64,000 bases of DNA from Nonomuraea sp. PA05 (GTDB lineage Bacteria > Actinomycetota > Actinomycetes > Streptosporangiales > Streptosporangiaceae). Positions 1 through 64,000 of the stretch are shown one piece after another; positions within the stretch are counted from its first letter, which is position 1; each line of letters starts with the position of its first letter. The notes beneath the pieces were generated by a model that worked only from the letters and a program-made list of their open reading frames with translations, was not told the DNA's origin and made no database searches. The translations under genes were made by a program, and so were the position numbers. The stretch is from NCBI RefSeq assembly GCF_008086045.1, contig NZ_VSEY01000023.1:1-64000 (forward strand), read 5' to 3'.

Positions 1-1118
1 GGGAAGAAGGGGCTGATCAGCGTGGCCGCGCGGGTCACCGCGGCGAGGGCTGCGGGGTCGCCGGTGCGGCGGTGCACGTCCAGGGCGGTGTCGGCGAGCT
101 TGATCACGTGTTCGTCCCCGTGGCGGACGGCCAGCTCGAACACTTCCTCCGGCTGGCCTGGGCCGTGGGAGGTCTCCCTGCCGCCTTCGGTGGGGCCGTC
201 GGACAGGGCACGGCGGGCTTCGGCGGGGGCGGCGGGCAGATCGTGACGGGCCTCGGCGGGGGCGTACGCGGCGGTCACCGCGGCGCTCGCCGCCCACGCC
301 GCGTTCAGCCCCGCTTCCCACAGGTGGGGCGGCAGCGCGGGCAGCGTCCGGAGCACCGCTGTCGGCGCGGTCGCGGCGTGGACCAGCATGACGGGGTTGC
401 CGTGGGCGTGGGTGAGGTAGCGCAGGGTCGCCGCGTCCGCCAGCTCGCCCAGGCGGGCGCGCGCCTGCTCGGGGCCGTCTGCCGGACGGAGCGCGGCCAC
501 GGCCGGGGCCCAGCCCGGGACCTCGGCGAGCTGGCCGAGACGGTGGTTGATGCCCTGGCTCTGGTCCGGCACGCGCGGGACCCCGGCGATGGCGTGCTCA
601 GGGTCGGCGGTGCCGGACGGCGCGCCGAAGGCCGCGATGGGCTGCCAGCGGGCCGCCCAGTAGCCGAGCGCCTGCCCCAGCTCGGCCAGCCGCGCTTCAT
701 CCTGCTGCTCCTGGCCCGGCTGCTGGAGCAGGGCGTGGACCGCGTGGCCCGTGCGGATCACCCCGTGCGTGGCTCCGGCCGCGATCCCGGGCAGCAGGCG
801 CGGCCACCACGTCTCCAGCACCTCCCGCCACGCCCGCTCCCGCAGCTCCCTGTCGAAGAACGCCAGCCAGTCCCCCAGCCGCCGCGCGTCGCCCAGCGCC
901 TCCCGCCACTCCCCCGCCCCGATCGGCGAGCCGCCGCCCGGCAGCTCGTCCAGCCGGGCGACGTAACCGTCGAGCCAGCGGTGCACGTCACGGTCGTGCC
1001 CGTGCCTGACCATCGCCTCGACCGCCATCGGCCCGTGGTTGGACAGCCACCCCTCGAACTCGGGGCCGGTCCTGTGCAGCCGCTCGTACGCTTCTTGCAG
1101 TGTCCCGCTCTCGTTCAT
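1..1118 (-). CDS. Questin oxidase family protein (DUF4243-like), 3' end beyond window edge
   Basis: Reading leftward from the ATG at 1118-1116, an open frame runs off the window without a stop, giving at least 372 residues. It starts MNESGTLQEAYERLHRTGPE and continues with FEGWLSNHGPMAVEAMV and a HGHDRDVHRWLDGY stretch, which resembles the N-terminus of the questin oxidase-like (DUF4243) family. Family members are Baeyer-Villiger-type or uncharacterised oxidases in actinobacteria and fungi; the substrate cannot be told here. Codon third positions are GC-rich in this frame, whereas the opposite strand gives only an Arg/Gly/Pro-rich frame. The ribosome site upstream of the ATG is weak. Family call is from recognition of the N-terminal pattern and is moderately sure. 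Confidence 0.7.
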   Translation of the reverse strand, partial: MNESGTLQEAYERLHRTGPEFEGWLSNHGPMAVEAMVRHGHDRDVHRWLDGYVARLDELPGGGSPIGAGEWREALGDARRLGDWLAFFDRELRERAWREVLETWWPRLLPGIAAGATHGVIRTGHAVHALLQQPGQEQQDEARLAELGQALGYWAARWQPIAAFGAPSGTADPEHAIAGVPRVPDQSQGINHRLGQLAEVPGWAPAVAALRPADGPEQARARLGELADAATLRYLTHAHGNPVMLVHAATAPTAVLRTLPALPPHLWEAGLNAAWAASAAVTAAYAPAEARHDLPAAPAEARRALSDGPTEGGRETSHGPGQPEEVFELAVRHGDEHVIKLADTALDVHRRTGDPAALAAVTRAATLISPFF

Positions 1119-1201
1119 GACATCGGACGCTAATCGCCGGCGAGCGCCACGCACGTCGGTCGCGCGATCGAACACCCCTACTCCATTAGGCCTAAGCCCC
1201 G

Positions 1202-1222
1202 CCGGCACATACCCTGTGCCGG
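1202..1222. terminator. Hairpin between the SUKH gene and the questin-oxidase gene
   Basis: An exact 8-bp stem, CCGGCACA (1202-1209) and TGTGCCGG (1215-1222), closes a 5-base loop. It lies downstream of the minus-strand SUKH gene. There is no T-run, so it would be a GC-type terminator as is common in actinobacteria. Function is inferred. Confidence 0.45.
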
Positions 1223-1301
1223 TGTCCTGGGCCCCGCCACGACCGGGCTACCGGGCTTCAACACCGTTTCCGCGACTTCTGCCACCGGGCCAAGGACGGT
1301 T

Positions 1302-1793
1302 TCACCGTCTCGTGACGCGCTCATTCCCGATGAGATCCCAGAAGCACCTGTAACGCCTCGCGCCGGGCACCCAGGACGCGAGATACCACGCTTCCCACTC
1401 GCCCTCGGCGGTCCTGACGTGGGGATTGAGGAGGACCATTCCATCGTCCCAACGCCCGATCAGAAGGGTGTCAGGCACGTATTCCCTTCTCAGGTTGACG
1501 CTCTCCTGCTCCTCCCCGTAGACGAGATAGAGCTCGTCGGGCACGCTCCGCACCTTCCCGCTCTCGGCACCCGACCAGACCTCGGCGGCCAAGGGCTCCA
1601 GGTCACGCAACCAGCCGGCTTCCCCGGCACGCAGCAAACAACAGTCCCCCCATCCGTCGGAGAACAGGAGGAACTGCCGGTAACCGCCCGGCAGCTCCAC
1701 CCCCAACCGCTCTTCGAGCAGGCGAACGTCCGCCTCAGTAGCCGGAGGGTGCAGACCGCCCGCAAGGAGCCGCTCGGACCACGGGGTGCTCAT
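1302..1793 (-). CDS. SMI1/KNR4 (SUKH) family protein, probable orphan immunity protein
   Basis: The 163-residue product starts MSTPWSERLLAGGLHPPATE and has the SUKH hallmarks: a conserved helix with LEERLGVELPGGYRQFLLFSDG, the aromatic-Gly turn after it, and a C-terminal WYLASWVPGARRYRCFWDLI strand-helix part. SUKH proteins are mostly intracellular immunity proteins that neutralise polymorphic toxins, but many are orphans. No toxin gene is adjacent; the neighbours are a questin-oxidase-like gene and a divergent ECF sigma factor. The start at 1793 was chosen because the domain begins directly after it; an in-frame ATG at 1805 is possible, and a longer frame to 1982 would run into the sigma factor gene. 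Confidence 0.8.
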   Translation of the reverse strand: MSTPWSERLLAGGLHPPATEADVRLLEERLGVELPGGYRQFLLFSDGWGDCCLLRAGEAGWLRDLEPLAAEVWSGAESGKVRSVPDELYLVYGEEQESVNLRREYVPDTLLIGRWDDGMVLLNPHVRTAEGEWEAWYLASWVPGARRYRCFWDLIGNERVTRR

Positions 1794-1892
1794 GTCCGAG
1801 AACATATCCGTCACGGCCGACTCCCCCGCATGCAACAGTTTCCGGCGATGCCTCCTCTTGGGATTGATGGATTCAACGAAGGGTCGGGGCAG

Positions 1893-2411
1893 TTGGACGG
1901 TGATCCCCGCTACGCGGACTTCGTCGCCGAACGGGGTGACGCGCTCCTGCGCTACGGCTACGTACTGGCCGGAAATCCGCACGACGCGGCCGATCTGGCG
2001 CAGGAGGCGCTGCTGAGGCTGCGCGGCGCCTGGCCGAGGTTACGGGCCAAGGAGAGCCCCGAGAGTTACGTCCGCACCACGATGGCCAGGCTGCACCTGT
2101 CGTCGCGGCGGCTGCGCCGGCGCGAGCTGCTCGCGTGGGACCTGCCCGAGGGCACCCACGAGGACGCGCTGCCGCGCGGCGACGAGCGCAGCCTGTGGCT
2201 GGCGCTGGCGGACCTGCCGCGCAAGCAGCGCGCGGTGCTCGTGCTGCGCTACTACGAGCAGCTCTCGGACGCGGAGATCGCCGCCGTGCTCGGCATCTCC
2301 CGGGGGACGGTGCGCAGCCAGGCCTCCCGCGCGCTCGACAAGCTGCGCGCCCGCGTACCGGCCGATGGCGCACCGTTCGGCAATCCACATCTCGGAGGGA
2401 GCGCGCGATGA
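1893..2411 (+). CDS. ECF RNA polymerase sigma factor, SigE-like family
   Basis: The 172-residue product contains region 2 (DPRYADFVAERGDALLRYGY, then NPHDAADLAQEALLRLRGAW) and region 4 with the helix-turn-helix (LSDAEIAAVLGISRGTVRSQ). Its length matches the actinobacterial SigE-like ECF group that is paired with a large membrane-anchored partner. The start is taken as TTG 1893, 9 bases after an AAGGG; it gives the family length and leaves room before the divergent SUKH gene. An in-frame ATG at 1848 would add 15 residues. The stop overlaps the next gene's start by four bases (ATGA), so the two are translationally coupled. Confidence 0.88.
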   Translation: MDGDPRYADFVAERGDALLRYGYVLAGNPHDAADLAQEALLRLRGAWPRLRAKESPESYVRTTMARLHLSSRRLRRRELLAWDLPEGTHEDALPRGDERSLWLALADLPRKQRAVLVLRYYEQLSDAEIAAVLGISRGTVRSQASRALDKLRARVPADGAPFGNPHLGGSAR

Positions 2412-3619
2412 ACGACGTTGAGGAGACGCTGCGCAGGACGCTCGGCAGCGCGTCGCAGCAGGCGCCCCGCATGCCGATCCACCTGCCCGCCCAACTGGAG
2501 GTTGCCTACCGGCGCCGGCGCCGGCGCAACCTCGCCCAGGTGGTCCTGGCGGCCGCCGCCGTGGTGGCCGTGGCCGTCGGAACAGCCGCCGTACTGCGCC
2601 ACGGCGACACGACGATCACAACCTTGAGCCCGCCCACGTCCGCTCCTGACGCCCCGGAAGCCTGGCCGCTGCCCGAACCTGTGGCGCGGGTGTGGCCGGA
2701 GGCGGTGCACAAGGTCCCCGCGCGCGGGCCCGGCGGGACGAAGCTGATGCCCCAGACGTTCATCGACGACCGGACGGTGCTCGTCACCACCTGGGGCGGC
2801 TTCGAGAAGACCAACGCCCTCCACACGTACGACCTCGTCACCCACGACCTCCGCAAGATCACCGACGTGCCCACACCCGCCGGAACGGTTGTGTTCGCCT
2901 CGGACTTCACGGTCGGCGACGGCCGGGTGGTCTGGTGGACCGCCACGAAGGACGCCCAGGTCCACGTGTGGACGGCCCCGCTGAGCGGCGGCGACGCCAC
3001 GACGGTCGCCGACGTCGAGGCGGGAACCGCTCCCGGGCTCGACGGCCTGGCCGTCGAAGGCGACCGGATCGTCTTCTCCCCGACCAGCGGAGGGGTCTTC
3101 ACCGTTCCCGCCGTGGGCGGAGCCGTGCAGGCGGTGCCGGGCGGCGAGGGGATGCACCTGCTGGAGTGGCCGTGGGTCGGCTCGCCCGGCGCCGCGGCGG
3201 AGGGCGACGGGACGCGGTTCACCACCATCTCCAACGTGGAGACCGGGGAGACGAGCGTCGCGGTGCGCCATAACGGCGAGCACACCCTCGCCTGCGGCGT
3301 GCGGCTCTGCGCCGGTGTGCGGGAGGACAGGAAGAGCTTCTACCGGCTGCGGGACGGCTCGCAGGAGAAGGAGCTGCCGATGCACGACCTCTCGCCGGAC
3401 GGGCTGGCGCGCGAGCGCTTCCTGGTCGCGATGGTCACGGCCGAGGGCGCGGGGCACATCCCGATCCTGTACGACGTCTCGGCGGGGACGGCGGCCGATC
3501 TCGGCGTACGGGCCAAAGGCGGCAGCTTGTCGATACCGGGGGTGGCGCGTGATGGGCGGCTGGTGTCGTACCAGGTGGGTGACGACCTCTACGTCATCGA
3601 CCTGGCCAAGATCGGGTAG
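2408..3619 (+). CDS. Membrane-anchored beta-propeller-like partner of the ECF sigma factor
   Basis: The 403-residue product has a short cytosolic N-terminus (about residues 1-40, starting MNDVEETLRRTLGS), one membrane segment after an RRRRRR cluster (about 41-62, AQVVLAAAAVVAVAVGTAAV) and a long exported domain with repeated strand-rich blocks typical of WD40/TolB-like propellers. Genes of this layout follow SigE-like ECF genes in many actinomycetes and are presumed to hold or sense for the sigma factor; no zinc HxxxCxxC anti-sigma motif is visible. The ATG overlaps the sigma stop codon. Its 3' end overlaps the convergent toxin gene by 31 bases, and that overlap is where the toxin loses its normal C-terminus. 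Confidence 0.75.
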   Translation: MNDVEETLRRTLGSASQQAPRMPIHLPAQLEVAYRRRRRRNLAQVVLAAAAVVAVAVGTAAVLRHGDTTITTLSPPTSAPDAPEAWPLPEPVARVWPEAVHKVPARGPGGTKLMPQTFIDDRTVLVTTWGGFEKTNALHTYDLVTHDLRKITDVPTPAGTVVFASDFTVGDGRVVWWTATKDAQVHVWTAPLSGGDATTVADVEAGTAPGLDGLAVEGDRIVFSPTSGGVFTVPAVGGAVQAVPGGEGMHLLEWPWVGSPGAAAEGDGTRFTTISNVETGETSVAVRHNGEHTLACGVRLCAGVREDRKSFYRLRDGSQEKELPMHDLSPDGLARERFLVAMVTAEGAGHIPILYDVSAGTAADLGVRAKGGSLSIPGVARDGRLVSYQVGDDLYVIDLAKIG

Positions 3620-3855
3620 GCGGCGACCAAGACGATGTCGTCGTTGAGGCGGTGGACAAGCCGATGTTTCGAAGTGATGCGCCGGGACCAGTAACCGGAC
3701 CATTCGTACTTGAGCGGTTCTGGTTTGCCGATGCCTTCATTCTCGTTTCGCGCCATGTCAGCGATCAACTGGTTGATCCTCTCAAGGATGCATCGATCCT
3801 CCCGCTGCCAGTAGCAGTAGTCCTCCCACGCGAGTTCATCGAAGAGGATCGTCAA
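3589..3855 (-). CDS. yoeB: Txe/YoeB family mRNA interferase, altered C-terminus
   Basis: The 88-residue product aligns along its length with E. coli YoeB: LFDELAWEDYCYWQ, INQLIADMARNENEGIGKPE, YWSRRITSKHRLVHRL. The catalytic-site equivalents E46 and R65 are at the same positions as in YoeB. YoeB cleaves mRNA in the ribosomal A site. The normal ending with the His83-Tyr84 pair (RYHY) is missing: after VLVAA the frame continues as YPILARSMT, encoded by the antisense of the last codons of the neighbouring gene. The toxin is therefore probably weakened or dead, by inference. The gene overlaps the antitoxin stop by four bases. Confidence 0.85.
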   Translation of the reverse strand: MTILFDELAWEDYCYWQREDRCILERINQLIADMARNENEGIGKPEPLKYEWSGYWSRRITSKHRLVHRLNDDIVLVAAYPILARSMT

Positions 3856-4103
3856 GAGGTGGTGTCCTCATCGGCCAGCTCGCGGGCGGTGCCGCCGCTG
3901 GCCTCCAGCCGGGCGACCGCGTCCGACAGCCGCCTCCGGTTGGCGGAGGAGGCCATCAGGTAGAGCGTTTCACGCATTGATTCGTATTCGCGCTGCGACA
4001 CCATGACGACGCCTTCCCTGCCAGGGCGGGTGATGAGGACTTCTTCCTGGTCGTCGATGACGGAGTCGAGGGTGGCGGCGTAGTTGGCCCGCGATTCGGA
4101 CAT
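3852..4103 (-). CDS. yefM: YefM/Phd-type antitoxin
   Basis: The 83-residue product has the YefM pattern: SRANYAATLDSVIDDQEEVL for the N-terminal DNA-binding fold, then ITRPGREGVVMVSQREYESM and a C-terminal toxin-binding helix ending in an acidic tail. It would bind and neutralise the YoeB-type toxin encoded next (ATGA overlap) and repress the operon. ATG 4103 was chosen over an ATG six bases upstream because a GAAGG lies 8 bases before it. An exact 16-bp palindrome lies 26 bases upstream, as expected for an autoregulated operon. The antitoxin looks intact although the toxin does not. Confidence 0.9.
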   Translation of the reverse strand: MSESRANYAATLDSVIDDQEEVLITRPGREGVVMVSQREYESMRETLYLMASSANRRRLSDAVARLEASGGTARELADEDTTS

Positions 4104-4129
4104 GGTCATCACCTTCACGACCCGCAAAT

Positions 4130-4145
4130 GTACATGATCATGTAC
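4130..4145. promoter_or_regulatory. Operator palindrome of the yefM-yoeB operon
   Basis: GTACATGATCATGTAC is a perfect 16-bp palindrome 26 bases before the yefM start. Characterised YefM operators have palindromes with a TGTACA core; this one holds TGTACATGATCATGTAC, so YefM/YoeB binding is a close inference. Confidence 0.7.
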
Positions 4146-4384
4146 GCCTTGCCATGGCATGAAGGCGCATGTCACGCCCGCTGCCCGAACTCGTCCCGGT
4201 CACCGGCGAGCTGCGCGCCGCGCTCGCACCGACAGCCCAGTCCACCGGCCACCCTGCCGCCAGGCGCTTCAGCAACCCGTTGGTATCCGCGGGCCACTAA
4301 AGTGCGAGATGCCGGGCTTCCTCCCGCCCCCTTGTCCAAACCAGCAACGGCCGTCGCCCCCGGAACCACGCAGGAGGTTCGCGC

Positions 4385-4759
4385 ATGGCAATTCCGAAGA
4401 AGTACTCGCGGCTCATCACCGTCGACGGCACCGTGTTCCGCTGGCGCATCCGGCGTAGGCCCACCTATTGCCAGGAGGGCAGCTGGGGCCCGATGACATT
4501 CACGGTGGAACAGGCCGACGCGTCGGGGCGCGCCCTCCTGGTGTCGCTTCCCTGCTCGCGACCGGACGCGTTCTTGGGAGAGCGGACGATGGCCGTGCGG
4601 CCGGCTCTGGTGGCGGCGACCATACGCAGGGCGATCGGCGGCGGCTGGGAGCCACGGCAGGCAGGTAACGCCGTCGAGCTCGACCTCACCGACGAGGACC
4701 TGACCGAGCTGATGAACGGCCGACCGCCTGTCTATGACGTCCCTTCGATGCGGAGATAG
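4385..4759 (+). CDS. Hypothetical protein, 124 residues
   Basis: The frame starts at an ATG with a clear CAGGAGG site seven bases before it and has actinobacterial codon use. The product begins MAIPKKYSRLITVDGTVFRW and is rich in beta-type sequence up to about residue 60, then has a helix (MAVRPALVAATIRRAIGGGW) and an acidic LDLTDEDLTELMNG tail. No signal peptide or membrane segment is visible. I do not recognise the family. It stands alone between the toxin-antitoxin pair and a convergent protease gene. Confidence 0.75.
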   Translation: MAIPKKYSRLITVDGTVFRWRIRRRPTYCQEGSWGPMTFTVEQADASGRALLVSLPCSRPDAFLGERTMAVRPALVAATIRRAIGGGWEPRQAGNAVELDLTDEDLTELMNGRPPVYDVPSMRR

Positions 4760-4850
4760 CCTCCGGCCCCGGCGGCGGTCCTTGGTGGTCACTCCATCGC
4801 CCTCGCGTCCAGGCTCCTGACCGGCTCGACCGAACGCGCCGGAGCCCCGA

Positions 4851-5621
4851 TCAGCCGTCCTCATCACACTTCTGCGTCGAGACGTGCTTCGTGGCCTCAG
4901 CCGCCCTGTCGGCAACCCTCAGAACTTCTTCTCCGGCCAGCGCGAACCCCTGCCCCGGGTCCTCCTTGCCCGAAGCGAACACCATCCCAGCCACCGTGCC
5001 CTCTTCAAGGATCAACGGAGCGCCGCTCAGCCCCGCGTCCGCCTCGGCAGAGAACCCGAGAACCTCTCTGGCGACCTGGCCTTCGCGGTAGATGTTCGGG
5101 CCTTCCGCCTTGAACCGCCGCTCGATCTCGACCGGCCGCCTCTCGAGCCGCTTCGCCCCCTCCGGGAAGCCGACCATGTCGGCCTCCCCCAACGACAACC
5201 AGGGAAGGCTCAGCAACGGCTCGGGCACCGAGGTGATGCGCAGCGCAGGCGCGGGCAGCTTCGGCACGTAGAGCACCGCGACGTCGACATCGGGATCGAA
5301 CGCCACGACCCGCCCCTCGTACGCCTCACCATCGGCCGTGGTGACGACCAGCGACACCGGCACGGCCCCGGCCACCACATGCGCGGCGGTCACCACCCGC
5401 TCCTGCGCGTAGACGAACCCCGTCCCGTCGATCTGCGTGGAACACGACGGCGCGATCGCCGACAACCGCACCACGCTCCGCTCGGCATCCCCTGCCTGCG
5501 ACGAGACGGCCACCTCATTCCCGGCCGCCTGTGCGCTGCCGGGCATCGGCACCTTGGGTGCCGAGGTGGAGCAGCCTGCGAGGACAAGGACGGTGATGGG
5601 TAACCAGATCCAGCGCGTCAC
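4851..5621 (-). CDS. Secreted lipoprotein with trypsin-like serine protease domain
   Basis: The 256-residue product starts with a lipoprotein signal (VLVLAGC; the cysteine is residue 17). The protease domain carries the expected triad: H81 in VVTAAHVV, D113 in DVDVAVLYV and S199 in DAGLSGAPL. The Ser motif is the GxSGxP form of the chymotrypsin/DegP-like S1 clan. The protein would be anchored outside the membrane and cleave or sense extracytoplasmic proteins; no PDZ or transmembrane stem follows the domain. It lacks the four N-terminal membrane helices of MarP-type proteases. The start is a GTG. It is monocistronic and convergent with the hypothetical gene on its left. Confidence 0.82.
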   Translation of the reverse strand: MTRWIWLPITVLVLAGCSTSAPKVPMPGSAQAAGNEVAVSSQAGDAERSVVRLSAIAPSCSTQIDGTGFVYAQERVVTAAHVVAGAVPVSLVVTTADGEAYEGRVVAFDPDVDVAVLYVPKLPAPALRITSVPEPLLSLPWLSLGEADMVGFPEGAKRLERRPVEIERRFKAEGPNIYREGQVAREVLGFSAEADAGLSGAPLILEEGTVAGMVFASGKEDPGQGFALAGEEVLRVADRAAEATKHVSTQKCDEDG

Positions 5622-5924
5622 GCCCGCTCAGTCCCCCTTGGGTCGTTCCGCCCAACTACCTCAAGACGAGGGTGGCTCACCTCGCACGATTGATCAAGTT
5701 ACCGTCGCCAGATGACCGTCGTGTCACGCTTCGCTCGCGTGAGCAGCTCACACCGCAGCCGACTGGCGTAGCCGTACCATCACAGCGAGTGTCACCATTG
5801 CCTGTGGCCGAGATAGTGCCCGAGTTGTCCGTTCTCTCGCTCGCGCCTGGTGCTCGCACACTTCGCTCCGCTCGTACGGTGGCGCCTCTCGCCTTCCTGC
5901 TGCCACAGGCGCGAATCGCGCTTT
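5622..5924. other. Intergenic stretch with one small inverted repeat
   Basis: No frame here has a start, length and codon use that support a gene. TCACGC (5724-5729) and GCGTGA (5737-5742) form a 6-bp inverted repeat. It lies between the 5' end of the protease gene and the 3' end of the DUF3885-like gene, so it should hold the protease promoter, but I cannot pick out clear -35/-10 boxes. Confidence 0.5.
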
Positions 5925-6494
5925 CTACAGTCCAGCCGGGTGCGTAGACAGCCAGTCTGAGTAACGATGCTTGAGGACATCACGGTCATGGGCGGTGGGG
6001 GCGATGACGTCGGCTCCGCCGTCGTAGGGGTGATAGAGCCACCGGAGATCCAGCGGAGCGATGATCACATCGAAGATCTCCCCGTCGGCCACGCCTCGCA
6101 ACAGCGGATCCAAAGCAGGCTGATCGAAGGAGGCCCTGCTGGCGTAGAGCTTCGACGTGGCCGCAAGGGACGACTCGTCTCCAGGAGCGATCGTCAGCCA
6201 AGGGACGGCACCCAAATGACGCGGATCGGGTGAGACCGTCCCCTCCTCATCCTCGAAGTAGGCGGCGATCACATAGAGACCCTCCTGCGTCCCGAACTCG
6301 TCAAGCACCCGATGATGACGTTCAAGGATGAGCTGGTATTCGTCGTCGGTGTCCGCGTACCGCTTGGACCCTGGAAGACTGTGGAAGCGGACCCAGCGGT
6401 CGGCATACCAGCCGCGGAGCTGGTAGGCGATCGGGCTTCTGTCCCACCGCGTCCGCCACGCAGTGGTGAGCACCTCCACCTCGTCCTCCGTCAC
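5925..6494 (-). CDS. DUF3885-like hypothetical protein, possible immunity protein
   Basis: The 189-residue product has a conserved-looking core LRGWYADRWVRFHSLPGSKRY followed by DDEYQLILERHHRVLDEFG, a pattern I associate with DUF3885 proteins, then a C-terminal LDLRWLYHPYDGGADVI part. It appears cytosolic. Such genes often sit in polymorphic-toxin immunity clusters, and two other immunity-like genes (SUKH, DUF6461-like) lie within a few kilobases, but function is inferred. The GTG start at 6494 is preceded by AAGGGGA at good spacing. Family name is from memory of the motif and should be treated as tentative. Confidence 0.65.
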   Translation of the reverse strand: MTEDEVEVLTTAWRTRWDRSPIAYQLRGWYADRWVRFHSLPGSKRYADTDDEYQLILERHHRVLDEFGTQEGLYVIAAYFEDEEGTVSPDPRHLGAVPWLTIAPGDESSLAATSKLYASRASFDQPALDPLLRGVADGEIFDVIIAPLDLRWLYHPYDGGADVIAPTAHDRDVLKHRYSDWLSTHPAGL

Positions 6495-6874
6495 GGCGAT
6501 TCCCCTTCACAAGCAACGGCGGGCGACCCTGTTCTCAGCCGCAGAAGAACGATAGATCATCCAGCTGGAGCGCAACCCGCCTCCCGAGCCGGATCTGTCG
6601 CGCGGGTCCTGCGACTTGACATGACAACGCAAGCTGAGGATTACGCGTTGGCAGGAGGGCGGCGCCTACTTGAGAAGTCGCCCGGCCATGACTCTCACCA
6701 CCCTGCCCCCCTGTGGCGATACCGACGACCCATCAACGCCGACAGCACCGCCTTCGCTGGCGTGTCCGGCCACATACTCCTGGACTGCTCTCGCCTTCCC
6801 CTCGAGCCAGGATGAAACTCGGGGGCCAGGCCGGATTCACCCTCACCATCAGCGAGGGCGATTGGCCCCCTCCT
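6495..6874. other. Intergenic stretch, no supported gene
   Basis: The 380 bases between the DUF3885-like and DUF6461-like genes contain only short frames with atypical codon use. A TTGACA occurs at 6617-6622 but no matching -10 box is evident. Composition is lower in GC than the flanking conserved genes. Possibly degraded accessory sequence. Confidence 0.4.
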
Positions 6875-7330
6875 CTACCGCTGATCCACGACAGGGGCCA
6901 GACCTATGAAATGAGAACGCTCCTGCTCAAGCCACTCCTGGCTCAACCGGGACTTGGTTGTCAGCTCGATCGTCGCCAGCGCCGCCGCTCGCCAGCTTTT
7001 CCCATTCCTCCACCTGAAATGCGGCGCCATGGCCGTCAGCTCCGGCCAGCGCGCGACATTCGTCTCCTGCACCCAACGCTCCGGATACATCGCATCGACC
7101 GCGAGCAGCATCTCCCCGTCGGCCGCGAAGGCGATGTGATTGCCGGCGTTCACGTTCCAACAGACGTTGTAGGCACGGGCGCCGACGCTGAGACGGGGCA
7201 GCACGGGAGGGAAGGCGCCGTGGAACCCGTACTCGAACAACTCGGTCACCGAGCCGGACCGGCCCGCCAGCACCGCCCAGGCCGCCTCGCCCGGAAAGGC
7301 GTCCACGGGACGCGCCAGCTCATGAACCAC
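6875..7330 (-). CDS. DUF6461-like hypothetical protein, probably missing its normal N-terminus
   Basis: The 151-residue product has the pattern LSVGARAYNVCWNVNAGNHI, FAADGEMLLAVDAMYPERW, resembling DUF6461 proteins, which are immunity-like orphans in actinobacteria. GTG 7330 is the first usable start, but the same frame stays coding-like for 30 more codons upstream (ACWTVVVPDDEKPLTLTEIG) before a TAG, with no ATG, GTG or TTG. The domain is expected to extend into that part, so the gene has probably lost its start by a nonsense or frameshift change, or an unusual start is used. It sits downstream of a small gene coupled to a GntR regulator. Confidence 0.6.
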   Translation of the reverse strand: MVHELARPVDAFPGEAAWAVLAGRSGSVTELFEYGFHGAFPPVLPRLSVGARAYNVCWNVNAGNHIAFAADGEMLLAVDAMYPERWVQETNVARWPELTAMAPHFRWRNGKSWRAAALATIELTTKSRLSQEWLEQERSHFIGLAPVVDQR

Positions 7331-7385
7331 CTGACTCGCGCCGCCACTCAGCCGTTCGCCGATCTCGGTGAGCGTGAGCGGCTTC

Positions 7386-7550
7386 TCATCGTCGGGAACG
7401 ACAACGGTCCAGCAGGCTGCCGTTCCCTAGCCAGTGATTCTTGAGAAGGCGCTGATAGTAGCGGTACACCTCAGAGCCCGCAGACCGGTCATCACGCAAT
7501 TCACGGCACTCCGTCGCTTCAGGTGGATTCTCCGAAAGATCGAGTATCAC
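7386..7550 (-). CDS. Small hypothetical protein (54 residues) coupled to the GntR gene
   Basis: A GTG at 7550 overlaps the stop codon of the GntR gene (GTGA), the usual arrangement for a co-translated partner. The product would start MILDLSENPPEATECRELRD and continue with SEVYRYYQRLLKNHWLGN, a charged, helix-compatible small protein. Third-position GC is low for this genome (many CTT, GAT, AAT and TCT codons), so it is either foreign, recent or not a gene. I do not recognise it. The overlap is the main support. Confidence 0.4.
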   Translation of the reverse strand: MILDLSENPPEATECRELRDDRSAGSEVYRYYQRLLKNHWLGNGSLLDRCRSRR

Positions 7551-7774
7551 TCCTGCGGGGCCACGATTGAGCCCTTGCCCGGCTTGGTGGTGATCAGACC
7601 ACGTTCTCGCAGTGCCTCCATCGCCTTGCGCACCGTCACTCGCGCCACGTCGAACTCCTCCTGCAGCTTCACCTCGGAGATGAGAGTCAGAGCCGGGTAC
7701 GTGCCGTCTTCGATGCGCTCAGCGACCAGGTTGGCTATCTGCTCCCACTTGTAGAGCCGGGGATCCCATTCCAT
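7547..7774 (-). CDS. Small GntR-family transcriptional regulator (winged helix only)
   Basis: The 75-residue product is a stand-alone GntR winged helix: YKWEQIANLVAERIEDGTYP, then LQEEFDVARVTVRKAMEALR for the recognition helix region and LITTKPGKGSIVAPQE for the wing. It lacks any effector-binding domain, a form common in actinobacteria. It would bind a palindrome near its own promoter; CTAGGT-N8-ACCTAG lies 12 bases upstream of the ATG. The ATG at 7774 was preferred to a GTG directly before it. A 54-residue frame overlaps its stop codon. Confidence 0.85.
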   Translation of the reverse strand: MEWDPRLYKWEQIANLVAERIEDGTYPALTLISEVKLQEEFDVARVTVRKAMEALRERGLITTKPGKGSIVAPQE

Positions 7775-7786
7775 CACGGGGCAACT

Positions 7787-7806
7787 CTAGGTATCCCTGC
7801 ACCTAG
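7787..7806. promoter_or_regulatory. Candidate GntR operator
   Basis: CTAGGT and ACCTAG form an exact inverted repeat with an 8-base spacer just upstream of the GntR start codon. GntR proteins bind inverted repeats of this size and commonly repress themselves; assignment is inferred from position. Confidence 0.5.
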
Positions 7807-7819
7807 TGGCATAGAACAG

Positions 7820-7835
7820 CCATTGCCAGCAATGG
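7820..7835. promoter_or_regulatory. Second palindrome upstream of the GntR gene
   Basis: CCATTGC-CA-GCAATGG is an exact 7-bp inverted repeat, 46 bases upstream of the GntR start. It may be a second operator or the site of another regulator for the plus-strand gene at 8070. Confidence 0.4.
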
Positions 7836-8069
7836 GGCAGACAGCATAGGACAGGTTAAGATAGGTTGACGACATGCCGTTGATGAGCGATGGCCCAGGG
7901 CCGCCTCCAACTACAGCTTCATACCTGCTCCGGCCTGCCGCCCCGAGAGCGCATGCTGCATCTGGAGTTACCTCCTCGCTCATCAACGCCTGTTCATCGG
8001 TTCCGGCTTCAGCCGGAGAGCGAAGGCAAGACGCCGGGAGCCACATGGCCATGAAGGACGGTGAGCCCG

Positions 8070-8357
8070 ATGTCAGATGACTACGATTTCCACGGTACAC
8101 ACCCCGCCCCGCCCGACCCGGAGGCAGTGCCCGTGCGGTGGACGCCGGTTCAGCAGCGTGCAGAGCCAGCGCGCGTCAAGGACTACACCTGCGAATGTCT
8201 GTCGCTCGTCTTCGAGGACTGCCGGGCCGGCGGGCAGGGCTTCATTCGGCGCTACGACCGATCCGTCCAGCCCTGGGCCATCGCCGAGAGTCCACGGGTG
8301 CGGGCCAGTGAGGCAGAGATGCTGTGGCGACAGCTCATCAACGGAAAGGCGAGGTAA
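8070..8357 (+). CDS. Hypothetical protein, 95 residues
   Basis: The frame begins MSDDYDFHGTHPAPPDPEAV and ends with a helix SEAEMLWRQLINGKAR. A Pro-rich N-terminus is followed by a region with CECLSLVFEDCRAGGQGFIR (three cysteines over about 15 residues) and RYDRSVQPWAIAESPRVRA. GGACGG lies upstream at workable spacing; a GTG at 8061 is an alternative start. No membrane segment is visible. I do not recognise it. It may form a pair with the small gene at 8469, both lying divergently from the GntR regulator, a layout often seen for small regulator pairs in actinomycetes. Confidence 0.55.
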   Translation: MSDDYDFHGTHPAPPDPEAVPVRWTPVQQRAEPARVKDYTCECLSLVFEDCRAGGQGFIRRYDRSVQPWAIAESPRVRASEAEMLWRQLINGKAR

Positions 8358-8468
8358 GGACACACGGTCCGGCCTGCCGTGGTCGGCCGATCGAGTGGGC
8401 TGCTTGGCGGCCTGGCTTTACCTCGGTACGCAACCTGACTGACGCGTGGCGAGCAGGGAGGACAAGCA

Positions 8469-8654
8469 TTGAGCCCAGGACGTAACTGGCGTGAGGTCAA
8501 GGCGGAAGCACACCGGCTGTACCCCGAACTGGCCGACCCACAGCGGCAGGCCGTCGCCGCTGCGCAACTGGATGCCTACATCGCCAGCCACCGCCCCACG
8601 GACCTGCGCGAGTCTGTCGGTAAGACGCAATCCGAGGTGCGTGATCTGGATTAG
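8469..8654 (+). pseudogene. Truncated XRE/HigA-like regulator, N-terminal part only
   Basis: The 61-residue frame starts at TTG 8469 behind a strong AGGGAGG. NWREVKAEAHRLYPELADPQ and the following helix ending in LRESVGKTQSEV resemble the leader of actinobacterial HigA-like XRE antitoxins, in which a segment of the type LRxxxGxTQxxV begins the helix-turn-helix. Here a TAG stops the frame within that first helix and no continuation of the DNA-binding domain is visible in any frame. It is probably a remnant. An intact small protein of unknown function remains possible. Confidence 0.45.
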
Positions 8655-8840
8655 ACGGAAAATGGAACCGTCCGTGCTGGGCGGCCTCGCGGCTCAATCG
8701 GACGGATGTCGCCTACGCGAGGCTGCCAGATGGCAGCGCGGGGCGGAAAGGAACGCTTGAGTCGCGAGGACTGACCGATCGAACGGGTTGTCAGTAGGTT
8801 CCGACACCCGGCCAACGAGGCGGCGCGAGCGGGGTTTGAG

Positions 8841-8905
8841 CTGGGGCTTTGGGGGGCCGTGCCCCCCAATGTCACAGCCCGACCCGCATGGCGCGAAGCG
8901 CCCGA
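8841..8905. repeat. GC-rich hairpin repeat, copy 1
   Basis: TTGGGGGG (8849-8856) and CCCCCCAA (8862-8869) form an exact 8-bp stem around CCGTG, followed by TGTCACAGCC and then GCGCGAAGCGCC. The same series recurs about 88 bases downstream. Both lie at the 3' side of the minus-strand acyl-CoA dehydrogenase gene and could terminate its transcript. Confidence 0.75.
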
Positions 8906-8928
8906 GGCGGGAGGACCTCGCTTTTGGA

Positions 8929-8990
8929 CTGGGGGCTTGGGGGGCGGTGCCCCCCAATTTCACAGCCTGAGCTTCCTTGCGCGAAGCGCC
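8929..8990. repeat. GC-rich hairpin repeat, copy 2
   Basis: TTGGGGGG (8937-8944) and CCCCCCAA (8950-8957) surround CGGTG, followed by TTTCACAGCC and GCGCGAAGCGCC (8979-8990). This is a near copy of the element at 8841. The repeated order of hairpin, CACAGCC and GCGCGAAGCGCC marks a dispersed or duplicated element rather than chance. Confidence 0.75.
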
Positions 8991-9031
8991 TCCCTTGCGA
9001 AGACCATGCGTTTCCCCCGGACTCCCTAGGA

Positions 9032-10195
9032 CTACTTGAGGAGCTGACGGGCCATCACCATGCGCTGGATCTGGTTGGTGCCCTCGTAGATCTGGGTGAT
9101 TTTGGCGTCGCGCATCATGCGTTCCACCGGGAAGTCCTTCGTGTAGCCGTACCCGCCCAGCAGCTGCACCGCATCCGTAGTGATCTCCATGGCCGCGTCG
9201 GAAGCCGCGCACTTGGCCGCGCTGGACAGGAACGTCAGGTCCTTCTGCGGTTCGCCGTGCATGGCAAGCTCCGACTTCGCAGCCGCGTGGTACGTGAGCT
9301 GCCGCGCCGCCTCGAGCTTCATCGACATGTCGGCGATCATGAACTGCAGGCCCTGGAAGTCGGCCACGGCACGGCCGAACTGCTTGCGTTCCTTGACGTA
9401 GCCGATGGCGTAGTCGAGGGCGCCCTGGGCGATGCCGAGGGCCTGGGCGGCGATGGTGATGCGGGTGTGGTCGAGGGTGGCGAGGGCGGTCTTGAAGCCG
9501 GTGCCGGGGGCGCCGATCATGCGGGAGGCAGGGATGCGGACGTTGTCGAGGATGACCTGGCGGGTGGGCGAGCCCTTGATGCCGAGCTTCTTCTCCTTGG
9601 GGCCGAACGAGACGCCTTCGTCGGACTTCTCGACGACGAAGGCGGAGATGCCGCGCGCGCCGGCCGAGGGGTCGGTGACGGCCATCAGGGTGTAGTACTC
9701 GGAGACGCCGGCGTTGGTGATCCACATCTTGACGCCGTTGAGGACGAACGAGTCGCCGTCCGCGACCGCGCGGGTCTTCATGGCGGCGGCGTCCGAGCCC
9801 GCTTCGGGCTCGGACAGCGCGTACGAGAACATCGCCTCGCCCCTGGCGACCGGCGCGAGGTAGCGGGACTTGAGCTCCTCCGAGGCGGAGAGCAGGAGCG
9901 GGACCGTGCCGAGCTTGTTGACCGCCGGGATGAGGGAGGAGGACGCGCAGGCGCGGGCCACCTCCTCGATGACGATGACCGTGGCCAGTGCGTCCGCCCC
10001 GGCTCCGCCGTACTGTTCGGGCACGTGTACGGCGTGCAGGTCAGCCGCCACGAGCGCTTTGTAGACGTCCCAGGAGAACTCCTCGGTCTCGTCGATCTCG
10101 GCGGCGTGCGGTGCGATCTTCTCGTCGGCCAGGGCGCGGACCGTCTCCCTGAGCATGTCGTGCTCTTCGGCGGGCGCGTACAGAGGGAAGCTCAT
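9032..10195 (-). CDS. Acyl-CoA dehydrogenase
   Basis: The 387-residue flavoprotein would oxidise an acyl-CoA to the trans-2-enoyl-CoA, passing electrons to electron-transfer flavoprotein. It has the full family: an N-terminal helical domain, the FAD-binding YALSEPEAGSDAAAMKT and WITNAG segments in the middle, RKQFGRAVADFQGLQFMIAD in the C-terminal domain, and the catalytic glutamate E371 in TQIYEGTNQIQR. Length is normal for the short-chain-type family. ATG 10195 gives the expected MSFPLYAPAEEHDMLRETVR N-terminus. The gene is alone on its strand and divergent from the UDP-sugar dehydrogenase gene. Substrate chain length cannot be told. Confidence 0.93.
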   Translation of the reverse strand: MSFPLYAPAEEHDMLRETVRALADEKIAPHAAEIDETEEFSWDVYKALVAADLHAVHVPEQYGGAGADALATVIVIEEVARACASSSLIPAVNKLGTVPLLLSASEELKSRYLAPVARGEAMFSYALSEPEAGSDAAAMKTRAVADGDSFVLNGVKMWITNAGVSEYYTLMAVTDPSAGARGISAFVVEKSDEGVSFGPKEKKLGIKGSPTRQVILDNVRIPASRMIGAPGTGFKTALATLDHTRITIAAQALGIAQGALDYAIGYVKERKQFGRAVADFQGLQFMIADMSMKLEAARQLTYHAAAKSELAMHGEPQKDLTFLSSAAKCAASDAAMEITTDAVQLLGGYGYTKDFPVERMMRDAKITQIYEGTNQIQRMVMARQLLK

Positions 10196-10320
10196 GGAAT
10201 AGATACTAGGACGTCCGACCATCTTGTTACCAGTCAGTACGGTTTGCGAGGAGATGCAGGTGGCACGTAGGAGGTAGCGGGGGCCGGTAGCATGCCTGCG
10301 CGATCGAAAGGAGCTCCCTC

Positions 10321-11634
10321 GTGCCATATCGCCTCACGGTGATCGGGACCGGATATCTGGGTGTCACCCATGCGGCCTGCATGGCTGATCTCGGGTTCGA
10401 GGTCCTGGGCCTGGACGTGGACGCGGACAAGATCAACCGGCTCAACGCGGGCGAGCTCCCCATCCACGAACCCGGCATGGAGCCCGTGCTCCGCCGCGGC
10501 CTCGACTCCGGCAGGCTCCGCTTCACCTCCTCGTACGAGGAGGTCGCCGCCTTCGGCGACGTGCACTTCGTCTGCGTGGGCACCCCGCAGAAGCGCGGCG
10601 AGTACGCCGCCGACGTGACTTACGTGGACGCCGCCATCGAGTCCCTCGCCCCGCTCCTCGACCGCGAGTGCCTGATCGTCGGCAAGTCCACCGTGCCCGT
10701 CGGCACGGCCGAACGACTCGCCGACAAACTGGCCAGGCTCGCCCCGGCCGGCACCGAGGCCGAGCTGGCCTGGAACCCCGAGTTCCTGCGCGAGGGCTTC
10801 GCCGTCCAGGACACCCTGCACCCCGACCGCATCGTCCTCGGCGTGCGCAGTGAGCGGGCGGAGAAGATGCTGCGCGAGGTGTACGAGCCGCTGGGCGAGG
10901 TGCCAATCGTGGTCACCGACTTCGCCACGGCCGAGCTGGTCAAGACGGCCGCCAACGCGTTCCTGGCCACCAAGATCTCCTTCATCAACGCCATGGCCGA
11001 GGTCTGCGAGGCCGCGCACGCCGACGTGGAGCTGCTGTCGGAGGCGCTGTCGTACGACGACCGCATCGGCGGCCGGTACCTCAACGCCGGGCTCGGGTTC
11101 GGCGGCGGCTGCCTGCCCAAGGACATCAGGGCGTTCATGGCGCGGGCCGGCGAGCTGGGCGCCGACCAGGCGCTCACGTTCCTGCGCGAGGTGGACGCGA
11201 TCAACATGCGGCGCCGCGCCCGCATGGTGGACCTGGCCAGGGAGCTGGCCGGCGGCTCCTTCCACGGGTGCACCGTGGGCGTGCTGGGCGCGGCCTTCAA
11301 GCCGAACTCCGACGACATCCGCGACTCCCCCGCCCTCGACGTCGCCGTCACGATCGGGCACCAAGGCGGGCAGGTCACCGTGTACGACCCCATCGCCCTC
11401 GATAACGCCCGTAAGGCGCATCCCGAGCTGAACTACGGCACCTCGGCCGTCGAGGCTGTTCGGGGGGCGCACGTGGTGTTGCTGCTCACGGAGTGGCAGG
11501 AGTTTCTGCAGCTCGATCCGGTGGAGCTGGGGGCCGTGGTGGCGACCCGGCGCATCGTGGACGGCAGGAACGCGCTCAACGCCGAGATGTGGCGCTCCGC
11601 CGGATGGCACTACCGCGCACTCGGCCGTCCCTGA
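10321..11634 (+). CDS. UDP-glucose/GDP-mannose dehydrogenase family protein (UDP-glucose 6-dehydrogenase)
   Basis: The 437-residue enzyme has the N-terminal NAD-binding motif VIGTGYLGV (residues 7-15), the central domain with K208 in ELVKTAANAFLA and the catalytic cysteine C264 in GFGGGCLPKD, and the C-terminal UDP-binding domain with AAFKPNSDDIRDSPAL. It oxidises a UDP-hexose, most likely UDP-glucose, to the uronate for cell-surface polysaccharide. The start is GTG 10321 with AAGGAG seven bases before it. It is next to a GtrA gene two genes away, which also suggests envelope glycan work, but there is no operon link. Confidence 0.93.
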   Translation: MPYRLTVIGTGYLGVTHAACMADLGFEVLGLDVDADKINRLNAGELPIHEPGMEPVLRRGLDSGRLRFTSSYEEVAAFGDVHFVCVGTPQKRGEYAADVTYVDAAIESLAPLLDRECLIVGKSTVPVGTAERLADKLARLAPAGTEAELAWNPEFLREGFAVQDTLHPDRIVLGVRSERAEKMLREVYEPLGEVPIVVTDFATAELVKTAANAFLATKISFINAMAEVCEAAHADVELLSEALSYDDRIGGRYLNAGLGFGGGCLPKDIRAFMARAGELGADQALTFLREVDAINMRRRARMVDLARELAGGSFHGCTVGVLGAAFKPNSDDIRDSPALDVAVTIGHQGGQVTVYDPIALDNARKAHPELNYGTSAVEAVRGAHVVLLLTEWQEFLQLDPVELGAVVATRRIVDGRNALNAEMWRSAGWHYRALGRP

Positions 11635-11741
11635 CGGCCGCTCACGACGGCCGCCCATGAAGGTTGCTCGTGGCGGCTGCTCATGGCGGCCGCTCACCAC
11701 GGCTGCTCGCGGCGGCTGCTCATGAAGACTGCTCACGGCGG
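11635..11741. repeat. Degenerate short tandem repeat between two convergent genes
   Basis: About eight imperfect copies of a 10-17-base unit built on GGCGGCTGCTCA fill the whole gap between the UDP-sugar dehydrogenase stop and the GNAT stop. Units vary (GGCCGCTCAC, GGCTGCTCGC, GACTGCTCAC). It may have arisen by slippage and can form several weak hairpins that could end transcription from both sides. Confidence 0.6.
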
Positions 11742-12695
11742 CTATTGCAGGTGGCGGACCCACTGCGTCATGAGCGGGCGGTAGCCGCGCCGTGCCCAGA
11801 AAGGCGTCGAGAGCGGGTTCGGCAGCGCGTGATGCAGCAGCATGGTCGACGCGCCCTGCGAAGCCGCCGCGGCGTGCGCCGCGTCCGTGAGCGCCGCCCC
11901 GACGCCGCGCCCCCGTACTGACGGCTCCACGTACATGACCCCCAAGTACGTCACCGGCGCCTCGTTCACGGCGTGCGAGATCCATCCGGAACGCCCTGGC
12001 GGCTCCACGATGACGCACCCCACCGGCTGCCCCTCCGCCTCGGCCACCCAGCACCAGTTCAGCGGCAGGACCTCGCGCTCCACCGACTCCCTGAGCCGCT
12101 CGCTGGTGGACGCCCGCACGGTCACCCAGCCCCACTGCGCGTCGTACGCCACCAGCCGCTCGTACATCGCCGTCACCACGTCCACGTCGCCCGGCCGGGC
12201 TGGGCGAATGACCACGTCGTCGTCAGGAGCAGCATGAGTGCGGGGGTGGCGGGCGGCCGACGAGGCGTCGGGAGCGAGCCCTCCCACGGAGGGTGACACG
12301 ACGGGAGCGAGCCCCCGGACGGCCAGCGAGGTGATGGGCGCGAACCCGCGTACGGCCAGCGCCCGGACCGGGGCGGTGTCGCGGCTCGGCCACAACACGC
12401 TGAGCGCCTGCCCCGGCCGCCCGCCGCGCGGCATCGCCAGCCAGAGGTCGAGCAGCGCCCCCAGCGCCGCCTCGGGGTCGGGACCGGCGGCGCGGGCGCG
12501 CAGCCGGTGGACGACCAGCGGAGACCAGCAGGCCGGCAAGGTGTCGGGGTGCAGCCGGTCCACGGCGGCCAGGCCGATGGCGTCGGCCGTTTCGAGCCAC
12601 TCCTCGCCGCGCTTGGCGGTCAGCTCGTCCTGGCCGGACAGGAGGGGGTCGGCGGCGTACACGCGGGCGGCGTGCGCCTTGGTCGGGTCGTCCAT
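11742..12695 (-). CDS. GNAT family N-acetyltransferase with an extra N-terminal domain
   Basis: Residues about 160-317 form a GNAT domain: VVIRPARPGDVDVVTAMYER, the central VTYLGVMYVEPSVRGRGVGA with the acetyl-CoA-binding RGRGVG loop, and a C-terminal FWARRGYRPL. The first 110 residues are a helical region of unknown role, followed by a linker with repeated RGFAP/RGLAP/GGLAP segments (about residues 113-145). The acceptor substrate is unknown. The linker repeats (VRGFAPITSLAVRGLAPVVS) look like a slipped duplication at DNA level. The gene is convergent with the UDP-sugar dehydrogenase and stands 86 bases from purE. Confidence 0.82.
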   Translation of the reverse strand: MDDPTKAHAARVYAADPLLSGQDELTAKRGEEWLETADAIGLAAVDRLHPDTLPACWSPLVVHRLRARAAGPDPEAALGALLDLWLAMPRGGRPGQALSVLWPSRDTAPVRALAVRGFAPITSLAVRGLAPVVSPSVGGLAPDASSAARHPRTHAAPDDDVVIRPARPGDVDVVTAMYERLVAYDAQWGWVTVRASTSERLRESVEREVLPLNWCWVAEAEGQPVGCVIVEPPGRSGWISHAVNEAPVTYLGVMYVEPSVRGRGVGAALTDAAHAAAASQGASTMLLHHALPNPLSTPFWARRGYRPLMTQWVRHLQ

Positions 12696-12781
12696 GGCCG
12701 CACCCTAGCCGCCTGGATCCCCAGGAAAAAAGCCTTGCCCGCAACTCGGCCGCTTCCACGCTGAGTCGCCGGAAACCTCGC

Positions 12782-13273
12782 CTACAGCTCGGCGGCCTCC
12801 GCGCGGAGCCGCTCGCCCTTGGCGTACGCCTGCTCCTTCAACTCCCCCTGAAACCGCACCATCTTCTCCCGCAACCCAGCATCGGACGCGGCAAGAATCC
12901 GCACGGCGAGCAGCCCCGCGTTGCGGGCCCCGCCGACGGCCACGGTGGCGACCGGCACCCCGGCGGGCATCTGCACGATCGACAGCAGGGAGTCCATGCC
13001 GTCGAGGTACTTCAGCGGCACCGGCACCCCGATCACGGGCAGCGGGGTGACGGAGGCCAGCATGCCGGGCAGGTGGGCGGCGCCGCCCGCGCCGGCGATG
13101 ATGACCTGGACGCCCCGGTCGGCGGCCTGGCGGCCGTAGTCGATCATCTCGGTGGGCATGCGGTGCGCGGAGACCACGTCGGCCTCGAACGGCACCCCGA
13201 ACTCGGCGACCGCCTCCGCGGCGGCCTTCATGACCGGCCAGTCGGAGTCGCTGCCCATCACAATGCCAATCAT
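12782..13273 (-). CDS. purE: N5-carboxyaminoimidazole ribonucleotide mutase
   Basis: The 163-residue class I PurE converts N5-CAIR to CAIR in purine synthesis. It has the signature GSDSDWPVM near the N-terminus, the active-site SAHRMP and [14 protein letters not shown] segments and the PVIGVPVP strand, all at the usual positions. Its ATG overlaps the purK stop by four bases (ATGA), so PurK, which makes N5-CAIR, and PurE are translated from one message and act in sequence. The C-terminal tail is Lys/Glu-rich as usual. Confidence 0.96.
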
Positions 13274-14418
13274 GTGTACTCCCCGGTCATGAGGTAGACG
13301 GCGGCGTGGCGGGCGCGGGCGCGGACCTCGTCGAGGTTGGAGCCGAGGGCGGTCACGTGGCCGATCTTGCGGCCCGCCCGCACCTCCTTGCCGTAGAAGT
13401 GCAGCTTGATGCCGGGGTCGTGGGCCAGCACGTGCTCGTACCGCTTGAACAGGTCGGGGTCGTCGCCGCCGAGCAGGTTGGCCATGACGACGTGCTGGGC
13501 GGTCATCCTGGGCGTGCCGAGCGGCAGGTCGAGGACGGCCCGCAGGTGCTGCTCGAACTGGGAGGTGGTGGAGCCCTCGATCGTCCAGTGGCCGCTGTTG
13601 TGCGGGCGCATGGCCAGCTCGTTGACGATCAGCCCGGTCTCGGTCTGGAACAGCTCCACGGCCAGCAGCCCGGTCACGCCGAGCTCGTTGGCGATCGTCA
13701 GGGCGATGCGCTGGGCCTGCGCCGACTGCTCCTGGTCGAGGTCGGACGCGGGGGCGATGACCTCGACGCAGATGCCGTCCTGCTGGACGGTCTCCACGAC
13801 GGGGTAGCTCACGCCCTGCCCGTGCGGCGAGCGGGCGACGAGCACCGCGAGTTCCCGTTCGAACGGCACGAACGCCTCGGCCATAAGCTCGACCCCGGTC
13901 GCGAACGCCTCGGCGACGTCCTCGGGGGTGCGGCAGACCCACACGCCGCGGCCGTCGTAGCCGCCGCGTACGGCCTTCAGCACGACGGGCCAGCCGTGCT
14001 CGGCGGCGAAGCGGGCGGCGTCGTCGGCCGTCGGGACCCGCGCCCAGGCGGGGCAGGGCGCGCCGATCCTGGTCAGGCGCTCGCGCATGACGGCCTTGTC
14101 CTGGGCGTGCACGAGGGCGTCGGCGCCGGGGTGCACGACGTAGCCGTTGGCGGCCAGGGCGCGGATGTGCTCGGTGGGCACGTGTTCGTGGTCGAAGGTG
14201 ATGACGTCGCAGCCCTTGGCGAACTCGCGGAGATCACCAAGATCGCGGTAGTCTCCGATGCGCGTGTCGACGATGACCCGGGCGGCGCTCTCCCCGGGGT
14301 TGTTGGCCAGCACCCGCAGCTCCACGCCGAGCGCGATGGCGGGCGGCTGCGACATCCTGGCCAGCTGGCCCGCGCCGACGATGCCGACGACCGGTCCGAT
14401 GGGGCTGTAGGAACTCAC
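13270..14418 (-). CDS. purK: 5-(carboxyamino)imidazole ribonucleotide synthase
   Basis: The 382-residue ATP-grasp enzyme carboxylates AIR with bicarbonate and ATP. Visible landmarks are [17 protein letters not shown] at the N-terminus, [17 protein letters not shown] for the ATP-binding part, [20 protein letters not shown] with metal-binding Glu and Asn, and [10 protein letters not shown] after it. The domain order and length are normal. Start [15 protein letters not shown] at 14418 is supported by the family alignment. It is the first gene of a purK-purE pair. Confidence 0.96.
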
Positions 14419-14720
14419 GCCAGGTGAGCTTACCGGGGCGGAACGACTGTCCAGAAAGCCGCCCCACCCGGTGACGAGGGCTGGACGGCCGTTCCGGGTC
14501 GCCCGGCGGGCAATGCCGCCCGGCGGGCACGACCGTCCAGCGTTCGCGTGCCCTCGAACTGCTCAGCAGCGTAAACCCTTTAAAGCGGGTATGTCGGATA
14601 TCAGATGAAGTTTCTGAAAGCCCATTTTCTGGGCTTTGTTCATCCCTCTGACACCCGTGCTCCAACATGGCCGGTACGCTGGGGGCGCAAGCTCGACTAG
14701 GGAAGGGACCGAGCAGAGAC
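14419..14720. other. Divergent intergenic region of purK and gtrA with a hairpin
   Basis: No gene is supported. The half near purK is GC-rich; 14570-14645 is clearly AT-richer and should hold the promoters. AAAGCCCA (14617-14624) and TGGGCTTT (14630-14637) form an exact 8-bp stem with a TTTTC loop followed by GTTC, which could be a terminator-like or regulatory hairpin. Confidence 0.5.
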
Positions 14721-15203
14721 GTGGACTTCGCCAGACGCCTCTACCAGCGGTTCTCGTCCCTCGTGCACGAGCTGGCCAAGTTCGGCAGTATCGGCGCCGT
14801 CGCCTTCCTCCTCGACACGGGCCTGCTCAACCTCTTCAACGTGGTCGTCGGCTTCGGCCCCCTGACCTCGAAGGTCATCGCGACGACGATCTCCACCACG
14901 TTCGCGTACGCGGGTAACAGGTTCTGGACGTTCCGGCACCGCGAGCAGAGCGGCCTGCGCCGCGAATACTTCCTGTTCTTCCTGCTCAACGGCATCGCCC
15001 TACTGTTCGGCATGCTGACGATCGGCTTCGCCACCTACACGCTCAACCTGCACGACGCGCTCAGCTTCAACATCGCCAACATTGTGGGCGTGGGGCTCGG
15101 CACGCTGTTCAGGTACTGGTCGTACAAGAAGTGGGTGTTTCTGGAGGCCACCGACCCGATCCCGGTCGAGCTGCCCGAGGGCGGCGTCAAGCAGGACCGC
15201 TGA
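14721..15203 (+). CDS. GtrA family integral membrane protein
   Basis: The 160-residue product has four membrane helices (about residues 17-40, 45-65, 82-105, 112-132) with the GtrA pattern: LAKFGSIGAVAFLLDTGLLN, FAYAGNRFWTFRHR after helix 2 and LFRYWSYKKWVF after helix 4. GtrA proteins move or help move lipid-linked sugars across the membrane for polysaccharide or arabinogalactan synthesis. GTG 14721 behind GGGAAGGGA was chosen; an ATG at 14667 would add 18 residues that look non-family. Its 3' end overlaps the convergent kinase gene by 17 bases. Confidence 0.88.
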   Translation: MDFARRLYQRFSSLVHELAKFGSIGAVAFLLDTGLLNLFNVVVGFGPLTSKVIATTISTTFAYAGNRFWTFRHREQSGLRREYFLFFLLNGIALLFGMLTIGFATYTLNLHDALSFNIANIVGVGLGTLFRYWSYKKWVFLEATDPIPVELPEGGVKQDR

Positions 15204-16464
15204 CCACCCGGTTCCTGCCCTCGTCCTCCGCGGGGCGCAGGAAGATGGCGAACGTCGCCGGGCGGCGCCGTACCAGCTCCAACCGGCCGCCGTCGGCGGC
15301 GGCCAGCGCGCGGGCCAGCGTCAGCCCGAGCCCGGTGCCTCCGCCGCCGCTGACGTTCCTTTCGAAGATTTTGGGGGCGATCTCGTCGGCGATGCCGGGG
15401 CCCTCGTCCGCGACCTCGACCACCACGTAGTTGTCGCCGCACGTGGTGGTGACGGTGACGGCGCCGCCGCCGTGCCGCAGCGAGTTCTCCAGCAGCGAGG
15501 CGACCACCTGGCCGAACCCGCCCGTGGTGGCCATCGCCTTCAGCCCGCGCGAGCCTTCGAGCTGCAGCGTGCGGCCCGCGTCCCGGAAGACCGGCTCCCA
15601 CTCGGTGATCTGCTGGACGAGCACCTCGTCGATCGCGACCGGCTCCGCCTGGGCGTGCCGCTGGCGGCGGGCGGCGGCCAGCAGCTCGTCGATCACGGCG
15701 GTGAGCCGCTCGGCCTGGACGATCGCCGCCTCCCCCTCCTCCCGCACCACGTCGGGCTCGGCCGCGGAGGCCACGATCTCCTCCAGGCGCATGGTGAGCC
15801 CGGTCAGCGGGGTACGGAGCTGGTGTGAGGCGTCGGTGGCGAACTCGCGTTCGCGCGTGAGCAGGTCGGAGATGCGGGTGGCGCTGCGGTCGAGCACCTG
15901 CGCCACGCGGTCGAGCTCGGGGATGCCGTAGCGGTGCTTGCTCGGGCGCGCGTCGCCCGAGCCCAGCCGTTCGGCGATCTTCGCCAGGTCCTGCAAGGGC
16001 AGCGTCAGGCGGCGCGACTGCACGACGGCCAGGCTCACGGCCACCGCCAGGGCGGCGCCGGCCAGGGCCACGATGAGCAGCAGGCGGGCCCGTACGTCCT
16101 GCTCGACCTGATCGCGGTCGCGGCTGATCCGCACGTAGACGCCGGTGTTGGTCTGGGCGTCCTCGGTCATCAGGTGACCGGACGGCGGGGGGTCGCCGAC
16201 GACGGTCACCCTCAGGGGGGTTCCGCGCTCCCAGATCTGGATGAACCTGCCCGGGTACTTTTGCTCCAGTTGCTGGGGGTCGAGCGGCGTCTCCTGGACG
16301 CGGGCGTACTCCACCTCTCCCACGAGACGCTTGGCTTCCGCCCCGAGCTCCTGAGCCGCCTCATCGACGATCAGACGGCTGACGACGACGCCCAGGGGGA
16401 CCCCCAGCAGCAGGACCGCGATGACCGCGACGACCAGGGTGGAGGAGAGCAGTCGGCGGCGCAT
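15187..16464 (-). CDS. Sensor histidine kinase of an OmpR-type two-component system
   Basis: The 425-residue protein has a membrane helix at about residues 5-29, an extracytoplasmic loop of about 95 residues, a second helix at about 128-148, a HAMP region, then the dimerisation domain with H214 in REFATDASHQLRTPLTGL and an ATPase domain with LLENSLRHG (N box), DEGPGI (G1) and GGTGLGLTLARA (G2). It would autophosphorylate and pass phosphate to the regulator encoded two bases upstream in the same operon. The loop shows no cysteine or metal-rich motif, so the signal is unknown. Confidence 0.93.
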   Translation of the reverse strand: MRRRLLSSTLVVAVIAVLLLGVPLGVVVSRLIVDEAAQELGAEAKRLVGEVEYARVQETPLDPQQLEQKYPGRFIQIWERGTPLRVTVVGDPPPSGHLMTEDAQTNTGVYVRISRDRDQVEQDVRARLLLIVALAGAALAVAVSLAVVQSRRLTLPLQDLAKIAERLGSGDARPSKHRYGIPELDRVAQVLDRSATRISDLLTREREFATDASHQLRTPLTGLTMRLEEIVASAAEPDVVREEGEAAIVQAERLTAVIDELLAAARRQRHAQAEPVAIDEVLVQQITEWEPVFRDAGRTLQLEGSRGLKAMATTGGFGQVVASLLENSLRHGGGAVTVTTTCGDNYVVVEVADEGPGIADEIAPKIFERNVSGGGGTGLGLTLARALAAADGGRLELVRRRPATFAIFLRPAEDEGRNRVVSGPA

Positions 16465-16466
16465 CC

Positions 16467-17135
16467 CTACTCGCGCTCGAACCGGAAGCCGACTCCCCGG
16501 ACCGTCGTGATGTAGCGCGGCTTGGCCGCGTCGTCGCCGAGCTTGCGGCGCAGCCAGGAGATGTGCATGTCGAGGGTCTTGGTGGAACCCCACCAGTTGG
16601 TGTCCCACACCTCGCGCATGATCTGCTCTCGGGTGACGACCTTGCCCGCGTCGCGGACCAGGACGCGCAGCAGGTCGAACTCCTTGGTGGTCAGATGCAG
16701 CTCCTTCTCCCCCATCCAGGCGCGCCGCGAGTCCGCGTCGATGCGCACACCCTGGACGACCGGGGTCTCGGAGGTGCCGCGGCGCAGCAGCGCCCGCACC
16801 CGGGCCAGCAGCTCTGCCAGCCGGAACGGTTTGGTCACGTAGTCGTCCGCGCCGGCGTCGAGGCCGACGACGGTGTCCACCTCGTCGACGCGGGCGGTGA
16901 GTATCAGCACAGGAGTGCCGTGGCCCTCAGCCCTTATCCGGCGGGCGACCTCAAGGCCGTCCATCTCCGGCAGCCCAAGGTCAAGAACGATCAGGTCGAT
17001 GCCGCCCGACAGTGCCCTCTCCAGGGCCTGCGGGCCGTCGGGGCTCACCTCGACCTGATAGCCCTCGCGGCGCAACGCACGCGCGAGTGGCTCTGAGATC
17101 GAGGTGTCATCCTCGGCGAGAAGTACGCAGGTCAT
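16467..17135 (-). CDS. OmpR/PhoB family response regulator
   Basis: The 222-residue regulator has a receiver domain with acidic pocket D9-D10, phosphoacceptor D52 (VLDLGLPEMDG) and K102 (YVTKPF), and a C-terminal winged helix (TKEFDLLRVLVRDAGKVVTR, then SWLRRKLGDDAAKPRYITTV, RGVGFRFE). It pairs with the kinase encoded directly downstream. CGATCG occurs twice, 18 bases apart, between 5 and 28 bases before its ATG, which could be an autoregulatory site. The regulon cannot be told from sequence. Confidence 0.95.
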   Translation of the reverse strand: MTCVLLAEDDTSISEPLARALRREGYQVEVSPDGPQALERALSGGIDLIVLDLGLPEMDGLEVARRIRAEGHGTPVLILTARVDEVDTVVGLDAGADDYVTKPFRLAELLARVRALLRRGTSETPVVQGVRIDADSRRAWMGEKELHLTTKEFDLLRVLVRDAGKVVTREQIMREVWDTNWWGSTKTLDMHISWLRRKLGDDAAKPRYITTVRGVGFRFERE

Positions 17136-17139
17136 GAAG

Positions 17140-17163
17140 CGATCGTAGGACCTTAGGCGATCG
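17140..17163. promoter_or_regulatory. Paired CGATCG sites upstream of the response regulator
   Basis: CGATCG at 17140-17145 and 17158-17163 flank AGGACCTTAGG-type sequence. OmpR-family regulators bind direct repeats close to one or two helical turns apart; 18 bases is not an exact fit. Assignment is weak. Confidence 0.25.
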
Positions 17164-17396
17164 TTTCCCGGGCACAGCGCGCGGTTTGACTCGTCGTTGA
17201 CCTATCCATTGACCTGGGCAAACACGGCTAAAATACGGTACGTCGTGATTAAAGCACCGCCGTTTTCGGCCCGGAATTCATCGGACGATCATGTATCGTC
17301 GCGTGTCCCTCGCCACGCCTCCGCGAAGGGAAGGTGCCCGGAAAATGGAGAAAGGTGAGCCCCTGGCCCACCTCATCCCCTGCGTTGGTGCTCGGA

Positions 17397-17882
17397 TCAG
17401 TCGTCGCTGGACGCCGGCTCGGCGTACCGGGCCAGGTAAAGCTGGATCCCCAGGCTGTTGATCAGCCCCAGCTCCGTCTCCAGGTAGTCGATGTGCTCTT
17501 CCTCGTCCTTGAGGATGTCCTCGAAGATGTTCGCCGAGGTGATGTCACCCTTCTCACGCATGAGCTGGATGGCCGGCCGCAGCCGCTGCACCACCGACAT
17601 CTCCACTTCGAGGTCGGCCTTGAGCTGCTCCTCGACGGTCTGGCCGATGTGCAGGGTGCCCAGGCGCTGATAATTGGGCAAACCCTCCAGGAAGAGGATG
17701 CGATCGGTGAGGCGCTCGGCGTGGCGCATCTCGTCGATCGACTCGTAGCGGGTGTGCTCGGCGAGCTTGGTGTACCCCCAGTTCTCCTGCATCTTGGCGT
17801 GCAGGAAGTACTGGTTGATCGCGGTCAGCTCCGCGGTCAGCTGTTCGTTGAGCAATTCGATGATCTGTTTGTCGCCCTGCAT
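17397..17882 (-). CDS. bfr: Bacterioferritin
   Basis: The 161-residue protein forms the 24-subunit haem-containing ferritin that oxidises and stores iron. All ferroxidase ligands are in place: E18, E51, H54, E94, E127 and H130, and the haem-binding M52 is present in DEMRH. The N-terminal MQGDKQIIELLNEQLTAELT is typical. A GAGGGG site precedes the ATG. It lies 24 bases downstream of the bfd gene and should share its transcript, behind two iron boxes. The short tail after the last helix is normal. Confidence 0.97.
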   Translation of the reverse strand: MQGDKQIIELLNEQLTAELTAINQYFLHAKMQENWGYTKLAEHTRYESIDEMRHAERLTDRILFLEGLPNYQRLGTLHIGQTVEEQLKADLEVEMSVVQRLRPAIQLMREKGDITSANIFEDILKDEEEHIDYLETELGLINSLGIQLYLARYAEPASSDD

Positions 17883-17906
17883 GGCGGGCCCCTCATCGCT
17901 ATCCGG

Positions 17907-18083
17907 CTATGCGGTCGTCAGTTCGTCAGACCGCTTCAGGATCGCACAGATCTTCCGGACGCAGCGGGCACAGTCCCCACCAGCACCGGTGGTGTCGCGG
18001 ATCTGCTTGGCGCTCGTCGCCCCGGCGGCGATGCAGTCGTGGACCTCATTCTCGGTCACAGCACGACAAATGCATACGTACAT
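17907..18083 (-). CDS. bfd: Bacterioferritin-associated ferredoxin
   Basis: The 58-residue product carries the Bfd [2Fe-2S] ligands C4 and C6 (MYVCICRAVTENEV) and C38 and C41 (GDCARCVRKI). Bfd donates electrons to bacterioferritin to release stored iron. The start at 18083 gives the family N-terminus; a longer frame to 18131 would run across an iron box and is rejected. It is the first gene of a bfd-bfr operon. Two iron boxes lie 35-83 bases upstream. Confidence 0.93.
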   Translation of the reverse strand: MYVCICRAVTENEVHDCIAAGATSAKQIRDTTGAGGDCARCVRKICAILKRSDELTTA

Positions 18084-18118
18084 CCAGGGACAGGCCTTCC
18101 GCGAGGGGTTGGACGCCA

Positions 18119-18137
18119 TAAGGTTAGGCACACCTAA
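18119..18137. promoter_or_regulatory. IdeR/DmdR iron box 1 upstream of bfd-bfr
   Basis: TAAGGTTAGGCACACCTAA matches the 19-bp actinobacterial iron-box consensus TTAGGTTAGGCTCACCTAA at 17 positions. Iron-bound IdeR/DmdR1 binds such sites. It lies 36 bases upstream of the bfd start. Confidence 0.85.
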
Positions 18138-18147
18138 GATAACCCAC

Positions 18148-18166
18148 TTTGGTTAGGCTTGCCTAC
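18148..18166. promoter_or_regulatory. IdeR/DmdR iron box 2 upstream of bfd-bfr
   Basis: TTTGGTTAGGCTTGCCTAC matches the same consensus at 15 of 19 positions. Its centre is 29 bases from that of box 1, so two regulator dimers could bind side by side. Confidence 0.7.
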
Positions 18167-18199
18167 GTTGGGTGGGTCACAAAAGCCTGTCCCCTGCTG

Positions 18200-18820
18200 T
18201 CAGTGACCTCGGGAGATCCACTCCTCCAGGTGCGGAGCCTCCGCTCCGATCGCGGTCGAGTCGCCGTGCCCGGTGTGCACGACCGTCTCCGGCGGAAGCG
18301 TCAGCAGCCGCTGCCTGATCGACTCGATGATCGTCTCGAACGAGCTGTAGGACCGCCCTGTCGCGCCTGGGCCGCCCTTGAACAGGGTGTCGCCGCTGAA
18401 CAACGCGCCCAGCTCGGGCGCGTACACGCAGACGGCGCCCGGCGAATGGCCCGGCGTGTGCAGGATCTGCAGGGCCACGCCGCCCACCACCAGCTTCTCC
18501 CCGTCCGTCAGCGGCTCGTACGCCACCTCCGGCCCGTACACCTGCTCCCACAGCACCTGGTCGGCGGGGTGCAGCCGGATCGGCGCCCCCGTCAGCGCGG
18601 CCAGGTCGCGGGCGGCGTTGATGTGGTCGTTGTGCGCGTGCGTACAGACGATGGCCTTGACCGCGCGCCCGCCGACCCGCTCCGCGATCGGCGCCGCGTC
18701 GTGCGCGGCGTCGATCACCACCACCTCGCGCGCGTCGCCGACCAGCCAGACGTTGTTGTCGACGTCCCACGTCCCGCCGTCCAGCGAGAACGTCCCCGAC
18801 GTGATGACCCGATCGATCAT
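18200..18820 (-). CDS. Metallo-beta-lactamase fold hydrolase, partner of MscR
   Basis: The 206-residue protein has the metal-binding motif H61-A-H63-N-D65-H66 (CTHAHNDHINAA), TPGHSPG around residue 122, a SGDTLFKGG aspartate ligand and a final TGHGD histidine. The start codon directly follows the stop of the S-(hydroxymethyl)mycothiol dehydrogenase gene (TAAATG). The same pair exists in mycobacteria (Rv2259-Rv2260). It probably hydrolyses S-formylmycothiol or another mycothiol thioester made by the dehydrogenase; this substrate is inferred from context and from the glyoxalase-II-like fold. Confidence 0.88.
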   Translation of the reverse strand: MIDRVITSGTFSLDGGTWDVDNNVWLVGDAREVVVIDAAHDAAPIAERVGGRAVKAIVCTHAHNDHINAARDLAALTGAPIRLHPADQVLWEQVYGPEVAYEPLTDGEKLVVGGVALQILHTPGHSPGAVCVYAPELGALFSGDTLFKGGPGATGRSYSSFETIIESIRQRLLTLPPETVVHTGHGDSTAIGAEAPHLEEWISRGH

Positions 18821-19915
18821 TTAGAGGACCACCACCGAACGCAGCACCTCGCCCCGGTGCATCTTCCCGAACGCCTCCTCGACCTGGTCCAGCCCGATCG
18901 TCTCCGACACGAACTTGTCGAGCGGCAGGCGGTTCTGCAGGAACAGGTCGATCAGCATGGGGAAGTCGCGGCTCGGCAGGCAGTCGCCGTACCAGGAGGA
19001 CTTGAGCGCGCCGCCGCGGCCGAACACGTCCAGCAGCGGCAGGTCGATGCGCATGTCCGGGGTCGGCACACCGACCAGCACGACCGTGCCGGCCAGGTCG
19101 CGGGCGTAGAAGGCCTGCTCGTACGTCTCCGGCCGGCCGACCGCCTCGATCACCACGTCGGCGCCGTTGCCGCCGGTCAGGTCGCGGATCGCCTCGACCG
19201 GGTCTGCGGAACGGGAGTTGACCGTGTGGGTGGCGCCGAACCCGCGCGCCCACTCCAGCTTGCGATCGTCCACGTCCACCGCGATGACCTTCGCGGCGCC
19301 CGCCAGCGAGGCGCCCAGGATCGCCGCGTCGCCGACGCCGCCGCAACCGATCACCGCCACGCTGTCGCCGCGGGTGACCCCGCCGGTGTTGACCGCCGCG
19401 CCGATGCCCGCCATCACGCCGCACCCGAGCAGGCCCGCGACCTGCGCCGGGGCGTCGGCCGACACCTTCGTGCACTGCCCGGCCGCCACCAGCGTCTTCT
19501 CCAGGAACGCGCCGATGCCCAGCGCGGGCGACAGCTCGGTGCCGTCCTTGAGCGTCATCTTCTGCTTGGCGTTGTGGGTGGCGAAGCAGTACCAGGGACG
19601 GCCGCGCAGGCAGGCTCGGCACTGGCCGCACACCGCGCGCCAGTTGAGGATGACGAAGTCGCCCGGCTGCACCTCGGTCACGCCGGGGCCGACCGCCTCC
19701 ACCGTGCCCGCCGCCTCGTGTCCCAGCAGGAACGGGTAGTCGTCGCTGATCCCGCCCTCCCGGTAGTGCAGGTCGGTGTGGCACACGCCGCAGGCCTGCA
19801 CGTTCACCACCGCCTCGCCCGGTCCCGGGTCCGGCACGAGCACCGTCTCGAGGGAAACTTCCTGGCCCTTGCCCTGGGCTACCACGCCCTGCACTTCGTA
19901 CGGCATGCCAGTCAT
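18821..19915 (-). CDS. mscR: S-(hydroxymethyl)mycothiol dehydrogenase (zinc alcohol dehydrogenase family)
   Basis: The 364-residue enzyme oxidises the mycothiol-formaldehyde adduct, and its orthologues also reduce S-nitrosomycothiol. It has the catalytic zinc site [14 protein letters not shown] with [14 protein letters not shown], four structural zinc cysteines ([15 protein letters not shown]), [20 protein letters not shown] and the NAD motif [13 protein letters not shown]. The sequence matches the mycothiol-dependent subfamily better than generic class III enzymes. It starts six bases after the cyclase stop and is followed with no gap by an MBL hydrolase. An ATG three codons in is an alternative start. 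Confidence 0.93.
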
Positions 19916-19921
19916 CTTGGG

Positions 19922-20893
19922 TCAGGAGGATGATCTCCGCAAGACATAGGGCTGCACCACGCCGAGGCCTCTCGCCGGACGGCGCCTGATCCGGTGCGCC
20001 TCGTACGGTTCGCCGTCGAGCCCGCCGGCCAGCGCCTCGTCCACCAGGATCGTGCCGGGCCTGGCGATCGCGGTGAGCCGGGCGGCGAGATTGACGGTCG
20101 TGCCGAAGACGTCGCCCATCATCGGCACCACCGGCCCGTACGCCATCCCGATGCGCAGCTCCTCGGTCTCCACCAGGTCGAGGGCGATCGCCGCGGCCTG
20201 CTCAGGGCCCTGCGCGGTGAACAGCACCTCGTCGCCCAGTGTCTTGACCAGCCGGGCGCCGTGCGTGGCCACCACGTCGGAGGCCCGCGATTCGAACCCC
20301 TCCACCAGCCCTGCCAGCTCCTTCTCGTCGAGCTCGCGGCTGCGCCTGGTGAACGACACCAGGTCCGCGAACCCGACCGCCATCGTCACCCGGGTCGGCA
20401 CCAGCTCGTCGGTGCCGTCGGCGATCGCCAGCAGCCGGGTGCCCGCGGCGGCGAGCTGGGCCCGCCAGACGTGGATGAGCACGTGCTCGAAATCGGGCAT
20501 CAGCCCCTGGGCGGCGTCGAGCACCGCCGCCACGTCGTCCTCGGCGAAGTCGGGGGGCAGCATCGTGCCGATCATGATCTCGGCCTGCCACTGCGCCAGC
20601 CTGGCCGTGGTCTGGCCGAGCGCGCGGGCCATGCGGATCACCGTCTGCTCGTCGAGCAGGCCGCCGTCCAGCATGCTGCGCACCCGGCGCAGCGCGTCCA
20701 CGTCCGCCTCGGTGAACGCCACGGCGTCGTCGGCCCGCTGCGCGAAGCCGAGCGCGCGCCAGATGCGTTCGGCCAGCTCCCTGGGCACCCCGCTCCTGGC
20801 GGCGACCTCCACCCGCGTGTACCGGGGCGGCAGGCCGACCAGCAGTCGCTCGATCTCCTCGGCGCTCGGGCGGCCGGGACGGGCTTCGCTCAC
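19922..20893 (-). CDS. Class III adenylate cyclase with N-terminal regulatory domain
   Basis: The 323-residue protein has a helical N-terminal region (about 1-165, including a winged-helix-like EVAARSGVPRELAERIWRAL) and a C-terminal cyclase domain. Metal ligands D177 (GFADLVSFT) and D221 (TLGDEVLF), the adenine-specifying K217 and D261 and the transition-state N268 and R272 (GTTVNLAARL) are all present, so it should make cAMP. It has no membrane segment. The layout is like Rv1264-type soluble actinobacterial cyclases, whose N-terminus senses pH, but that role here is inference. The start is GTG; it lies 20 bases after the PH-domain gene. Confidence 0.9.
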   Translation of the reverse strand: MSEARPGRPSAEEIERLLVGLPPRYTRVEVAARSGVPRELAERIWRALGFAQRADDAVAFTEADVDALRRVRSMLDGGLLDEQTVIRMARALGQTTARLAQWQAEIMIGTMLPPDFAEDDVAAVLDAAQGLMPDFEHVLIHVWRAQLAAAGTRLLAIADGTDELVPTRVTMAVGFADLVSFTRRSRELDEKELAGLVEGFESRASDVVATHGARLVKTLGDEVLFTAQGPEQAAAIALDLVETEELRIGMAYGPVVPMMGDVFGTTVNLAARLTAIARPGTILVDEALAGGLDGEPYEAHRIRRRPARGLGVVQPYVLRRSSS

Positions 20894-20913
20894 CCGAGCG
20901 AGGCTACTTCACT

Positions 20914-21423
20914 TCAACGTCCGTCGACCTCGCCGTCGGAGGCGTCCTCGACGAGCCTGAACAGGTCGGTGCGCACGTCCTGGATGCGCGGGATGTCCTT
21001 CAGCACGATCTCCCCGCGGTCACCGGCCGACTCGACCGTGAGCGTGCCGCAGCCGAGCAACCGCTCGGGAAAGGTCTGGTCCGAGCTCACCGTGTTGACC
21101 TTGGTGATCGGGATTTCGTCGGTCGACTTGTTGAGCACGCCCGTGCTGATCGTGAAGCGGTGCGTGGTGAGCACGTAGCCGGTGTTCTTCCACTGCAGGT
21201 ACGGCACGAACGACCAGATCGTGAGCAGGATGAGCCCGATGACGACGACCGCGATCCTGGCGTAGGACACGTACTCGAAGTCCGGGATGAAGTACAGCGC
21301 CGCGCCCGTGGCCGCGGCGATGAGGACCAACGCGATGAAGGGGACGACGAGCCGCTTCCAGTGGGGGTGGAAGGATCGGACGCGCCGCTCACCCTGCGTC
21401 AGATGATGGTCGGGAAGGGTCAT
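20914..21423 (-). CDS. PH-domain (bPH2/DUF304) membrane protein
   Basis: The 169-residue product has two membrane helices (about residues 26-46 and 52-74: LVVPFIALVLIAAATGAALY, ARIAVVVIGLILLTIWSFV) followed by a bacterial PH-like domain with YVLTTHRFTISTGVLNKSTD, EIPITKVNTVSSDQTFPERL and LGCGTLTVESAG. This is the standard YdbS/YdbT-like form whose biochemical role is not established. It sits between birA and the cyclase gene on the same strand, an order I recall as conserved in actinomycetes near accD/accE. Start ATG 21423; an ATG nine bases upstream is possible. Confidence 0.85.
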   Translation of the reverse strand: MTLPDHHLTQGERRVRSFHPHWKRLVVPFIALVLIAAATGAALYFIPDFEYVSYARIAVVVIGLILLTIWSFVPYLQWKNTGYVLTTHRFTISTGVLNKSTDEIPITKVNTVSSDQTFPERLLGCGTLTVESAGDRGEIVLKDIPRIQDVRTDLFRLVEDASDGEVDGR

Positions 21424-21481
21424 GGGCAGCATCGTGCCACCATCGGGAGGCCGGGGCCATGCCCATGACAGATCGAGCAGC

Positions 21482-21553
21482 TCAGTCCTCCGCGCGCACA
21501 TGCACTCAGTTCTCCGCGCGCACGTGCACTCAGTCCTCCGCGCGCACATGCAC
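21482..21553. repeat. Three 24-bp tandem repeats made from the 3' end of birA
   Basis: Units at 21482-21505, 21506-21529 and 21530-21553 differ at only two positions. Unit 3 is the last eight codons of birA, encoding VHVRAED and the stop. Units 2 and 1 repeat this in frame after the stop, each ending in its own TGA. The array is thus a duplicated gene end including stop codons. Confidence 0.9.
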
Positions 21554-22351
21554 GACGTCGCCCGCGCTCAGCGTGTACCGCTCGCCGCCGGACTCCACCT
21601 GCAGATGGCCCGCGCCGTCGACACCGGTCGCGAGCCCGCTCAGCGCCTGCCCGCCCGGCAGCTCCACCCTGACCCGGCGGCCCACCGTGGAGCTGACCGC
21701 CAGGTACGCCGCGCGCAGGCCCGACGCGTCGGCGTCGCCCTTGGCCTCGCCCCACTCGCGGTAGTGGGTCTCGACCTCCCTGAGCACGGCGCGCAGCAGC
21801 GGATCGCGGTCGAGGCAGGCGCCCTCCGCGATGCTCAGCGAGGTGGCCGTCTCGGTGGGCAGCTCGTCGGGCCGCAGCGTCACGTTCAGGCCCATGCCGA
21901 TGACGACGGCGTCGTCCACCCGCTCGGCCAGCACGCCGGCCAGCTTGCGCTCGCCGATCAGCAGGTCGTTGGGCCACTTGAGGCCCACCTCGACCTCCGC
22001 CAGGCGGCGTACGGCGGAGGCGGCGGCGACGCCGTACAGCAGCGACAGCCAGCCCTGCGCGAGCGGCGGCACCTCGGGACGCAGCAGGATCGAGAACGTC
22101 AGCCCCGATCGGGGCGGCGCCGACCAGGTGCGGCCCAGGCGCCCGCGGCCGGCCTGCTGCGCCTCCGCGACCAGCACCGTGCCCTCGGGCGCGCCGTCCC
22201 TGGCGGCCTGGGCCAGGTCGGCGTTGGTGGAGCCGGTGCTGTCGACGACGGTGACAGCCGTCCACAGCGAGCCGGGGCGGACCAGGGCCCGGTTGAGCGC
22301 CGTCTCGGACAGCGGAGGGCGGTCGAGGTCGGAGTAGCGTGAGTCGGCCAT
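21530..22351 (-). CDS. birA: Biotin--[acetyl-CoA-carboxylase] ligase
   Basis: The 273-residue enzyme attaches biotin to the carrier protein of acyl-CoA carboxylases. It has VTVVDSTGSTNADL, the biotinyl-AMP-binding GRGRLGRTWSAP (about 68-79), KWPNDLLIGERKLAGVL and GMGLNV, then a C-terminal SH3-like cap. It has no N-terminal DNA-binding domain, so it is the monofunctional group I form. Its substrates include the carboxylase whose beta subunit is encoded at 29581. The start follows GGGGGG. Its final eight codons are the first unit of a triple tandem repeat. Confidence 0.95.
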   Translation of the reverse strand: MADSRYSDLDRPPLSETALNRALVRPGSLWTAVTVVDSTGSTNADLAQAARDGAPEGTVLVAEAQQAGRGRLGRTWSAPPRSGLTFSILLRPEVPPLAQGWLSLLYGVAAASAVRRLAEVEVGLKWPNDLLIGERKLAGVLAERVDDAVVIGMGLNVTLRPDELPTETATSLSIAEGACLDRDPLLRAVLREVETHYREWGEAKGDADASGLRAAYLAVSSTVGRRVRVELPGGQALSGLATGVDGAGHLQVESGGERYTLSAGDVVHVRAED

Positions 22352-22406
22352 CCCCCCATCTTCCCTGATGGCGGGCTCCCGGGAGCGGAGGAGGCAAGAT
22401 GGTGGG

Positions 22407-23246
22407 GTGAGTGAGCGCCCCGGGCCGACCACCCGGATCAGAGTCACGGAGCTGTCCGGCCCGTCCGCCAGGCAGCGGCGCGACGACCTGGCCACGGAGG
22501 AGCCGCTGGAGATCCGCCTCACCGCGCCCGACGGCACCCGCAGGACCGTGGCCATCACCATGCGCACGCCGGGCCACGACTTCGAGCTGGCCGCCGGGTT
22601 CCTGCACGGCGAGGGCCTGGCTCGGCACGGCGACGTCGCCTCGATCGCGTACTGCACCGACGAGGACCTGCCGCCCGAGGCCCGCTACAACACGGTCACG
22701 GTGCGCCTGCGCGTCCCGGTGCCCGAGCTGCCCGCTCTCGACCGGCACTTCCTCACCTCCAGCGCCTGCGGCGTCTGCGGCTCGGCGAGCCTCGACGCGC
22801 TGCGCGACCGGTGCGCGCCCGTCCCGCCCGGTTCGCTCAAGCTCACCCCCGAGCTGCTGTACGGGCTGCCGGACGCGTTGCGCGCGGCCCAGGGCGTGTT
22901 CGGCAAGACGGGCGGGCTGCACGCCGCGGGGCTCTTCTCCTCCGGCGGCGGCCTGGCGGCGGTCCGGGAGGACGTGGGCCGTCACAACGCGGTGGACAAG
23001 CTCGTCGGCTGGGCGTCCATGGCGGGGCGGCTGCCGCTGTCGGAGCACGTGCTCATGGTGAGCGGGCGGGCCAGCTACGAGATCATGCAGAAGGCGCTGG
23101 CCGCGGGCATCCCGGTGGTGTGCGCGGTGTCGGCGCCGTCGTCGCTGGCGGTGGAGCTGGCCAGGGGGTTCGGGCTGACGCTGGTGGGCTTCCTGCGCGG
23201 GGAGCGCTGCAACGTGTACGCGGGAGCGGAAAGAATCATCGCCTAA
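22407..23246 (+). CDS. fdhD: Formate dehydrogenase accessory sulfurtransferase FdhD
   Basis: The 279-residue protein transfers sulfur to the molybdenum cofactor of formate dehydrogenase and is required for its activity. It has EEPLEIRL near the N-terminus, PGHDFELAAGFLHGEG, the catalytic-loop cysteines in SSACGVCGSAS, FGKTGGLHAAGLF, DVGRHNAVDKLVGW and SGRASYEIMQKALAAGIPVV. GTG 22407 begins MSERPGPTTRIRVTELSG; a longer frame from ATG 22368 lacks family resemblance. No formate dehydrogenase gene is in the window. It is divergent from birA with 55 bases between. Confidence 0.95.
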   Translation: MSERPGPTTRIRVTELSGPSARQRRDDLATEEPLEIRLTAPDGTRRTVAITMRTPGHDFELAAGFLHGEGLARHGDVASIAYCTDEDLPPEARYNTVTVRLRVPVPELPALDRHFLTSSACGVCGSASLDALRDRCAPVPPGSLKLTPELLYGLPDALRAAQGVFGKTGGLHAAGLFSSGGGLAAVREDVGRHNAVDKLVGWASMAGRLPLSEHVLMVSGRASYEIMQKALAAGIPVVCAVSAPSSLAVELARGFGLTLVGFLRGERCNVYAGAERIIA

Positions 23247-23251
23247 CAGTG

Positions 23252-23269
23252 GAATGAAGCATTCCGTTC
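23252..23269. promoter_or_regulatory. Operator 1 of the epoxide hydrolase gene
   Basis: GAATGAAGCATTCCGTTC is repeated with two changes 34 bases downstream. Within it GGAATG-AAG-CATTCC (from 23251) is an exact inverted repeat. Sites of this kind are typical for TetR or similar repressors; no such gene is adjacent. Confidence 0.65.
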
Positions 23270-23285
23270 TGCTACTCTTAGAACA

Positions 23286-23303
23286 GAACGAAACATTCCG
23301 TTC
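23286..23303. promoter_or_regulatory. Operator 2 of the epoxide hydrolase gene
   Basis: GAACGAAACATTCCGTTC is the second copy, with GAACG and CGTTC as ends in inverted order. A TACTCT lies between the copies at 23273-23278 and could be the -10 box, so the two sites would bracket the promoter. It ends 17 bases before the ATG. Confidence 0.65.
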
Positions 23304-23320
23304 CTTTCGGAGGCCTGATC

Positions 23321-24403
23321 ATGAGCACCATCTCCCCCTTCCGCGTCGAGATCCCCCAGTCCGACCTCGACGACCTCCAGACCCGCCTCCGCCTGACCCG
23401 CTTCGCCGACGAGATCCCCGGCGCCGACCAGGGCGTCGGCGTCGAGCGGGTCAAGCGCCTGGTCGCCCACTGGCGCGAGAGCTTCGACTGGCGGGCCGTC
23501 GAGGCCACCCTCAACGCCCACCCGCAGTTCACCACCGAGATTGACGGGCAGAACATCCACTTCCTGCACGTCCGCTCCAGCAACCCCGACGCGCTCGCCC
23601 TGATCCTCACCCACGGCTGGCCCGGCTCCATCGCCGAGTACCTGCGCGCCATCGAGCCCCTGTCGCGCCACTTCCACCTGGTCATCCCGTCCCTGCCCGG
23701 CTACGGCTTCTCCGGCCCGACCCACGAGCTGGGCTGGAACAACCTGCGCATCGCCAAGGCCTGGGCCGAGCTGATGGCCCGCCTCGGCTACGAGCGCTAC
23801 GGCGCCGTCGGCAACGACGCCGGCTCGATGGTCTCCCCCGAGATCGGCAGGATCGACCCGGCGCACGTCGTCGGCGTGCACGTCACCCAGCTCTTCTCGT
23901 TCCCGTCGGGCGACCCGGCCGAGTTCGCCGAGCTGACCGAGGAGGAGCAGGCGGGGCTGGCGGTGCTCGACTGGTTCTGGAAGGAGAAGGGCGCGTTCAA
24001 CGTGCTGCAGTCACAGCAGCCGCAGACCCTCGCCCACGCCATCACCGACTCCCCCGCCGGGCTGATCGGCTGGCTGGCCCAGCTCCTCGACGACGACCTC
24101 GACGACGACTTCGTGGTGACCAACGCGGCCATCTACTGGTTCACCGGCACCGCCGCCTCGGCGCTGCGCCTGTACTGGGAGAACGCCCGCGCCGAGCACC
24201 CCAAGGAGCCGACGACCGTGCCGACGGCGCTGGCCATGGGCGAGGGCGACTTCAAGTCGATCCGCCGCTTCGCCGACCGCGACCACAGCGGGATCGTCTC
24301 CTGGAAGACCCTCCCGGCTCCGGCCCGCGGCCACTACACGGCCCACACCGCAACGCAGGCGCTCACCTCGGACGTCATCGGCTTCTTCCAGAGCCTCGGC
24401 TGA
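23321..24403 (+). CDS. Epoxide hydrolase (alpha/beta hydrolase with EHN domain)
   Basis: The 360-residue enzyme has the N-terminal epoxide hydrolase domain (FRVEIPQSDLDDLQTRLRLT) and a catalytic alpha/beta hydrolase domain with the oxyanion HGWPGS (98-103), PSLPGYGFSGP, nucleophile D166 in VGNDAGSMV and a C-terminal histidine near residue 345 in GHYTAHTATQAL. It would open an epoxide to a diol by way of an ester on D166; the natural substrate is unknown. GGAGG precedes the ATG. Two near-identical 18-bp operator sites upstream point to specific induction. Confidence 0.92.
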   Translation: MSTISPFRVEIPQSDLDDLQTRLRLTRFADEIPGADQGVGVERVKRLVAHWRESFDWRAVEATLNAHPQFTTEIDGQNIHFLHVRSSNPDALALILTHGWPGSIAEYLRAIEPLSRHFHLVIPSLPGYGFSGPTHELGWNNLRIAKAWAELMARLGYERYGAVGNDAGSMVSPEIGRIDPAHVVGVHVTQLFSFPSGDPAEFAELTEEEQAGLAVLDWFWKEKGAFNVLQSQQPQTLAHAITDSPAGLIGWLAQLLDDDLDDDFVVTNAAIYWFTGTAASALRLYWENARAEHPKEPTTVPTALAMGEGDFKSIRRFADRDHSGIVSWKTLPAPARGHYTAHTATQALTSDVIGFFQSLG

Positions 24404-24404
24404 A

Positions 24405-24438
24405 CGCGGGAGGCCCCCTCAGGGGGGCACCTCCCGCG
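24405..24438. terminator. Bidirectional terminator between epoxide hydrolase and ppc
   Basis: CGCGGGAGG (24405-24413) pairs with CCTCCCGCG (24430-24438), with an inner CCCCCT/AGGGGG stem. This long GC hairpin fills the 44-base gap between two convergent genes. Confidence 0.8.
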
Positions 24439-24447
24439 CCGGGGGCG

Positions 24448-27069
<2,622 letters not shown>

Positions 27070-27137
27070 GTTTCGAAGGGTATCGAGTCGATTCGGGCCG
27101 ACGTAGACCGGTCTCAGTTATTGGACTAGACCACTGG

Positions 27138-28697
27138 TCAGGTGGGCTTCGAGACCGCCGCGAGCAGCTCGGGGGTACGGGCGAAGCCGATGCGGGCGGC
27201 CAGCCGCCGGCCGAGCACCTCCGCCAGCAGACCGTAGAACGGCGCCAGGATGGACACCCACAGGAGCCCGAACAGGAGCGGCACCACGAACGGCAGCACG
27301 ATCAGCCCGATGCCGACCGTGGCGCCCATCGCGGACGCGAACGCCAGCCCGCCCTGGCCGGGCGCGGCGCCGCTGAAGGCGTTCATCCGCTCGGGCGCCG
27401 TGTACGGCAGCACCACGCTCGTCACGGAGCCGACGCCGAGGCCGACCCCGAGCGCGCCCCAGCCGGTCAGCATGCCGGGCAGGATCGCGCCCGGCTGGCC
27501 GGTGAGCAAGCCGGTCGCGACCGCGATCACGGCGATCACGGGCACCGCGATCAGGGCGTTGGCCAGGTGACGGCCTGCCAGGTCGAGCTTCAGGCCGCGC
27601 TCGGACCCGAAGGCGACGGCGTTCATCCACAGGGAGCGGCCGTCGATGCCGAACGCGTTGATCGACTGCAGCGCGATCATCAGGGCGCCCATGCACGACA
27701 GGGTGATCGGCAGCCCGGCGCCCGCTTCGGCTGTCCTGGTCAGGGAGAACGACAGCACGACCGTCACCAGGATCGCGCTGAACCAGCCCACCCGGTAGCG
27801 GGGGTCGCGCCTGATGTACTTCAGCTCCTTGGTCACCACCGCGGCCAGCGGCCCGTCCGGCAGGAACCGGTCGGCGAGACCGCGCTCCCTGCGCACGGAG
27901 GCGGCCTGGGTGGAGACGTCCGGCGTGACCAGGGCCCGCGCGAGCGCCTTGATCCACAGCCAGGCCAGCGCCACGGTGAACAGCGCCACCAGCACCACCT
28001 CGGCCACCCCGACCAGGCCGCCGTCGGCGATGGCGTGGGCCAGCATGCCGGGCGGGGACCAGCGCAGCACGCCCGCCATCGCGTGCAACATGGTGGCCGG
28101 GTCGCCGAAGCCGCCGTTCATCAGCAGGTTGGGCAGTTGCGCGAGCAGCACCACGAGCAGCGCGGCCACCGCGAGCACGTCGCGCCCGCGCCGGGTGCGC
28201 AGCGCGCTCGACAGCGCGGTGGTGATCAGCCGGGACGCCACCACGCACAGCGCGAACTGCACCAGCACCGCCGGCACCCCGAGCAGCCAGCCGCCGGCGC
28301 TGGAGGCCAGCCCGACCAGGGCGCCGAGCGTCACGATCAGCATCGCCACCGGCCAGGCGCCCGTGACGGAGGCGGTGAACAGGCCGATCGCCAGCCGCCG
28401 CGTGCCCAGCGGGAACAGCGACAGCTTGGCCGGGTCGAGCGTGTCGTCCAGGCCGAACGCCATCAGCGGCACGACCATCCAGCCGAACAGGAACGCGGCG
28501 AACGCCATGATGACCAGCGAGGCCGCGATGTCCGGGGGCGCCAGCCGCAGCAGGCTCATCAGGAAGAAGCCGAGCACGGCCAGGCCCGCCGCGGCGAGGA
28601 GGGTGAAGATGAACCCGAGCTTGCGCTGGAGGTCGCCGCGCAGGTTGCCGGCCATCAGGCGCAGCTTGAGCTGGGCGAAGAGGGCGACGGTGGTCAT
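27138..28697 (-). CDS. ABC-2 type transporter permease
   Basis: The 519-residue membrane protein has about 12 hydrophobic segments in two halves (for example ILVTVVLSFSLTRT, GIGLIVLPFVVPLLFGLLWV), with a cytosolic middle loop near residues 265-300 (KELKYIRRDPRYR). It overlaps the ATPase gene by four bases (ATGA) and so forms a two-gene exporter. The family resembles YhaP/ABC-2 exporters; substrate is unknown. Confidence 0.88.
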   Translation of the reverse strand: MTTVALFAQLKLRLMAGNLRGDLQRKLGFIFTLLAAAGLAVLGFFLMSLLRLAPPDIAASLVIMAFAAFLFGWMVVPLMAFGLDDTLDPAKLSLFPLGTRRLAIGLFTASVTGAWPVAMLIVTLGALVGLASSAGGWLLGVPAVLVQFALCVVASRLITTALSSALRTRRGRDVLAVAALLVVLLAQLPNLLMNGGFGDPATMLHAMAGVLRWSPPGMLAHAIADGGLVGVAEVVLVALFTVALAWLWIKALARALVTPDVSTQAASVRRERGLADRFLPDGPLAAVVTKELKYIRRDPRYRVGWFSAILVTVVLSFSLTRTAEAGAGLPITLSCMGALMIALQSINAFGIDGRSLWMNAVAFGSERGLKLDLAGRHLANALIAVPVIAVIAVATGLLTGQPGAILPGMLTGWGALGVGLGVGSVTSVVLPYTAPERMNAFSGAAPGQGGLAFASAMGATVGIGLIVLPFVVPLLFGLLWVSILAPFYGLLAEVLGRRLAARIGFARTPELLAAVSKPT

Positions 28698-29545
28698 GGG
28701 GAGGCCTGCTGCTGGGAGTCGCTGGGGGCTTGTGCCTGCTCGGCCACCTGTTCGGCCGTCTGCTCCCGCGCTTGTTCGCGTGCTCTGCCGCCGAGCCAGC
28801 CCAGGCCCGGCTCGCCGCTCTGGGGCGCGCCGCCGACCAGTTCGAGGAACGCCTGGTTGAGTGAGGGACGATCACCGCGTACGTCCGCCAGCGCCCCCTG
28901 CGCGACGATGTGCCCCGCGCTCATCACCGACACCCAGTCGCACAGCCGCTCCACCAGGTCCATCACGTGACTGGAGAAGATGACGGTGGAGCCGGAGGCG
29001 GTGAAGCGCCGTAACACCTCGGTGAGCGTGTTCGCGCTGACCGGGTCGACGCCTTCGAACGGCTCGTCGAGGAAGAGCACGGACGGGTTGTGCAGCAGCG
29101 CCGCGGCCAGGCCGATCTTCTTGCGCATGCCGGTGGAGTAGTCGACGACGAGCTTGTCGGCGGCGTCGGCCAGGTCCATCACGGCCAGCAGCTCGCCCGC
29201 GCGCTGCTCGACGTCCGCCTTGGGCAGGCCGCGCAGCCTGCCGTTGTAGATGAGCAGCTCGCGGCCCGACAGCCGCTCGAACAGCCGCAGCCCCTCGGGC
29301 AACACGCCGATGCGCGCCTTCACCTCGACGGGGTCGCGCCAGACGTGGAAGCCGTCCACCTCGGCGGACCCGCCGTCGGGACGGAGCAGCCCGGTGATCA
29401 TGCTGAGGGTGGTCGTCTTGCCTGCTCCGTTGGGCCCGACCAGGCCGGCGAAGCTCCCGGCGGGGACCACGAGGTCCACCCCCGCGACGGCGATCTGCTG
29501 CCCGTAACGCTTGAACAGGGCGTGCGTGCGAACCGCGTCCGACAT
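28694..29545 (-). CDS. ABC transporter ATP-binding protein
   Basis: The 283-residue ATPase has Walker A GPNGAGKT (K43), a Q-loop-like [15 protein letters not shown], the signature YSTGMRKK (136-143) in place of LSGGQ, Walker B VLFLDEP (D160, E161) and the switch histidine in FSSHVMD. The YSxGM(R/K) signature is typical of CcmA-like ABC-2 exporters. After about residue 245 comes a low-complexity tail with [17 protein letters not shown]. It powers the permease encoded downstream (ATGA overlap). It is divergent from accD, sharing only 35 bases of spacer. Confidence 0.92.
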
Positions 29546-29580
29546 GGCTTCACTCTAGGAGGAGGACTAGCCTTGCGCGC

Positions 29581-31167
29581 ATGAGCACTGCGGAGGCGAT
29601 GCCGGAGGAGCCGGATATCCACACCACCGCCGGGAAGATCGCCGACCTGGAGCGGCGACTCGACGAGGCCGTGCATGCGGGCTCGTCGGCGGCGGTGGAC
29701 AAGCAGCACGCCAAGGGCAAGATGACGGCCAGGGAGCGGGTGCTGGCGCTGCTGGACGAGGGCTCGTTCGTGGAGTTCGACGAGTTCGCCAGGCACCGGT
29801 CCACTATGTTCGGGATGGAAGAGCGCCGGCCGTACGGCGATGGCGTCATCACCGGGCACGGCACGGTCGACGGCCGCCAGGTGTGCGTGTTCTCGCAGGA
29901 CGTGACGGTGTTCGGCGGCTCGCTCGGCGAGGTGTACGGCGAGAAGATCGTCAAGGTGCTCGATCTGGCGATCAAGACCGGCTGCCCGATCATCGGCATC
30001 AACGAGGGCGGCGGCGCGCGCATCCAGGAGGGTGTGGTCGCGCTCGGCCTGTACGCGGAGATCTTCAAGCGCAACGTGCACGCCTCCGGCGTGATCCCGC
30101 AGATCTCGCTCATCATGGGCGCGGCGGCCGGCGGCCACGTCTACTCCCCCGCGCTGACCGACTTCGTGGTGATGGTGGACCAGACGTCGCAGATGTTCAT
30201 CACGGGTCCCGACGTGATCAAGACGGTGACCGGCGAGGAGGTCACGTTCGAGGAGCTCGGCGGGGCCCGCACGCACAACACCAGGTCGGGGGTGGCGCAC
30301 TACCAGGCCGCCGACGAGGAGGACGCGCTCGAGTACGTCAAGGCGCTGCTGTCGTACCTGCCGTCGAACAACCTGGACGAGGCTCCGGCGTACGAACCGG
30401 CCGCCGACCTCGACCCGGACCCCGGCCTGGACGAGGTGATCCCCGACTCGCCGAACCAGCCGTACGACATGCACCGGGTGATCGAGCACGTGCTGGACGA
30501 CGGGGAGTTCCTGGAGGTCCACGCGCTGTTCGCGCCGAACATGGTGGTCGGGTACGGCCGGGTGGACGGCCAGCCGGTGGGCGTGGTGGCCAACCAGCCC
30601 ATGCATTTCGCGGGATGTCTGGATATCAACGCATCCGAGAAGGCCGCCCGATTTATTCGAACATGTGATGCGTTTAATATTCCGATCCTGACTTTTGTTG
30701 ATGTACCGGGTTTCCTTCCCGGCACCGATCAGGAATGGAACGGAATCATCCGTCGCGGGGCCAAGCTCCTGTACGCCTACGCCGAGGCGACCGTCCCGCT
30801 GATCACCGTCATCACCCGCAAGGCGTACGGCGGCGCGTACGACGTCATGGGCTCCAAGCACCTCGGCGCGGACATCAACCTGGCCTGGCCCACCGCGCAG
30901 ATCGCGGTCATGGGCGCGCAGGGCGCGGTCAACATCCTCCACCGGCGCAGGCTCGCCGCCGCCGACGACCCCGAGGCCGAGCGGGCCGCCCTCGTCACCG
31001 AGTACGAGGACACGTTGGCCAACCCGTACATCGCGGCGGAGCGCGGCTATGTGGACGCGGTGATCCGGCCATCCGAAACCCGGCCGCAGGTCGTCAGGGC
31101 GCTGCGAGCCCTCAGGAACAAGCGGATGACGCTGCCGCCCAAGAAGCATGGGAACATTCCGCTGTGA
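29581..31167 (+). CDS. accD: Acyl-CoA carboxylase beta subunit (carboxyltransferase; propionyl-CoA type)
   Basis: The 528-residue carboxyltransferase moves CO2 from biotin to an acyl-CoA, most likely propionyl-CoA. N- and C-terminal crotonase-fold halves are complete: [52 protein letters not shown] in the first and [52 protein letters not shown] in the second. A strong AGGAGGAGG precedes the ATG. It overlaps the epsilon-subunit gene by four bases. Between 30604 and about 30760 about half of the codons end in A or T, in sharp contrast to the rest, although the protein motifs there are intact. The biotin-carrying alpha subunit is not in the window. Confidence 0.96.
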
Positions 31168-31364
31168 CGACTGACCTGCGCATTGTCCGGGGCGACGCCA
31201 CGCCTGAGGAGATCGCCGCGCTGGCGGCCGTCCTGGCGTCCCGGCGCGCCGAACGGCAGGCACCACCCGCACCGGGAAGACAAACATGGCGAAACCCGGC
31301 TAGAGCTATGCGTAAGCCTGTCGCGCCAGGGAAGTCGGCATGGCGGATGAGCGCACTACCCTAG
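31164..31364 (+). CDS. accE: Acyl-CoA carboxylase epsilon subunit
   Basis: The 66-residue product starts at a GTG overlapping the accD stop (GTGA). It reads [20 protein letters not shown], then a variable Pro-rich linker and the typical ending [12 protein letters not shown]. Epsilon subunits occur only in actinobacterial acyl-CoA carboxylases, where they bridge alpha and beta subunits and raise activity. The length and coupling are as expected, so the call is secure despite the small size. Confidence 0.93.
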
Positions 31365-31471
31365 ATAGATCCTGGGAATCGGGTGTCAAGTTCCCCGGGA
31401 GTTGGGACTATCTAGAGAAAGTAGGCGTATATAGTCGGCCGATCAACTAACACCGCGGCCTGGAGGACGAC

Positions 31472-32413
31472 ATGGCCATCCCAGACCTCATGCCGCATCC
31501 TGTGGCAGCCAAGTACGCCGTCCTAGTGGATGTCGGTTATCTGTACGCTGCGGCAGGCGAAGTGCTGCTCGGCGCGAAGGAGCGCAAGGAATATCGGGTG
31601 GCCGCCGATGAGCTCATCCAGAGTCTACAGAAACATGCAGAGGAACGCATTTCGGGCGAACTTCTGCGGATCTATTGGTATGACGCAGCCCGTGATCGCG
31701 TGCCTACCGTCGACCAGCGTGTCATCGCTCAGCTTCCGTGGGTCAAGGTGCGACTTGGCAACCTGAACGCCCGCGGCCAGCAGAAGGGCGTGGACGCACA
31801 GATCCGGAGTGATCTGGAGGCACTGGCCAGGCATCATGCGGTCACTGACACGATCCTGCTGGCGGGTGACGAGGACATGGTCCCGGCGGTGGAGGCGGCG
31901 CAGGCGTACGGCGTGCGCATCCATCTGTGGGGCGTCGAACCGCCGTACGGCACCAACCAGGCCGAACGGCTGGTGTGGGAGTCCGACACCGTCGAAGTGA
32001 TCAGCGCCGATTTCCTAAGACCGTTTTTCAGCCGTGCTCCCCAGCCCGTCCCTGTCACTCCACCCGCCGCCGCACCCTCGCCCGCCCAGGTCTTCGCCGG
32101 GCGCGCCCCCGTCAAACCGCACGCCAAACCGGGCCAGGTCGCCAAACTCGGGCCGAGCAGACCTCGGGTCGAGGACGTGGGTGAACATGTCGCGCAGAAG
32201 TGGATACTGACGCGCGGGCGCGACAACATCCGCGATCTGCTTCCCGGGCCGATCCTGCCCACCGTGATCGACACCGAGCTGCTGATCGAGGCCGAGAAGG
32301 AGCTCGGGCACTCGCTGCGGCCCTACCCGGAGGCGCGGGTGTGGCTGCGCGACGGGTTCTGGGCCCGGGTCTACCGGGAGTTCGACCTGGGGGTGGGCGT
32401 CTCCTCCAAGTAG
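31472..32413 (+). CDS. NYN-domain (LabA/DUF88-type) putative ribonuclease with C-terminal domain
   Basis: The 313-residue protein has a PIN-like NYN nuclease domain at about residues 14-185 with the acidic metal site D20 (AVLVDVGYLY), D108 (KGVDAQIRSDL), D133 and D135 (LLAGDEDMVPAV). A Pro/Ala linker (about 190-235) leads to a C-terminal domain (VAQKWILTRGRDNIRDLLPG to the end) of a small LOTUS-like or unknown fold. It probably cuts RNA. A CTGGAGG precedes the ATG. The first half uses many A/T-ending codons (CAT, GCA, GAA, CTT, TAT) and the second half almost none, hinting at a mosaic origin. Confidence 0.82.
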   Translation: MAIPDLMPHPVAAKYAVLVDVGYLYAAAGEVLLGAKERKEYRVAADELIQSLQKHAEERISGELLRIYWYDAARDRVPTVDQRVIAQLPWVKVRLGNLNARGQQKGVDAQIRSDLEALARHHAVTDTILLAGDEDMVPAVEAAQAYGVRIHLWGVEPPYGTNQAERLVWESDTVEVISADFLRPFFSRAPQPVPVTPPAAAPSPAQVFAGRAPVKPHAKPGQVAKLGPSRPRVEDVGEHVAQKWILTRGRDNIRDLLPGPILPTVIDTELLIEAEKELGHSLRPYPEARVWLRDGFWARVYREFDLGVGVSSK

Positions 32414-32487
32414 CCGTCCCGGTGGGCTGACGTTGGCGTCTGATTTCCGCCAGTCAGTCCCCTTGGGGAGCGCATACTGTCGGAGGC

Positions 32488-33900
32488 ATGTCACCAGTAG
32501 AACTCGACTTCGACTCCTGTTACCGGGCCGTCTCCGCCAGGGACGCCCGGTTCGACGGGCGCTTCTACACGGCGGTGACCACCACCCGCATCTACTGCCG
32601 GCCGATCTGCCCCGCCCGCACCCCGTCGGCGCGCAACGTGCGCTTCTACCGGCACGCGGCGTCGGCGGAGGCCGCCGGATTCCGCCCCTGCAAGCGCTGC
32701 CGCCCCGAACTGTCGCCCGGCGACCCCGGCTGGGACGTGCGCGGCGACCTCATCGGACGGGCGCTGCGGCTCATCGACGACGGCGCGGCCGACGAGCAGG
32801 GCGTCGCCGGGCTCGCCCAGCGGCTGCACATCACCGAACGGCACCTGCACCGGCTGTTCGTGGCCGAGCTGGGCGTCGGGCCGCTGGCGGTGGCGCGGAC
32901 GAAGCGGCTGCTGCTGGCCAAGCAACTCCTGACGGAGACGGGGCTGCCGGTGACCGAGGTGGCGTTCGCCGCCGGGTTCGGGAGCGTGCGGCAGTTCAAC
33001 GCGACCATGCGGGAGACGTACGGGTTCACGCCGAGCGAACTGCGCGCCACGGCGGGGCCGCGAGCGGTCGTGGCCAACGGGGCCGCAGTGGCCGGGGGTG
33101 CGACGTTGCGGCTGCGGCTGCACCGGCGGGAGCCGTACGACGCGGACGGCGTGCTCGCCTTCCTGACCTCCCGCGCGATCCCCGGCCTGGAGGTGGCCGA
33201 CCACACGAAGTACACCAGAGCAGTACCAGGCGGCACGCTCACCCTCACCCCCAAGCGCGACCACATCGCCCTGGACGTGACCGTCGACGACACCCGCCAG
33301 CTCGCCCGCCTGGTCGCCCGCTGCCGCCGACTCCTGGACCTGGACGCCGACCCCGACGCCATCTCCGAGGTACTCGGCCAAACCTCGCTCGCCCCGCTGG
33401 TCGCGGCCAGGCCCGGGTTGCGGGTGCCGGGGGCGTTCGACGGGTTCGAGCTGGCCGTGCGCGCGGTCGTCGGCCAGCAGATCTCGGTGGCCGGCGCCCG
33501 GACGCTGCTCGGCCGCATCGTCGCCAAGGCCGCCGCGCCCGGCGGGCTCTTCCCCACCCCGGCCCGCCTCCTGGACACCGACCTGACCGGTCTCGGCCTG
33601 ACCAACCGCCGGATCGACACCCTCAAGGACCTCGCCGCCCGCCTGGCGGAGGGTCACATCGACCTGGACGGCGGGCAGGACCCCGCGGAAGCGGTGGCGG
33701 CGCTGCTGGAGGTTCGCGGCATCGGCCCGTGGACGGCCAGCTACATCGCGCTGCGAGCGCTGCGCGACCCGGACGCGTGGCCGACGGGCGACCTCGTCCT
33801 GAACAAGCGCATGGCCGCCCTCGGCATCTCTCACGACCACATCGAGCGGTGGCGCCCGTGGCGGGCGTACGCCGCCCTGCACCTCTGGAGCTCCTCATGA
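32488..33900 (+). CDS. AdaA-AlkA fusion: alkylation-response regulator and DNA-3-methyladenine glycosylase II
   Basis: The 470-residue protein joins an Ada zinc domain with C37, C41, C68 and C71 (methyl-acceptor equivalent C37), an AraC-type helix-turn-helix (VAGLAQRLHITERHLHRLFV, VTEVAFAAGFGSVRQFNATM), an AlkA N-terminal beta domain and an HhH-GPD glycosylase domain ending with LEVRGIGPWTASYIAL and catalytic D435 in PTGDLVLNK. It would sense methyl-phosphotriesters, activate transcription and excise alkylated bases. Such fusions are usual in actinobacteria. Its stop overlaps the Ogt gene (ATGA), so it forms an adaptive-response operon. Confidence 0.93.
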   Translation: MSPVELDFDSCYRAVSARDARFDGRFYTAVTTTRIYCRPICPARTPSARNVRFYRHAASAEAAGFRPCKRCRPELSPGDPGWDVRGDLIGRALRLIDDGAADEQGVAGLAQRLHITERHLHRLFVAELGVGPLAVARTKRLLLAKQLLTETGLPVTEVAFAAGFGSVRQFNATMRETYGFTPSELRATAGPRAVVANGAAVAGGATLRLRLHRREPYDADGVLAFLTSRAIPGLEVADHTKYTRAVPGGTLTLTPKRDHIALDVTVDDTRQLARLVARCRRLLDLDADPDAISEVLGQTSLAPLVAARPGLRVPGAFDGFELAVRAVVGQQISVAGARTLLGRIVAKAAAPGGLFPTPARLLDTDLTGLGLTNRRIDTLKDLAARLAEGHIDLDGGQDPAEAVAALLEVRGIGPWTASYIALRALRDPDAWPTGDLVLNKRMAALGISHDHIERWRPWRAYAALHLWSSS

Positions 33901-34409
33901 TCGCTGCTCAGCTCGTTCCGACGCCGGTGGGGCCGCTGGCCCTGCTCGCCCGCGAGGGAGTGCTGGTCGCGGCCGGCTTCACCGCCGACCCGACGGAGAT
34001 GTTCGTCCGGCTCACCCCCGCGCTGCAGGCCGAGGGGCTGGAAGTCGTCCCCGACCTCGGCCTGGCCGCCGAGGCCACCCGCGCCTACTTCGACGGCGAC
34101 CTGCACGCGCTGGACACCGTCCCCGTCTCGCAGCCCGGCTCGCCCACACGTAAGCGGCTGCATGCGGCGTTGCGGGAGGTCAAGGCGGGGACGACCGTCT
34201 CCTATGCGGAGCTGGCGGAGCGGGCGGGGATGCCCAAGACGGCGGCCCGGGTGGCGGGGTCGGCTTGTTCGCAGAACCTGATCGCGCCGTTCGTGCCTTG
34301 TCATCGGGTGTTGCCCAGCTCGGGGGGATATGGCGGGTATTACTACGGCGTACCGGTAAAAGAGTGGCTGATCGCCTACGAAAGTGGAGGAATCGTTAAC
34401 TCCGTGTAA
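33897..34409 (+). CDS. ogt: Methylated-DNA--[protein]-cysteine S-methyltransferase
   Basis: The 170-residue suicide enzyme removes the methyl group from O6-methylguanine. It has GTTVSYAELAERAGMPKTAA (helix-turn-helix), ACSQNLIAPFVPCHRVLPSS with acceptor C135 in PCHR, and GYGGYYYGVPVKEWLI. Length is normal. The ATG overlaps the stop of the Ada-AlkA gene, linking three repair activities in one message. Confidence 0.95.
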   Translation: MIAAQLVPTPVGPLALLAREGVLVAAGFTADPTEMFVRLTPALQAEGLEVVPDLGLAAEATRAYFDGDLHALDTVPVSQPGSPTRKRLHAALREVKAGTTVSYAELAERAGMPKTAARVAGSACSQNLIAPFVPCHRVLPSSGGYGGYYYGVPVKEWLIAYESGGIVNSV

Positions 34410-34441
34410 TGTATTCGCTGCTCTAGGTAATGTATCCGTCC

Positions 34442-35335
34442 ATGGCAGTGACTTTAGAACATGAGTACCTGATCGAGCTCGTCCGCAATCGCCCGTCCCT
34501 GGTCACGGCTCTGCTGACGGAGCAGGGAATCGCCGTGCCGGCCTGCGATGAGATGTCGCTCGGCAACACCGACTTCACCGACTGCAGACCGACGGAGTAC
34601 CGCGCCGACTCCGTGATCGTCATGACCCGAGGCGGGACGCCGGTGAGCGCGGTGGTGCTGGAGATCCAGCGGGCGCCCGACAAGCGTAAACAATGGTCCT
34701 GGCCGGTCTACCTGAGCACGCTGCGGGCACGTACCAAGTGCCCGGTGCTGCTCGTGGTCTTCTGCCGGGACACCGCGACAGCCAAGGCCTGCGCCGAAGC
34801 CATCGACATGGGGCATCCGGGGTGGGTGCTGGTGCCTGTCGTCGTGGGTCCGGAGGAGGTGCCGCCGATCATCGACGCAACGCAGGCCGCCGCCAACCCC
34901 GAACTCGCCACCCTTTCGACGATCGTGCACAGCACCCACGCGTCCGAGCTACGAGACAAGATCGTGCAAACGTACGTCCAGGCCATAGCCGAGAGCCCGA
35001 AGGATCGGCCAAGCTATATTGAGCTGGTACTCAGCTCGGTGCCCCGGTCCGTCGCCAAGAAGATCTACGAGGAGCTCGAGATGACCGTGGACCACGACTA
35101 CCTCATGACCTTCGACTTCGTCCGCGAGTGGGTCGAACGGGGGGAGGCCAGGGGCGAGGCCAGGGGCGAGGCCAGGGGCGAGGCCAAGGCCATCCTCGGC
35201 TTCCTCGAGAGCCGAAACGTACCCGTACCGCAGGAAGCACGGGAGCGCATCCTCGCCTGCACCGACGAGGCGACGCTGATGACATGGATCAGCAGAGCCG
35301 CCACCGTCACCACCGCCGACGAACTGTTCGATTGA
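34442..35335 (+). CDS. Rpn/PD-(D/E)XK nuclease-like family hypothetical protein
   Basis: The 297-residue product begins MAVTLEHEYLIELVRNRPSL and has ADSVIVMTRGGTPVSAVVLEIQRAPDKRKQ..WPVYL, in which the D(x)n-ExQ order fits the core of PD-(D/E)XK-type nucleases like the Rpn family; this is known in many actinomycete copies annotated only as hypothetical. Residues about 234-249 hold four GEAR/GEAK tetrapeptides from a 12-base repeat, then a helical AILGFLESRNVPVPQEARER tail. The start is ATG 34442; an ATG at 34430 is possible. The last 80 codons and following 30 bases are repeated directly downstream. Confidence 0.65.
   Translation: MAVTLEHEYLIELVRNRPSLVTALLTEQGIAVPACDEMSLGNTDFTDCRPTEYRADSVIVMTRGGTPVSAVVLEIQRAPDKRKQWSWPVYLSTLRARTKCPVLLVVFCRDTATAKACAEAIDMGHPGWVLVPVVVGPEEVPPIIDATQAAANPELATLSTIVHSTHASELRDKIVQTYVQAIAESPKDRPSYIELVLSSVPRSVAKKIYEELEMTVDHDYLMTFDFVREWVERGEARGEARGEARGEAKAILGFLESRNVPVPQEARERILACTDEATLMTWISRAATVTTADELFD
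35141..35188 (+). repeat. 12-bp in-frame tandem repeat (GEAR)x4
   Basis: Four copies of a 12-base unit (GGCGAGGCCAGG type) encode GEARGEARGEARGEAK. The downstream duplicate has only two units, as GKARGKAK, so copy number differs between the paralogous segments. Confidence 0.9.
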
Positions 35336-35376
35336 TCCCCCCGTCACGGCCGGCGCCACGCAAGACGGCCGTAAAT

Positions 35377-35595
35377 CGCGACTACCTCATGACCTTCGAC
35401 TTCGTCCGCGAGTGGGTCGAACTGGGCAAGGCTAGGGGCAAAGCCAAGGCCATCCTCGGCTTCCTCGAGAGCCGAAACGTACCCGTACCGCAGGAAGCAC
35501 GGGAGCGCATCCTCGCCTGCACCGACGAGGCGACGCTGATGACATGGATCAGCAGAGCCGCCACCGTCACCACCGCCGACGAACTGTTCGACTGA
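35377..35595 (+). pseudogene. Partial tandem duplicate of the Rpn-like gene's 3' end
   Basis: From about 35381 the sequence repeats 35095 onward: DYLMTFDFVREWVE, then GKARGKAKAIL instead of the GEAR array, then an almost base-identical stretch through LFD and the stop. Similarity continues about 30 bases past both stops. The copy lacks the nuclease-like part; an ATG at 35389 could give a 68-residue peptide, but no ribosome site is clear. I take it as a remnant of an unequal recombination. Confidence 0.8.
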
Positions 35596-35601
35596 TTCAC
35601 C

Positions 35602-35634
35602 CCGTCAGGGCTGGCACCACGCCAGCCCTGACGG
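35602..35634. terminator. Strong bidirectional terminator
   Basis: CCGTCAGGGCTGG (35602-35614) and CCAGCCCTGACGG (35622-35634) form an exact 13-bp stem with loop CACCACG between convergent genes. The corresponding place after the first gene copy has a degenerate form of it. Confidence 0.85.
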
Positions 35635-35637
35635 CGA

Positions 35638-36795
35638 TCAAGCGGGAACCAGCCGCCGCCGGGCCTGCATCCCCGCGACCCCGGCCACACCAAGCCCCAC
35701 CAGCCCGAGCAAAGCGGCCGTCCAGGCGGGGGCCGTGTAGCCGAGGCCGGCGTCGATGGTCAGGCCGGCCGCGAACGAGCCGATGGCGTTGCCCAGGTTG
35801 AAGGCACCGATGTTGGCGGCCGAGGCCAGGGTGGGGGCGCCCGCCGCCGCGTCCAGGACACGCGTCTGCAGGGGCGGGACGGTGGCGAAGGCGGCCACGC
35901 CGAACAGGGTGATCGCGACGACGAAGGCGATCTGGCTGGACGAGACGAGCGCCACCACGACGGCCAGCAGGGTGAGCAGGCCGACGGAGCCGTAGATGCT
36001 GGGCATGACGGCACGGTCGGCGAGCTTGCCGCCGATGAGGTTGCCGGCGACGAGGCCGACGCCGAAGACGGCCATCACCACCGGCACCGCCCCCGGCGAG
36101 AAGCCGCCGACGCCGGTCATGATCGGCGCGATGAACGTGATGACGGCGAAGACGGGGGCGAAGCCGAAAACGGTCATGGCCAGCGCCAGCCAGACGCCGG
36201 CCGTGCGGAAGGCGGCCAGTTCGCGCAGCAGGCCGCCGCCCGAGGGCCGGGGCTGGCGCGGTACGAGGGCCAGGACGCCGGCGAGGCCGGCCACGCCGAT
36301 GGCGACCACGACCCAGAACGTGGCGCGCCAGCCGAACGCCTGCCCGATCCACGTGCCCAGCGGCACGCCGAGCACGTTGGCCAGCGTCAGCCCCGTGAAC
36401 ATCAGGGCGATCGCGCTGGCCCGCTTCTGCGGCGCCACCAGGTCGGCGGCCACCACGGAGCCGACGCCGAAGTAGGCGCCGTGCGCGAAGGCCGCCAGCA
36501 CGCGTCCGGTCATGAGCACGCCGTACGAGGGGGCAAGTGCTGACAGCAGGTTGCCCGCGATGAACAGCACCATCAAAGCCAGCAGCATGGTCTTGCGCGA
36601 CAGGCGCCCGCCGAGCATGGTCAGCGGCGGCCCGCCGACTGCGACGCCGAGGGCGTAGCCGGAGACCAGCAGGCCGGCGGCGGGGATGGTCACGCCGAAG
36701 TCCGTGGCCAGCTCGGGCAGCAGCCCGTTGATGATGAACTCCGTGGTCCCGATGCCGAAGGCGCTGATCGCGAGGGCGAACAGGGCGAGAGGCAT
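35638..36795 (-). CDS. MFS transporter, DHA1 (AraJ/chloramphenicol-efflux-like) family
   Basis: The 385-residue protein has 12 membrane helices. Family signs are FGIGTTEFIINGLLPELATDF in helix 1, GGRLSRKTMLLALM as the loop 2-3 motif A, GRVLAAFAHGAYFGVGSVVA in helix 4 and FTGLTLANVLGVPLGTWIGQ as antiporter motif C in helix 5. It probably exports a drug or sugar by proton antiport. A GAGGAGA precedes the ATG. It is divergent from a MarR gene with a shared inverted repeat, so MarR likely represses it. Confidence 0.9.
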   Translation of the reverse strand: MPLALFALAISAFGIGTTEFIINGLLPELATDFGVTIPAAGLLVSGYALGVAVGGPPLTMLGGRLSRKTMLLALMVLFIAGNLLSALAPSYGVLMTGRVLAAFAHGAYFGVGSVVAADLVAPQKRASAIALMFTGLTLANVLGVPLGTWIGQAFGWRATFWVVVAIGVAGLAGVLALVPRQPRPSGGGLLRELAAFRTAGVWLALAMTVFGFAPVFAVITFIAPIMTGVGGFSPGAVPVVMAVFGVGLVAGNLIGGKLADRAVMPSIYGSVGLLTLLAVVVALVSSSQIAFVVAITLFGVAAFATVPPLQTRVLDAAAGAPTLASAANIGAFNLGNAIGSFAAGLTIDAGLGYTAPAWTAALLGLVGLGVAGVAGMQARRRLVPA

Positions 36796-36814
36796 AGAAT
36801 TCTCCTCAGACGAC

Positions 36815-36853
36815 GTTAGTAAGCGTAGACATTATTTGCACACGCCGACTAAC
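36815..36853. promoter_or_regulatory. MarR-type operator between the MFS and MarR genes
   Basis: GTTAGT-AA-GCGT (36815-36826) and ACGC-CG-ACTAAC (36842-36853) are exact inverted half-sites apart from the two central bases, separated by 15 bases. The span covers the 92-base divergent promoter region. Confidence 0.65.
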
Positions 36854-36887
36854 TGACCATACAACCATGCCGGAGGAGGCTGTCCAC

Positions 36888-37319
36888 ATGCCCATAGCCG
36901 ATGACGCCGCCGAGGCGCGCGCCCAGGGCTGGCGCACCCTCGCGGCGCTGCACGCCAAGATCGAGGATCGGCTGGAGAAGGCCCTGCAGAAGGCGCACGA
37001 GCTCAGCGTGAGCGAGTACACCGTGCTCGACGTGCTCGCCAGGCAGGACGGCTGGCACATGCGCATGCAGCAGCTCGCCAGGGCTGTGGTGCTCAGCCAG
37101 AGCGCGACCACGCGGCTGGTGACGCGGCTGGAGAACCGGAGGCTGCTGCACCGGTACCTGTGCGAGGACGATCGGCGGGGGATCTACTCCGAGGTGACGC
37201 CTGCCGGACGGGAGTTGCTGGAGCAGGCGCAGCCGACGCATGACACCGTGTTGAAGGAGGTGCTGGCCGAGGCCGCGCAGGAGCCGGAGCTGGCCCCGCT
37301 AGCCGCCGTTCTGTCCTGA
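36888..37319 (+). CDS. MarR family transcriptional regulator
   Basis: The 143-residue regulator has the dimer helix WRTLAALHAKIEDRLEKALQ, the winged helix with MRMQQLARAVVLSQSATTRL, VTRLENRRLLHRY and a wing CEDDRRGIYSEVTPAGRELL. ATG 36888 is eight bases after GGAGGAGG; an ATG at 36867 lies upstream of that site and is rejected. It is divergent from an MFS efflux gene and should control it in response to a ligand. Its 3' end overlaps the last Tad-operon gene by 21 bases. Confidence 0.92.
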   Translation: MPIADDAAEARAQGWRTLAALHAKIEDRLEKALQKAHELSVSEYTVLDVLARQDGWHMRMQQLARAVVLSQSATTRLVTRLENRRLLHRYLCEDDRRGIYSEVTPAGRELLEQAQPTHDTVLKEVLAEAAQEPELAPLAAVLS

Positions 37320-38249
37320 GGGAGGGGTGACGTTGCTCTGGATCTCGCCGACCGGCACGTCACGCGAGGTCTCCAGCTCCACGGGGTCGAACTGGAACGG
37401 CACCACACCGCCCTGGGCCTGGATGTCCACCGGCCACAGGGTCGTCACGGTCAGCGTGTACTTCTCGCGTGGCTGGTCGATCGACGAGCGCAGGTACCGC
37501 ACGCCGCACGAGAACTCCCCGCCCTTCGTGTACGGCTTCCCGGCCGCCCCGCAACCGCTCTCGGTGACCTCCGCCCGCTCACGTGTCGTGCCCGGGTCGA
37601 TCTGGATGTCGTCGAGGGTCGCGACCAGGGTCACGCTCATGACGCCCGACAGCTCGGCCGTGACGGTGCGGGTCTGCTCGCCGACGCCTTCGAGCCAGAC
37701 CCAGGTGGGCAGGTTCACGTAGCTCTTGGCGTCGGGGTTCAGCTTGACGGCGGGCTCCGGCACGGTGAGCGCGGCGCGGGCGATCTGCGCGAGCTGGTCG
37801 ATGGTGAGGCCGGAGGGCGGCGTCGTCCCCGTGGGGACGAAGATGAACTGCTCCAGGTTCGTCCAGCAGGCCACGCCGTTGGGGTCGGCCTCGTTCAGGC
37901 CGGGCAGCCACCAGCGGCCGTCCTTGCCGATCTTGTCCTTGAACTGCTGGATGAAGGCCTGGTGGCCCTCCTCGTCGATCCGCGCCCTGTTCGCCGCGTC
38001 GCGGCCCTCGCTGCGCTGGCGGAGCATCTCCTCCGGGGTGGGGCCGGGCTCGTACCAGCACGGCTGCGGGATGCGGTAGCCGTCGCCGCTGCCGCCGACG
38101 TCGCCGCTGACCCTGATGCTGGTGTGTTTACCCCTCCACCCGACCGTGTTGCCGGTCTGTTCCTTCTCCTGGGTCGTGTTGTCGCCGGGGCCGGGGATGG
38201 GGTCGAGGAGCAGCGGTGCCATGAGCAGGGCCGCTAGCCAGGCTTTCAT
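37299..38249 (-). CDS. Secreted protein of the Tad operon, 316 residues
   Basis: The product begins with a signal peptide (MKAWLAALLMAPLLL) and is otherwise hydrophilic: a basic and Gly-rich segment, PCWYEPGPTPEEMLRQRSEG, a WWLPGLNEADPNGVACWTNL part, LTIDQLAQIARAALTVPEPA and C-terminal beta-rich VTAELSGVMSVTLVATLDDI. I recognise it only as the kind of exported protein encoded at the end of actinobacterial Tad loci. ATG 38249 overlaps the stop of the lipoprotein gene (ATGA); an ATG three codons upstream is possible. It may be a surface partner of the pilus. Confidence 0.75.
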   Translation of the reverse strand: MKAWLAALLMAPLLLDPIPGPGDNTTQEKEQTGNTVGWRGKHTSIRVSGDVGGSGDGYRIPQPCWYEPGPTPEEMLRQRSEGRDAANRARIDEEGHQAFIQQFKDKIGKDGRWWLPGLNEADPNGVACWTNLEQFIFVPTGTTPPSGLTIDQLAQIARAALTVPEPAVKLNPDAKSYVNLPTWVWLEGVGEQTRTVTAELSGVMSVTLVATLDDIQIDPGTTRERAEVTESGCGAAGKPYTKGGEFSCGVRYLRSSIDQPREKYTLTVTTLWPVDIQAQGGVVPFQFDPVELETSRDVPVGEIQSNVTPPSGQNGG

Positions 38250-38854
38250 CGGGTGCATCTCTCTCTGGAGGGAACGTAGGTCCTGATGCGCCACACCCCG
38301 TCGTCACCTCGGCGGGCGGCCACGCTCTGGCCGTAGGGGGTGCGCAACCACTCGGGCTGGGGGCTGACGGCCTTTCCCGTACGGGTGGAGACCATCCGGA
38401 CCCCCGATTCGTCCACACAGGCGTCTATCTGGGCGCCTTTGCCCACGCGCGCGCTGACGCGCAGGTTGTACAGCCGTCCGACGCCGCGCATCGACCACTG
38501 CTCGTCGGCGAACGACTGCACCCACTTCGTCGCCTGCACGGCGGCGTCGAGCTCCATGCCGTCCTTGTAGACGCGCTCGCTCTCCGCGACGGCTCTGCGG
38601 GTGCCGACGTACTGGTCGACCATGACCTTCAGCAGCGGGTCGGGGTCCGCGGGCCATTCGATGCGGGCCTTCAGGCCGTCGGCGACCCGGACCAGCGCGG
38701 GCCCGGACGACGGCTGCGCCTTGGGGGTGGCGGCCCGCGCGGAGGCCGCCGGCGGCGGGGCGCCCTCCTGGGGCCGGTACGGCCGCTCCTGCGCTCCGCA
38801 ACCCGCCGCGAGCAGCGAGCCCAGTAGGCACAGCACTATCGCCGCACGTCTCAT
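38246..38854 (-). CDS. Lipoprotein of the Tad operon, 202 residues
   Basis: MRRAAIVLCLLGSLLAAGCG is a lipoprotein signal with the lipid cysteine at residue 19. A Pro/Ala linker leads to a mature part containing LLKVMVDQYVGTRRAVAESE and a C-terminal domain with WSMRGVGRLYNLRVSARVGK and CVDESGVRMVSTRTGKAV, consistent with an NTF2-like fold, though this is only impression. Both ends overlap neighbours by four bases, so it is co-translated with the LysM-BTAD protein and the secreted protein. A role in pilus assembly outside the membrane is inferred. Confidence 0.78.
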   Translation of the reverse strand: MRRAAIVLCLLGSLLAAGCGAQERPYRPQEGAPPPAASARAATPKAQPSSGPALVRVADGLKARIEWPADPDPLLKVMVDQYVGTRRAVAESERVYKDGMELDAAVQATKWVQSFADEQWSMRGVGRLYNLRVSARVGKGAQIDACVDESGVRMVSTRTGKAVSPQPEWLRTPYGQSVAARRGDDGVWRIRTYVPSRERCTR

Positions 38855-41800
38855 GCCGACGACTCCCTCACCACATGAATGCGCCACGTGGGCAGCAGCT
38901 CCTCGATCAACGCCTCGGTCTCGGGGGCCATCGCCCCGCCGTACGAGTGCGAGGCGGCCCGTCTGGTCAGGCCCTCGACGACGGCGCGCAGGCGTACCGT
39001 GTCCTCCGTCGCGTGCGTGGCCCGCAGCAGATCGCGCCACAGGCCCTCGTCGTCGGGGGCCAGCAGCAGCGCCGCGCGGACGGCGGCCACCGCGGCGTCC
39101 GGCTGGCCGTGCGCCAGCCGCAGCTCACAGAGCTGGTGCGCGGCGTCGGCGACGGCCGCGCTCACGTCGTACTCCAGGTCGTCGGCCGCCAGCCAGGCGT
39201 ACCTGCCGGGGCCGCGCGCGGCCAGCAGCGGGCCCCTGACCAGGCCGAGCGCCTTCTCCAGCAGGACGGCCCTGGCCGTCGGGTCGTTCTGCGAGCGGCG
39301 GACCAGCTCGCGGAACAGCACCCAGTCCGTACGGACGTCAGGTCCCAGCCGCAGCCTGCCCGCCTCGTCGGTGAGCAGGTGCTCCGGCCCCAGCCATTCG
39401 GCGACCCTGGCGATCGTGGCATCCCTGACCATGTCCTGCACGCCGCGCGGCCACAACACGCCGCCGAGCACCACCGGGTGCACGCCGCCGACGTGCGTGG
39501 CCAGGTACACCACCAGCTCCGTGGCCAGCTCCATCCGGCCCTCCTCCAGCGGAGGCAGGCCGGCGATCTCGACGGGGCCGAGGATCCTGATTTCGACGGC
39601 GGGCGGATGCAGCCCCGCCAGCGGCTCCGCCTCCGGGATCGCCTCGCCCTCCAGGCGTCCGGCGGTGCGGAACAGGTCGATGAGCGCCTGGTAGTGGCGG
39701 CGCGGCAGAAGCTGGGCGTCCACCTCGAAGCCCAGCTCGGCGATCCTGGCCCTGCCGTCGTCGCCGATCTCCAGGGTCCACGTGGCGTGCGGGACCTCGC
39801 CGGCCACCACGTACCCGGCGGTGTCCCTGCGGGCCAGCAGCGCCAGGCGGCGGGCCTCCTCGTGCGTGGGCGCCACCGCGGACAGCAGGTAGTGGGCGCT
39901 GCGCGGGCTGCCGGTGATGCGGCCGGTCAGCACCTCCCTGCGGGGTGCGGCGCTCGCCTCCAGCTCGGGCAGCACCTCGGCCAGGCTGCCCACCGCTCTC
40001 ACCCGGCCCGGCGCGATGGCGGTCAGCTCGCCGCCGAAGCCGACGAGGGTGATGCGCATGCGGTCGGACCACAGGTTGGTGGCCAGCTCGACGGCGAGGG
40101 CGGCCAGGGCGGCGGTGGTCTGGGCGCCTCGGACGTTGATGAGGCCCTGGGCGGCTTCGAGGTCGATCAGGACGCGGCCCGCGGCGTCGGTGCCGATGGA
40201 GACCAGCCCTGGATACGGCGCCCCGCCGGGTCGCAGCCCGGCGTCAGGTCCGCCGAGGCCACTGTCGGGTTGCGGCACCCCACCGGCGCGCACGCGGGCG
40301 TCGGACTGCGCCGCCCTGGCCGGGCGGACGCGAGCGTCGAGCTGCGGCCTGCTGTCGGAGTACGGTGCCCGCCCCGACGGCGTCTGGTTGCCGGACGAGG
40401 AAACACGGCCTTCCTGGTCGCCGGAGGAGGACGCCCAGCCCGACGACGCCTGGCCGCCGGAAGCAGCGGGTTGGGTCCTGGGGTCGGGCAGGTGGCGGCC
40501 CTCGTGAGCGGGCAGCCGCCAGATCTGCCCACCGTCCGCCGCCGTCCACGGCGCGGGCGGATCATCATCGGCCGGATGAATCCACAGGTCGAGCGACCGC
40601 GCGGACAAGTGAGCCCCGTACACGACAGGCGGGGTACGACGCTGGGCGGCCAGCTCGGCACCGAGCATGCGCAACCCGACGTCCAGGATGCGGGCCCCCG
40701 GCGCGTCGCTCCCGAGCCGCAGCGCGATCTCGGCCTGCGCGGCGTCGTCGCGCGGCCGGACGATCCGCCGGCCGAACAGCCGCCGCCAGAGCTGCTCCCT
40801 GCGCCGCCTGGCCAGCACGAGCAGCAGCCCGGCCGCGGCCAGCGAGGCGGCGGCGAGGTACTGGGTCAGCTCGCCGCCCTGCGGCTCGGAGATGACGACG
40901 GGCTGCCGGTCCGTCGGCGTCTCGTCCTCCTGGTCGGCGCGCTTGCCCTCCTGCTGGGCGTGCTTGCCTTCTTGCCGGTCGGCGTGCTTGCCCTGCTGCC
41001 CCTCCTGTTGCTCCGTGCGCTCGCTCTCCTGCTCGGGCTGGCGGTGCTTGGCCTCGCCCCGCTCGCCTGGCTCGGGCCGGTCCACGTGCGCCCGGCCAGG
41101 GTGCTCGCGCAGCGTCTGCTCGCGCGCCTGACCGGCGGGGACGATGTGCACGTTGCGCGCGTCGTCCGGCATGTCGAGCACCCAGCCGGGCCTGATCAGG
41201 TCGGCCATCCGCAGGCGGGTGCCGTCGGGCTGCTCCTTGGCCTGGTTGAGCCGGTAGATCTCGGGGTATCGGCGGCCGTCTCCGAGGCACTTCTCGGCGA
41301 TCTCCCACAGGCTCTCGTGGTGGCGGCCGTGCGGCGGCTGCACCACGTACACCTTCTTGGTCTTGGGCGTCTCCAGCGTCTGCTCGACGAGCGGCGCCGA
41401 GTAGGCGACCGCCGTCACCGGCGGGGCGGCCGGCGTGGGCGCCAGCTTGACCAGCGGCACCACCATCGCCCCCGCGGTGAACAGCAGCAGCACGGCCGAG
41501 ACGAGCTTGTTGGCGAGGAACTGCATCCCGCCGGAGAGCGGCACTCGGGCGGGCATGCCGACCCGGCGGACCCCGGCGTACACCTCGACCATGACGCACA
41601 CGAAGAGCTGGAACCAGGCGCCCCACACCATCAGCACCAGCACGGCCATGATGGTGCTGTAGCCGACCTTGCCGGTCCACACGTCGAGGTCGAGCAGCTC
41701 GGGTCTGACGGGCGGGCCGACGTAGCTGAGCAGCGCGTACGGCACGCCGCCCACCAGCGCCACCAGCACGACCAGCGCCCCGATCCCGGCGAGCACGTCG

Positions 41801-41874
41801 CCGAAGCTGCGCCTGGCCGGCACGCGTACGGGAACGTGACGTCCGGGTGGACGCGCGGGCTCTCGCGTCGGCAT
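38851..41874 (-). CDS. LysM and BTAD domain membrane protein of the Tad locus, 1,007 residues
   Basis: Three membrane helices occupy about residues 25-145 (FGDVLAGIGALVVLVALVGG; GYSTIMAVLVLMVWGAWFQL; LVSAVLLLFTAGAMVVPLV). A LysM-like domain follows (about 172-235, YVVQPPHGRHHESLWEIAEK), then a charged Gln/Glu/His-rich stretch, a fourth helix (about 338-358) and a long cytosolic part ending in a bacterial transcriptional activator domain (about 860-980, VLFRELVRRSQNDPTARAVL onward, with TPR-like helices). A region of SSG-type low complexity lies at about 470-545. BTAD is usual in SARP regulators, but here no DNA-binding domain is attached, so it probably serves protein contacts. Overlap with the lipoprotein gene is four bases. 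Confidence 0.82.
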   Translation of the reverse strand: MPTREPARPPGRHVPVRVPARRSFGDVLAGIGALVVLVALVGGVPYALLSYVGPPVRPELLDLDVWTGKVGYSTIMAVLVLMVWGAWFQLFVCVMVEVYAGVRRVGMPARVPLSGGMQFLANKLVSAVLLLFTAGAMVVPLVKLAPTPAAPPVTAVAYSAPLVEQTLETPKTKKVYVVQPPHGRHHESLWEIAEKCLGDGRRYPEIYRLNQAKEQPDGTRLRMADLIRPGWVLDMPDDARNVHIVPAGQAREQTLREHPGRAHVDRPEPGERGEAKHRQPEQESERTEQQEGQQGKHADRQEGKHAQQEGKRADQEDETPTDRQPVVISEPQGGELTQYLAAASLAAAGLLLVLARRRREQLWRRLFGRRIVRPRDDAAQAEIALRLGSDAPGARILDVGLRMLGAELAAQRRTPPVVYGAHLSARSLDLWIHPADDDPPAPWTAADGGQIWRLPAHEGRHLPDPRTQPAASGGQASSGWASSSGDQEGRVSSSGNQTPSGRAPYSDSRPQLDARVRPARAAQSDARVRAGGVPQPDSGLGGPDAGLRPGGAPYPGLVSIGTDAAGRVLIDLEAAQGLINVRGAQTTAALAALAVELATNLWSDRMRITLVGFGGELTAIAPGRVRAVGSLAEVLPELEASAAPRREVLTGRITGSPRSAHYLLSAVAPTHEEARRLALLARRDTAGYVVAGEVPHATWTLEIGDDGRARIAELGFEVDAQLLPRRHYQALIDLFRTAGRLEGEAIPEAEPLAGLHPPAVEIRILGPVEIAGLPPLEEGRMELATELVVYLATHVGGVHPVVLGGVLWPRGVQDMVRDATIARVAEWLGPEHLLTDEAGRLRLGPDVRTDWVLFRELVRRSQNDPTARAVLLEKALGLVRGPLLAARGPGRYAWLAADDLEYDVSAAVADAAHQLCELRLAHGQPDAAVAAVRAALLLAPDDEGLWRDLLRATHATEDTVRLRAVVEGLTRRAASHSYGGAMAPETEALIEELLPTWRIHVVRESSA

Positions 41875-41944
41875 CGCCTCTCCTTTCCCCGGTCCAGCGT
41901 CGTGCCTGGTGGTGTCCCGCTTCCATCGAGTGGCGGGATTCGGT

Positions 41945-42361
41945 CTATCTCGCTTCGGGCGCCGCCGTGGCCTCGCCGGTCATCTCGGAGCCGGGGAAGC
42001 CGATCGCGCCGAGGAAGAAGGCCTCCCACCGCACCGCCACGGTGACGGTCACAGTGGCCTGGCCCTGGCCGATCGCGCACTCGCCTGACGACACGTCGTC
42101 GCCGCCCTGGGCCGCGACGATCTCGTCGGCCCTGGCGCACACCTGCGCCTCGCCGAGCAGCCGCGCCTCCCCCGTCGCGCGGAGGTGGTCCACGTCGAGC
42201 TCGTCGGCGCCGGCCCGCGCGGCCTGCTCGGCCACGTCGGCGGCGCGCAGCCGGGCGTTGATCGCGGAGCCGCCGTCCACCAGCAACCCGGCCAGCAGGA
42301 ACACGACCACGGAGAACAGCACGGTGAACACCGACATGGAGCCCCGCTCGCCGGCTCTCAT
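41945..42361 (-). CDS. TadG-like/pseudopilin-like membrane protein
   Basis: The 138-residue product has a short basic head, GERGSMSVFTVLFSVVVFLL as the single N-terminal helix, then a periplasm-type domain with AADVAEQAARAGADELDVDH and two cysteines, a pattern shared with actinobacterial TadE/TadG proteins. Unlike the two TadE neighbours it has Phe instead of Glu at the +5 position after the Gly of the processing-like site. It would be anchored in the membrane next to the Flp pilus. Its ATG overlaps the upstream TadE stop by four bases. Confidence 0.8.
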   Translation of the reverse strand: MRAGERGSMSVFTVLFSVVVFLLAGLLVDGGSAINARLRAADVAEQAARAGADELDVDHLRATGEARLLGEAQVCARADEIVAAQGGDDVSSGECAIGQGQATVTVTVAVRWEAFFLGAIGFPGSEMTGEATAAPEAR

Positions 42362-42744
42362 TCGACCCTCCTGAACTGCTCGATCGGCACCACCGCCGTG
42401 CCCGTGAGCCGCTTGGTGCCGCCGAAGCCGAGGAAGGCCAGGTCCAGCTCGCACGACACCTCGGCCTGCACCTGGCCGCCCTGCTCCCATGCGGAGCCGT
42501 CCAGGGTGACCGCGGCCGACTGGCAGCGGCCCTCCAGGACGCTCGTGGTGATGCCTTCGGCGGCGGCCTCCGCGTCGTCGAGCGTGCGCTGCACGGACGC
42601 GGCGCGGGCGGCGTCGCGGGCGGCCCCGTTCACCCGTCCCTGCGACTCCACCAGCACCCCGGCGCCGGCCAGGAACATCAGGAACAGCAGGAAGACCGGG
42701 GCCAGCATGACGGTCTCCACGGCCATCGAACCCCGCTCGTTCAT
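42358..42744 (-). CDS. TadE-like pseudopilin
   Basis: The 128-residue product starts MNERGSMAVETVMLAPVFLL, giving the prepilin-type site with Glu at +5 after Gly, followed by a long hydrophobic helix and a small exported domain with two cysteines (EGRCQSAAVT and EVSCELDLAF) that may pair. ATGA overlaps join it to both neighbours. It is a minor pilin-like subunit of the Tad machine. Confidence 0.85.
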   Translation of the reverse strand: MNERGSMAVETVMLAPVFLLFLMFLAGAGVLVESQGRVNGAARDAARAASVQRTLDDAEAAAEGITTSVLEGRCQSAAVTLDGSAWEQGGQVQAEVSCELDLAFLGFGGTKRLTGTAVVPIEQFRRVE

Positions 42745-43172
42745 GCGCAGTCCTCGCCGCCGTTGTCGGGGCGGAAGCACTCGACGGGGCCGCCGGCGGT
42801 GGCGGTGATGGTGAAGGCGAGGTCGGGCAGCAGCGGGATGACCTGCACGGCGCTGCCGGTCACCGTGACGAAGCGCTCGTCGGGCTCCTTCTCCGAGGTC
42901 GTGGCGGTGGCCTCCTGGAGCAGCCGGGGCCCGACGGCCTGAATGATCTCGGTGGCCTTGCCGGTGGCCTCGCCCTGCCAGGCGCCCGAGTCGAACGGGG
43001 CGGCCCTGGCCACGCGCGCGCCCTCCCTGGCCGCCGCCTCGGCCACCTCGCGGGCGTGGAACCAGAGGGCGACCTGCACGATGAGCAGCACGGTCGCGAG
43101 GATGACCGGCATCAGCAGGGCCAGCTCGATCACTGTCGCGCCGCGCTCGTCCCGAGGCGGCCTGACTCTCAC
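42741..43172 (-). CDS. TadE-like pseudopilin
   Basis: The 143-residue product has DERGATVIELALLMPVILAT as its N-terminal signal-helix, with Gly and Glu (+5) as in prepilins, then FHAREVAEAAAREGARVARA, the helix typical of TadE, and an exported domain ending with two cysteines. GTG 43172 overlaps the pilin gene stop (GTGA). It is the first of three consecutive pseudopilin-like genes. Confidence 0.87.
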   Translation of the reverse strand: MRVRPPRDERGATVIELALLMPVILATVLLIVQVALWFHAREVAEAAAREGARVARAAPFDSGAWQGEATGKATEIIQAVGPRLLQEATATTSEKEPDERFVTVTGSAVQVIPLLPDLAFTITATAGGPVECFRPDNGGEDCA

Positions 43173-43405
43173 GGCTGGCCGCCGCCACCGCCGTCTCCGC
43201 CGCCGCCGAAGGTCTGTTCGAGGTTGCCCTGCTGCTGCTCCACCAGGGTTCTGATCAAGGTGGCCAGGCCGAGCGCGACACCGGCGATGATCGCGGTGAT
43301 GATCACCCATTCGACGGCGGAGGCGCCCCTGGTGGGCGCGGTGCGGGCGCGGCGGACGCGCTCGCCCAGGCAGGCGTTCAGATAGACGATCCAGGGGTGG
43401 TTCAT
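43169..43405 (-). CDS. flp: Flp/Fap-type pilin subunit
   Basis: The 78-residue product has a 26-residue leader, then RGASAVEWVIITAIIAGVAL: Gly at the cut site, Glu at +5 and a long hydrophobic helix, as in Flp pilins. The tail is Gly-rich (GGGGDGGGGG). It would be the main shaft subunit. Its ATG shares one base with the tadC stop. No second pilin gene is seen. The prepilin peptidase needed to cut it must be elsewhere. Confidence 0.85.
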   Translation of the reverse strand: MNHPWIVYLNACLGERVRRARTAPTRGASAVEWVIITAIIAGVALGLATLIRTLVEQQQGNLEQTFGGGGDGGGGGQP

Positions 43406-44325
43406 CAGACTCCCAACATTTTCATCGCGGCGGGATAGCTGAGGAAGATCACGAAGCCGGCGCAGAGCAGGAGCTGGGCCACCAGCATCGACTGGGAGCG
43501 CTCGCCCGCCCGGCCCTCGATCTCGGCCAGCTCACGGCGGCGCAGCGTGGCGGCCCTGGCCGTGAGCGAGGCACGTACTTTGGCGCCGTCGTCGGCCACC
43601 AGGCCGAGCGCGGCGGACAGGTCGCGCAGCTCGTCGACGTTGATCTCCTCACCGAGCTGGCCGAGCGCCTGCCAGGGCGTGATGCCGACGATCCTGGCGC
43701 CGCTGAGAGCGTCGCGGATGCGGCCCATCGCCCAGTTGGGCTGCTCGCCGCTGACAGAGACGGCCATCATCAGGGCCTCGGGGACGCCCCGGCCGCCCGC
43801 CAGGTTCATGGAGACTAGGTCGAGGAAGGCGCCGACGACGTGGCGGAAGTCGCGCCGCTTGGCCGCCGCGTCCCGCTTGACCTGTAGGTCGGGCAGGAAG
43901 AAGAAGACGGCGGCGACGAGCACGGCCGTCCAGAACGGGATGGCCAGGGAGACGCCCCACTCCATGAGCACCAGCCAGGCCAGCAGCAGCGGGAAGGCCA
44001 GCAGGCCGCTGGCCGCCAGCAGCACCTTGGTGGCCAGGAACGCCTCGAACGAGCGGCCGACCAGGGCCAGGTCCGACTTGACCGACCTGGCCTCCCAGCC
44101 GCGCGCGCCGTACAGGGCGGCCAGGCGGGCGCCGAGGCCGCGCCGGAACGCGCTGACCTCCTCGTCGGGCAGCACGAGCTGGATGCGGGGCGCGCCCGTG
44201 TCCTCGCGGACGGCGTCGAGCGCGAGCAGCCGCGCCACCAGCCCGGGACGGGCCGGGAACAGCGCCCTCAGCAGCACGAACAGGCCGAGCCCGAGCCCGG
44301 CGCCGGCGAGTGCGCTCTCAACCAT
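43405..44325 (-). CDS. tadC: Tad secretion platform protein TadC (type II secretion F domain)
   Basis: The 306-residue protein has membrane helices at about 5-23, 100-122, 128-147 and 283-302 and a T2SF domain with FLDLVSMNLAGGRGVPEALM, LGEEINVDELRDLSAALGLV and LRRRELAEIEGRAGERSQSM. TadB and TadC form the inner-membrane base of the pilus. ATG 44325 was chosen; in-frame GTGs a few codons upstream are possible. It lies 23 bases after tadB. Confidence 0.9.
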   Translation of the reverse strand: MVESALAGAGLGLGLFVLLRALFPARPGLVARLLALDAVREDTGAPRIQLVLPDEEVSAFRRGLGARLAALYGARGWEARSVKSDLALVGRSFEAFLATKVLLAASGLLAFPLLLAWLVLMEWGVSLAIPFWTAVLVAAVFFFLPDLQVKRDAAAKRRDFRHVVGAFLDLVSMNLAGGRGVPEALMMAVSVSGEQPNWAMGRIRDALSGARIVGITPWQALGQLGEEINVDELRDLSAALGLVADDGAKVRASLTARAATLRRRELAEIEGRAGERSQSMLVAQLLLCAGFVIFLSYPAAMKMLGV

Positions 44326-44348
44326 CCCGCTCACCACACCTTCGGTCG

Positions 44349-45200
44349 TCAGCCATCGCCGCCGCCTCCTCCCGTGAGCAGCCGCGTGGGCTTGTCGAAC
44401 CTGGCCAGCCGCCGCATCCAGGCGAAGCCCGCGCCGAACAGCCCGGCGACGACCACCAGGACGGCCTGGCCCAGGTAGCCCTCGTACTCCTTGACGTACT
44501 CCGGGTTGAACAGCACGAGGATCCCGGCGAAGACCAGCGCCGTGATCACCACGATCTGCACGCTGCGCCTGGTGGCGCGGCGCTCGGCCTCGACGCGGCG
44601 GCGCATGTCGAGCTCCTCGCGGGCCGAGACGGCCAGCGCGCCGAGCACGTCGCGCAGGCCGGGGCCGCGCAGCTTGGAGTTGAGTATGAGCGCGGCCACG
44701 ACCAGGTCGGCCGAGGGGTCGTCGAGCTCGTCGGCGAAACGGGCCAGCGCCTCCGGCAGCGCCATCCTGGTGTGCAGCCGGTCGATCAGCGCGCGCAGGT
44801 GCGGCCTGAGCATGGGCGCGGCGGCCCTGATGGAGGAGGGGATGGCCTGTTCGAGGCCGGCGGCTCCGGCGATCGTGTCGCGCAGCGACTCCGTCCAGGC
44901 GGCCAGGCCCTCCAGGCGGCGCATGGCGGCGCGCTCCTCGGCGGCGCCGCCCGCCAGGCCGCGCCAGGCGAACACCAGCAGCACCGTGCCGACCGCCATG
45001 ACCGGCCAATGGGTGATGATCAGGACCAGGGTGGCGGCCACCGCCGCGACGGCGCCGCGGGTGGTGAGCGCCTTAACCAGGTTGCTCTTGGGCCGGGTGG
45101 GGCGGGGGCGCAGGCCGTACAGGGACAGGAGGAACAGGAACAGGCCGCCGCCCGCGGTCGCGCCGGCGAGCAGCGCCAGCGGAGAGATCGTGATCGGCAT
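44349..45200 (-). CDS. tadB: Tad secretion platform protein TadB (type II secretion F domain)
   Basis: The 283-residue protein has membrane helices at about 7-28, 50-80, 214-233 and 240-262, and a T2SF domain with LAAWTESLRDTIAGAAGLEQ and ALGALAVSAREELDMRRRVE. A Gly-rich tail ends the protein. It starts three bases after the tadA stop and is the partner of TadC. Confidence 0.9.
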   Translation of the reverse strand: MPITISPLALLAGATAGGGLFLFLLSLYGLRPRPTRPKSNLVKALTTRGAVAAVAATLVLIITHWPVMAVGTVLLVFAWRGLAGGAAEERAAMRRLEGLAAWTESLRDTIAGAAGLEQAIPSSIRAAAPMLRPHLRALIDRLHTRMALPEALARFADELDDPSADLVVAALILNSKLRGPGLRDVLGALAVSAREELDMRRRVEAERRATRRSVQIVVITALVFAGILVLFNPEYVKEYEGYLGQAVLVVVAGLFGAGFAWMRRLARFDKPTRLLTGGGGGDG

Positions 45201-45203
45201 GTC

Positions 45204-46499
45204 TCACCAGCCTCCTGGGGTGTAGCCGTGGGCGGCGAGCTCCTCCAGGCAGGACAGCGGGGCGTGCGGGACGGCGGCGCCGTCGGGGCCCGGCACGAAC
45301 ACCTCGCTGGACAGCACGCGGCCGTCGCAGCCGTTGACCTCGCGGATGCTGGAGACGTAGCGGCGCAGCCGGCCGCCCACGTGGTAGTCGTTGCGCTTCT
45401 CGATGAAGACCACGAAGTCGATGGCGCCGGCGATGAGCATGTGGGTGGCGTCGATGGGCAGCCGCTCGCGCGCCTGCAACGCGTAGGTGGAGATGCGGTT
45501 GAAGACCTCCATGCTGGAGTTGGCGTGGATGGTCGACAGAGAGCCGTCGTTGCCCTGGGTCATCGCGTTGAGCATGGTGACGATCTCGTCGCCGAGCACC
45601 TCGCCGACGATGACGCGGCTGGGGTTCATCCGCAGCGAGCGGCGGACGAGCTCGGCCATGGAGATCTCGCCCTGGCCCTCGGAGTTGGGCAGGCGCTGCT
45701 CGAAGGCGACGACGTTGGGGTGCAGCTCGGGGAACTGGTCGAGGCCCAGCTCCAGGGCGCGTTCGACGGTGATGAGGCGCTCGGCGGGCGGGATCTCGTT
45801 GGCCAGGGCGCGCAGCAGGGTCGTCTTGCCCGCGTTGGTGGAACCGGCGATCATGATGTTCTTGCGGGCGCCGACCGCCGCCTTCATGAATCGCGCTATG
45901 TCCTGACTTATCGTGCCGTTGCCTACGAGATCGGACATGAAGACCTTGCCCAGGCGGGCGCGGCGGATCGAGACGGACGGCCTGACCGTGACGTCCATGA
46001 CGGCGCTCAGCCGGGAGCCGTCGGGCAGGCGCAGGTCGAGTTGCGGGTTGGCGGTGTCGAACGGCCTGCTCGACAGCCCCGAGTACGCCGCCAGGATCTG
46101 GATCAGCTCGATCAGCTCGTCGTCGGATTCGGCGACCGGGTCGTGCATGAGCTCCTGGCCGTCGGCGTAGCTCACGAACACCCTGTCGCAGCCGTTGATG
46201 TCGATGTTCTCGACCTCGGCGTCGTCGAGCAGCGGCTGCAGCCGCCCCACCCCGAACAGCGCCGCGTGGATGCCGGCCGCGAGCGCCTCTTCCTCCTCCA
46301 CGGTGGGCGGCGTGCGGCCCAGGCCGATCTCGCCGCGCGCGTGCTCCTCCAGCACCTGCGAGATCAGCGCCCTGGCGAACTGGCGCTCGTCCTCGCCGGT
46401 CATCGGGGGCAGGCCGTTGGCCTGGTCGAGCCGCCGCTGGTGGGCCAGGCGGTCGCCGACCTCCTGGCGGAAGCGTTTGACGAGGGAATGGTCGATCAT
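45204..46499 (-). CDS. tadA: Tad pilus assembly ATPase TadA/CpaF
   Basis: The 431-residue ATPase drives Flp pilus assembly. It has a helical N-terminal domain, LLDDAEVENIDINGCDRVFV, Walker A GSTNAGKTTLL (K225), the Asp box TVERALELGLDQFPELHPNV, Walker B VIVGEVLGDEIVTML and the His box TIHANSSMEVFNRI. Length is usual for actinobacterial CpaF. ATG 46499 overlaps the tadZ stop (ATGA). Confidence 0.95.
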   Translation of the reverse strand: MIDHSLVKRFRQEVGDRLAHQRRLDQANGLPPMTGEDERQFARALISQVLEEHARGEIGLGRTPPTVEEEEALAAGIHAALFGVGRLQPLLDDAEVENIDINGCDRVFVSYADGQELMHDPVAESDDELIELIQILAAYSGLSSRPFDTANPQLDLRLPDGSRLSAVMDVTVRPSVSIRRARLGKVFMSDLVGNGTISQDIARFMKAAVGARKNIMIAGSTNAGKTTLLRALANEIPPAERLITVERALELGLDQFPELHPNVVAFEQRLPNSEGQGEISMAELVRRSLRMNPSRVIVGEVLGDEIVTMLNAMTQGNDGSLSTIHANSSMEVFNRISTYALQARERLPIDATHMLIAGAIDFVVFIEKRNDYHVGGRLRRYVSSIREVNGCDGRVLSSEVFVPGPDGAAVPHAPLSCLEELAAHGYTPGGW

Positions 46500-47212
46500 C
46501 GGTGGCTCACCAGCCTCGCCGCCAGGTCCCGGGCCGTACGGATGAGCATCGAGCGGTCCAGCCGGCCGCCCCACTGGCCGCGCAGCAGCTCGGCGCCCTT
46601 GGGGTCGTAGGCCAGGCCGTGCACGAACTGCACACTGGGGCCGACGATCCTGCGCACGTCCTCGATGGAGCCGCGGTAGTTGCGCGGGTCGGCGATCACG
46701 ACGACGCCGTGCGCCTTGGTGATCTGGAGGCGCTCGCGCAGGTGAGCCACGTGGTCGAGGGTGGCCCTGGTGAGCAGCACGACCTGCTCGGACTCGGCCA
46801 TCAGGTCGGCGATCTGCGGGTGCGCGCCCAGGCGTCCGCAGTCGGCGATCACGTCGGCGTTCGGGACGGCCGCGAGCGACCTGCCGAGCGGGCCCCACAG
46901 CCAGGTGAGCCCGGCGGCCTGCTCGCCGTGCGTGAGCCCGACCAGCACGTCGAGCCCGCCGACGATCTTCTGGGTGTGCTGGTGGAGCTGCGCGGTCTCC
47001 AGGCCGCGCCGCGCGGTGGCGCCCAGCGTGAGCAGCCCCCTTCCGGGGTTCAGCACGCCTCCGCCCGCGGCGGGCAGCCGGTAGGCGAGGTCGCCGCCCG
47101 CCGGGTCACATTCGGCCAGCAGCACGGGACGGGGCCAGACCGCCGCGAGCGCCGTGGCGGCGGTGGTCACCCCCGGCGCGCCCTTGTCGGCCGCCAGTAC
47201 GATCAGCGCCAC
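46496..47212 (-). CDS. tadZ: TadZ/CpaE-like ParA-superfamily ATPase
   Basis: The 238-residue product is a P-loop protein of the MinD/ParA type used to place the Tad machine: VLAADKGAPGVTTAATALAA in place of a strict Walker A (the deviant motif here is KGAPGVTT, where the second Lys is replaced by Val), CDPAGGDLAYRL, and a switch ADCGRLGA. It lacks the receiver domain of CpaE. The missing signature lysine suggests ATP is bound weakly or not hydrolysed. GTG 47212 is one base after the cpaB-like stop. Confidence 0.82.
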   Translation of the reverse strand: MALIVLAADKGAPGVTTAATALAAVWPRPVLLAECDPAGGDLAYRLPAAGGGVLNPGRGLLTLGATARRGLETAQLHQHTQKIVGGLDVLVGLTHGEQAAGLTWLWGPLGRSLAAVPNADVIADCGRLGAHPQIADLMAESEQVVLLTRATLDHVAHLRERLQITKAHGVVVIADPRNYRGSIEDVRRIVGPSVQFVHGLAYDPKGAELLRGQWGGRLDRSMLIRTARDLAARLVSHR

Positions 47213-47213
47213 G

Positions 47214-47885
47214 TCAGCGTGCCCCCGGGAGCTCGGCCACCGCGATCTGCCCGCTGGAGGCGGCGGCCACGATCTCCGGGGCCGCGGGAGCTTCCACGAC
47301 CACGGTGAGCTGGCCGGAATTTCCCGTTCTGGACTTGTCTCCGACGGCGAAGACAAGTGCGCTCGCGGCGAGCACGCGGCTTTCTCCCTCACTCGACCGG
47401 CTCGGTACGAATATCACCTGCACGCGGTCACCCTGCTGCACGCCCGCCGGTATTTGACCGGGTTTGAGTGCCAGCCCGACAGTGGCCTTTCCCGGCCCCA
47501 ACTCGCTGCTGGCGCGTACGCCCATCTGATTGGTGAGCAGCGTGCCGGGCAGGATCGTGACGGCCGCGAAGCTGTCGAGCACCTGCTGCCGCTGCGACCA
47601 CGAGACGAAGTCGACGCCGTCATTGGCGATCTTCACTTCCTCCAGCGCCTGCGGGGTGAACTTCTGCCCCGCGCCGACCTGCTGGACGACGCGGATGGCG
47701 GAGACGCGGTTGCCGCTGTTCAGCACGAGCAGGGTCGTGGCCAGCGCGCCGCCCAGGATGAGCAGGACGGCCAGCGCGGCCAGCGCCGGCTTGCGTTCCC
47801 TGGGCGGGACGGGGAGCTTGCGCGAGGCCGGCCCGGACAACCCCGCCGCCGCGTTGGCGGCAGGCTGCTTTTCACTGGTCCTCAT
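47214..47885 (-). CDS. SAF domain protein, CpaB/RcpC-like
   Basis: The 223-residue protein has one membrane helix (about 34-55, ALAALAVLLILGGALATTLL) and an exported SAF domain with AIRVVQQVGAGQKFTPQALE and ILPGTLLTNQMGVRASSELG, as in Flp pilus assembly CpaB. It starts the Tad operon in this direction. ATG 47885 follows GGGAG at 10 bases. The 303-base region upstream is shared with the divergent T7SS operon. Confidence 0.88.
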   Translation of the reverse strand: MRTSEKQPAANAAAGLSGPASRKLPVPPRERKPALAALAVLLILGGALATTLLVLNSGNRVSAIRVVQQVGAGQKFTPQALEEVKIANDGVDFVSWSQRQQVLDSFAAVTILPGTLLTNQMGVRASSELGPGKATVGLALKPGQIPAGVQQGDRVQVIFVPSRSSEGESRVLAASALVFAVGDKSRTGNSGQLTVVVEAPAAPEIVAAASSGQIAVAELPGAR

Positions 47886-48188
47886 GGGTGGGGGGCTCCC
47901 GGAAAGGTGAATTGCGGAATTCACGCCATTATGTGGGGATCATCCGAGCGGCGGAGGCGGAATTCGAAGACCCATGCTTGTTTCGCAGGTGACATGATGT
48001 CAAGCGCACATAATCAATGCCTATTGTTTCTACCGAGTTGACGGATACCGATTTATTGGGTTAGTCGCCTCTTCAATAACTTCTGTCACATCCATCACCG
48101 GGCCATGCCATTGGCGTCAACCGGCGCACCCCGCCACGTTCCGGACGCTACTTTGGCGCCCGACAGTCGACCGAGGAGAGACGGCACC
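47886..48188. promoter_or_regulatory. AT-rich divergent control region of the Tad and T7SS operons
   Basis: This 303-base gap is far lower in GC than its surroundings. It has an inverted pair ATTATGTG (47928-47935) and CACATAAT (48008-48015), 72 bases apart, and a promoter-like pair for the T7SS direction at 48039-48067. No gene is supported. It must hold the promoters of both large operons. Confidence 0.6.
48039..48067 (+). promoter_or_regulatory. Candidate promoter of the T7SS operon
   Basis: TTGACG (48039-48044), 17 bases of spacer, then TTAGTC (48062-48067). It would leave a leader of about 115 bases before the eccC start at 48189. The -10 box is a modest match. Confidence 0.4.
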
Positions 48189-51100
48189 ATGCGGATCATG
48201 CTCACCGTGATCGGCGGGCAGGGCGACCGTGACGTCGTGATCGACGGCGACGACGGCGCCACGGTGGCAGGGCTCAGCGCGGAGCTGAGCGACCACGGCC
48301 CGCTGGCGGAGGTCGTCCGGCTGCCCAAGGCCAGAGCCCCCTACGGCATGACGGGGGGCGGGACGGCAGGCGGCGACGGCCCCCGGGTGCCGCGGCCGCG
48401 CAGGCCCGAGCGGTCCGACATGGGGCCGCCCACGCTGTGGCGCGACGGCCGCCCGCTCGACCCGCTCGCCCCGGTCATCGCCGTGCTGCGCGACGGTGAC
48501 AAGGTCACGATGGAGGCCCACCTGGCCCGCGCCACCATCGTCGAGGAGCCCGGCGGGGTCGCCGAGGTGCGGGTCGTGGGCGGGCCCGCCGCCGGGGCGG
48601 TGCACCGGCTCGGGCTGGGCGCGCACGTCATCGGCGCCGACCCCATGTGCGCGATGGCCGTGGGCGATCCCGCGCTGGCTCCCGAGGCGGTGACCGTACG
48701 CGTCACGCCGGAGGCCATCACCGTGGAACGGACCTGGCAGCCGCCGGCCGACACGCCCAAGCTCAAGCTCAAGGGCCGCTGGGCGGAGGAGGTCGCCGAG
48801 CTCACCGCCCGCACGGCTGAGCGGGAGGCCGCGGCGCTCGCCGCCGGCTACGGCGAGGTTCCCGAGCTCGACGGCCGGCCGCTCACCGAGCCGGTCGAAT
48901 GGCCCGACCAGGCCGTGCTGACCTGCGGCTCCTCGGTGTTCGTGCTGACCTCGATCGAGCCGAGGGACGCCCACCTCGCGCCGCGCAAGGAGGGCGGCGT
49001 CGCCTACAACCGGCCGCCCAGGCTGCGGCGCCCCGAGCCCCGGCGCACGTTCGTCCGGCCGAAGGAGCCGACGAGGAACGAGGGGATGCGCCTGCAACTG
49101 CTGGCCGCGCTCCTGCCCGCCGTGCTCGGCGTCACCCTGGCCTTCGCGCTCAAGCAGCCGTTCTACCTGCTCGTCGCCCTCATGACGCCGGTCATCATGA
49201 TCGGCCAGTGGTGGAGCGACCGCCGCCACGGCAAGAAGCAGCACAAGAAGGCGCTCAAGGAGCACAAGGAACAGCTGCGCGCCTACGACGAGGAGGTGGA
49301 GCAGGCCCGCGTCGCCGACGAGGCCGCGCGCAGGGACGACGCGCCCGACCCCGCCCGCGTGCTGCTGACCGCCACCGGGCCGCGCAGGCGGCTGTGGGAG
49401 CGCAGGATCCACGACACCGACACGCTCCGGCTGCGCATCGGCCTCGCCGACCTGCCCGCCGACCTGGAGCTGTCCGAGGAGCAGGGCGGCCGCATCGACC
49501 CGCCGATCTGCCGGTCCGTGCCGGTCGCGCTGCCCATGCGGCGGCTCGGGGTGGCAGGCGTCACGGGTGACCGTACGGCCGCCGCCGGCCTGGCGAGCTG
49601 GCTGATAGCCCAGGCCGCCACCCTGCACAGCCCGCGCGACCTGGCCATCGTCATCGTGTCCGCGCACCCCGGCGCCGAGCGGCAGTGGGGCTGGATGCGC
49701 TGGCTGCCGCACTGCGCGCCCCGGGCGGGCGAGGACTGCGTGGCGCTCGTCGGCGCCGACCCCGACTCCGCCGCCCGCCGGGTCGCCGAGCTGGCCGCAC
49801 TCATCGACGAACGCCAGAACACCGCCATCCCCGAGCTGGGCAAGGTCCCCACCGGCTGGGACGACCTCGGCGGGCCCGAGAAGCCCACCTTCTCCTCCTA
49901 CGACGTGCGCCCCTACGACGTGCTGGTGATCCTCGACGGCGCCCAGGTGCTGCGCGGCCTGCCCAACATGCCGCAGGTGCTGCGCCAGGGGCCGCGCTGC
50001 GGCGTGTTCACCCTGGCCATCGACGAGGACCAGCGGCTGCTGCCCGAGGAGTGCCAGACCGTCGCCGACTGCGGCCCCGACGGGCTGGTCCGCCTGCGCG
50101 GCGGCGGCCTCGACGTCCTCGGCCCCCTCCTCGGCGACCTCGTCTCCCCCGCCTGGTGCGACCGCCTCGCCAGGGCGCTGGCCCCCATCCGCGACGTCAG
50201 CAGGGACGACCCCGGCGGCAACCTGCCCGACGCCGCCCGCCTGCTCGACCTCATGGGCCTGACCGTGCCCACCGGCGCCGAGCTGGCCTCCCGGTGGAAC
50301 GCGCACGGCAGCACCGAGGCGCTGATCGGCGTCGGGCCCGACGGGCCGTTCACCGTGGACCTCAGGCTCGACGGCCCGCACGGGCTCATCGCCGGCACCA
50401 CAGGAGCGGGCAAGTCGGAGCTGCTGCAGACCATGATCTGCTCGCTGGCGGTGGCGAACCGGCCCGACCAGCTCACGTTCGTGCTGATCGACTACAAGGG
50501 CGGGGCGGCCTTCAAGGAGTGCGTACGGCTGCCGCACACCGTCGGCATGGTCAGCGACCTCGACGGCCACCTGACCCAGCGGGCCCTCGACTCGCTCGCG
50601 GCCGAGATCCGGCGGCGGGAGCGGCTGCTGGCCGCGGCCGGGGCCAAGGACATCGAGGACTACACCGGGGCGGGGATGCCCCGGCTGGTGTTGATCATCG
50701 ACGAGTTCGCCGCGCTCGTGGCCGAGTTGCCGGACTTCGTGACCGGGCTCGTGGACATCGCGCGGCGCGGGCGGTCCCTCGGGATCCATCTCATCCTGGC
50801 CACGCAGCGGCCTGCCGGGGTGGTGACGGCCGACATCCAGGCGAACACCTCGCTGCGGATCGCGTTGCGGGTGACCGAGCCCGCCGAGTCTGCGGACGTG
50901 ATCGATCTGCCGGACGCCGCGCACATCTCCAAGTCGACGCCTGGGCGGTGTTACGTGCGGTCGGGGGTGGGGGCGGCGGTCGCGGTGCAGACGGCCCGGG
51001 TCGGGGGCCGCAGCCCGGTCCTGCCTGTGGTGGGCGGGAACGGCGCGGGCGGGGCGGGTGGCGGCGGCGTCGCAGGTGGCGGTTCGGCGGGCGGCGGGAG

Positions 51101-53003
51101 TCTGCGGGTGCTTGAGGTGGAGTGGCGCGCGCTGGGCAAGGCGTTGCCGCCGCCTCCGCGTCTGGACGACGAGGAGTCCACGACCACGGACCTCACGCTC
51201 GTCGCCGACGCCCTCATCGAGGCCGCCGGCCTGGCCGGCGTGCCCACGCAACCGAGCCCCTGGCTGGATCCCCTGCCTTCGCACCTCGTCCTCGACCTCC
51301 CCGGGAACCCCCCGGAGGCCGCCGGCGGGTTCGCCGAGGTGGAGCCGCTGCCGTTCGGGATCACCGACCGGCCGTGGGCCCAGGACCGGCGCCCGCTGAC
51401 GCTCGACGTCGCGCACGGCGGTCACCTGCTCATCGCGGGCGCGGCCCGCAGCGGGAGATCGACGGCGCTGCGGACCATCGCGGGCTCGATCGCCGCCCAC
51501 GCCTCCCCCGAGGACGTGCACCTGCACGCCGTGGACTGCGGCTCCGGCGCGCTGCTGCCGCTGATGGCCATGCCGCACTGCGGCGCCGTGGTGACGCGCG
51601 ACCAGCTCGACCGGGTGGAGCGGCTGCTCACCCGGCTGCGGGCGGAGGTGGGGCGCAGGCAGCAGCTACTGGCGGAGGCCGGGCACGCGTCGCTGGCCGA
51701 GTACCGGCAGGCCGGTCATCGGCTGCCGTGGCTGGTGTTCATGCTCGACAGGTGGGAGGGCTTCGTCGCGGCCTTCGAGGGCTACGACTACGGGCGGCTG
51801 ATCGAGGCGGTGCTCCAGCTTCTGCGGGAAGGGCCCGCGGTGGGGCTGAGGGGGGTCGTGAGCAGCGATCGGTCCGGGTTGCTCGGGCAGGTGTCGACCG
51901 TGTTCGATGATCGGCTGCTGTTGCGGTTGTCCGACAACACGGACTACGGGCTGGCCGGGTTCCCGCTCAAGGGGCTGCCCGCCGTCATGCCGGCGGGGCG
52001 GGCGCTGTCCATGGGCGAGCACGGGATCGTGGAGCATCACGTCGCGCTGCTGGCCGCCGACCCGGCCGGTCCGGCGCAGGTGGCGGCGCTCCAGGCGCTG
52101 GCCCGCACCGCCACCGCGCACGACGGCGCCCACGACGGCGCCCACGACGGTGCCCACGACGACGTCCACGACGACGTCCACGAGGGCGCTCACGGGGGCG
52201 CTCACGGGGGCGCGCGCGACGGCGTCCACGGGGGCGCGCGCGACGACACAAGGCGGCCGAGCCCCTCGCACGTCCTGGGCGTCGGCAGGGGCCCCTGGCG
52301 CTGGGGCGGGTCGCCGCCGTTGCGGGTGGACGCGCTTCCGATGCGCATCACCGTCCCCCAGACGATGGCCCTGGATCCCGGGTTCACGCCACCGTCACCG
52401 CTGTGGGCGCTGGTCGGCGCGGGCGGCGACGCGCTCGCGCCGCTCGGGTTCGACCTCCAGGCCCAGGGCCCCGGCGCGGTGATCGCCGGCCCGTCCCGCT
52501 CGGGCCGCTCCTCTGCGCTGCTGACGGCCGCTCGTTCGCTGATCGCCCAGGGCACCCCGGTGGTGGCGGTCGCGCCCAGGCGCAGCCCGCTGCGCGACCT
52601 GGAGGGCGCGCTGGCCGTGCTGAACGGCGACGCCACGGACCTGCGGGAGCTGGTGGCCGAGCACGAGCACTACGTGGTGCTGGTGGACGACGCCGAGCTG
52701 GTGAACCCGGACGGCCCGCTGGGGACGGCCCTGGAGGAGGTGATCCGGTCGGGTCGCGACGGAGACCACGGCCTGCTGATCGCGGGCACGACGGGCGACC
52801 TGACCGTGGCCTACCGGGGGTTCGTGGCGGAGGCCCGCAAGTCACGTACCGGATTGTTGCTGGCGGTGCAGGGGCAGACCGACGGCGACCTGTTCTCGAT
52901 CCGGCTGCCGCGCGGAGCGGGCGGCGGGCCGTCCGGGCGCGGCCTGCTCGTGACGACCGGCACCATCACCCAGGTTCAGGTGGCTTTGCCGGACAACGAC
53001 TGA
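48189..53003 (+). CDS. eccC: Type VII secretion FtsK/SpoIIIE-family ATPase with FHA-like domain (EccC/EssC-like)
   Basis: The 1,604-residue protein starts MRIMLTVIGGQGDRDVVIDG, a ubiquitin-like/FHA-type leader with GPAAGAVHRLGLGAHVIGAD (about 140-160), as in Gram-positive EssC. Two membrane helices follow (about 302-340). Three FtsK domains come next: the first is canonical (Walker A GTTGAGKS about 735-742, Walker B LVLIIDEFAALV about 832), while the second (GAARSGRST, about 1084) and third (GPSRSGRSS, about 1434) have Arg for the Walker Lys. It would drive export of WXG100 proteins. Between ATPase 2 and 3 is a His/Asp/Gly repeat region. GGAGAG precedes the ATG. It heads the operon eccC-eccB. 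Confidence 0.9.
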   Translation: MRIMLTVIGGQGDRDVVIDGDDGATVAGLSAELSDHGPLAEVVRLPKARAPYGMTGGGTAGGDGPRVPRPRRPERSDMGPPTLWRDGRPLDPLAPVIAVLRDGDKVTMEAHLARATIVEEPGGVAEVRVVGGPAAGAVHRLGLGAHVIGADPMCAMAVGDPALAPEAVTVRVTPEAITVERTWQPPADTPKLKLKGRWAEEVAELTARTAEREAAALAAGYGEVPELDGRPLTEPVEWPDQAVLTCGSSVFVLTSIEPRDAHLAPRKEGGVAYNRPPRLRRPEPRRTFVRPKEPTRNEGMRLQLLAALLPAVLGVTLAFALKQPFYLLVALMTPVIMIGQWWSDRRHGKKQHKKALKEHKEQLRAYDEEVEQARVADEAARRDDAPDPARVLLTATGPRRRLWERRIHDTDTLRLRIGLADLPADLELSEEQGGRIDPPICRSVPVALPMRRLGVAGVTGDRTAAAGLASWLIAQAATLHSPRDLAIVIVSAHPGAERQWGWMRWLPHCAPRAGEDCVALVGADPDSAARRVAELAALIDERQNTAIPELGKVPTGWDDLGGPEKPTFSSYDVRPYDVLVILDGAQVLRGLPNMPQVLRQGPRCGVFTLAIDEDQRLLPEECQTVADCGPDGLVRLRGGGLDVLGPLLGDLVSPAWCDRLARALAPIRDVSRDDPGGNLPDAARLLDLMGLTVPTGAELASRWNAHGSTEALIGVGPDGPFTVDLRLDGPHGLIAGTTGAGKSELLQTMICSLAVANRPDQLTFVLIDYKGGAAFKECVRLPHTVGMVSDLDGHLTQRALDSLAAEIRRRERLLAAAGAKDIEDYTGAGMPRLVLIIDEFAALVAELPDFVTGLVDIARRGRSLGIHLILATQRPAGVVTADIQANTSLRIALRVTEPAESADVIDLPDAAHISKSTPGRCYVRSGVGAAVAVQTARVGGRSPVLPVVGGNGAGGAGGGGVAGGGSAGGGSLRVLEVEWRALGKALPPPPRLDDEESTTTDLTLVADALIEAAGLAGVPTQPSPWLDPLPSHLVLDLPGNPPEAAGGFAEVEPLPFGITDRPWAQDRRPLTLDVAHGGHLLIAGAARSGRSTALRTIAGSIAAHASPEDVHLHAVDCGSGALLPLMAMPHCGAVVTRDQLDRVERLLTRLRAEVGRRQQLLAEAGHASLAEYRQAGHRLPWLVFMLDRWEGFVAAFEGYDYGRLIEAVLQLLREGPAVGLRGVVSSDRSGLLGQVSTVFDDRLLLRLSDNTDYGLAGFPLKGLPAVMPAGRALSMGEHGIVEHHVALLAADPAGPAQVAALQALARTATAHDGAHDGAHDGAHDDVHDDVHEGAHGGAHGGARDGVHGGARDDTRRPSPSHVLGVGRGPWRWGGSPPLRVDALPMRITVPQTMALDPGFTPPSPLWALVGAGGDALAPLGFDLQAQGPGAVIAGPSRSGRSSALLTAARSLIAQGTPVVAVAPRRSPLRDLEGALAVLNGDATDLRELVAEHEHYVVLVDDAELVNPDGPLGTALEEVIRSGRDGDHGLLIAGTTGDLTVAYRGFVAEARKSRTGLLLAVQGQTDGDLFSIRLPRGAGGGPSGRGLLVTTGTITQVQVALPDND
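52119..52247 (+). repeat. 12-bp in-frame repeat tract in eccC encoding (H-D/G-G/D-A/V)n
   Basis: About eleven 12-base units encode tetrapeptides HDGA, HDGA, HDGA, HDDV, HDDV, HEGA, HGGA, HGGA, RDGV, HGGA. The tract lies at about residues 1311-1353, in the linker before ATPase 3. Near-identical neighbouring units indicate recent slippage. Confidence 0.9.
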
Positions 53004-53075
53004 TATTCACCGGATGACCGAAACTCGGCCCATGTGTGCGCTCTATGCTGATGCCTGCGACACGTGGGGAGAGAG

Positions 53076-54485
53076 ATGCAGACCCGGAAGGACCTCTACC
53101 AGGCGCACAAGCTGATGCAGCAGCGCCTGGGGATGGCACTGCTGCAGGCTGAGCCGGACGTGCCCGAGTCCCCGATGCGGCGGCACAACGTGGCCATGTT
53201 CTGCGGGATCATCGTCGCGCTGCTGGTCACGGCGGCGTTCGGGATCTGGGGGCTGATCAAGCCCGGCGCGGCGACGAACCTGGAGGCGGCCGGGCAGCTC
53301 CTCGTGGAGGAGGAGACCGGCGCCAAGTACGTCTACAGCCAGGAGCAGAAGCGGATGCTGCCGGTGGCCAACTACGTCTCCGCGCTGCTGCTGCTGGACT
53401 CCACCAACTTCGAGGTCAGGAACATCTCGGCGGCCTCGCTCGCGAAGTACCCGCGCGGGCCGCTCGTGGGCATCGCCGGCGCCCCCGACTCACTGCCGCC
53501 CAGGGAGAAACTGGTCAAGGGCCCGTGGTCGGTCTGCGTGACGGAGGCGCCCGACGCGACCGGCACGGCGGTCCCGTACGTGACGCTCGTGGGCGGCAGT
53601 GACGTCGGCGGGACACCGATCGGCACCGGCGCGCTGGTCGTCACGGACGGCCAGGAGAGCTGGGTGGTCTGGAACGACCAGCGGATGAAGACGAGCGACG
53701 CCGGCGTGCGGGTGCTCAACGCGCGCCCCAAGAAGGTGCCCTCCACATGGATCAACGCGATCCCGTCCGGGCCCGACTTCAAGGCGCCGGGGATCCCCGG
53801 CATCGGGAAGAAGCGGCGCGGCCCCGACGGCCGCAACGCCGCCATCGGGCGCGTCTACACCGTGAAGGGCGTCGGCGGCGCTCCCGACCGCTGGTACGTG
53901 CTGCTCGCCGACGGCCTGGCCGCCCTCAACGTCACGCAGGCCACGCTGCTGCTGGAGGAGCCGGGGCTCAAGCGGGCGTACGGCGGGAAGGCGGCCATGC
54001 CGCTGGAGCTCGACGCGGCCACGGCCAACGCCGCGAGCAGCGGCCGCAGCCTCGTCGTGGGCGGCATGCCGACCAGCCTGCCCAAGGCGGTCGCGTCCTC
54101 TGCGTCGCCGCTGTGCTCCGTGTACGCCGACACCCAGAACGGCTCGGCCAAGGCGAAGCTGACGGTCGGCGGCACCATGGCGATCCCCGCACCCAGCGTG
54201 CGGGGCGATCAGGAGCACTTCGACCAGGTGCTGATGCCGTCGGGCTCGGCGTCGCTGGGCGGGCTGCTGCCGGGCGACGGGCAGAAGTCGTCCGTGCAGA
54301 CCTACTTCCTGATCAGCGATCAGGGCAGGCGGTATCAGCTGCAGTCCGGGGATCAGATCAACAAGCTGGGGTACGGGGCCGAGGACGTGGCGCCGATCCC
54401 CGGCAACCTCGTCCATCTGCTGCCCGAGGGGCCGGCGCTGGACCCGCAGGCGGCGCGTTCGCCGTTGCAGGTCACCGCGCAGTGA
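53076..54485 (+). CDS. eccB: Type VII secretion protein EccB
   Basis: The 469-residue protein begins MQTRKDLYQAHKLMQQRLGM, the EccB N-terminal pattern, then one membrane helix (about 45-67, MFCGIIVALLVTAAFGIWGL) and a large exported domain with AGQLLVEEETGAKYVYSQEQ, LVKGPWSVCV, RSLVVGGMPTSLP and C-terminal YFLISDQGRRYQLQSGDQIN and LGYGAEDVAPIPGNLVHLLP. EccB forms a dimer or hexamer crown on the outer side of the ESX membrane complex. It follows eccC by 72 bases. The usual partners EccD and EccE are not seen nearby. Confidence 0.93.
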   Translation: MQTRKDLYQAHKLMQQRLGMALLQAEPDVPESPMRRHNVAMFCGIIVALLVTAAFGIWGLIKPGAATNLEAAGQLLVEEETGAKYVYSQEQKRMLPVANYVSALLLLDSTNFEVRNISAASLAKYPRGPLVGIAGAPDSLPPREKLVKGPWSVCVTEAPDATGTAVPYVTLVGGSDVGGTPIGTGALVVTDGQESWVVWNDQRMKTSDAGVRVLNARPKKVPSTWINAIPSGPDFKAPGIPGIGKKRRGPDGRNAAIGRVYTVKGVGGAPDRWYVLLADGLAALNVTQATLLLEEPGLKRAYGGKAAMPLELDAATANAASSGRSLVVGGMPTSLPKAVASSASPLCSVYADTQNGSAKAKLTVGGTMAIPAPSVRGDQEHFDQVLMPSGSASLGGLLPGDGQKSSVQTYFLISDQGRRYQLQSGDQINKLGYGAEDVAPIPGNLVHLLPEGPALDPQAARSPLQVTAQ

Positions 54486-54522
54486 CCGCGCCGGGGGCCG
54501 AGCGGGCCCCCGGCGGTTCCGG

Positions 54523-55302
54523 CTAGATGAGGGCGCTCATGCCGCCCGTGCCGGTGGTGGGGATGCTCGGCATGCCGCCGTTCTTGGGTTGCAGGGTGCC
54601 CACGCCGGTGGTCTCGTCGCCCACGTACTCCAGGTCGGCCGGCGCGAAGTCCGGCCGGGGGCGGTTCTTCTCCATGAACTGGCCCAGCGACATGCACATG
54701 AAGTTGATGCCGCCCACGAGGGCGGTGAGCATCGCCACGGACTTCATCTGCTTGCCCAGCATGCCCCTGACCACCATGCCCATGCGGGTCAGCGCGACGA
54801 AGATGGCCAGGGCGATGGCCGCCTGGGCTCCGGGCCAGGGAGCGAAGATGGGCAGGAGCTTCTTCCAGCCGGCGAGCAGCAGCATGACGGTGGCCACGAC
54901 CGTCGCCACCTCCGCGGCCCAGTGGTAGGCGGTGGCGATGCTGCCCATGCCCTGGCCCACGCCCTGGTGGTACTGCTCGGCCGTGCCTATCTGCTCGAGG
55001 AACGTGTCCACCGACTCGTTGAACGCCTCGCAGGCGGGCCCCTTCCACCACTCCTTCTCGTTGCACTCGTCGCGAAGGGTGCGCACCGCCTGCTTGATGC
55101 CCTCGAAGTCCATCTCGCCGCCGCCGTCGGGGGTGCTCCACCGTTCGGCGGCCAGCTCCATGCTGTGCGGGTTGGACACCATCGTGCCGATCATCAGCGC
55201 GATGTTCCTGGCCATCGGGTACTCGTACAACATGGCGGCCGCGGCGGTCGCCGTGGTGGCCGCGTAGATGAACTGGCCGCGGTCGGCCCCTGTGCCGGGC
55301 AT
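54523..55302 (-). CDS. WXG100-like domain protein with C-terminal membrane segments
   Basis: The 259-residue protein has a helical N-terminus with MELAAERWSTPDGGGEMDFE, ECNEKEWWKGPACEAFNESV (a WxG-type turn) and FLEQIGTAEQYHQGVGQGMG, resembling a WXG100 hairpin. It continues into two or three hydrophobic helices (about 127-146, AAEVATVVATVMLLLAGWKK; about 153-172; about 186-206) and a disordered tail ending GTGGMSALI. A membrane-bound WXG100-like protein could act as a receptor, effector or its partner. GAGAGGA precedes the ATG. It is the last gene of the minus-strand substrate run and follows the 369-residue protein by ten bases. Confidence 0.7.
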   Translation of the reverse strand: MPGTGADRGQFIYAATTATAAAAMLYEYPMARNIALMIGTMVSNPHSMELAAERWSTPDGGGEMDFEGIKQAVRTLRDECNEKEWWKGPACEAFNESVDTFLEQIGTAEQYHQGVGQGMGSIATAYHWAAEVATVVATVMLLLAGWKKLLPIFAPWPGAQAAIALAIFVALTRMGMVVRGMLGKQMKSVAMLTALVGGINFMCMSLGQFMEKNRPRPDFAPADLEYVGDETTGVGTLQPKNGGMPSIPTTGTGGMSALI

Positions 55303-55312
55303 GTGGTTCCTC

Positions 55313-56422
55313 TCAGGCCTCGCCGATCACGGGTGGGGCGATGTCGATGTCGTCCACCCAGTCGGCTTCGTCGCCGCGTACGTAGTCGGGCTTGTCCCGC
55401 TCGCTGTTCTGGTCGCCGCCTCCGCCGCCCATGGGCGGCATGAACGGCATGCCCATGCCGTTCATGCCGTTCAGGCCGCGGGCCGAGGCGGCGCCGGCCG
55501 TGGCGGCGGGCTGCTGCATGCCGCCGGACGAGACGCCCGTGGGCGAGCCGGAGGACAGGCCGGGGCCGAGCGAGGTGGTGGTGCCGGGGATGGTCGGGGT
55601 GGTGGGCGTGGCGCCCAGTTGGGTGGGGTCGTAGCCGGCCAGCCCGGTCTTGGTGGGGTCGGTCGGCAGGGTGGTGCTGGGGTCCGGGACGTTGTGGTTG
55701 AGCTGGTCCTCGATGGACGGCGTGGTGGGGAGCGCGGCGTTGGCGTCCGGGATGTTGGCCTCGGGGATGTTCGGGTCCGGGACCTGCGTGTCCGGGACCT
55801 CCGGGACCTGGGTGTCCGGGAGGTCCGTGTCGGGGACGTTGGAGTCGGGGAGGTCGGTGTCGGGCAGCTCGGAGTCGGGGAGCTGGGAGTCCGGCAGCTT
55901 GGAGTCGGGCAGCTTGGAGTCAGGGAGTTCGGAGGACGGCAGGCCGCCCGCTCCGAGGTCGCCCGCGCCCGGGATGCCGCCGGTGTCCGGGATGCCGCCG
56001 GTGTCCGGGATGCCGCCGCCGAGTGAGGACGGGTCGATGCCGCCGCCCCCGCCGCCTCCGTCGAGCCCGTAGGGGTCGGTCTGGATGACGCCGTCGTTGT
56101 CGTCGTCGGCCTTCTGGTAGTTCGCCTCGAGCTTCGTCAGCGCCGTCCGGTAGTCCGACAGGACGTCCCTGGCGGTCTTGAGCGTGTTGTGGGCGTTGTC
56201 CTTGAGCTGGTCATGGGCGTAGTTGAGACCCATGCCGATGATGCCGAAGGCGGGCGGCTCGACGCGGATGCCGCCGACGTTCTGGGCGATGGCGTTCATG
56301 TTGGGCGCCTGCTCGCCCAGCCCCTCGCCGACCTGCTTGATGCGGCCGTCCTTGAACTGGATCGTGGCGCCGGAGAGCGACGACCCGCCAGCGTACTGAG
56401 CGCCCCCGGTGTCGGTGGCCAT
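55313..56422 (-). CDS. Long T7SS substrate-like protein with PDS-repeat linker and shared C-terminal box
   Basis: The 369-residue protein has a helical N-terminal domain of about 105 residues (NMNAIAQNVGGIRVEPPAFG; DQLKDNAHNTLKTARDVLSD), fitting a WXG100-superfamily excretion hairpin. A long disordered part follows with pentapeptides LPDSK, LPDSQ, LPDSE, LPDTD (about 160-215), then a C-terminal box MGMPFMPPMGGGGG, EADWVDDIDIAPPVIGEA. The same box type ends the 435- and 478-residue proteins. I infer export by the T7SS. ATG 56422 has GGGAGG six bases before it. Confidence 0.78.
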   Translation of the reverse strand: MATDTGGAQYAGGSSLSGATIQFKDGRIKQVGEGLGEQAPNMNAIAQNVGGIRVEPPAFGIIGMGLNYAHDQLKDNAHNTLKTARDVLSDYRTALTKLEANYQKADDDNDGVIQTDPYGLDGGGGGGGIDPSSLGGGIPDTGGIPDTGGIPGAGDLGAGGLPSSELPDSKLPDSKLPDSQLPDSELPDTDLPDSNVPDTDLPDTQVPEVPDTQVPDPNIPEANIPDANAALPTTPSIEDQLNHNVPDPSTTLPTDPTKTGLAGYDPTQLGATPTTPTIPGTTTSLGPGLSSGSPTGVSSGGMQQPAATAGAASARGLNGMNGMGMPFMPPMGGGGGDQNSERDKPDYVRGDEADWVDDIDIAPPVIGEA

Positions 56423-56503
56423 GCACACCCTCCCAGTCCATAAATCACGTTATGTCCGGACCTGGCTACGATATCGACAAAAATCAACTTCTCGCGTGAA
56501 CAG

Positions 56504-56532
56504 TTGGCCAATGATCTAGACGCCTGTATGAT
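56504..56532 (+). promoter_or_regulatory. Sigma-70-type promoter of the M23 peptidase gene
   Basis: TTGGCC (56504-56509), a 17-base spacer and TATGAT (56527-56532). The ATG is at 56553, so the leader would be only about 13 bases. This is the cleanest promoter in the window. Confidence 0.7.
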
Positions 56533-56552
56533 CCGGATGGCAGCCTTTCCGC

Positions 56553-57461
56553 ATGCGGATCAAGACCCTGATAGCAGGCGCGTGCGGCTTGGCCGTACTG
56601 CCTCTCACCGGCGTGGGCACGGCGGATGCCGCAACGGCCGCCTCCACGCTGCAACTGCCGTTCCCGTGTGGCGAGACCTGGGCGGGCAGCAGCAAGAGCT
56701 CCGCCCACACCGCGGGCTACGAGATCGACTTCAACGGCAGTGCGAACGACGGCAACGCCGACCTCGGCAGGACGGTCGTGGCAGCGGGCGCAGGCACGGT
56801 CGTCATGTCGGAGTACCGGAAGACGGACGGCCTCGGCAACGTCGTCAAGATCCGGCACTCGGACGGCACCGTGACCCTGTACGGCCACCTGAACGCCCGC
56901 TCGGTCTCCAACGGCGCCACCGTCCGGCAGGGCCAGAAGATCGGCACCGTCGGCAAGTCGTCCGCCAAGTACAACCTGATCGCCCACCTGCACTACGAGC
57001 AGCGCACCTCGTCCGGCAGCATCGTGCCCGCCAAGTTCAACGGCGCCACCTTCGCCTACCCGAACCAGAAGGTGACCTCGCGCAACTGCGGCGGCGGCGC
57101 GCAGCCGCAGACCGGCAACAACAACGGCGGCGGCAGCAGCAACCCGTACTCGGCCACGCAGGTCTGCGGCTCCGGCTTCAAGCAGATCGACTCGCAGAAC
57201 CTCGGCTCCGCGGGCAAGGTGGTGCTGCTCTACTCGGCCGCCACCGGCCAGAACTGCGTCACGACGCTGCGCAACAGCGGCTCCGGCAAGGCGTCCGTGC
57301 AGGCCTACCTCCAGGTGGAGGGCAAGGCGCGCAAGAAGGACGCCGGCAGCTACCAGTACTACGCGGGCCCGGTGAAGGACACCGCCCGCAAGACCTGCGT
57401 GAAGTGGGGCGGAGCCATCGGCTCCGCCAAGTACGACAGCCCGCTCGAGCACTGCGACTGA
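56553..57461 (+). CDS. Secreted M23 family peptidase (LytM-like)
   Basis: The 302-residue protein has a signal peptide (cut near TADAATA, residue 26) and an M23 domain with H52-x6-D59 (SAHTAGYEIDF), YGHLN (H112) and HLHYEQ (H145, H147), the zinc and catalytic residues of peptidoglycan endopeptidases. After a Gly/Asn linker (about 180-198) a C-terminal domain of about 100 residues carries four cysteines (CGSGFKQIDS, NCVTTLRNSG, KTCVKWGG, EHCD), so it should be disulfide-held; its role may be binding. It lies on the plus strand within the minus-strand T7SS substrate run and ends two bases before the convergent gene's stop. Confidence 0.9.
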   Translation: MRIKTLIAGACGLAVLPLTGVGTADAATAASTLQLPFPCGETWAGSSKSSAHTAGYEIDFNGSANDGNADLGRTVVAAGAGTVVMSEYRKTDGLGNVVKIRHSDGTVTLYGHLNARSVSNGATVRQGQKIGTVGKSSAKYNLIAHLHYEQRTSSGSIVPAKFNGATFAYPNQKVTSRNCGGGAQPQTGNNNGGGSSNPYSATQVCGSGFKQIDSQNLGSAGKVVLLYSAATGQNCVTTLRNSGSGKASVQAYLQVEGKARKKDAGSYQYYAGPVKDTARKTCVKWGGAIGSAKYDSPLEHCD

Positions 57462-57463
57462 GC

Positions 57464-58771
57464 TCAGACCAGCGTCGATGGGGTGGTGCCTTCTGGCCCA
57501 CCCCACACGTCGTCGTCCTCGAAGAGGTTCGAGGAGCTCTCCCCGGCCGGGTCGCTCTCCTTGCGGCTGGTGGAGAGCGGCGCGTGCAGCATCGGCATGC
57601 CCATGCCGCCCATCCCGGCCCGGCCGGCCGCCGAGGCGGCGTTCGCCGCAGTGCCGCCGCCGCTGACCGTCCCCGCGTTGCCCGTCACGCCGCCGCCGGG
57701 GTTGCCGGTGCCGCCCATCCCCGGGCCGTTGCCCGTGTAGGTGGTGCCGTTCGGGCCGCCGGGCCCGCCCGGGACTGTGGGGTCGTAACCCGCCAGGTTC
57801 GTGGAGCCGTAGTCGCCGGGCGAGCCCGCCGACGGCGTGGAGGGCGCTGAAGGAACGGACGGCACGCTGGGATTGGCGCCGAGCGTGGTGTCGGTGAGCC
57901 CGGACGGGTCTGCGCCGCCGTAGGCGTCGCTGTCACCCACCCCGACGCCTCCCACGCCTCCCACGCCGCCCGTGCCGTCGCCGGGGTTGAGCCCGCCGTT
58001 GCCGTAGCCGCCGGGGACCTGGCCGGCGGACGACGGGTAGTCGCCGTTGACGCCAGCGGCGGACGGGCCGCCGGGGATCGAGCCGGTGTTGAACGGGGTG
58101 GTCTGGTAGGCGGGCACGTCCCCCGAGCCGAGGCTGCCGACCTGCGGGCCGTTCAGGCCGCTGTTGCCGAAGTCCGGCATCTCGGGGTCGACCACGATTG
58201 GCAGCGCCTGCTGCACGTCCACCGGCAGGTCCTCGTAGTGCTGCGCGATCCGCTCGTTGACCTCCCGCAGGTGCTGGCTGGCCCGGTCGCTGCTGCGCTT
58301 GATGCCGTAGAACGGGATCTGGTCGGCCCAGTCGATGTCGTTGTCGGAGCGGGAGTCGCGGCCCCTGCCCTCGACCACGTTGGCCTGCGCCCACTGCAGC
58401 GTGTCGCCGTACGGCTTGAGCGACCTGCCCATCCGGCCGAGCTTGGCGGCCAGCTCGACCACGCTGGCGTGCAGGCTGCGCAACTGGAGCTGCGTCTGGT
58501 ACGCCGCCGGCCCCTTGTAGTGCTCGGCCAGCTCGGCGGCCTTCGTCTTCAGGTCCGCGGCAAACTCGTTCAGCAGCGGCTCGGCGGCCTGGTAGTACAG
58601 CCCCGCGAGCTGGACCGCGGCCGGGTCCGTCGCGTCGATCATGTCCCGGATCTCACCGATCGTGTCCCGGAACATGCTCTCCATGAACCCGGCTTCCTGC
58701 ACCGACGTGTCGATCGGCTGGTTGCCGTAGCGGAGAGTGTAGGTCTGTGTCTCGGGCTGCTTGTCAGCCAT
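57464..58771 (-). CDS. Long T7SS substrate-like protein with shared C-terminal box
   Basis: The 435-residue protein has a fully helical N-terminal region (about 1-190: MIDATDPAAVQLAGLYYQAA, LRSLHASVVELAAKLGRMGR), resembling a WXG100/LXG- or PPE-like bundle, then a disordered Gly/Pro/Ser/Asn linker and an end with MGGMGMPMLHAP, NLFEDDDVWGG and STLV. The Met/Pro-Gly box and acidic Trp motif match those of its neighbours. It probably leaves the cell by the T7SS. ATG 58771 is supported by AAGAG upstream. No enzymatic motif is visible. Confidence 0.75.
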   Translation of the reverse strand: MADKQPETQTYTLRYGNQPIDTSVQEAGFMESMFRDTIGEIRDMIDATDPAAVQLAGLYYQAAEPLLNEFAADLKTKAAELAEHYKGPAAYQTQLQLRSLHASVVELAAKLGRMGRSLKPYGDTLQWAQANVVEGRGRDSRSDNDIDWADQIPFYGIKRSSDRASQHLREVNERIAQHYEDLPVDVQQALPIVVDPEMPDFGNSGLNGPQVGSLGSGDVPAYQTTPFNTGSIPGGPSAAGVNGDYPSSAGQVPGGYGNGGLNPGDGTGGVGGVGGVGVGDSDAYGGADPSGLTDTTLGANPSVPSVPSAPSTPSAGSPGDYGSTNLAGYDPTVPGGPGGPNGTTYTGNGPGMGGTGNPGGGVTGNAGTVSGGGTAANAASAAGRAGMGGMGMPMLHAPLSTSRKESDPAGESSSNLFEDDDVWGGPEGTTPSTLV

Positions 58772-58788
58772 GGCGCTCTTCTTTCCTC

Positions 58789-59253
58789 TCAGGCCTGACG
58801 CGAGGTGGCTTCCTCGGTCGCCTGCTCGGCGGTCTGGGACGTCCGCGCGATCTCCAGCAGGGCGTCGAACGACTCCTCCGCCTGCTTGTTCAGGCCGGTG
58901 TAGAGGCCGCCGGTGCTGCCGGGCTCGCCGATCAGCATGGAGTAGGCGCTGAAGGCGGCCGTCCCGTACTGCATGGCGGCCGGCCACTGGCCCATCTGCT
59001 CCTGGTTGAGCGCGCAGTGCTGCTGGAGGTCCGGCAGCGAGCCTGCGCCCGTCGGGAGCTGCGGCCCCGGCACCGGGTCGCCGGGCGCGACGGCGTACTC
59101 CGTCACCGGGATGCCGGAGGAGGTGGTGAGCTTCTTGAGCAGCTCGTGCATCTCGCCCGCGATGCGCCGCACCTCGGTGCGGTCGGTGTACGGGTCCTCG
59201 CTCTCGTCCTTGTCCGACGCTCCCGGCCAGTTCTGGTCGAGCTGGATGGCCAT
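58789..59253 (-). CDS. ESX-associated helical protein, 154 residues
   Basis: The product is cytosolic-looking and mostly helical: EVRRIAGEMHELLKKLTTSS, QHCALNQEQMGQWPAAMQYG with a WPxA turn, and QAEESFDALLEIARTSQTAE. Its length and pattern resemble the ESX small helical proteins, and it parallels the 136-residue protein at 60713 (QHIGSWPAAAAFAHSVGSTG). Both have a QxxxWPAA motif, so they are paralogues; each precedes a long substrate-like gene in transcription order or follows it. GGGAGG precedes the ATG. Confidence 0.75.
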   Translation of the reverse strand: MAIQLDQNWPGASDKDESEDPYTDRTEVRRIAGEMHELLKKLTTSSGIPVTEYAVAPGDPVPGPQLPTGAGSLPDLQQHCALNQEQMGQWPAAMQYGTAAFSAYSMLIGEPGSTGGLYTGLNKQAEESFDALLEIARTSQTAEQATEEATSRQA

Positions 59254-59263
59254 GCCGCCTCCC

Positions 59264-60700
59264 TCAGTTGATCACCGGCGAGATGGTGCTCTCCGTCGCC
59301 GAGTGCCAGTCGTCGCGTTCGCCCTTCAGGTTCGTCTGGTGCTCCTGACTCTCCTGCTCGCCTGCGGGCGCGCCGCCGCCCATCGGCATGAAGGGGTAGC
59401 CCATGCCGCCCGCGCCCGCCCTGGCCGCCGCGGCGGCGCCGGGGGCGCCCGGCTGGCTGTACGAGCCTGATCCGCCGATCACGGCGGGGGCGGCGTTGCC
59501 CGTGGGCGTGAGGTAGCTGGTCTGCGGCGTCGTGGCCGGGGTGTACGTCGTCGACGGCATGGTGGTGGTGGGCGTGGGCTGGGTGCCCGCCGTCTCCGTG
59601 GCCCTGGGGTCGTGGGTCTCGGCCCCGGTCTGTGTGGTGCGCTCGGGGTCGGTGGTGTTGCTGTCGATCACGGACGGCGTGGTGCCGTCGGTGCCGTCGC
59701 CCTGGCCGGCGGGCGTGGTGGCGGAGCCCGAGCCATCGGAGGAGGACCCGGAGCCGTCTGAGCCGTCGGAAGAGCCCGAGCCGTCCGAGGAGCCCGAGCC
59801 GTCCGAGGAGCCCGGCGTGTCGGCGCCCGGCTGGTCTCCCGCGCCCGCGCCCGAGCCCGAGCCCGAACCCGAGCCCGAACCCGAGCCCGAACCCGAGCCG
59901 GAGGAGGACCCGCCCGGCCCGCTGGAGCCGCTGGAGCCGTTCGAGCCGCTGGAGTCGCCGACGCTGTCCCAGCCCGACGAGCCGCCGGAGGACCCGCCGC
60001 TGCCTCCCGAGTCGCCGAAGGTGTAGGGCGTGTCCTGGTCCATCGACGGCAGATCCCGGTCGCCGGGGTCCGTGGCCGGCGTGACCGTCGGCAGGTCGAT
60101 GGTCACGCTGTCGGGGATCTGGAAGTCGTACAGGTCGACGATGTGCTGGTTGAGCGTCTCCATCGCCCGCCTGGCGGCCTGGTCGTCCAGCTCGGACGCC
60201 TGCGGGGTGGGCCCGGGCGTGGGCTGGTCCTGGCCGATCGTCGGGGACGTGGTGGGCTCCGCACTGGCGGAGGCCGTCGGCGACGGGCCGGGCGAGGGCT
60301 GGGGCTCGGCGTCGGACCGCTGGTTCTGGTTGGCCGCCGCCCGCACGTCCTCGATGGCCGTCGGCAGGTAGTCGCGCCCGTACAGGGTGAGCGCCTCGGA
60401 CATCTTGGTCATCGCGGCGGCCAGCTCGGTGCCGCTCGCGTGCAGCATCTGCAGCGCGCGCTGCGTCGTCGCGGCAGCCTCCGACCGCCAGGCGTCGTTG
60501 AGCGCGACGCCGATGTCGGGCAGCGAGTCGGCCACCGCCTTCACGGCGTCGGCCACCCGGCCGTACGTCATGCCGCGGTCGTGCACCTCCATCGGGGAGG
60601 TGCCGTCCAGCCACTGCTGGATCTGCTCGCGGGAGGCGGTGACCGCACCGGCGCTCGGGCGCCTGGAGGGGTCGCGGATGTCAACGGTCCGCTCAGCCAC
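59264..60700 (-). CDS. Long T7SS substrate-like protein with Ser/Gly-rich linker and shared C-terminal box
   Basis: The 478-residue protein has a helical N-terminal domain (about 22-125: REQIQQWLDGTSPMEVHDRG, AVADSLPDIGVALNDAWRSE, MLHASGTELAAAMTKMSEAL), which fits a WXG100-type hairpin, a second helical patch (about 168-190), then a very long disordered linker with (SG)n and SDGSGS units and a C-terminus MGYPFMPMGGG, ERDDWHSATE and SPVIN. The final box is shared with the 369- and 435-residue proteins. GTG 60700 begins MAERTVDIRD. Export by T7SS is inferred. Confidence 0.78.
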   Translation of the reverse strand: MAERTVDIRDPSRRPSAGAVTASREQIQQWLDGTSPMEVHDRGMTYGRVADAVKAVADSLPDIGVALNDAWRSEAAATTQRALQMLHASGTELAAAMTKMSEALTLYGRDYLPTAIEDVRAAANQNQRSDAEPQPSPGPSPTASASAEPTTSPTIGQDQPTPGPTPQASELDDQAARRAMETLNQHIVDLYDFQIPDSVTIDLPTVTPATDPGDRDLPSMDQDTPYTFGDSGGSGGSSGGSSGWDSVGDSSGSNGSSGSSGPGGSSSGSGSGSGSGSGSGSGSGAGAGDQPGADTPGSSDGSGSSDGSGSSDGSDGSGSSSDGSGSATTPAGQGDGTDGTTPSVIDSNTTDPERTTQTGAETHDPRATETAGTQPTPTTTMPSTTYTPATTPQTSYLTPTGNAAPAVIGGSGSYSQPGAPGAAAAARAGAGGMGYPFMPMGGGAPAGEQESQEHQTNLKGERDDWHSATESTISPVIN

Positions 60701-60712
60701 TGGCTCTCACTT

Positions 60713-61123
60713 TCAGCTATCGCCCCTGACGGGGTTGGTGCGCTCATAGACCGCGGCGCTGTCCCTGATCGCCTGCACGACCTTCTGGCAGCACTCGACG
60801 TACTCCTGGTAGAGGGCCGCCAGGCGCTGCCCGCGGCCCTCCAGGGACACCTGACCACCGGGGTCGGCCCCGGTGGAGCCGACGCTGTGCGCGAACGCGG
60901 CGGCGGCGGGCCAGCTCCCGATGTGCTGCTGGCTCAGGTCGAAGTACCTGGTGAGGGCCTCCACCGCGCCCGTGCCGCCGTCCTTGGTGCCGCCCGGGCC
61001 CTGCGTGGGCACCAGGGCGATCTCCAGGTCGTCGGCGACGGCACGCATCTTGCCGACGTTGTAGAACAGGTCGGCGTCGGTGTCGTCCAGCCCGCGCCAC
61101 GGCTCGGGTTCGAGCTCCCCCAT
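60713..61123 (-). CDS. ESX-associated helical protein, 136 residues
   Basis: The product starts MGELEPEPWRGLDDTDADLF and contains VGKMRAVADDLEIALVPTQG, DLSQQHIGSWPAAAAFAHSV and a C-terminal helix VECCQKVVQAIRDSAAVYER. It shares the QxxxWPAA motif with the 154-residue protein at 58789. It may be a chaperone-like or co-secreted WXG100 relative for the long protein encoded 12 bases downstream. A GAGGAGAGG site is well placed. Confidence 0.78.
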   Translation of the reverse strand: MGELEPEPWRGLDDTDADLFYNVGKMRAVADDLEIALVPTQGPGGTKDGGTGAVEALTRYFDLSQQHIGSWPAAAAFAHSVGSTGADPGGQVSLEGRGQRLAALYQEYVECCQKVVQAIRDSAAVYERTNPVRGDS

Positions 61124-61191
61124 GATCCTCTCCTCACGCGTTCGGCCACCGCGGGCGGTGGCCGAAGAAAGAACGACGGCGGAGTGACGGC

Positions 61192-61506
61192 TCAGCCGTC
61201 GTACCACATCGCCTTGTTGCGGGCCTCCGCGGCCTGGTAGTTCTGGTTGGCGATCTGGACGGCGCCGCGCAGCTCGACGAGGTTCGCGCTCATGGTGTTG
61301 GCGGCGTTGTCCCACTTGATCTTGTACCGCTCGAACTCGGCCTTGGCGCCCTCGACGTCGCCGTCCCAGTTCTCCTGGAGCTGCTGCAGCAGCTTGGTCA
61401 CGAGGTCGTCGAGAGCCTGGTCAAAGGCCTTGACGATGTCCTCGTAGTCCTTGGCGGCCAAGTCCATGTTCTTGAAGTTGACCTTTGTGAAATCCATCTC
61501 AGGCAT
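61192..61506 (-). CDS. WXG100 family protein (EsxA-like)
   Basis: The 104-residue product is a helical hairpin with the WxG turn at W47-D48-G49 (QENWDGDVEGAKAEF) and the T7SS signal YxxxD/E at Y90-E94 (QNYQAAEARN). AGGGGG lies before the ATG. It is 12 bases downstream of a second WXG100 gene, so they should form a heterodimer that is exported by EccC. Confidence 0.93.
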   Translation of the reverse strand: MPEMDFTKVNFKNMDLAAKDYEDIVKAFDQALDDLVTKLLQQLQENWDGDVEGAKAEFERYKIKWDNAANTMSANLVELRGAVQIANQNYQAAEARNKAMWYDG

Positions 61507-61518
61507 GTCGGTCCCCCT

Positions 61519-61842
61519 CTACTTGACGTCCGCGTTGATGAGCGACTCGACCTTGCCGACACCGGCCATGACGTCCTCGTCGTTCATGCTGTACGTGATG
61601 GCGTTCGCGCCCATCTTCTCGGCGATGCCCTCGAGGTCCTGCCGGACGGCGCGCATCTGCGCGTCCCAGCTCTCCATGATGGTGCGGAACCTGTTGGCGG
61701 CCGGGCCGAGCCAGTCGGCGTTGAGCAGACCGTTGGAGGTGGTCTCCACGGCGACCCGCAGACCCTCGATGAACTGGGCCGTGTCAGTGACGTTTCCCGC
61801 CGCCAGGTTGATCTGGGAGCTCGACGCCCCGTAATAGCTCAC
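61519..61842 (-). CDS. WXG100 family protein (EsxB-like)
   Basis: The 107-residue product has the turn W44-L45-G46 (NADWLGPAANRFRTI), flanking helices and Y84-x3-D88 (AITYSMNDED), a YxxxD motif. GTG 61842 has GGAGG six bases before it. It is the first gene of the esx pair and is translated just before its partner. The 127-base region upstream is AT-rich and should hold the operon promoter. Confidence 0.93.
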   Translation of the reverse strand: MSYYGASSSQINLAAGNVTDTAQFIEGLRVAVETTSNGLLNADWLGPAANRFRTIMESWDAQMRAVRQDLEGIAEKMGANAITYSMNDEDVMAGVGKVESLINADVK

Positions 61843-61969
61843 TTGCTACCTCCATGGTGTGCAATTTCGGTCGCTTATCCATATAAGCACCATTCGCCTC
61901 TTGAGTAACAGGCGTCCCTATGGCGAAGATGTAACAGGATCTCGACAAGGGAGCAAACCCGCTGGTAAA

Positions 61970-62413
61970 TCAGAGGTCGAGGTCGCGGCGGATGCGGTCC
62001 AGCTCGCCCATGACGTTCTCGAACGCCCTGTCGTAGTTGGCCTCCGCCTGCTGGATCGGCTTGAGCAGCGCCTGCGGGTCGTTCATGAGGCGTGACGGGG
62101 TGGAGGCCGCGCCGAACAGCTCGGCCATGAGATCCTCGGCGGCGCGCTGCAGATCAGCCGTCGCGGCGCTCACGGCTTCCTTGATCTTCTCCGACAGCTC
62201 CACCGCCGGCAGGCGCATGGCCTTGGGGTGGATGTCCAGGGTGCGGATGCCCTCCTGGGCGTACTCGACGACGACCATGCCGTCGGCGTCCTCACCTCTG
62301 CCGGCCAGCAGCGGCATGCGCCTCTGCAGCTCGTCGGACTTGGCGAGCTGCTCGTCGACGCCGCGCAACAGACGTTCCACGTCGATGTTGGCGAAGTCCC
62401 CGAAATCCGTCAC
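61970..62413 (-). CDS. YbaB/EbfC family protein
   Basis: The 147-residue product has DELQRRMPLLAGRGEDADGM, VVVEYAQEGIRTLDIHPKAM and LSEKIKEAVSAATADLQRAA, the YbaB/EbfC fold plus a C-terminal helix. YbaB proteins are small nucleoid-associated dimers; divergent forms are common in ESX-type loci of actinomycetes, where they are thought to be Esp-like factors. Its GTG start overlaps no other gene. A second YbaB-like gene lies at 63726 on the other strand. Confidence 0.88.
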   Translation of the reverse strand: MTDFGDFANIDVERLLRGVDEQLAKSDELQRRMPLLAGRGEDADGMVVVEYAQEGIRTLDIHPKAMRLPAVELSEKIKEAVSAATADLQRAAEDLMAELFGAASTPSRLMNDPQALLKPIQQAEANYDRAFENVMGELDRIRRDLDL

Positions 62414-62441
62414 GAGTCACATCTTGCACCAAGAGTCACGT

Positions 62442-63290
62442 TCACGGCGTGGTTGTGCTCACATCCGGTGCGATCCAGTCAAAGTTCTGCGAGCCGGCCG
62501 GAAGCTTCCCGGGAGCGGGCGGCTCCTTGAAGGAGGGGTAGTGGCTCAGGTCGAGCCGGGCCCGCTGGAAGTCGATGGCGGCGATGCCCGTCGGCGCCAC
62601 GTAGCCGAACTGGCGCTCCTTCTTGGCCATGGTCGTCAGCGTGTCACCGCCCTTGGACAGCAGCGCCCCCATCACGCCGGTGCCGATCGTCACGGCAGTG
62701 AGGACCTTGGCTCCGGTGAGCTGCTCCAGCAGCATCCCCAGGGCGCGCGTCTGCGGGGCCGGGAACATCTTCAGCCACAGGGCCCTCACGAGCGCCGCGA
62801 AGGCCGCCGCGCCCAGCACCGAGATGGCCACCCAGTACGCGCGGAAGGCGGCGGCGATCTCGTCGAGCACCTTGCCGATGTCGTCGAACATCTTGCGCAG
62901 GGCGCCGATCTCGCCGTGGAAGCGGGCGTGGACGCGCGCGTACTCCTGTTGGTCGGCCGCGATCCAGCCGGTCTCCGAGGTCTTGAGGATCTGCGGCATG
63001 AGGTTCTTGACCCCGTCGTCGAGCCGGGCGCTCATGCCGACGCTCCAGATCGTGCCGGCCCGCGCGATCTCGCCCTCGTCCGCGTTGACGGTGGCGGCGA
63101 CCATGACGGCGGGGACGACCCAGGAGGAGAGGCGGCCCGCGGCCCGCAGCGTGGCCAGCCCTCTGGAGGCGGAGCTCTCCGCCCCGGCGGCCGACATGGA
63201 GCCGATCTTCCCGCTGTCCGGGTTGAGCGGGATCAGCGGCGACGACCCCCTGGACACCGGGGAGAGCGCGTTCAGGTACGGGTCGCTCAT
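62442..63290 (-). CDS. T7SS-associated membrane protein, 282 residues
   Basis: The protein has a disordered head, a helical part (NADEGEIARAGTIWSVGMSA, TSETGWIAADQQEYARVHAR with a WxA turn), a helix pair ending in a membrane segment (about 150-170, RAYWVAISVLGAAAFAALVR), a second hydrophobic part (about 190-210, GAKVLTAVTIGTGVMGALLS) and a hydrophilic tail. It looks like a WXG100-type domain fused to a hydrophobic C-terminus, as in the 259-residue protein at 54523. Its ATG overlaps the stop of the 104-residue protein gene (ATGA). Confidence 0.72.
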   Translation of the reverse strand: MSDPYLNALSPVSRGSSPLIPLNPDSGKIGSMSAAGAESSASRGLATLRAAGRLSSWVVPAVMVAATVNADEGEIARAGTIWSVGMSARLDDGVKNLMPQILKTSETGWIAADQQEYARVHARFHGEIGALRKMFDDIGKVLDEIAAAFRAYWVAISVLGAAAFAALVRALWLKMFPAPQTRALGMLLEQLTGAKVLTAVTIGTGVMGALLSKGGDTLTTMAKKERQFGYVAPTGIAAIDFQRARLDLSHYPSFKEPPAPGKLPAGSQNFDWIAPDVSTTTP

Positions 63291-63601
63291 GCGCGGTATC
63301 CGACCATGTTCGCGTTCTCCGCGGCGGTCCAGTTGCGCTCGCAGTGGGTCATGGCCGTCACCCAGCTCTCCAGGGTCGCCATGGCCTCGCCCATGATGTC
63401 GTCACACCGGGCCTGGACGTCCTTGTAGGTGCCGCCGATGATCTGGTCGCCGAACGTCCCGAAGCCGTTGCCCTGGACGTCGGCGGCCGGGATCATGCCG
63501 CGGACGAAGCCGACCATGTCGTCCTTCAGCTCACGGTCGATGCGCCCGCGCGTCTTGCGGATGGTGCTCGAGGTGATGTGGATCTCGCGTGTGGTTCCCA
63601 C
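63287..63601 (-). CDS. WXG100-superfamily-like small protein, 104 residues
   Basis: The product begins MGTTREIHITSSTIRKTRGR and has VRGMIPAADVQGNGFGTFGD, then a helix DIMGEAMATLESWVTAMTHC with ERNWTAAENANM, close to the C-terminal half of ESX proteins. The GTG at 63601 is preceded by a weak site. It is coupled by a four-base overlap to the 282-residue membrane protein and may be its partner or leading domain. Confidence 0.72.
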   Translation of the reverse strand: MGTTREIHITSSTIRKTRGRIDRELKDDMVGFVRGMIPAADVQGNGFGTFGDQIIGGTYKDVQARCDDIMGEAMATLESWVTAMTHCERNWTAAENANMVGYRA

Positions 63602-63725
63602 GGCTCTGGATTCTTGCGGTGGTTTGCGCCTGTTTCATCACTCATAGCTGGATTTTTCTGATCACTTCAGCAGTTGGTCATCCGGCCATCCCCAACTGTT
63701 AACCCGGACCGGGTGGCGTGCTCGC

Positions 63726-64000
63726 ATGAGCTCCCGCGACTTCAACCCCGACGACCTCGACGGCCTCCTGCGTGACAGCGAGCGCTCGCTGCGCGAGCTG
63801 ACGAGCATGATCGGCGAGCTGCAGAGCATCTCCGGCGCGGGAGAGAGCCGTAGCGGCGCGGTCAGCGCCACCGTCGACGCCAACGGGCGGCTCGACCAGC
63901 TCAAGCTGGCGCCCAGGGCGAGCCGGATGGAGCTGGACGAGCTGACCGAGGAGATCGTGCAGGCCGTCCGCGCCGCCCAGGACGACCAGGCCCGCAGGGC
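63726..64000 (+). CDS. YbaB/EbfC family protein, 3' end beyond window edge
   Basis: An ATG at 63726 starts MSSRDFNPDDLDGLLRDSER followed by LRELTSMIGELQSISGAGES, SGAVSATVDANGRLDQLKLA and MELDELTEEIVQAVRAAQDD. This is the YbaB/EbfC order seen also at 61970. The frame stays open to the window edge (over 90 residues). It is divergent from the 104-residue gene and so starts a further operon of the same locus, in which EccD, MycP or more substrates may follow. Confidence 0.8.
   Translation, partial: MSSRDFNPDDLDGLLRDSERSLRELTSMIGELQSISGAGESRSGAVSATVDANGRLDQLKLAPRASRMELDELTEEIVQAVRAAQDDQARR

What the first reader, a model, noticed from the sequence alone, without database searches (positions are those of the whole stretch)
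55313..60700. Three long, unrelated-looking proteins share a C-terminal box
The 369-, 435- and 478-residue proteins have helical heads and disordered linkers of different make-up (PDS pentapeptides, Gly/Pro, Ser/Gly) but end alike: Ala-rich helix, then GMGMPFMP, GMGMPML or GMGYPFMP, then an acidic patch with one Trp (ADWVDD, DDDVWG, RDDWHS), and PPVIGEA, PSTLV or SPVIN at the terminus. This may be a new export or retention signal, or the docking point for a common partner such as the M23 peptidase or EccB.
Basis: seen in the sequence. Interest (0 to 1): 0.65.

Follow-up and report, generated by a model that had tools for sequence, protein, structure and literature searches.

The report
Shared C-terminal tag of secretion substrates
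Three probable secretion substrates of a soil actinobacterium end in the same short conserved tag, which also ends other such proteins across actinobacteria, including EspB-type proteins of mycobacterium-like genomes, and whose job is still unknown.

Summary
The three proteins (55313-56428, 57464-58771, 59264-60700, all minus) end in one homologous ~60-residue box: Ala-rich stretch with Arg, GMPFMPM, Gly/Glu/Arg spacer, a core like [W/Y]L-x-ED-x-D-x-W, then P-x-V-I-G. An HMM trained without the window finds all three; shuffled sequences give 0 hits, reversed ones 1 of 3765. In 59 whole genomes 114 of 123 box matches lie within 20 kb of eccB. The window is Nonomuraea; 31 of 38 box-bearing loci there hold exactly three boxes.

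A DNA pattern for the core found 53 ORFs in 13 named genera and a MAG, 52 with 10-13 residues to the stop; 41 of the 53 also match the whole box HMM. The same box ends EspB-family proteins of a mycobacterium-like genus.

The heads are not unrelated: two are PPE/WXG100-like, one EspC/PE-like. In the usual arrangement one member of each two-gene pair carries the box. Best reading: a C-terminal export-coupling tag of type VII substrate pairs, perhaps removed by mycosin as in EspB. That function is inferred. The M23 peptidase is not a general partner. I found no description of the box as a shared module in the papers searched.

The parts
55313..55516 (-). box of protein A (C-terminus)
   Evidence: E 6.3e-30 with a model that includes it, 5.8e-18 with a model trained without the window
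55313..56428 (-). protein A, 371 aa (369 from the inner ATG): EspC/PE-like helical hairpin with YxxxD, repetitive LPDS linker, box
   Evidence: weak PF10824 EspC hit (18.2 bits, cut-off 23.5); Y followed by D/E at +4 in 8 of 9 aligned rows, window included
54523..55302 (-). 259-aa protein with a hydrophobic stretch and a WKG triplet (by eye), directly after A; likely pair partner of A
   Evidence: family TM259 lies within 700 bp downstream of 32 of 32 A-type boxed genes; 10 bp in the window
57464..57661 (-). box of protein B (C-terminus)
57464..58771 (-). protein B, 435 aa: PPE/WXG100-like head, Gly/Pro linker, box
   Evidence: WXG100_2 22.1 bits (cut-off 27); model with head pLDDT about 80-92 at residues 40-130; the 27 best Foldseek hits are all WXG100, PPE or EspB chains
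58789..59253 (-). small protein (154 aa) directly before B; likely PE-like partner
   Evidence: 17 bp upstream; family sB154, 13 of 41 loci
59264..59455 (-). box of protein C (C-terminus)
59264..60700 (-). protein C, 478 aa: WXG100/PPE-like head, Ser/Gly linker, box
   Evidence: WXG100_2 18.2 bits (cut-off 27); same head HMM family as B
60713..61135 (-). small protein (140 aa) directly before C; likely PE-like partner
   Evidence: 12 bp upstream; family sC140, 60 hits in 37 of 41 loci
61192..61506 (-). WXG100 protein, no box
   Evidence: PF06013 34.4 bits, over cut-off
61519..61842 (-). WXG100 protein, no box
   Evidence: PF06013 40.5 bits, over cut-off
61970..62413 (-). YbaB-family protein; a YbaB gene also follows the EspB genes examined
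   Evidence: PF02575 28.2 bits, cut-off 25.5
53064..54485 (+). EccB
   Evidence: PF05108 E 3e-84
48105..53003 (+). FtsK/SpoIIIE-type ATPase with weak FHA-like N-terminus; second ATPase of the locus
   Evidence: PF01580 E 1.3e-60, PF16697 E 0.0015 below cut-off
56553..57461 (+). M23 peptidase between A and B on the other strand; not a regular part of the module
   Evidence: PF01551 E 4.3e-22; family in 13 of 41 loci

Best explanation
The box is a C-terminal module of one class of actinobacterial type VII secretion (T7SSa) substrates. Each substrate is most likely a pair of helical proteins of the PE/PPE or EspC/EspA kind. One partner carries a long disordered linker that ends in the box. In this locus there are three such pairs (140 aa + C, 154 aa + B, A + 259 aa) beside an unboxed WXG100 pair. 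EspB, where PE and PPE halves are fused in one chain, carries one box too. The pair is selected through its helical head. I propose that the box, held out on its flexible linker, is a second contact made during export, with the T7SS machinery or with the other substrates, and couples their secretion. After passage it may be cut off by the locus mycosin, as the C-terminal region of EspB is. Shown here: the box, its C-terminal position, its T7SS linkage in Nonomuraea, its spread, its presence on EspB-family proteins and on both head types. Inferred: the pairing of the proteins, that the box acts in export, what it binds, and that mycosin removes it outside mycobacteria.
For: Box homology and controls. 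T7SS linkage in whole genomes: 114 of 123 matches within 20 kb of an EccB start; in 36 Nonomuraea genomes 33 have both, 2 neither, 1 (63% complete) box only, 0 EccB only. Core pattern in genome contigs: 58 stretches, 53 with an in-frame ORF, 52 of those with 10-13 residues to the stop. A boxed or core-bearing ORF stands next to an ORF of the mycosin (S8) HMM, among family-matched ORFs, in 12 of 21 stretches from genera other than Nonomuraea and Glycomyces; 5 of the 12 are Actinomadura or its MAG-like neighbour and not independent. EspB link: L095, L160 and L162 match the box HMM at 8.7e-8, 1.5e-10 and 2e-9, and are EspB by Pfam EspB_PE and EspB_PPE over cut-off, each followed by a YbaB gene; 10 of 43 box members match NCBIfam EspB_fam (best E 0.0086), at positions 403-455 of 459 in the one member whose positions are shown. 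In EspB the C-terminal region is removed by MycP1, and removal favours oligomerisation (passages of PMC9811218; PMC10140165); dead MycP1 leaves secreted EspB mainly full length (PMC5082899). Nearest functional precedent: a conserved acidic 15-residue tail on two otherwise dissimilar PPE68 C-terminal domains; removing the last 10 residues blocks EspE secretion but not EsxA (PMC9765416). The box is more conserved than head or linker in both family alignments, though the B rows were partly picked by the core pattern. A's box is as close to the boxes of the WXG-headed proteins of its locus (0.235) as those are to each other (0.232), although the heads differ.
Against: No experiment and no structure of the box: both models leave it without confident structure. 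Four EccB-bearing genomes outside the genus show no box at the threshold used (G036, G042, G051, G056), so T7SS does not need it. The mature secreted EspB lacks its C-terminal region, so the box is not needed after export there. [quoted passage not shown] Boxes of one locus are not significantly more alike than boxes of different loci (A against the others: 0.2345, permuted 0.2290, p 0.125), so there is no clear sign of co-adaptation to a local partner. The Met/Pro part of the box is largely missing in some genera with the core (a double-proline element in 1 of 17 Glycomyces and 0 of 5 Actinomadura ORFs), and 12 of 53 core ORFs do not match the whole box HMM. Motifs of the pair model are incomplete: YxxxD/E in the last 45 residues of only 11 of 52 small partners, WxG in 46 of 70 WXG-type heads.
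Confidence: 0.55

Rival explanations
1. The box acts after export: it holds the protein at the cell surface or controls assembly (for example keeps EspB-like proteins monomeric until mycosin cuts it off).
For: Full-length EspB does not bind phospholipid and C-terminal removal favours heptamers (passages). Boxed genes often lie next to a mycosin-like gene (12 of 21 stretches). Long disordered linkers could reach into the wall.
Against: Most boxed proteins lie outside the mycobacteria with their outer membrane, so the receptor would have to be common to different envelopes. By eye I saw no anchoring signal in the window proteins; no search for one was run. Not tested.
Confidence: 0.25
2. The box is only an inherited C-terminus of one old paralogous substrate family, kept by descent and composition, with no common function.
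For: B- and C-type heads are one family by HMM (127 ORFs hit by both head models). Boxes keep to their type (A-A 0.41 against A-others 0.23).
Against: Linkers diverge while the box does not. The Trp column is W in 84 and W, F or Y in 100 of 102. The box is shared by EspC/PE-like and PPE-like heads, and its core sits at the end of ORFs in 13 named genera.
Confidence: 0.15
3. Phospho-tag: a Thr just before the core is phosphorylated by the locus kinase and bound by the FHA-like domain of the second ATPase (48105-53003).
For: A protein kinase gene lies in the same T7SS region (L052:7114-9363, Pkinase E 8e-20). The ATPase has a weak FHA-like match (PF16697 E 0.0015). Thr lies within 6 residues before the core in 53 of 70 WXG-headed boxes.
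Against: Only 9 of 32 A-type boxes have that Thr and window A has none there. The FHA-like match is below cut-off.
Confidence: 0.05

Closest known systems
EspB family (NCBIfam NF052471; Pfam PF18625 + PF21856)
   Same: Members from a mycobacterium-like genus end in the same box; PPE-like domain; T7SSa substrate; YbaB gene beside it; disordered linker.
   Different: EspB fuses PE and PPE halves in one chain. Here the halves are separate genes, there are three boxed proteins per locus, and one box sits on an EspC/PE-like protein. The passages I read treat EspB's C-terminus as low complexity and do not mention a conserved module.
PE/PPE and EspC/EspA substrate pairs of ESX systems
   Same: Small helical partner plus WxG-type partner with long C-terminal extension; YxxxD in protein A.
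   Different: Pfam PE, PPE and EspC cut-offs not met by A, B or C; no EspG chaperone over cut-off in the genome; a shared C-terminal box is not a defining PE/PPE feature (recalled).
PPE68/PPE68_1 acidic C-terminal tail (ESX-1)
   Same: Conserved acidic short tail at the end of otherwise dissimilar C-terminal domains; needed for secretion of another substrate (PMC9765416, passages).
   Different: I did not compare the sequences; whether it is the same box is not known.
AAWKG family protein (NCBIfam NF038047), in Streptomyces-like genomes
   Same: L094 and L164 match it weakly and end in the box.
   Different: Matches are below the family cut-off (37.9 and 28.8 against 70 bits).

Membership tests
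EspB (ESX-1) | PE and PPE domains in one chain (PF18625 + PF21856) | tested here: not met
   None of A, B, C matches either model at E 1 or better
EspB (ESX-1) | C-terminal segment of EspB_fam (positions 403-455 of 459) | tested here: inconclusive
   Box of window A matches it at E 0.03, 10 of 43 box members at E 1 or better, best 0.0086; reverse test: EspB proteins L095, L160 and L162 match the box HMM at 8.7e-8, 1.5e-10 and 2e-9
EspB (ESX-1) | C-terminal processing by mycosin | not testable with these tools
   A mycosin-like S8 protease lies in the same region (L052:9462-10604, PF00082 E 5e-44)
WXG100/T7SS substrate superfamily | PF06013 or PF25547 over the curated cut-off | tested here: not met
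   B 22.1 and C 18.2 bits on PF25547 (cut-off 27), 12.5 and 13.9 on PF06013 (cut-off 27.3)
WXG100/T7SS substrate superfamily | WXG100-type helical hairpin fold | tested here: inconclusive
   The 27 best Foldseek matches of model B are WXG100, PPE or EspB chains, best E 0.027, none under 0.001; VIA Z 8.8 for PPE41, but BAR domains reach 9.6
EspC-type substrate (protein A) | PF10824 over cut-off | tested here: not met
   18.2 bits against 23.5
EspC-type substrate (protein A) | YxxxD/E after the hairpin | tested here: met
   present in window A and in 8 of 9 aligned A-type rows; by regular expression over residues 81-150 in 21 of 32 A-type ORFs
T7SSa locus | EccB, EccC, EccD, mycosin-like protease, WXG100 pair | tested here: met
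   EccE not sought
PE/PPE pair | EspG chaperone | tested here: not met
   no PF14011 match over cut-off in the genome, best 19.1 bits against 27

The most novel reading that the evidence does not exclude
The box is a widespread second export signal of actinobacterial T7SSa: a C-terminal, linker-borne tag, one per helical substrate pair whichever partner carries it, that docks the substrates of one system to a common site and makes their secretion interdependent, then is shed by mycosin. EspB's removable tail would be one case of it.
Probability: 0.3. Interest if true: 0.85.

Novelty: new variant of a known kind. Interest (0 to 1): 0.6.

Why it matters
The C-terminal part of EspB is disordered, is cut off by mycosin, and its role is poorly understood. 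Finding that the end of EspB-type proteins is a conserved module shared with other substrates turns it into a defined target: one Trp and an ED core to mutate. It offers a lead on why T7SS substrates depend on each other for secretion, and gives a sequence tag for finding T7SS substrates in harmless soil actinobacteria.

Tried and rejected
M23 peptidase as the common partner: family present in 13 of 41 loci only, some of them through a domain it shares with the locus kinase; rejected. Co-adaptation of boxes within a locus (sign of a local receptor): not found, p 0.125. Box as a folded domain: neither AlphaFold model gives it confident structure; model A has pLDDT 43.5 overall. PDB sequence search with the box alignment: one hit at E 1.9, taken as chance. 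EspG chaperone: none over cut-off. FHA/phospho-tag: kept as a rival with low weight. Pfam and NCBIfam models of the box: Pfam gave only weak chance-like matches (PPE-SVP in 3 of 43, best E 0.08, and four single ones), NCBIfam only the weak EspB_fam match and one single other. In the fold comparison a family that is not listed is not excluded; EspA/EspE did not appear among the 50 rows shown.

Limits: the phylum scan scored at most 21 candidates a genome, so its 4 of 296 (the window's own genome among the 4) is a lower bound. The 41 Nonomuraea loci were fetched because most carried box matches, and are cut at 20 kb or less, so locus counts are conditional; the linkage test rests on whole-genome. 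Fisher values (p 0.0048 within the genus, 4.8e-11 over 59 genomes) ignore relatedness. Genes were called by a simple GC3 rule, so some starts are too long; this explains part of the 11 'none'. Head types come from HMMs iterated on the same loci and may have drifted. The 102 boxes were found by the box HMM itself, though not by the Trp pattern. For Glycomyces the T7SS link was not shown; the 8-kb stretches there show WXG-like, EspC-like and YbaB matches, no Ecc match, and the Met/Pro element is mostly missing. L124, close to L123 in sequence, did not match the box HMM although L123 did; I did not find out why.
Full report
What was checked. The window is part of contig C48 of a 13.1-Mb genome. 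The three proteins are at the stated places and end as quoted. The alignment of the three boxes has ten invariant columns, among them GxxGMGxPxxP and the Trp.

Is it more than chance. A box HMM from these three rows, iterated over the ORFs of 41 Nonomuraea loci, converges on 102 ORFs. The HMM match ends 5 to 17 residues before the C-terminus, within 15 in 99 of 102. Shuffled proteins give 0 of 3765 hits, proteins with only the last 70 residues shuffled 0 of 2040, reversed proteins 1 of 3765. A model from the 99 boxes outside the window recovers all three window boxes. In the 102 aligned boxes the first Pro of the Met/Pro stretch is kept in 93 of 102, the second in 96 of 100, an acidic residue of the core in 101, the Trp position is W in 84, F in 14 and Y in 2, and a residue near the end is I, L or V in all 102.

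Link to type VII secretion. With the 43-row alignment A2, 34 of 59 genomes have a box at E 0.01, all in the window's genus. Of 123 matches 114 lie within 20 kb of an EccB start on the same contig; a rough chance figure is 0.5%. The nine others are three from a 63%-complete genome without EccB, two on contigs without EccB in draft genomes that have it elsewhere, one 30 kb away, one boxed pair 333 kb away, and two weak partial matches. Among 36 Nonomuraea genomes 33 have box and EccB, 2 have neither, 1 (the incomplete one) has box only, none has EccB only. Four genomes outside the genus have EccB without a box (G036, G042, G051, G056), so the box is not obligatory.

Anatomy of the locus. Of 38 loci with boxes, 31 have exactly three. 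The order is broadly conserved: WXG100 pair, small protein + boxed protein, a second small protein + boxed protein at a variable place, EspC-like boxed protein + 259-aa protein, EccB, ATPase. All 102 boxed ORFs match a head model of the WXG100 kind: 32 EspC/PE-like (type A), 70 WXG100/PPE-like (models iterated on the same loci). All 32 type-A genes have the 259-aa family within 700 bp downstream. Of 70 WXG-headed boxed genes, 47 have an HMM-matched small partner as nearest upstream ORF, 10 an unassigned small ORF, 2 a WXG100 gene, 11 none. By eye 8 of the 10 unassigned are one further small family, 6 of them with WPAA and 6 with Y-x-x-x-E. Some of the 11 'none', window B among them, come from over-long starts. 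So the usual unit looks like a pair with one box. Against this, YxxxD/E is found near the end of only 11 of 52 small partners and WxG in 46 of 70 heads. In the window the spacings within the pairs and between C and the next pair are 10-17 bp.

Heads. Pfam gives only sub-threshold hits: EspC for A, WXG100_2 and WXG100 for B and C. The AlphaFold model of B has a confident helical head (pLDDT about 80-92 at residues 40-130) and a linker and box without confident structure. Its 27 best Foldseek matches are all WXG100, PPE or EspB chains, though none reaches E 0.001. VIA-align gives PPE41 Z 8.8 and EspB Z 8.2, but unrelated BAR domains reach 9.6, so the fold evidence alone is not decisive. The model of A is poor (pLDDT 43.5) but shows a hairpin. 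Window A has YxxxD after the hairpin, as do 8 of 9 aligned relatives with D or E.

Spread. A DNA pattern for W-L/F/S-x-E-D-D-D-V-W-G matched 58 stretches of genome contigs. In 53 it is in frame in an ORF, and in 52 of these it stands 10-13 residues before the stop; in one (Kineosporia) 46. Genera with such an ORF: Nonomuraea, Planomonospora, Glycomyces, Dactylosporangium, Actinomadura, Micromonospora, Fodinicola, Streptomyces, Kineosporia, Nocardioides, Actinoplanes, Rugosimonospora, Catenuloplanes, and one MAG. Of the 53 ORFs 41 match the whole box HMM at E 0.01, in 12 of the 13 named genera; the 12 failures are 9 Glycomyces, 1 Micromonospora, 1 Fodinicola and 1 Actinomadura. A double-proline element before the core is in 17 of 18 Nonomuraea but 1 of 17 Glycomyces and 0 of 5 Actinomadura ORFs. 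So the acidic Trp core at the very end is the widest part, and the Met/Pro part varies. In genera other than Nonomuraea and Glycomyces the boxed or core-bearing ORF is next to an ORF of the mycosin HMM, among family-matched ORFs, in 12 of 21 stretches, and next to a YbaB-matching ORF in 4. Whole-genome samples give 12 of 60 in a mycobacterium-like genus and 31 of 81 in a Streptomyces-like genus at E 0.001; some of these matches are partial. The phylum sample gave 4 of 296, the window's genome included, with a shortened first look.

EspB. Four loci of the mycobacterium-like genus were fetched (L095, L160-L162); L161 is a short fragment that I did not classify. The other three match EspB_PE and EspB_PPE of Pfam over cut-off, carry the box, and are followed by YbaB genes. 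They reach EspB_fam at E 7.9e-42, 3.6e-35 and 6.3e-55, under its strict cut-off. Conversely, 10 of 43 isolated boxes match EspB_fam weakly; for the one whose positions are shown they are the last ones, 403-455 of 459. So the box is the end of EspB-type proteins. I did not compare with EspB of the tubercle bacillus in any call.

What the literature says. I read passages found by term search, not whole papers. PMC9811218 and PMC10140165 describe EspB's C-terminal region as flexible, cut by MycP1, its removal favouring oligomers and lipid binding, and its role as little understood; the EspK C-terminal domain was judged not to bind it. PMC5082899: EspB was then the only known mycosin substrate. 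PMC9765416: two dissimilar PPE68 C-terminal domains share a conserved acidic 15-residue tail, and loss of the last 10 residues blocks EspE secretion but not EsxA secretion. PMC3227618 and PMC11217815 do not mention such a box in the passages shown. The 2007 paper by McLaughlin and co-workers on EspB export is not held; I rely only on its citation in PMC9811218. Searches listed no paper whose title or abstract start describes a shared C-terminal box; most subscription papers and preprints are not covered.

How it may work. Shown: a conserved C-terminal module behind a disordered-looking linker, on two head types, tied to T7SSa loci in Nonomuraea and present on EspB-type proteins. Inferred: it is a second contact for export, on a tether long enough to reach the machinery while the head is held elsewhere. 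The PPE68 result is the nearest precedent for a short acidic tail that another substrate's secretion needs. [quoted passage not shown] Boxes are type-specific (A-A 0.41, A-others 0.23) and not matched within a locus, which fits a common receptor or three separate contacts, and gives no support for a rapidly co-evolving local partner.

Verdict. It is not unique to this locus: it is an unnamed module of actinobacterial T7SS substrates that includes the end of EspB-type proteins. Its function is open and easily testable.

Noticed in passing
48105-53003 and L052:1709-5692: The locus has two different FtsK-type ATPases, one next to EccD like a canonical EccC and a 1632-aa one with a weak FHA-like N-terminus next to EccB; 12 of 41 Nonomuraea loci hold ORFs over 400 aa of both kinds.
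   Followed up: partly
56553-57461 and L052:7114-9363: The M23 peptidase's C-terminal domain (residues 197-285) is 50.5% identical to the end of the locus protein kinase (residues 643-732), a shared domain.
   Followed up: partly
L052:5981-7063: A 360-aa protein joins a WXG100 head to an SLT transglycosylase domain: a likely T7SS-exported wall hydrolase without a box.
   Followed up: no
63287-63601: A 104-aa protein is homologous to the head of protein A (83 bits) but has no linker or box: a boxless relative in the same locus.
   Followed up: no
L066, L069: Boxed protein plus small partner 30 and 333 kb from the nearest EccB found on the contig: orphan substrate pairs.
   Followed up: no
L055:9641-19547: Another locus of the same genome has a WXG100 gene and a 1405-aa FtsK ATPase with a clear FHA domain (PF00498 41.2 bits); no box was found in L055.
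   Followed up: no
L137:1470-5573: A Kineosporia ORF of 1367 aa carries the core with 46 residues behind it, so the free C-terminus may not be strictly needed.
   Followed up: no
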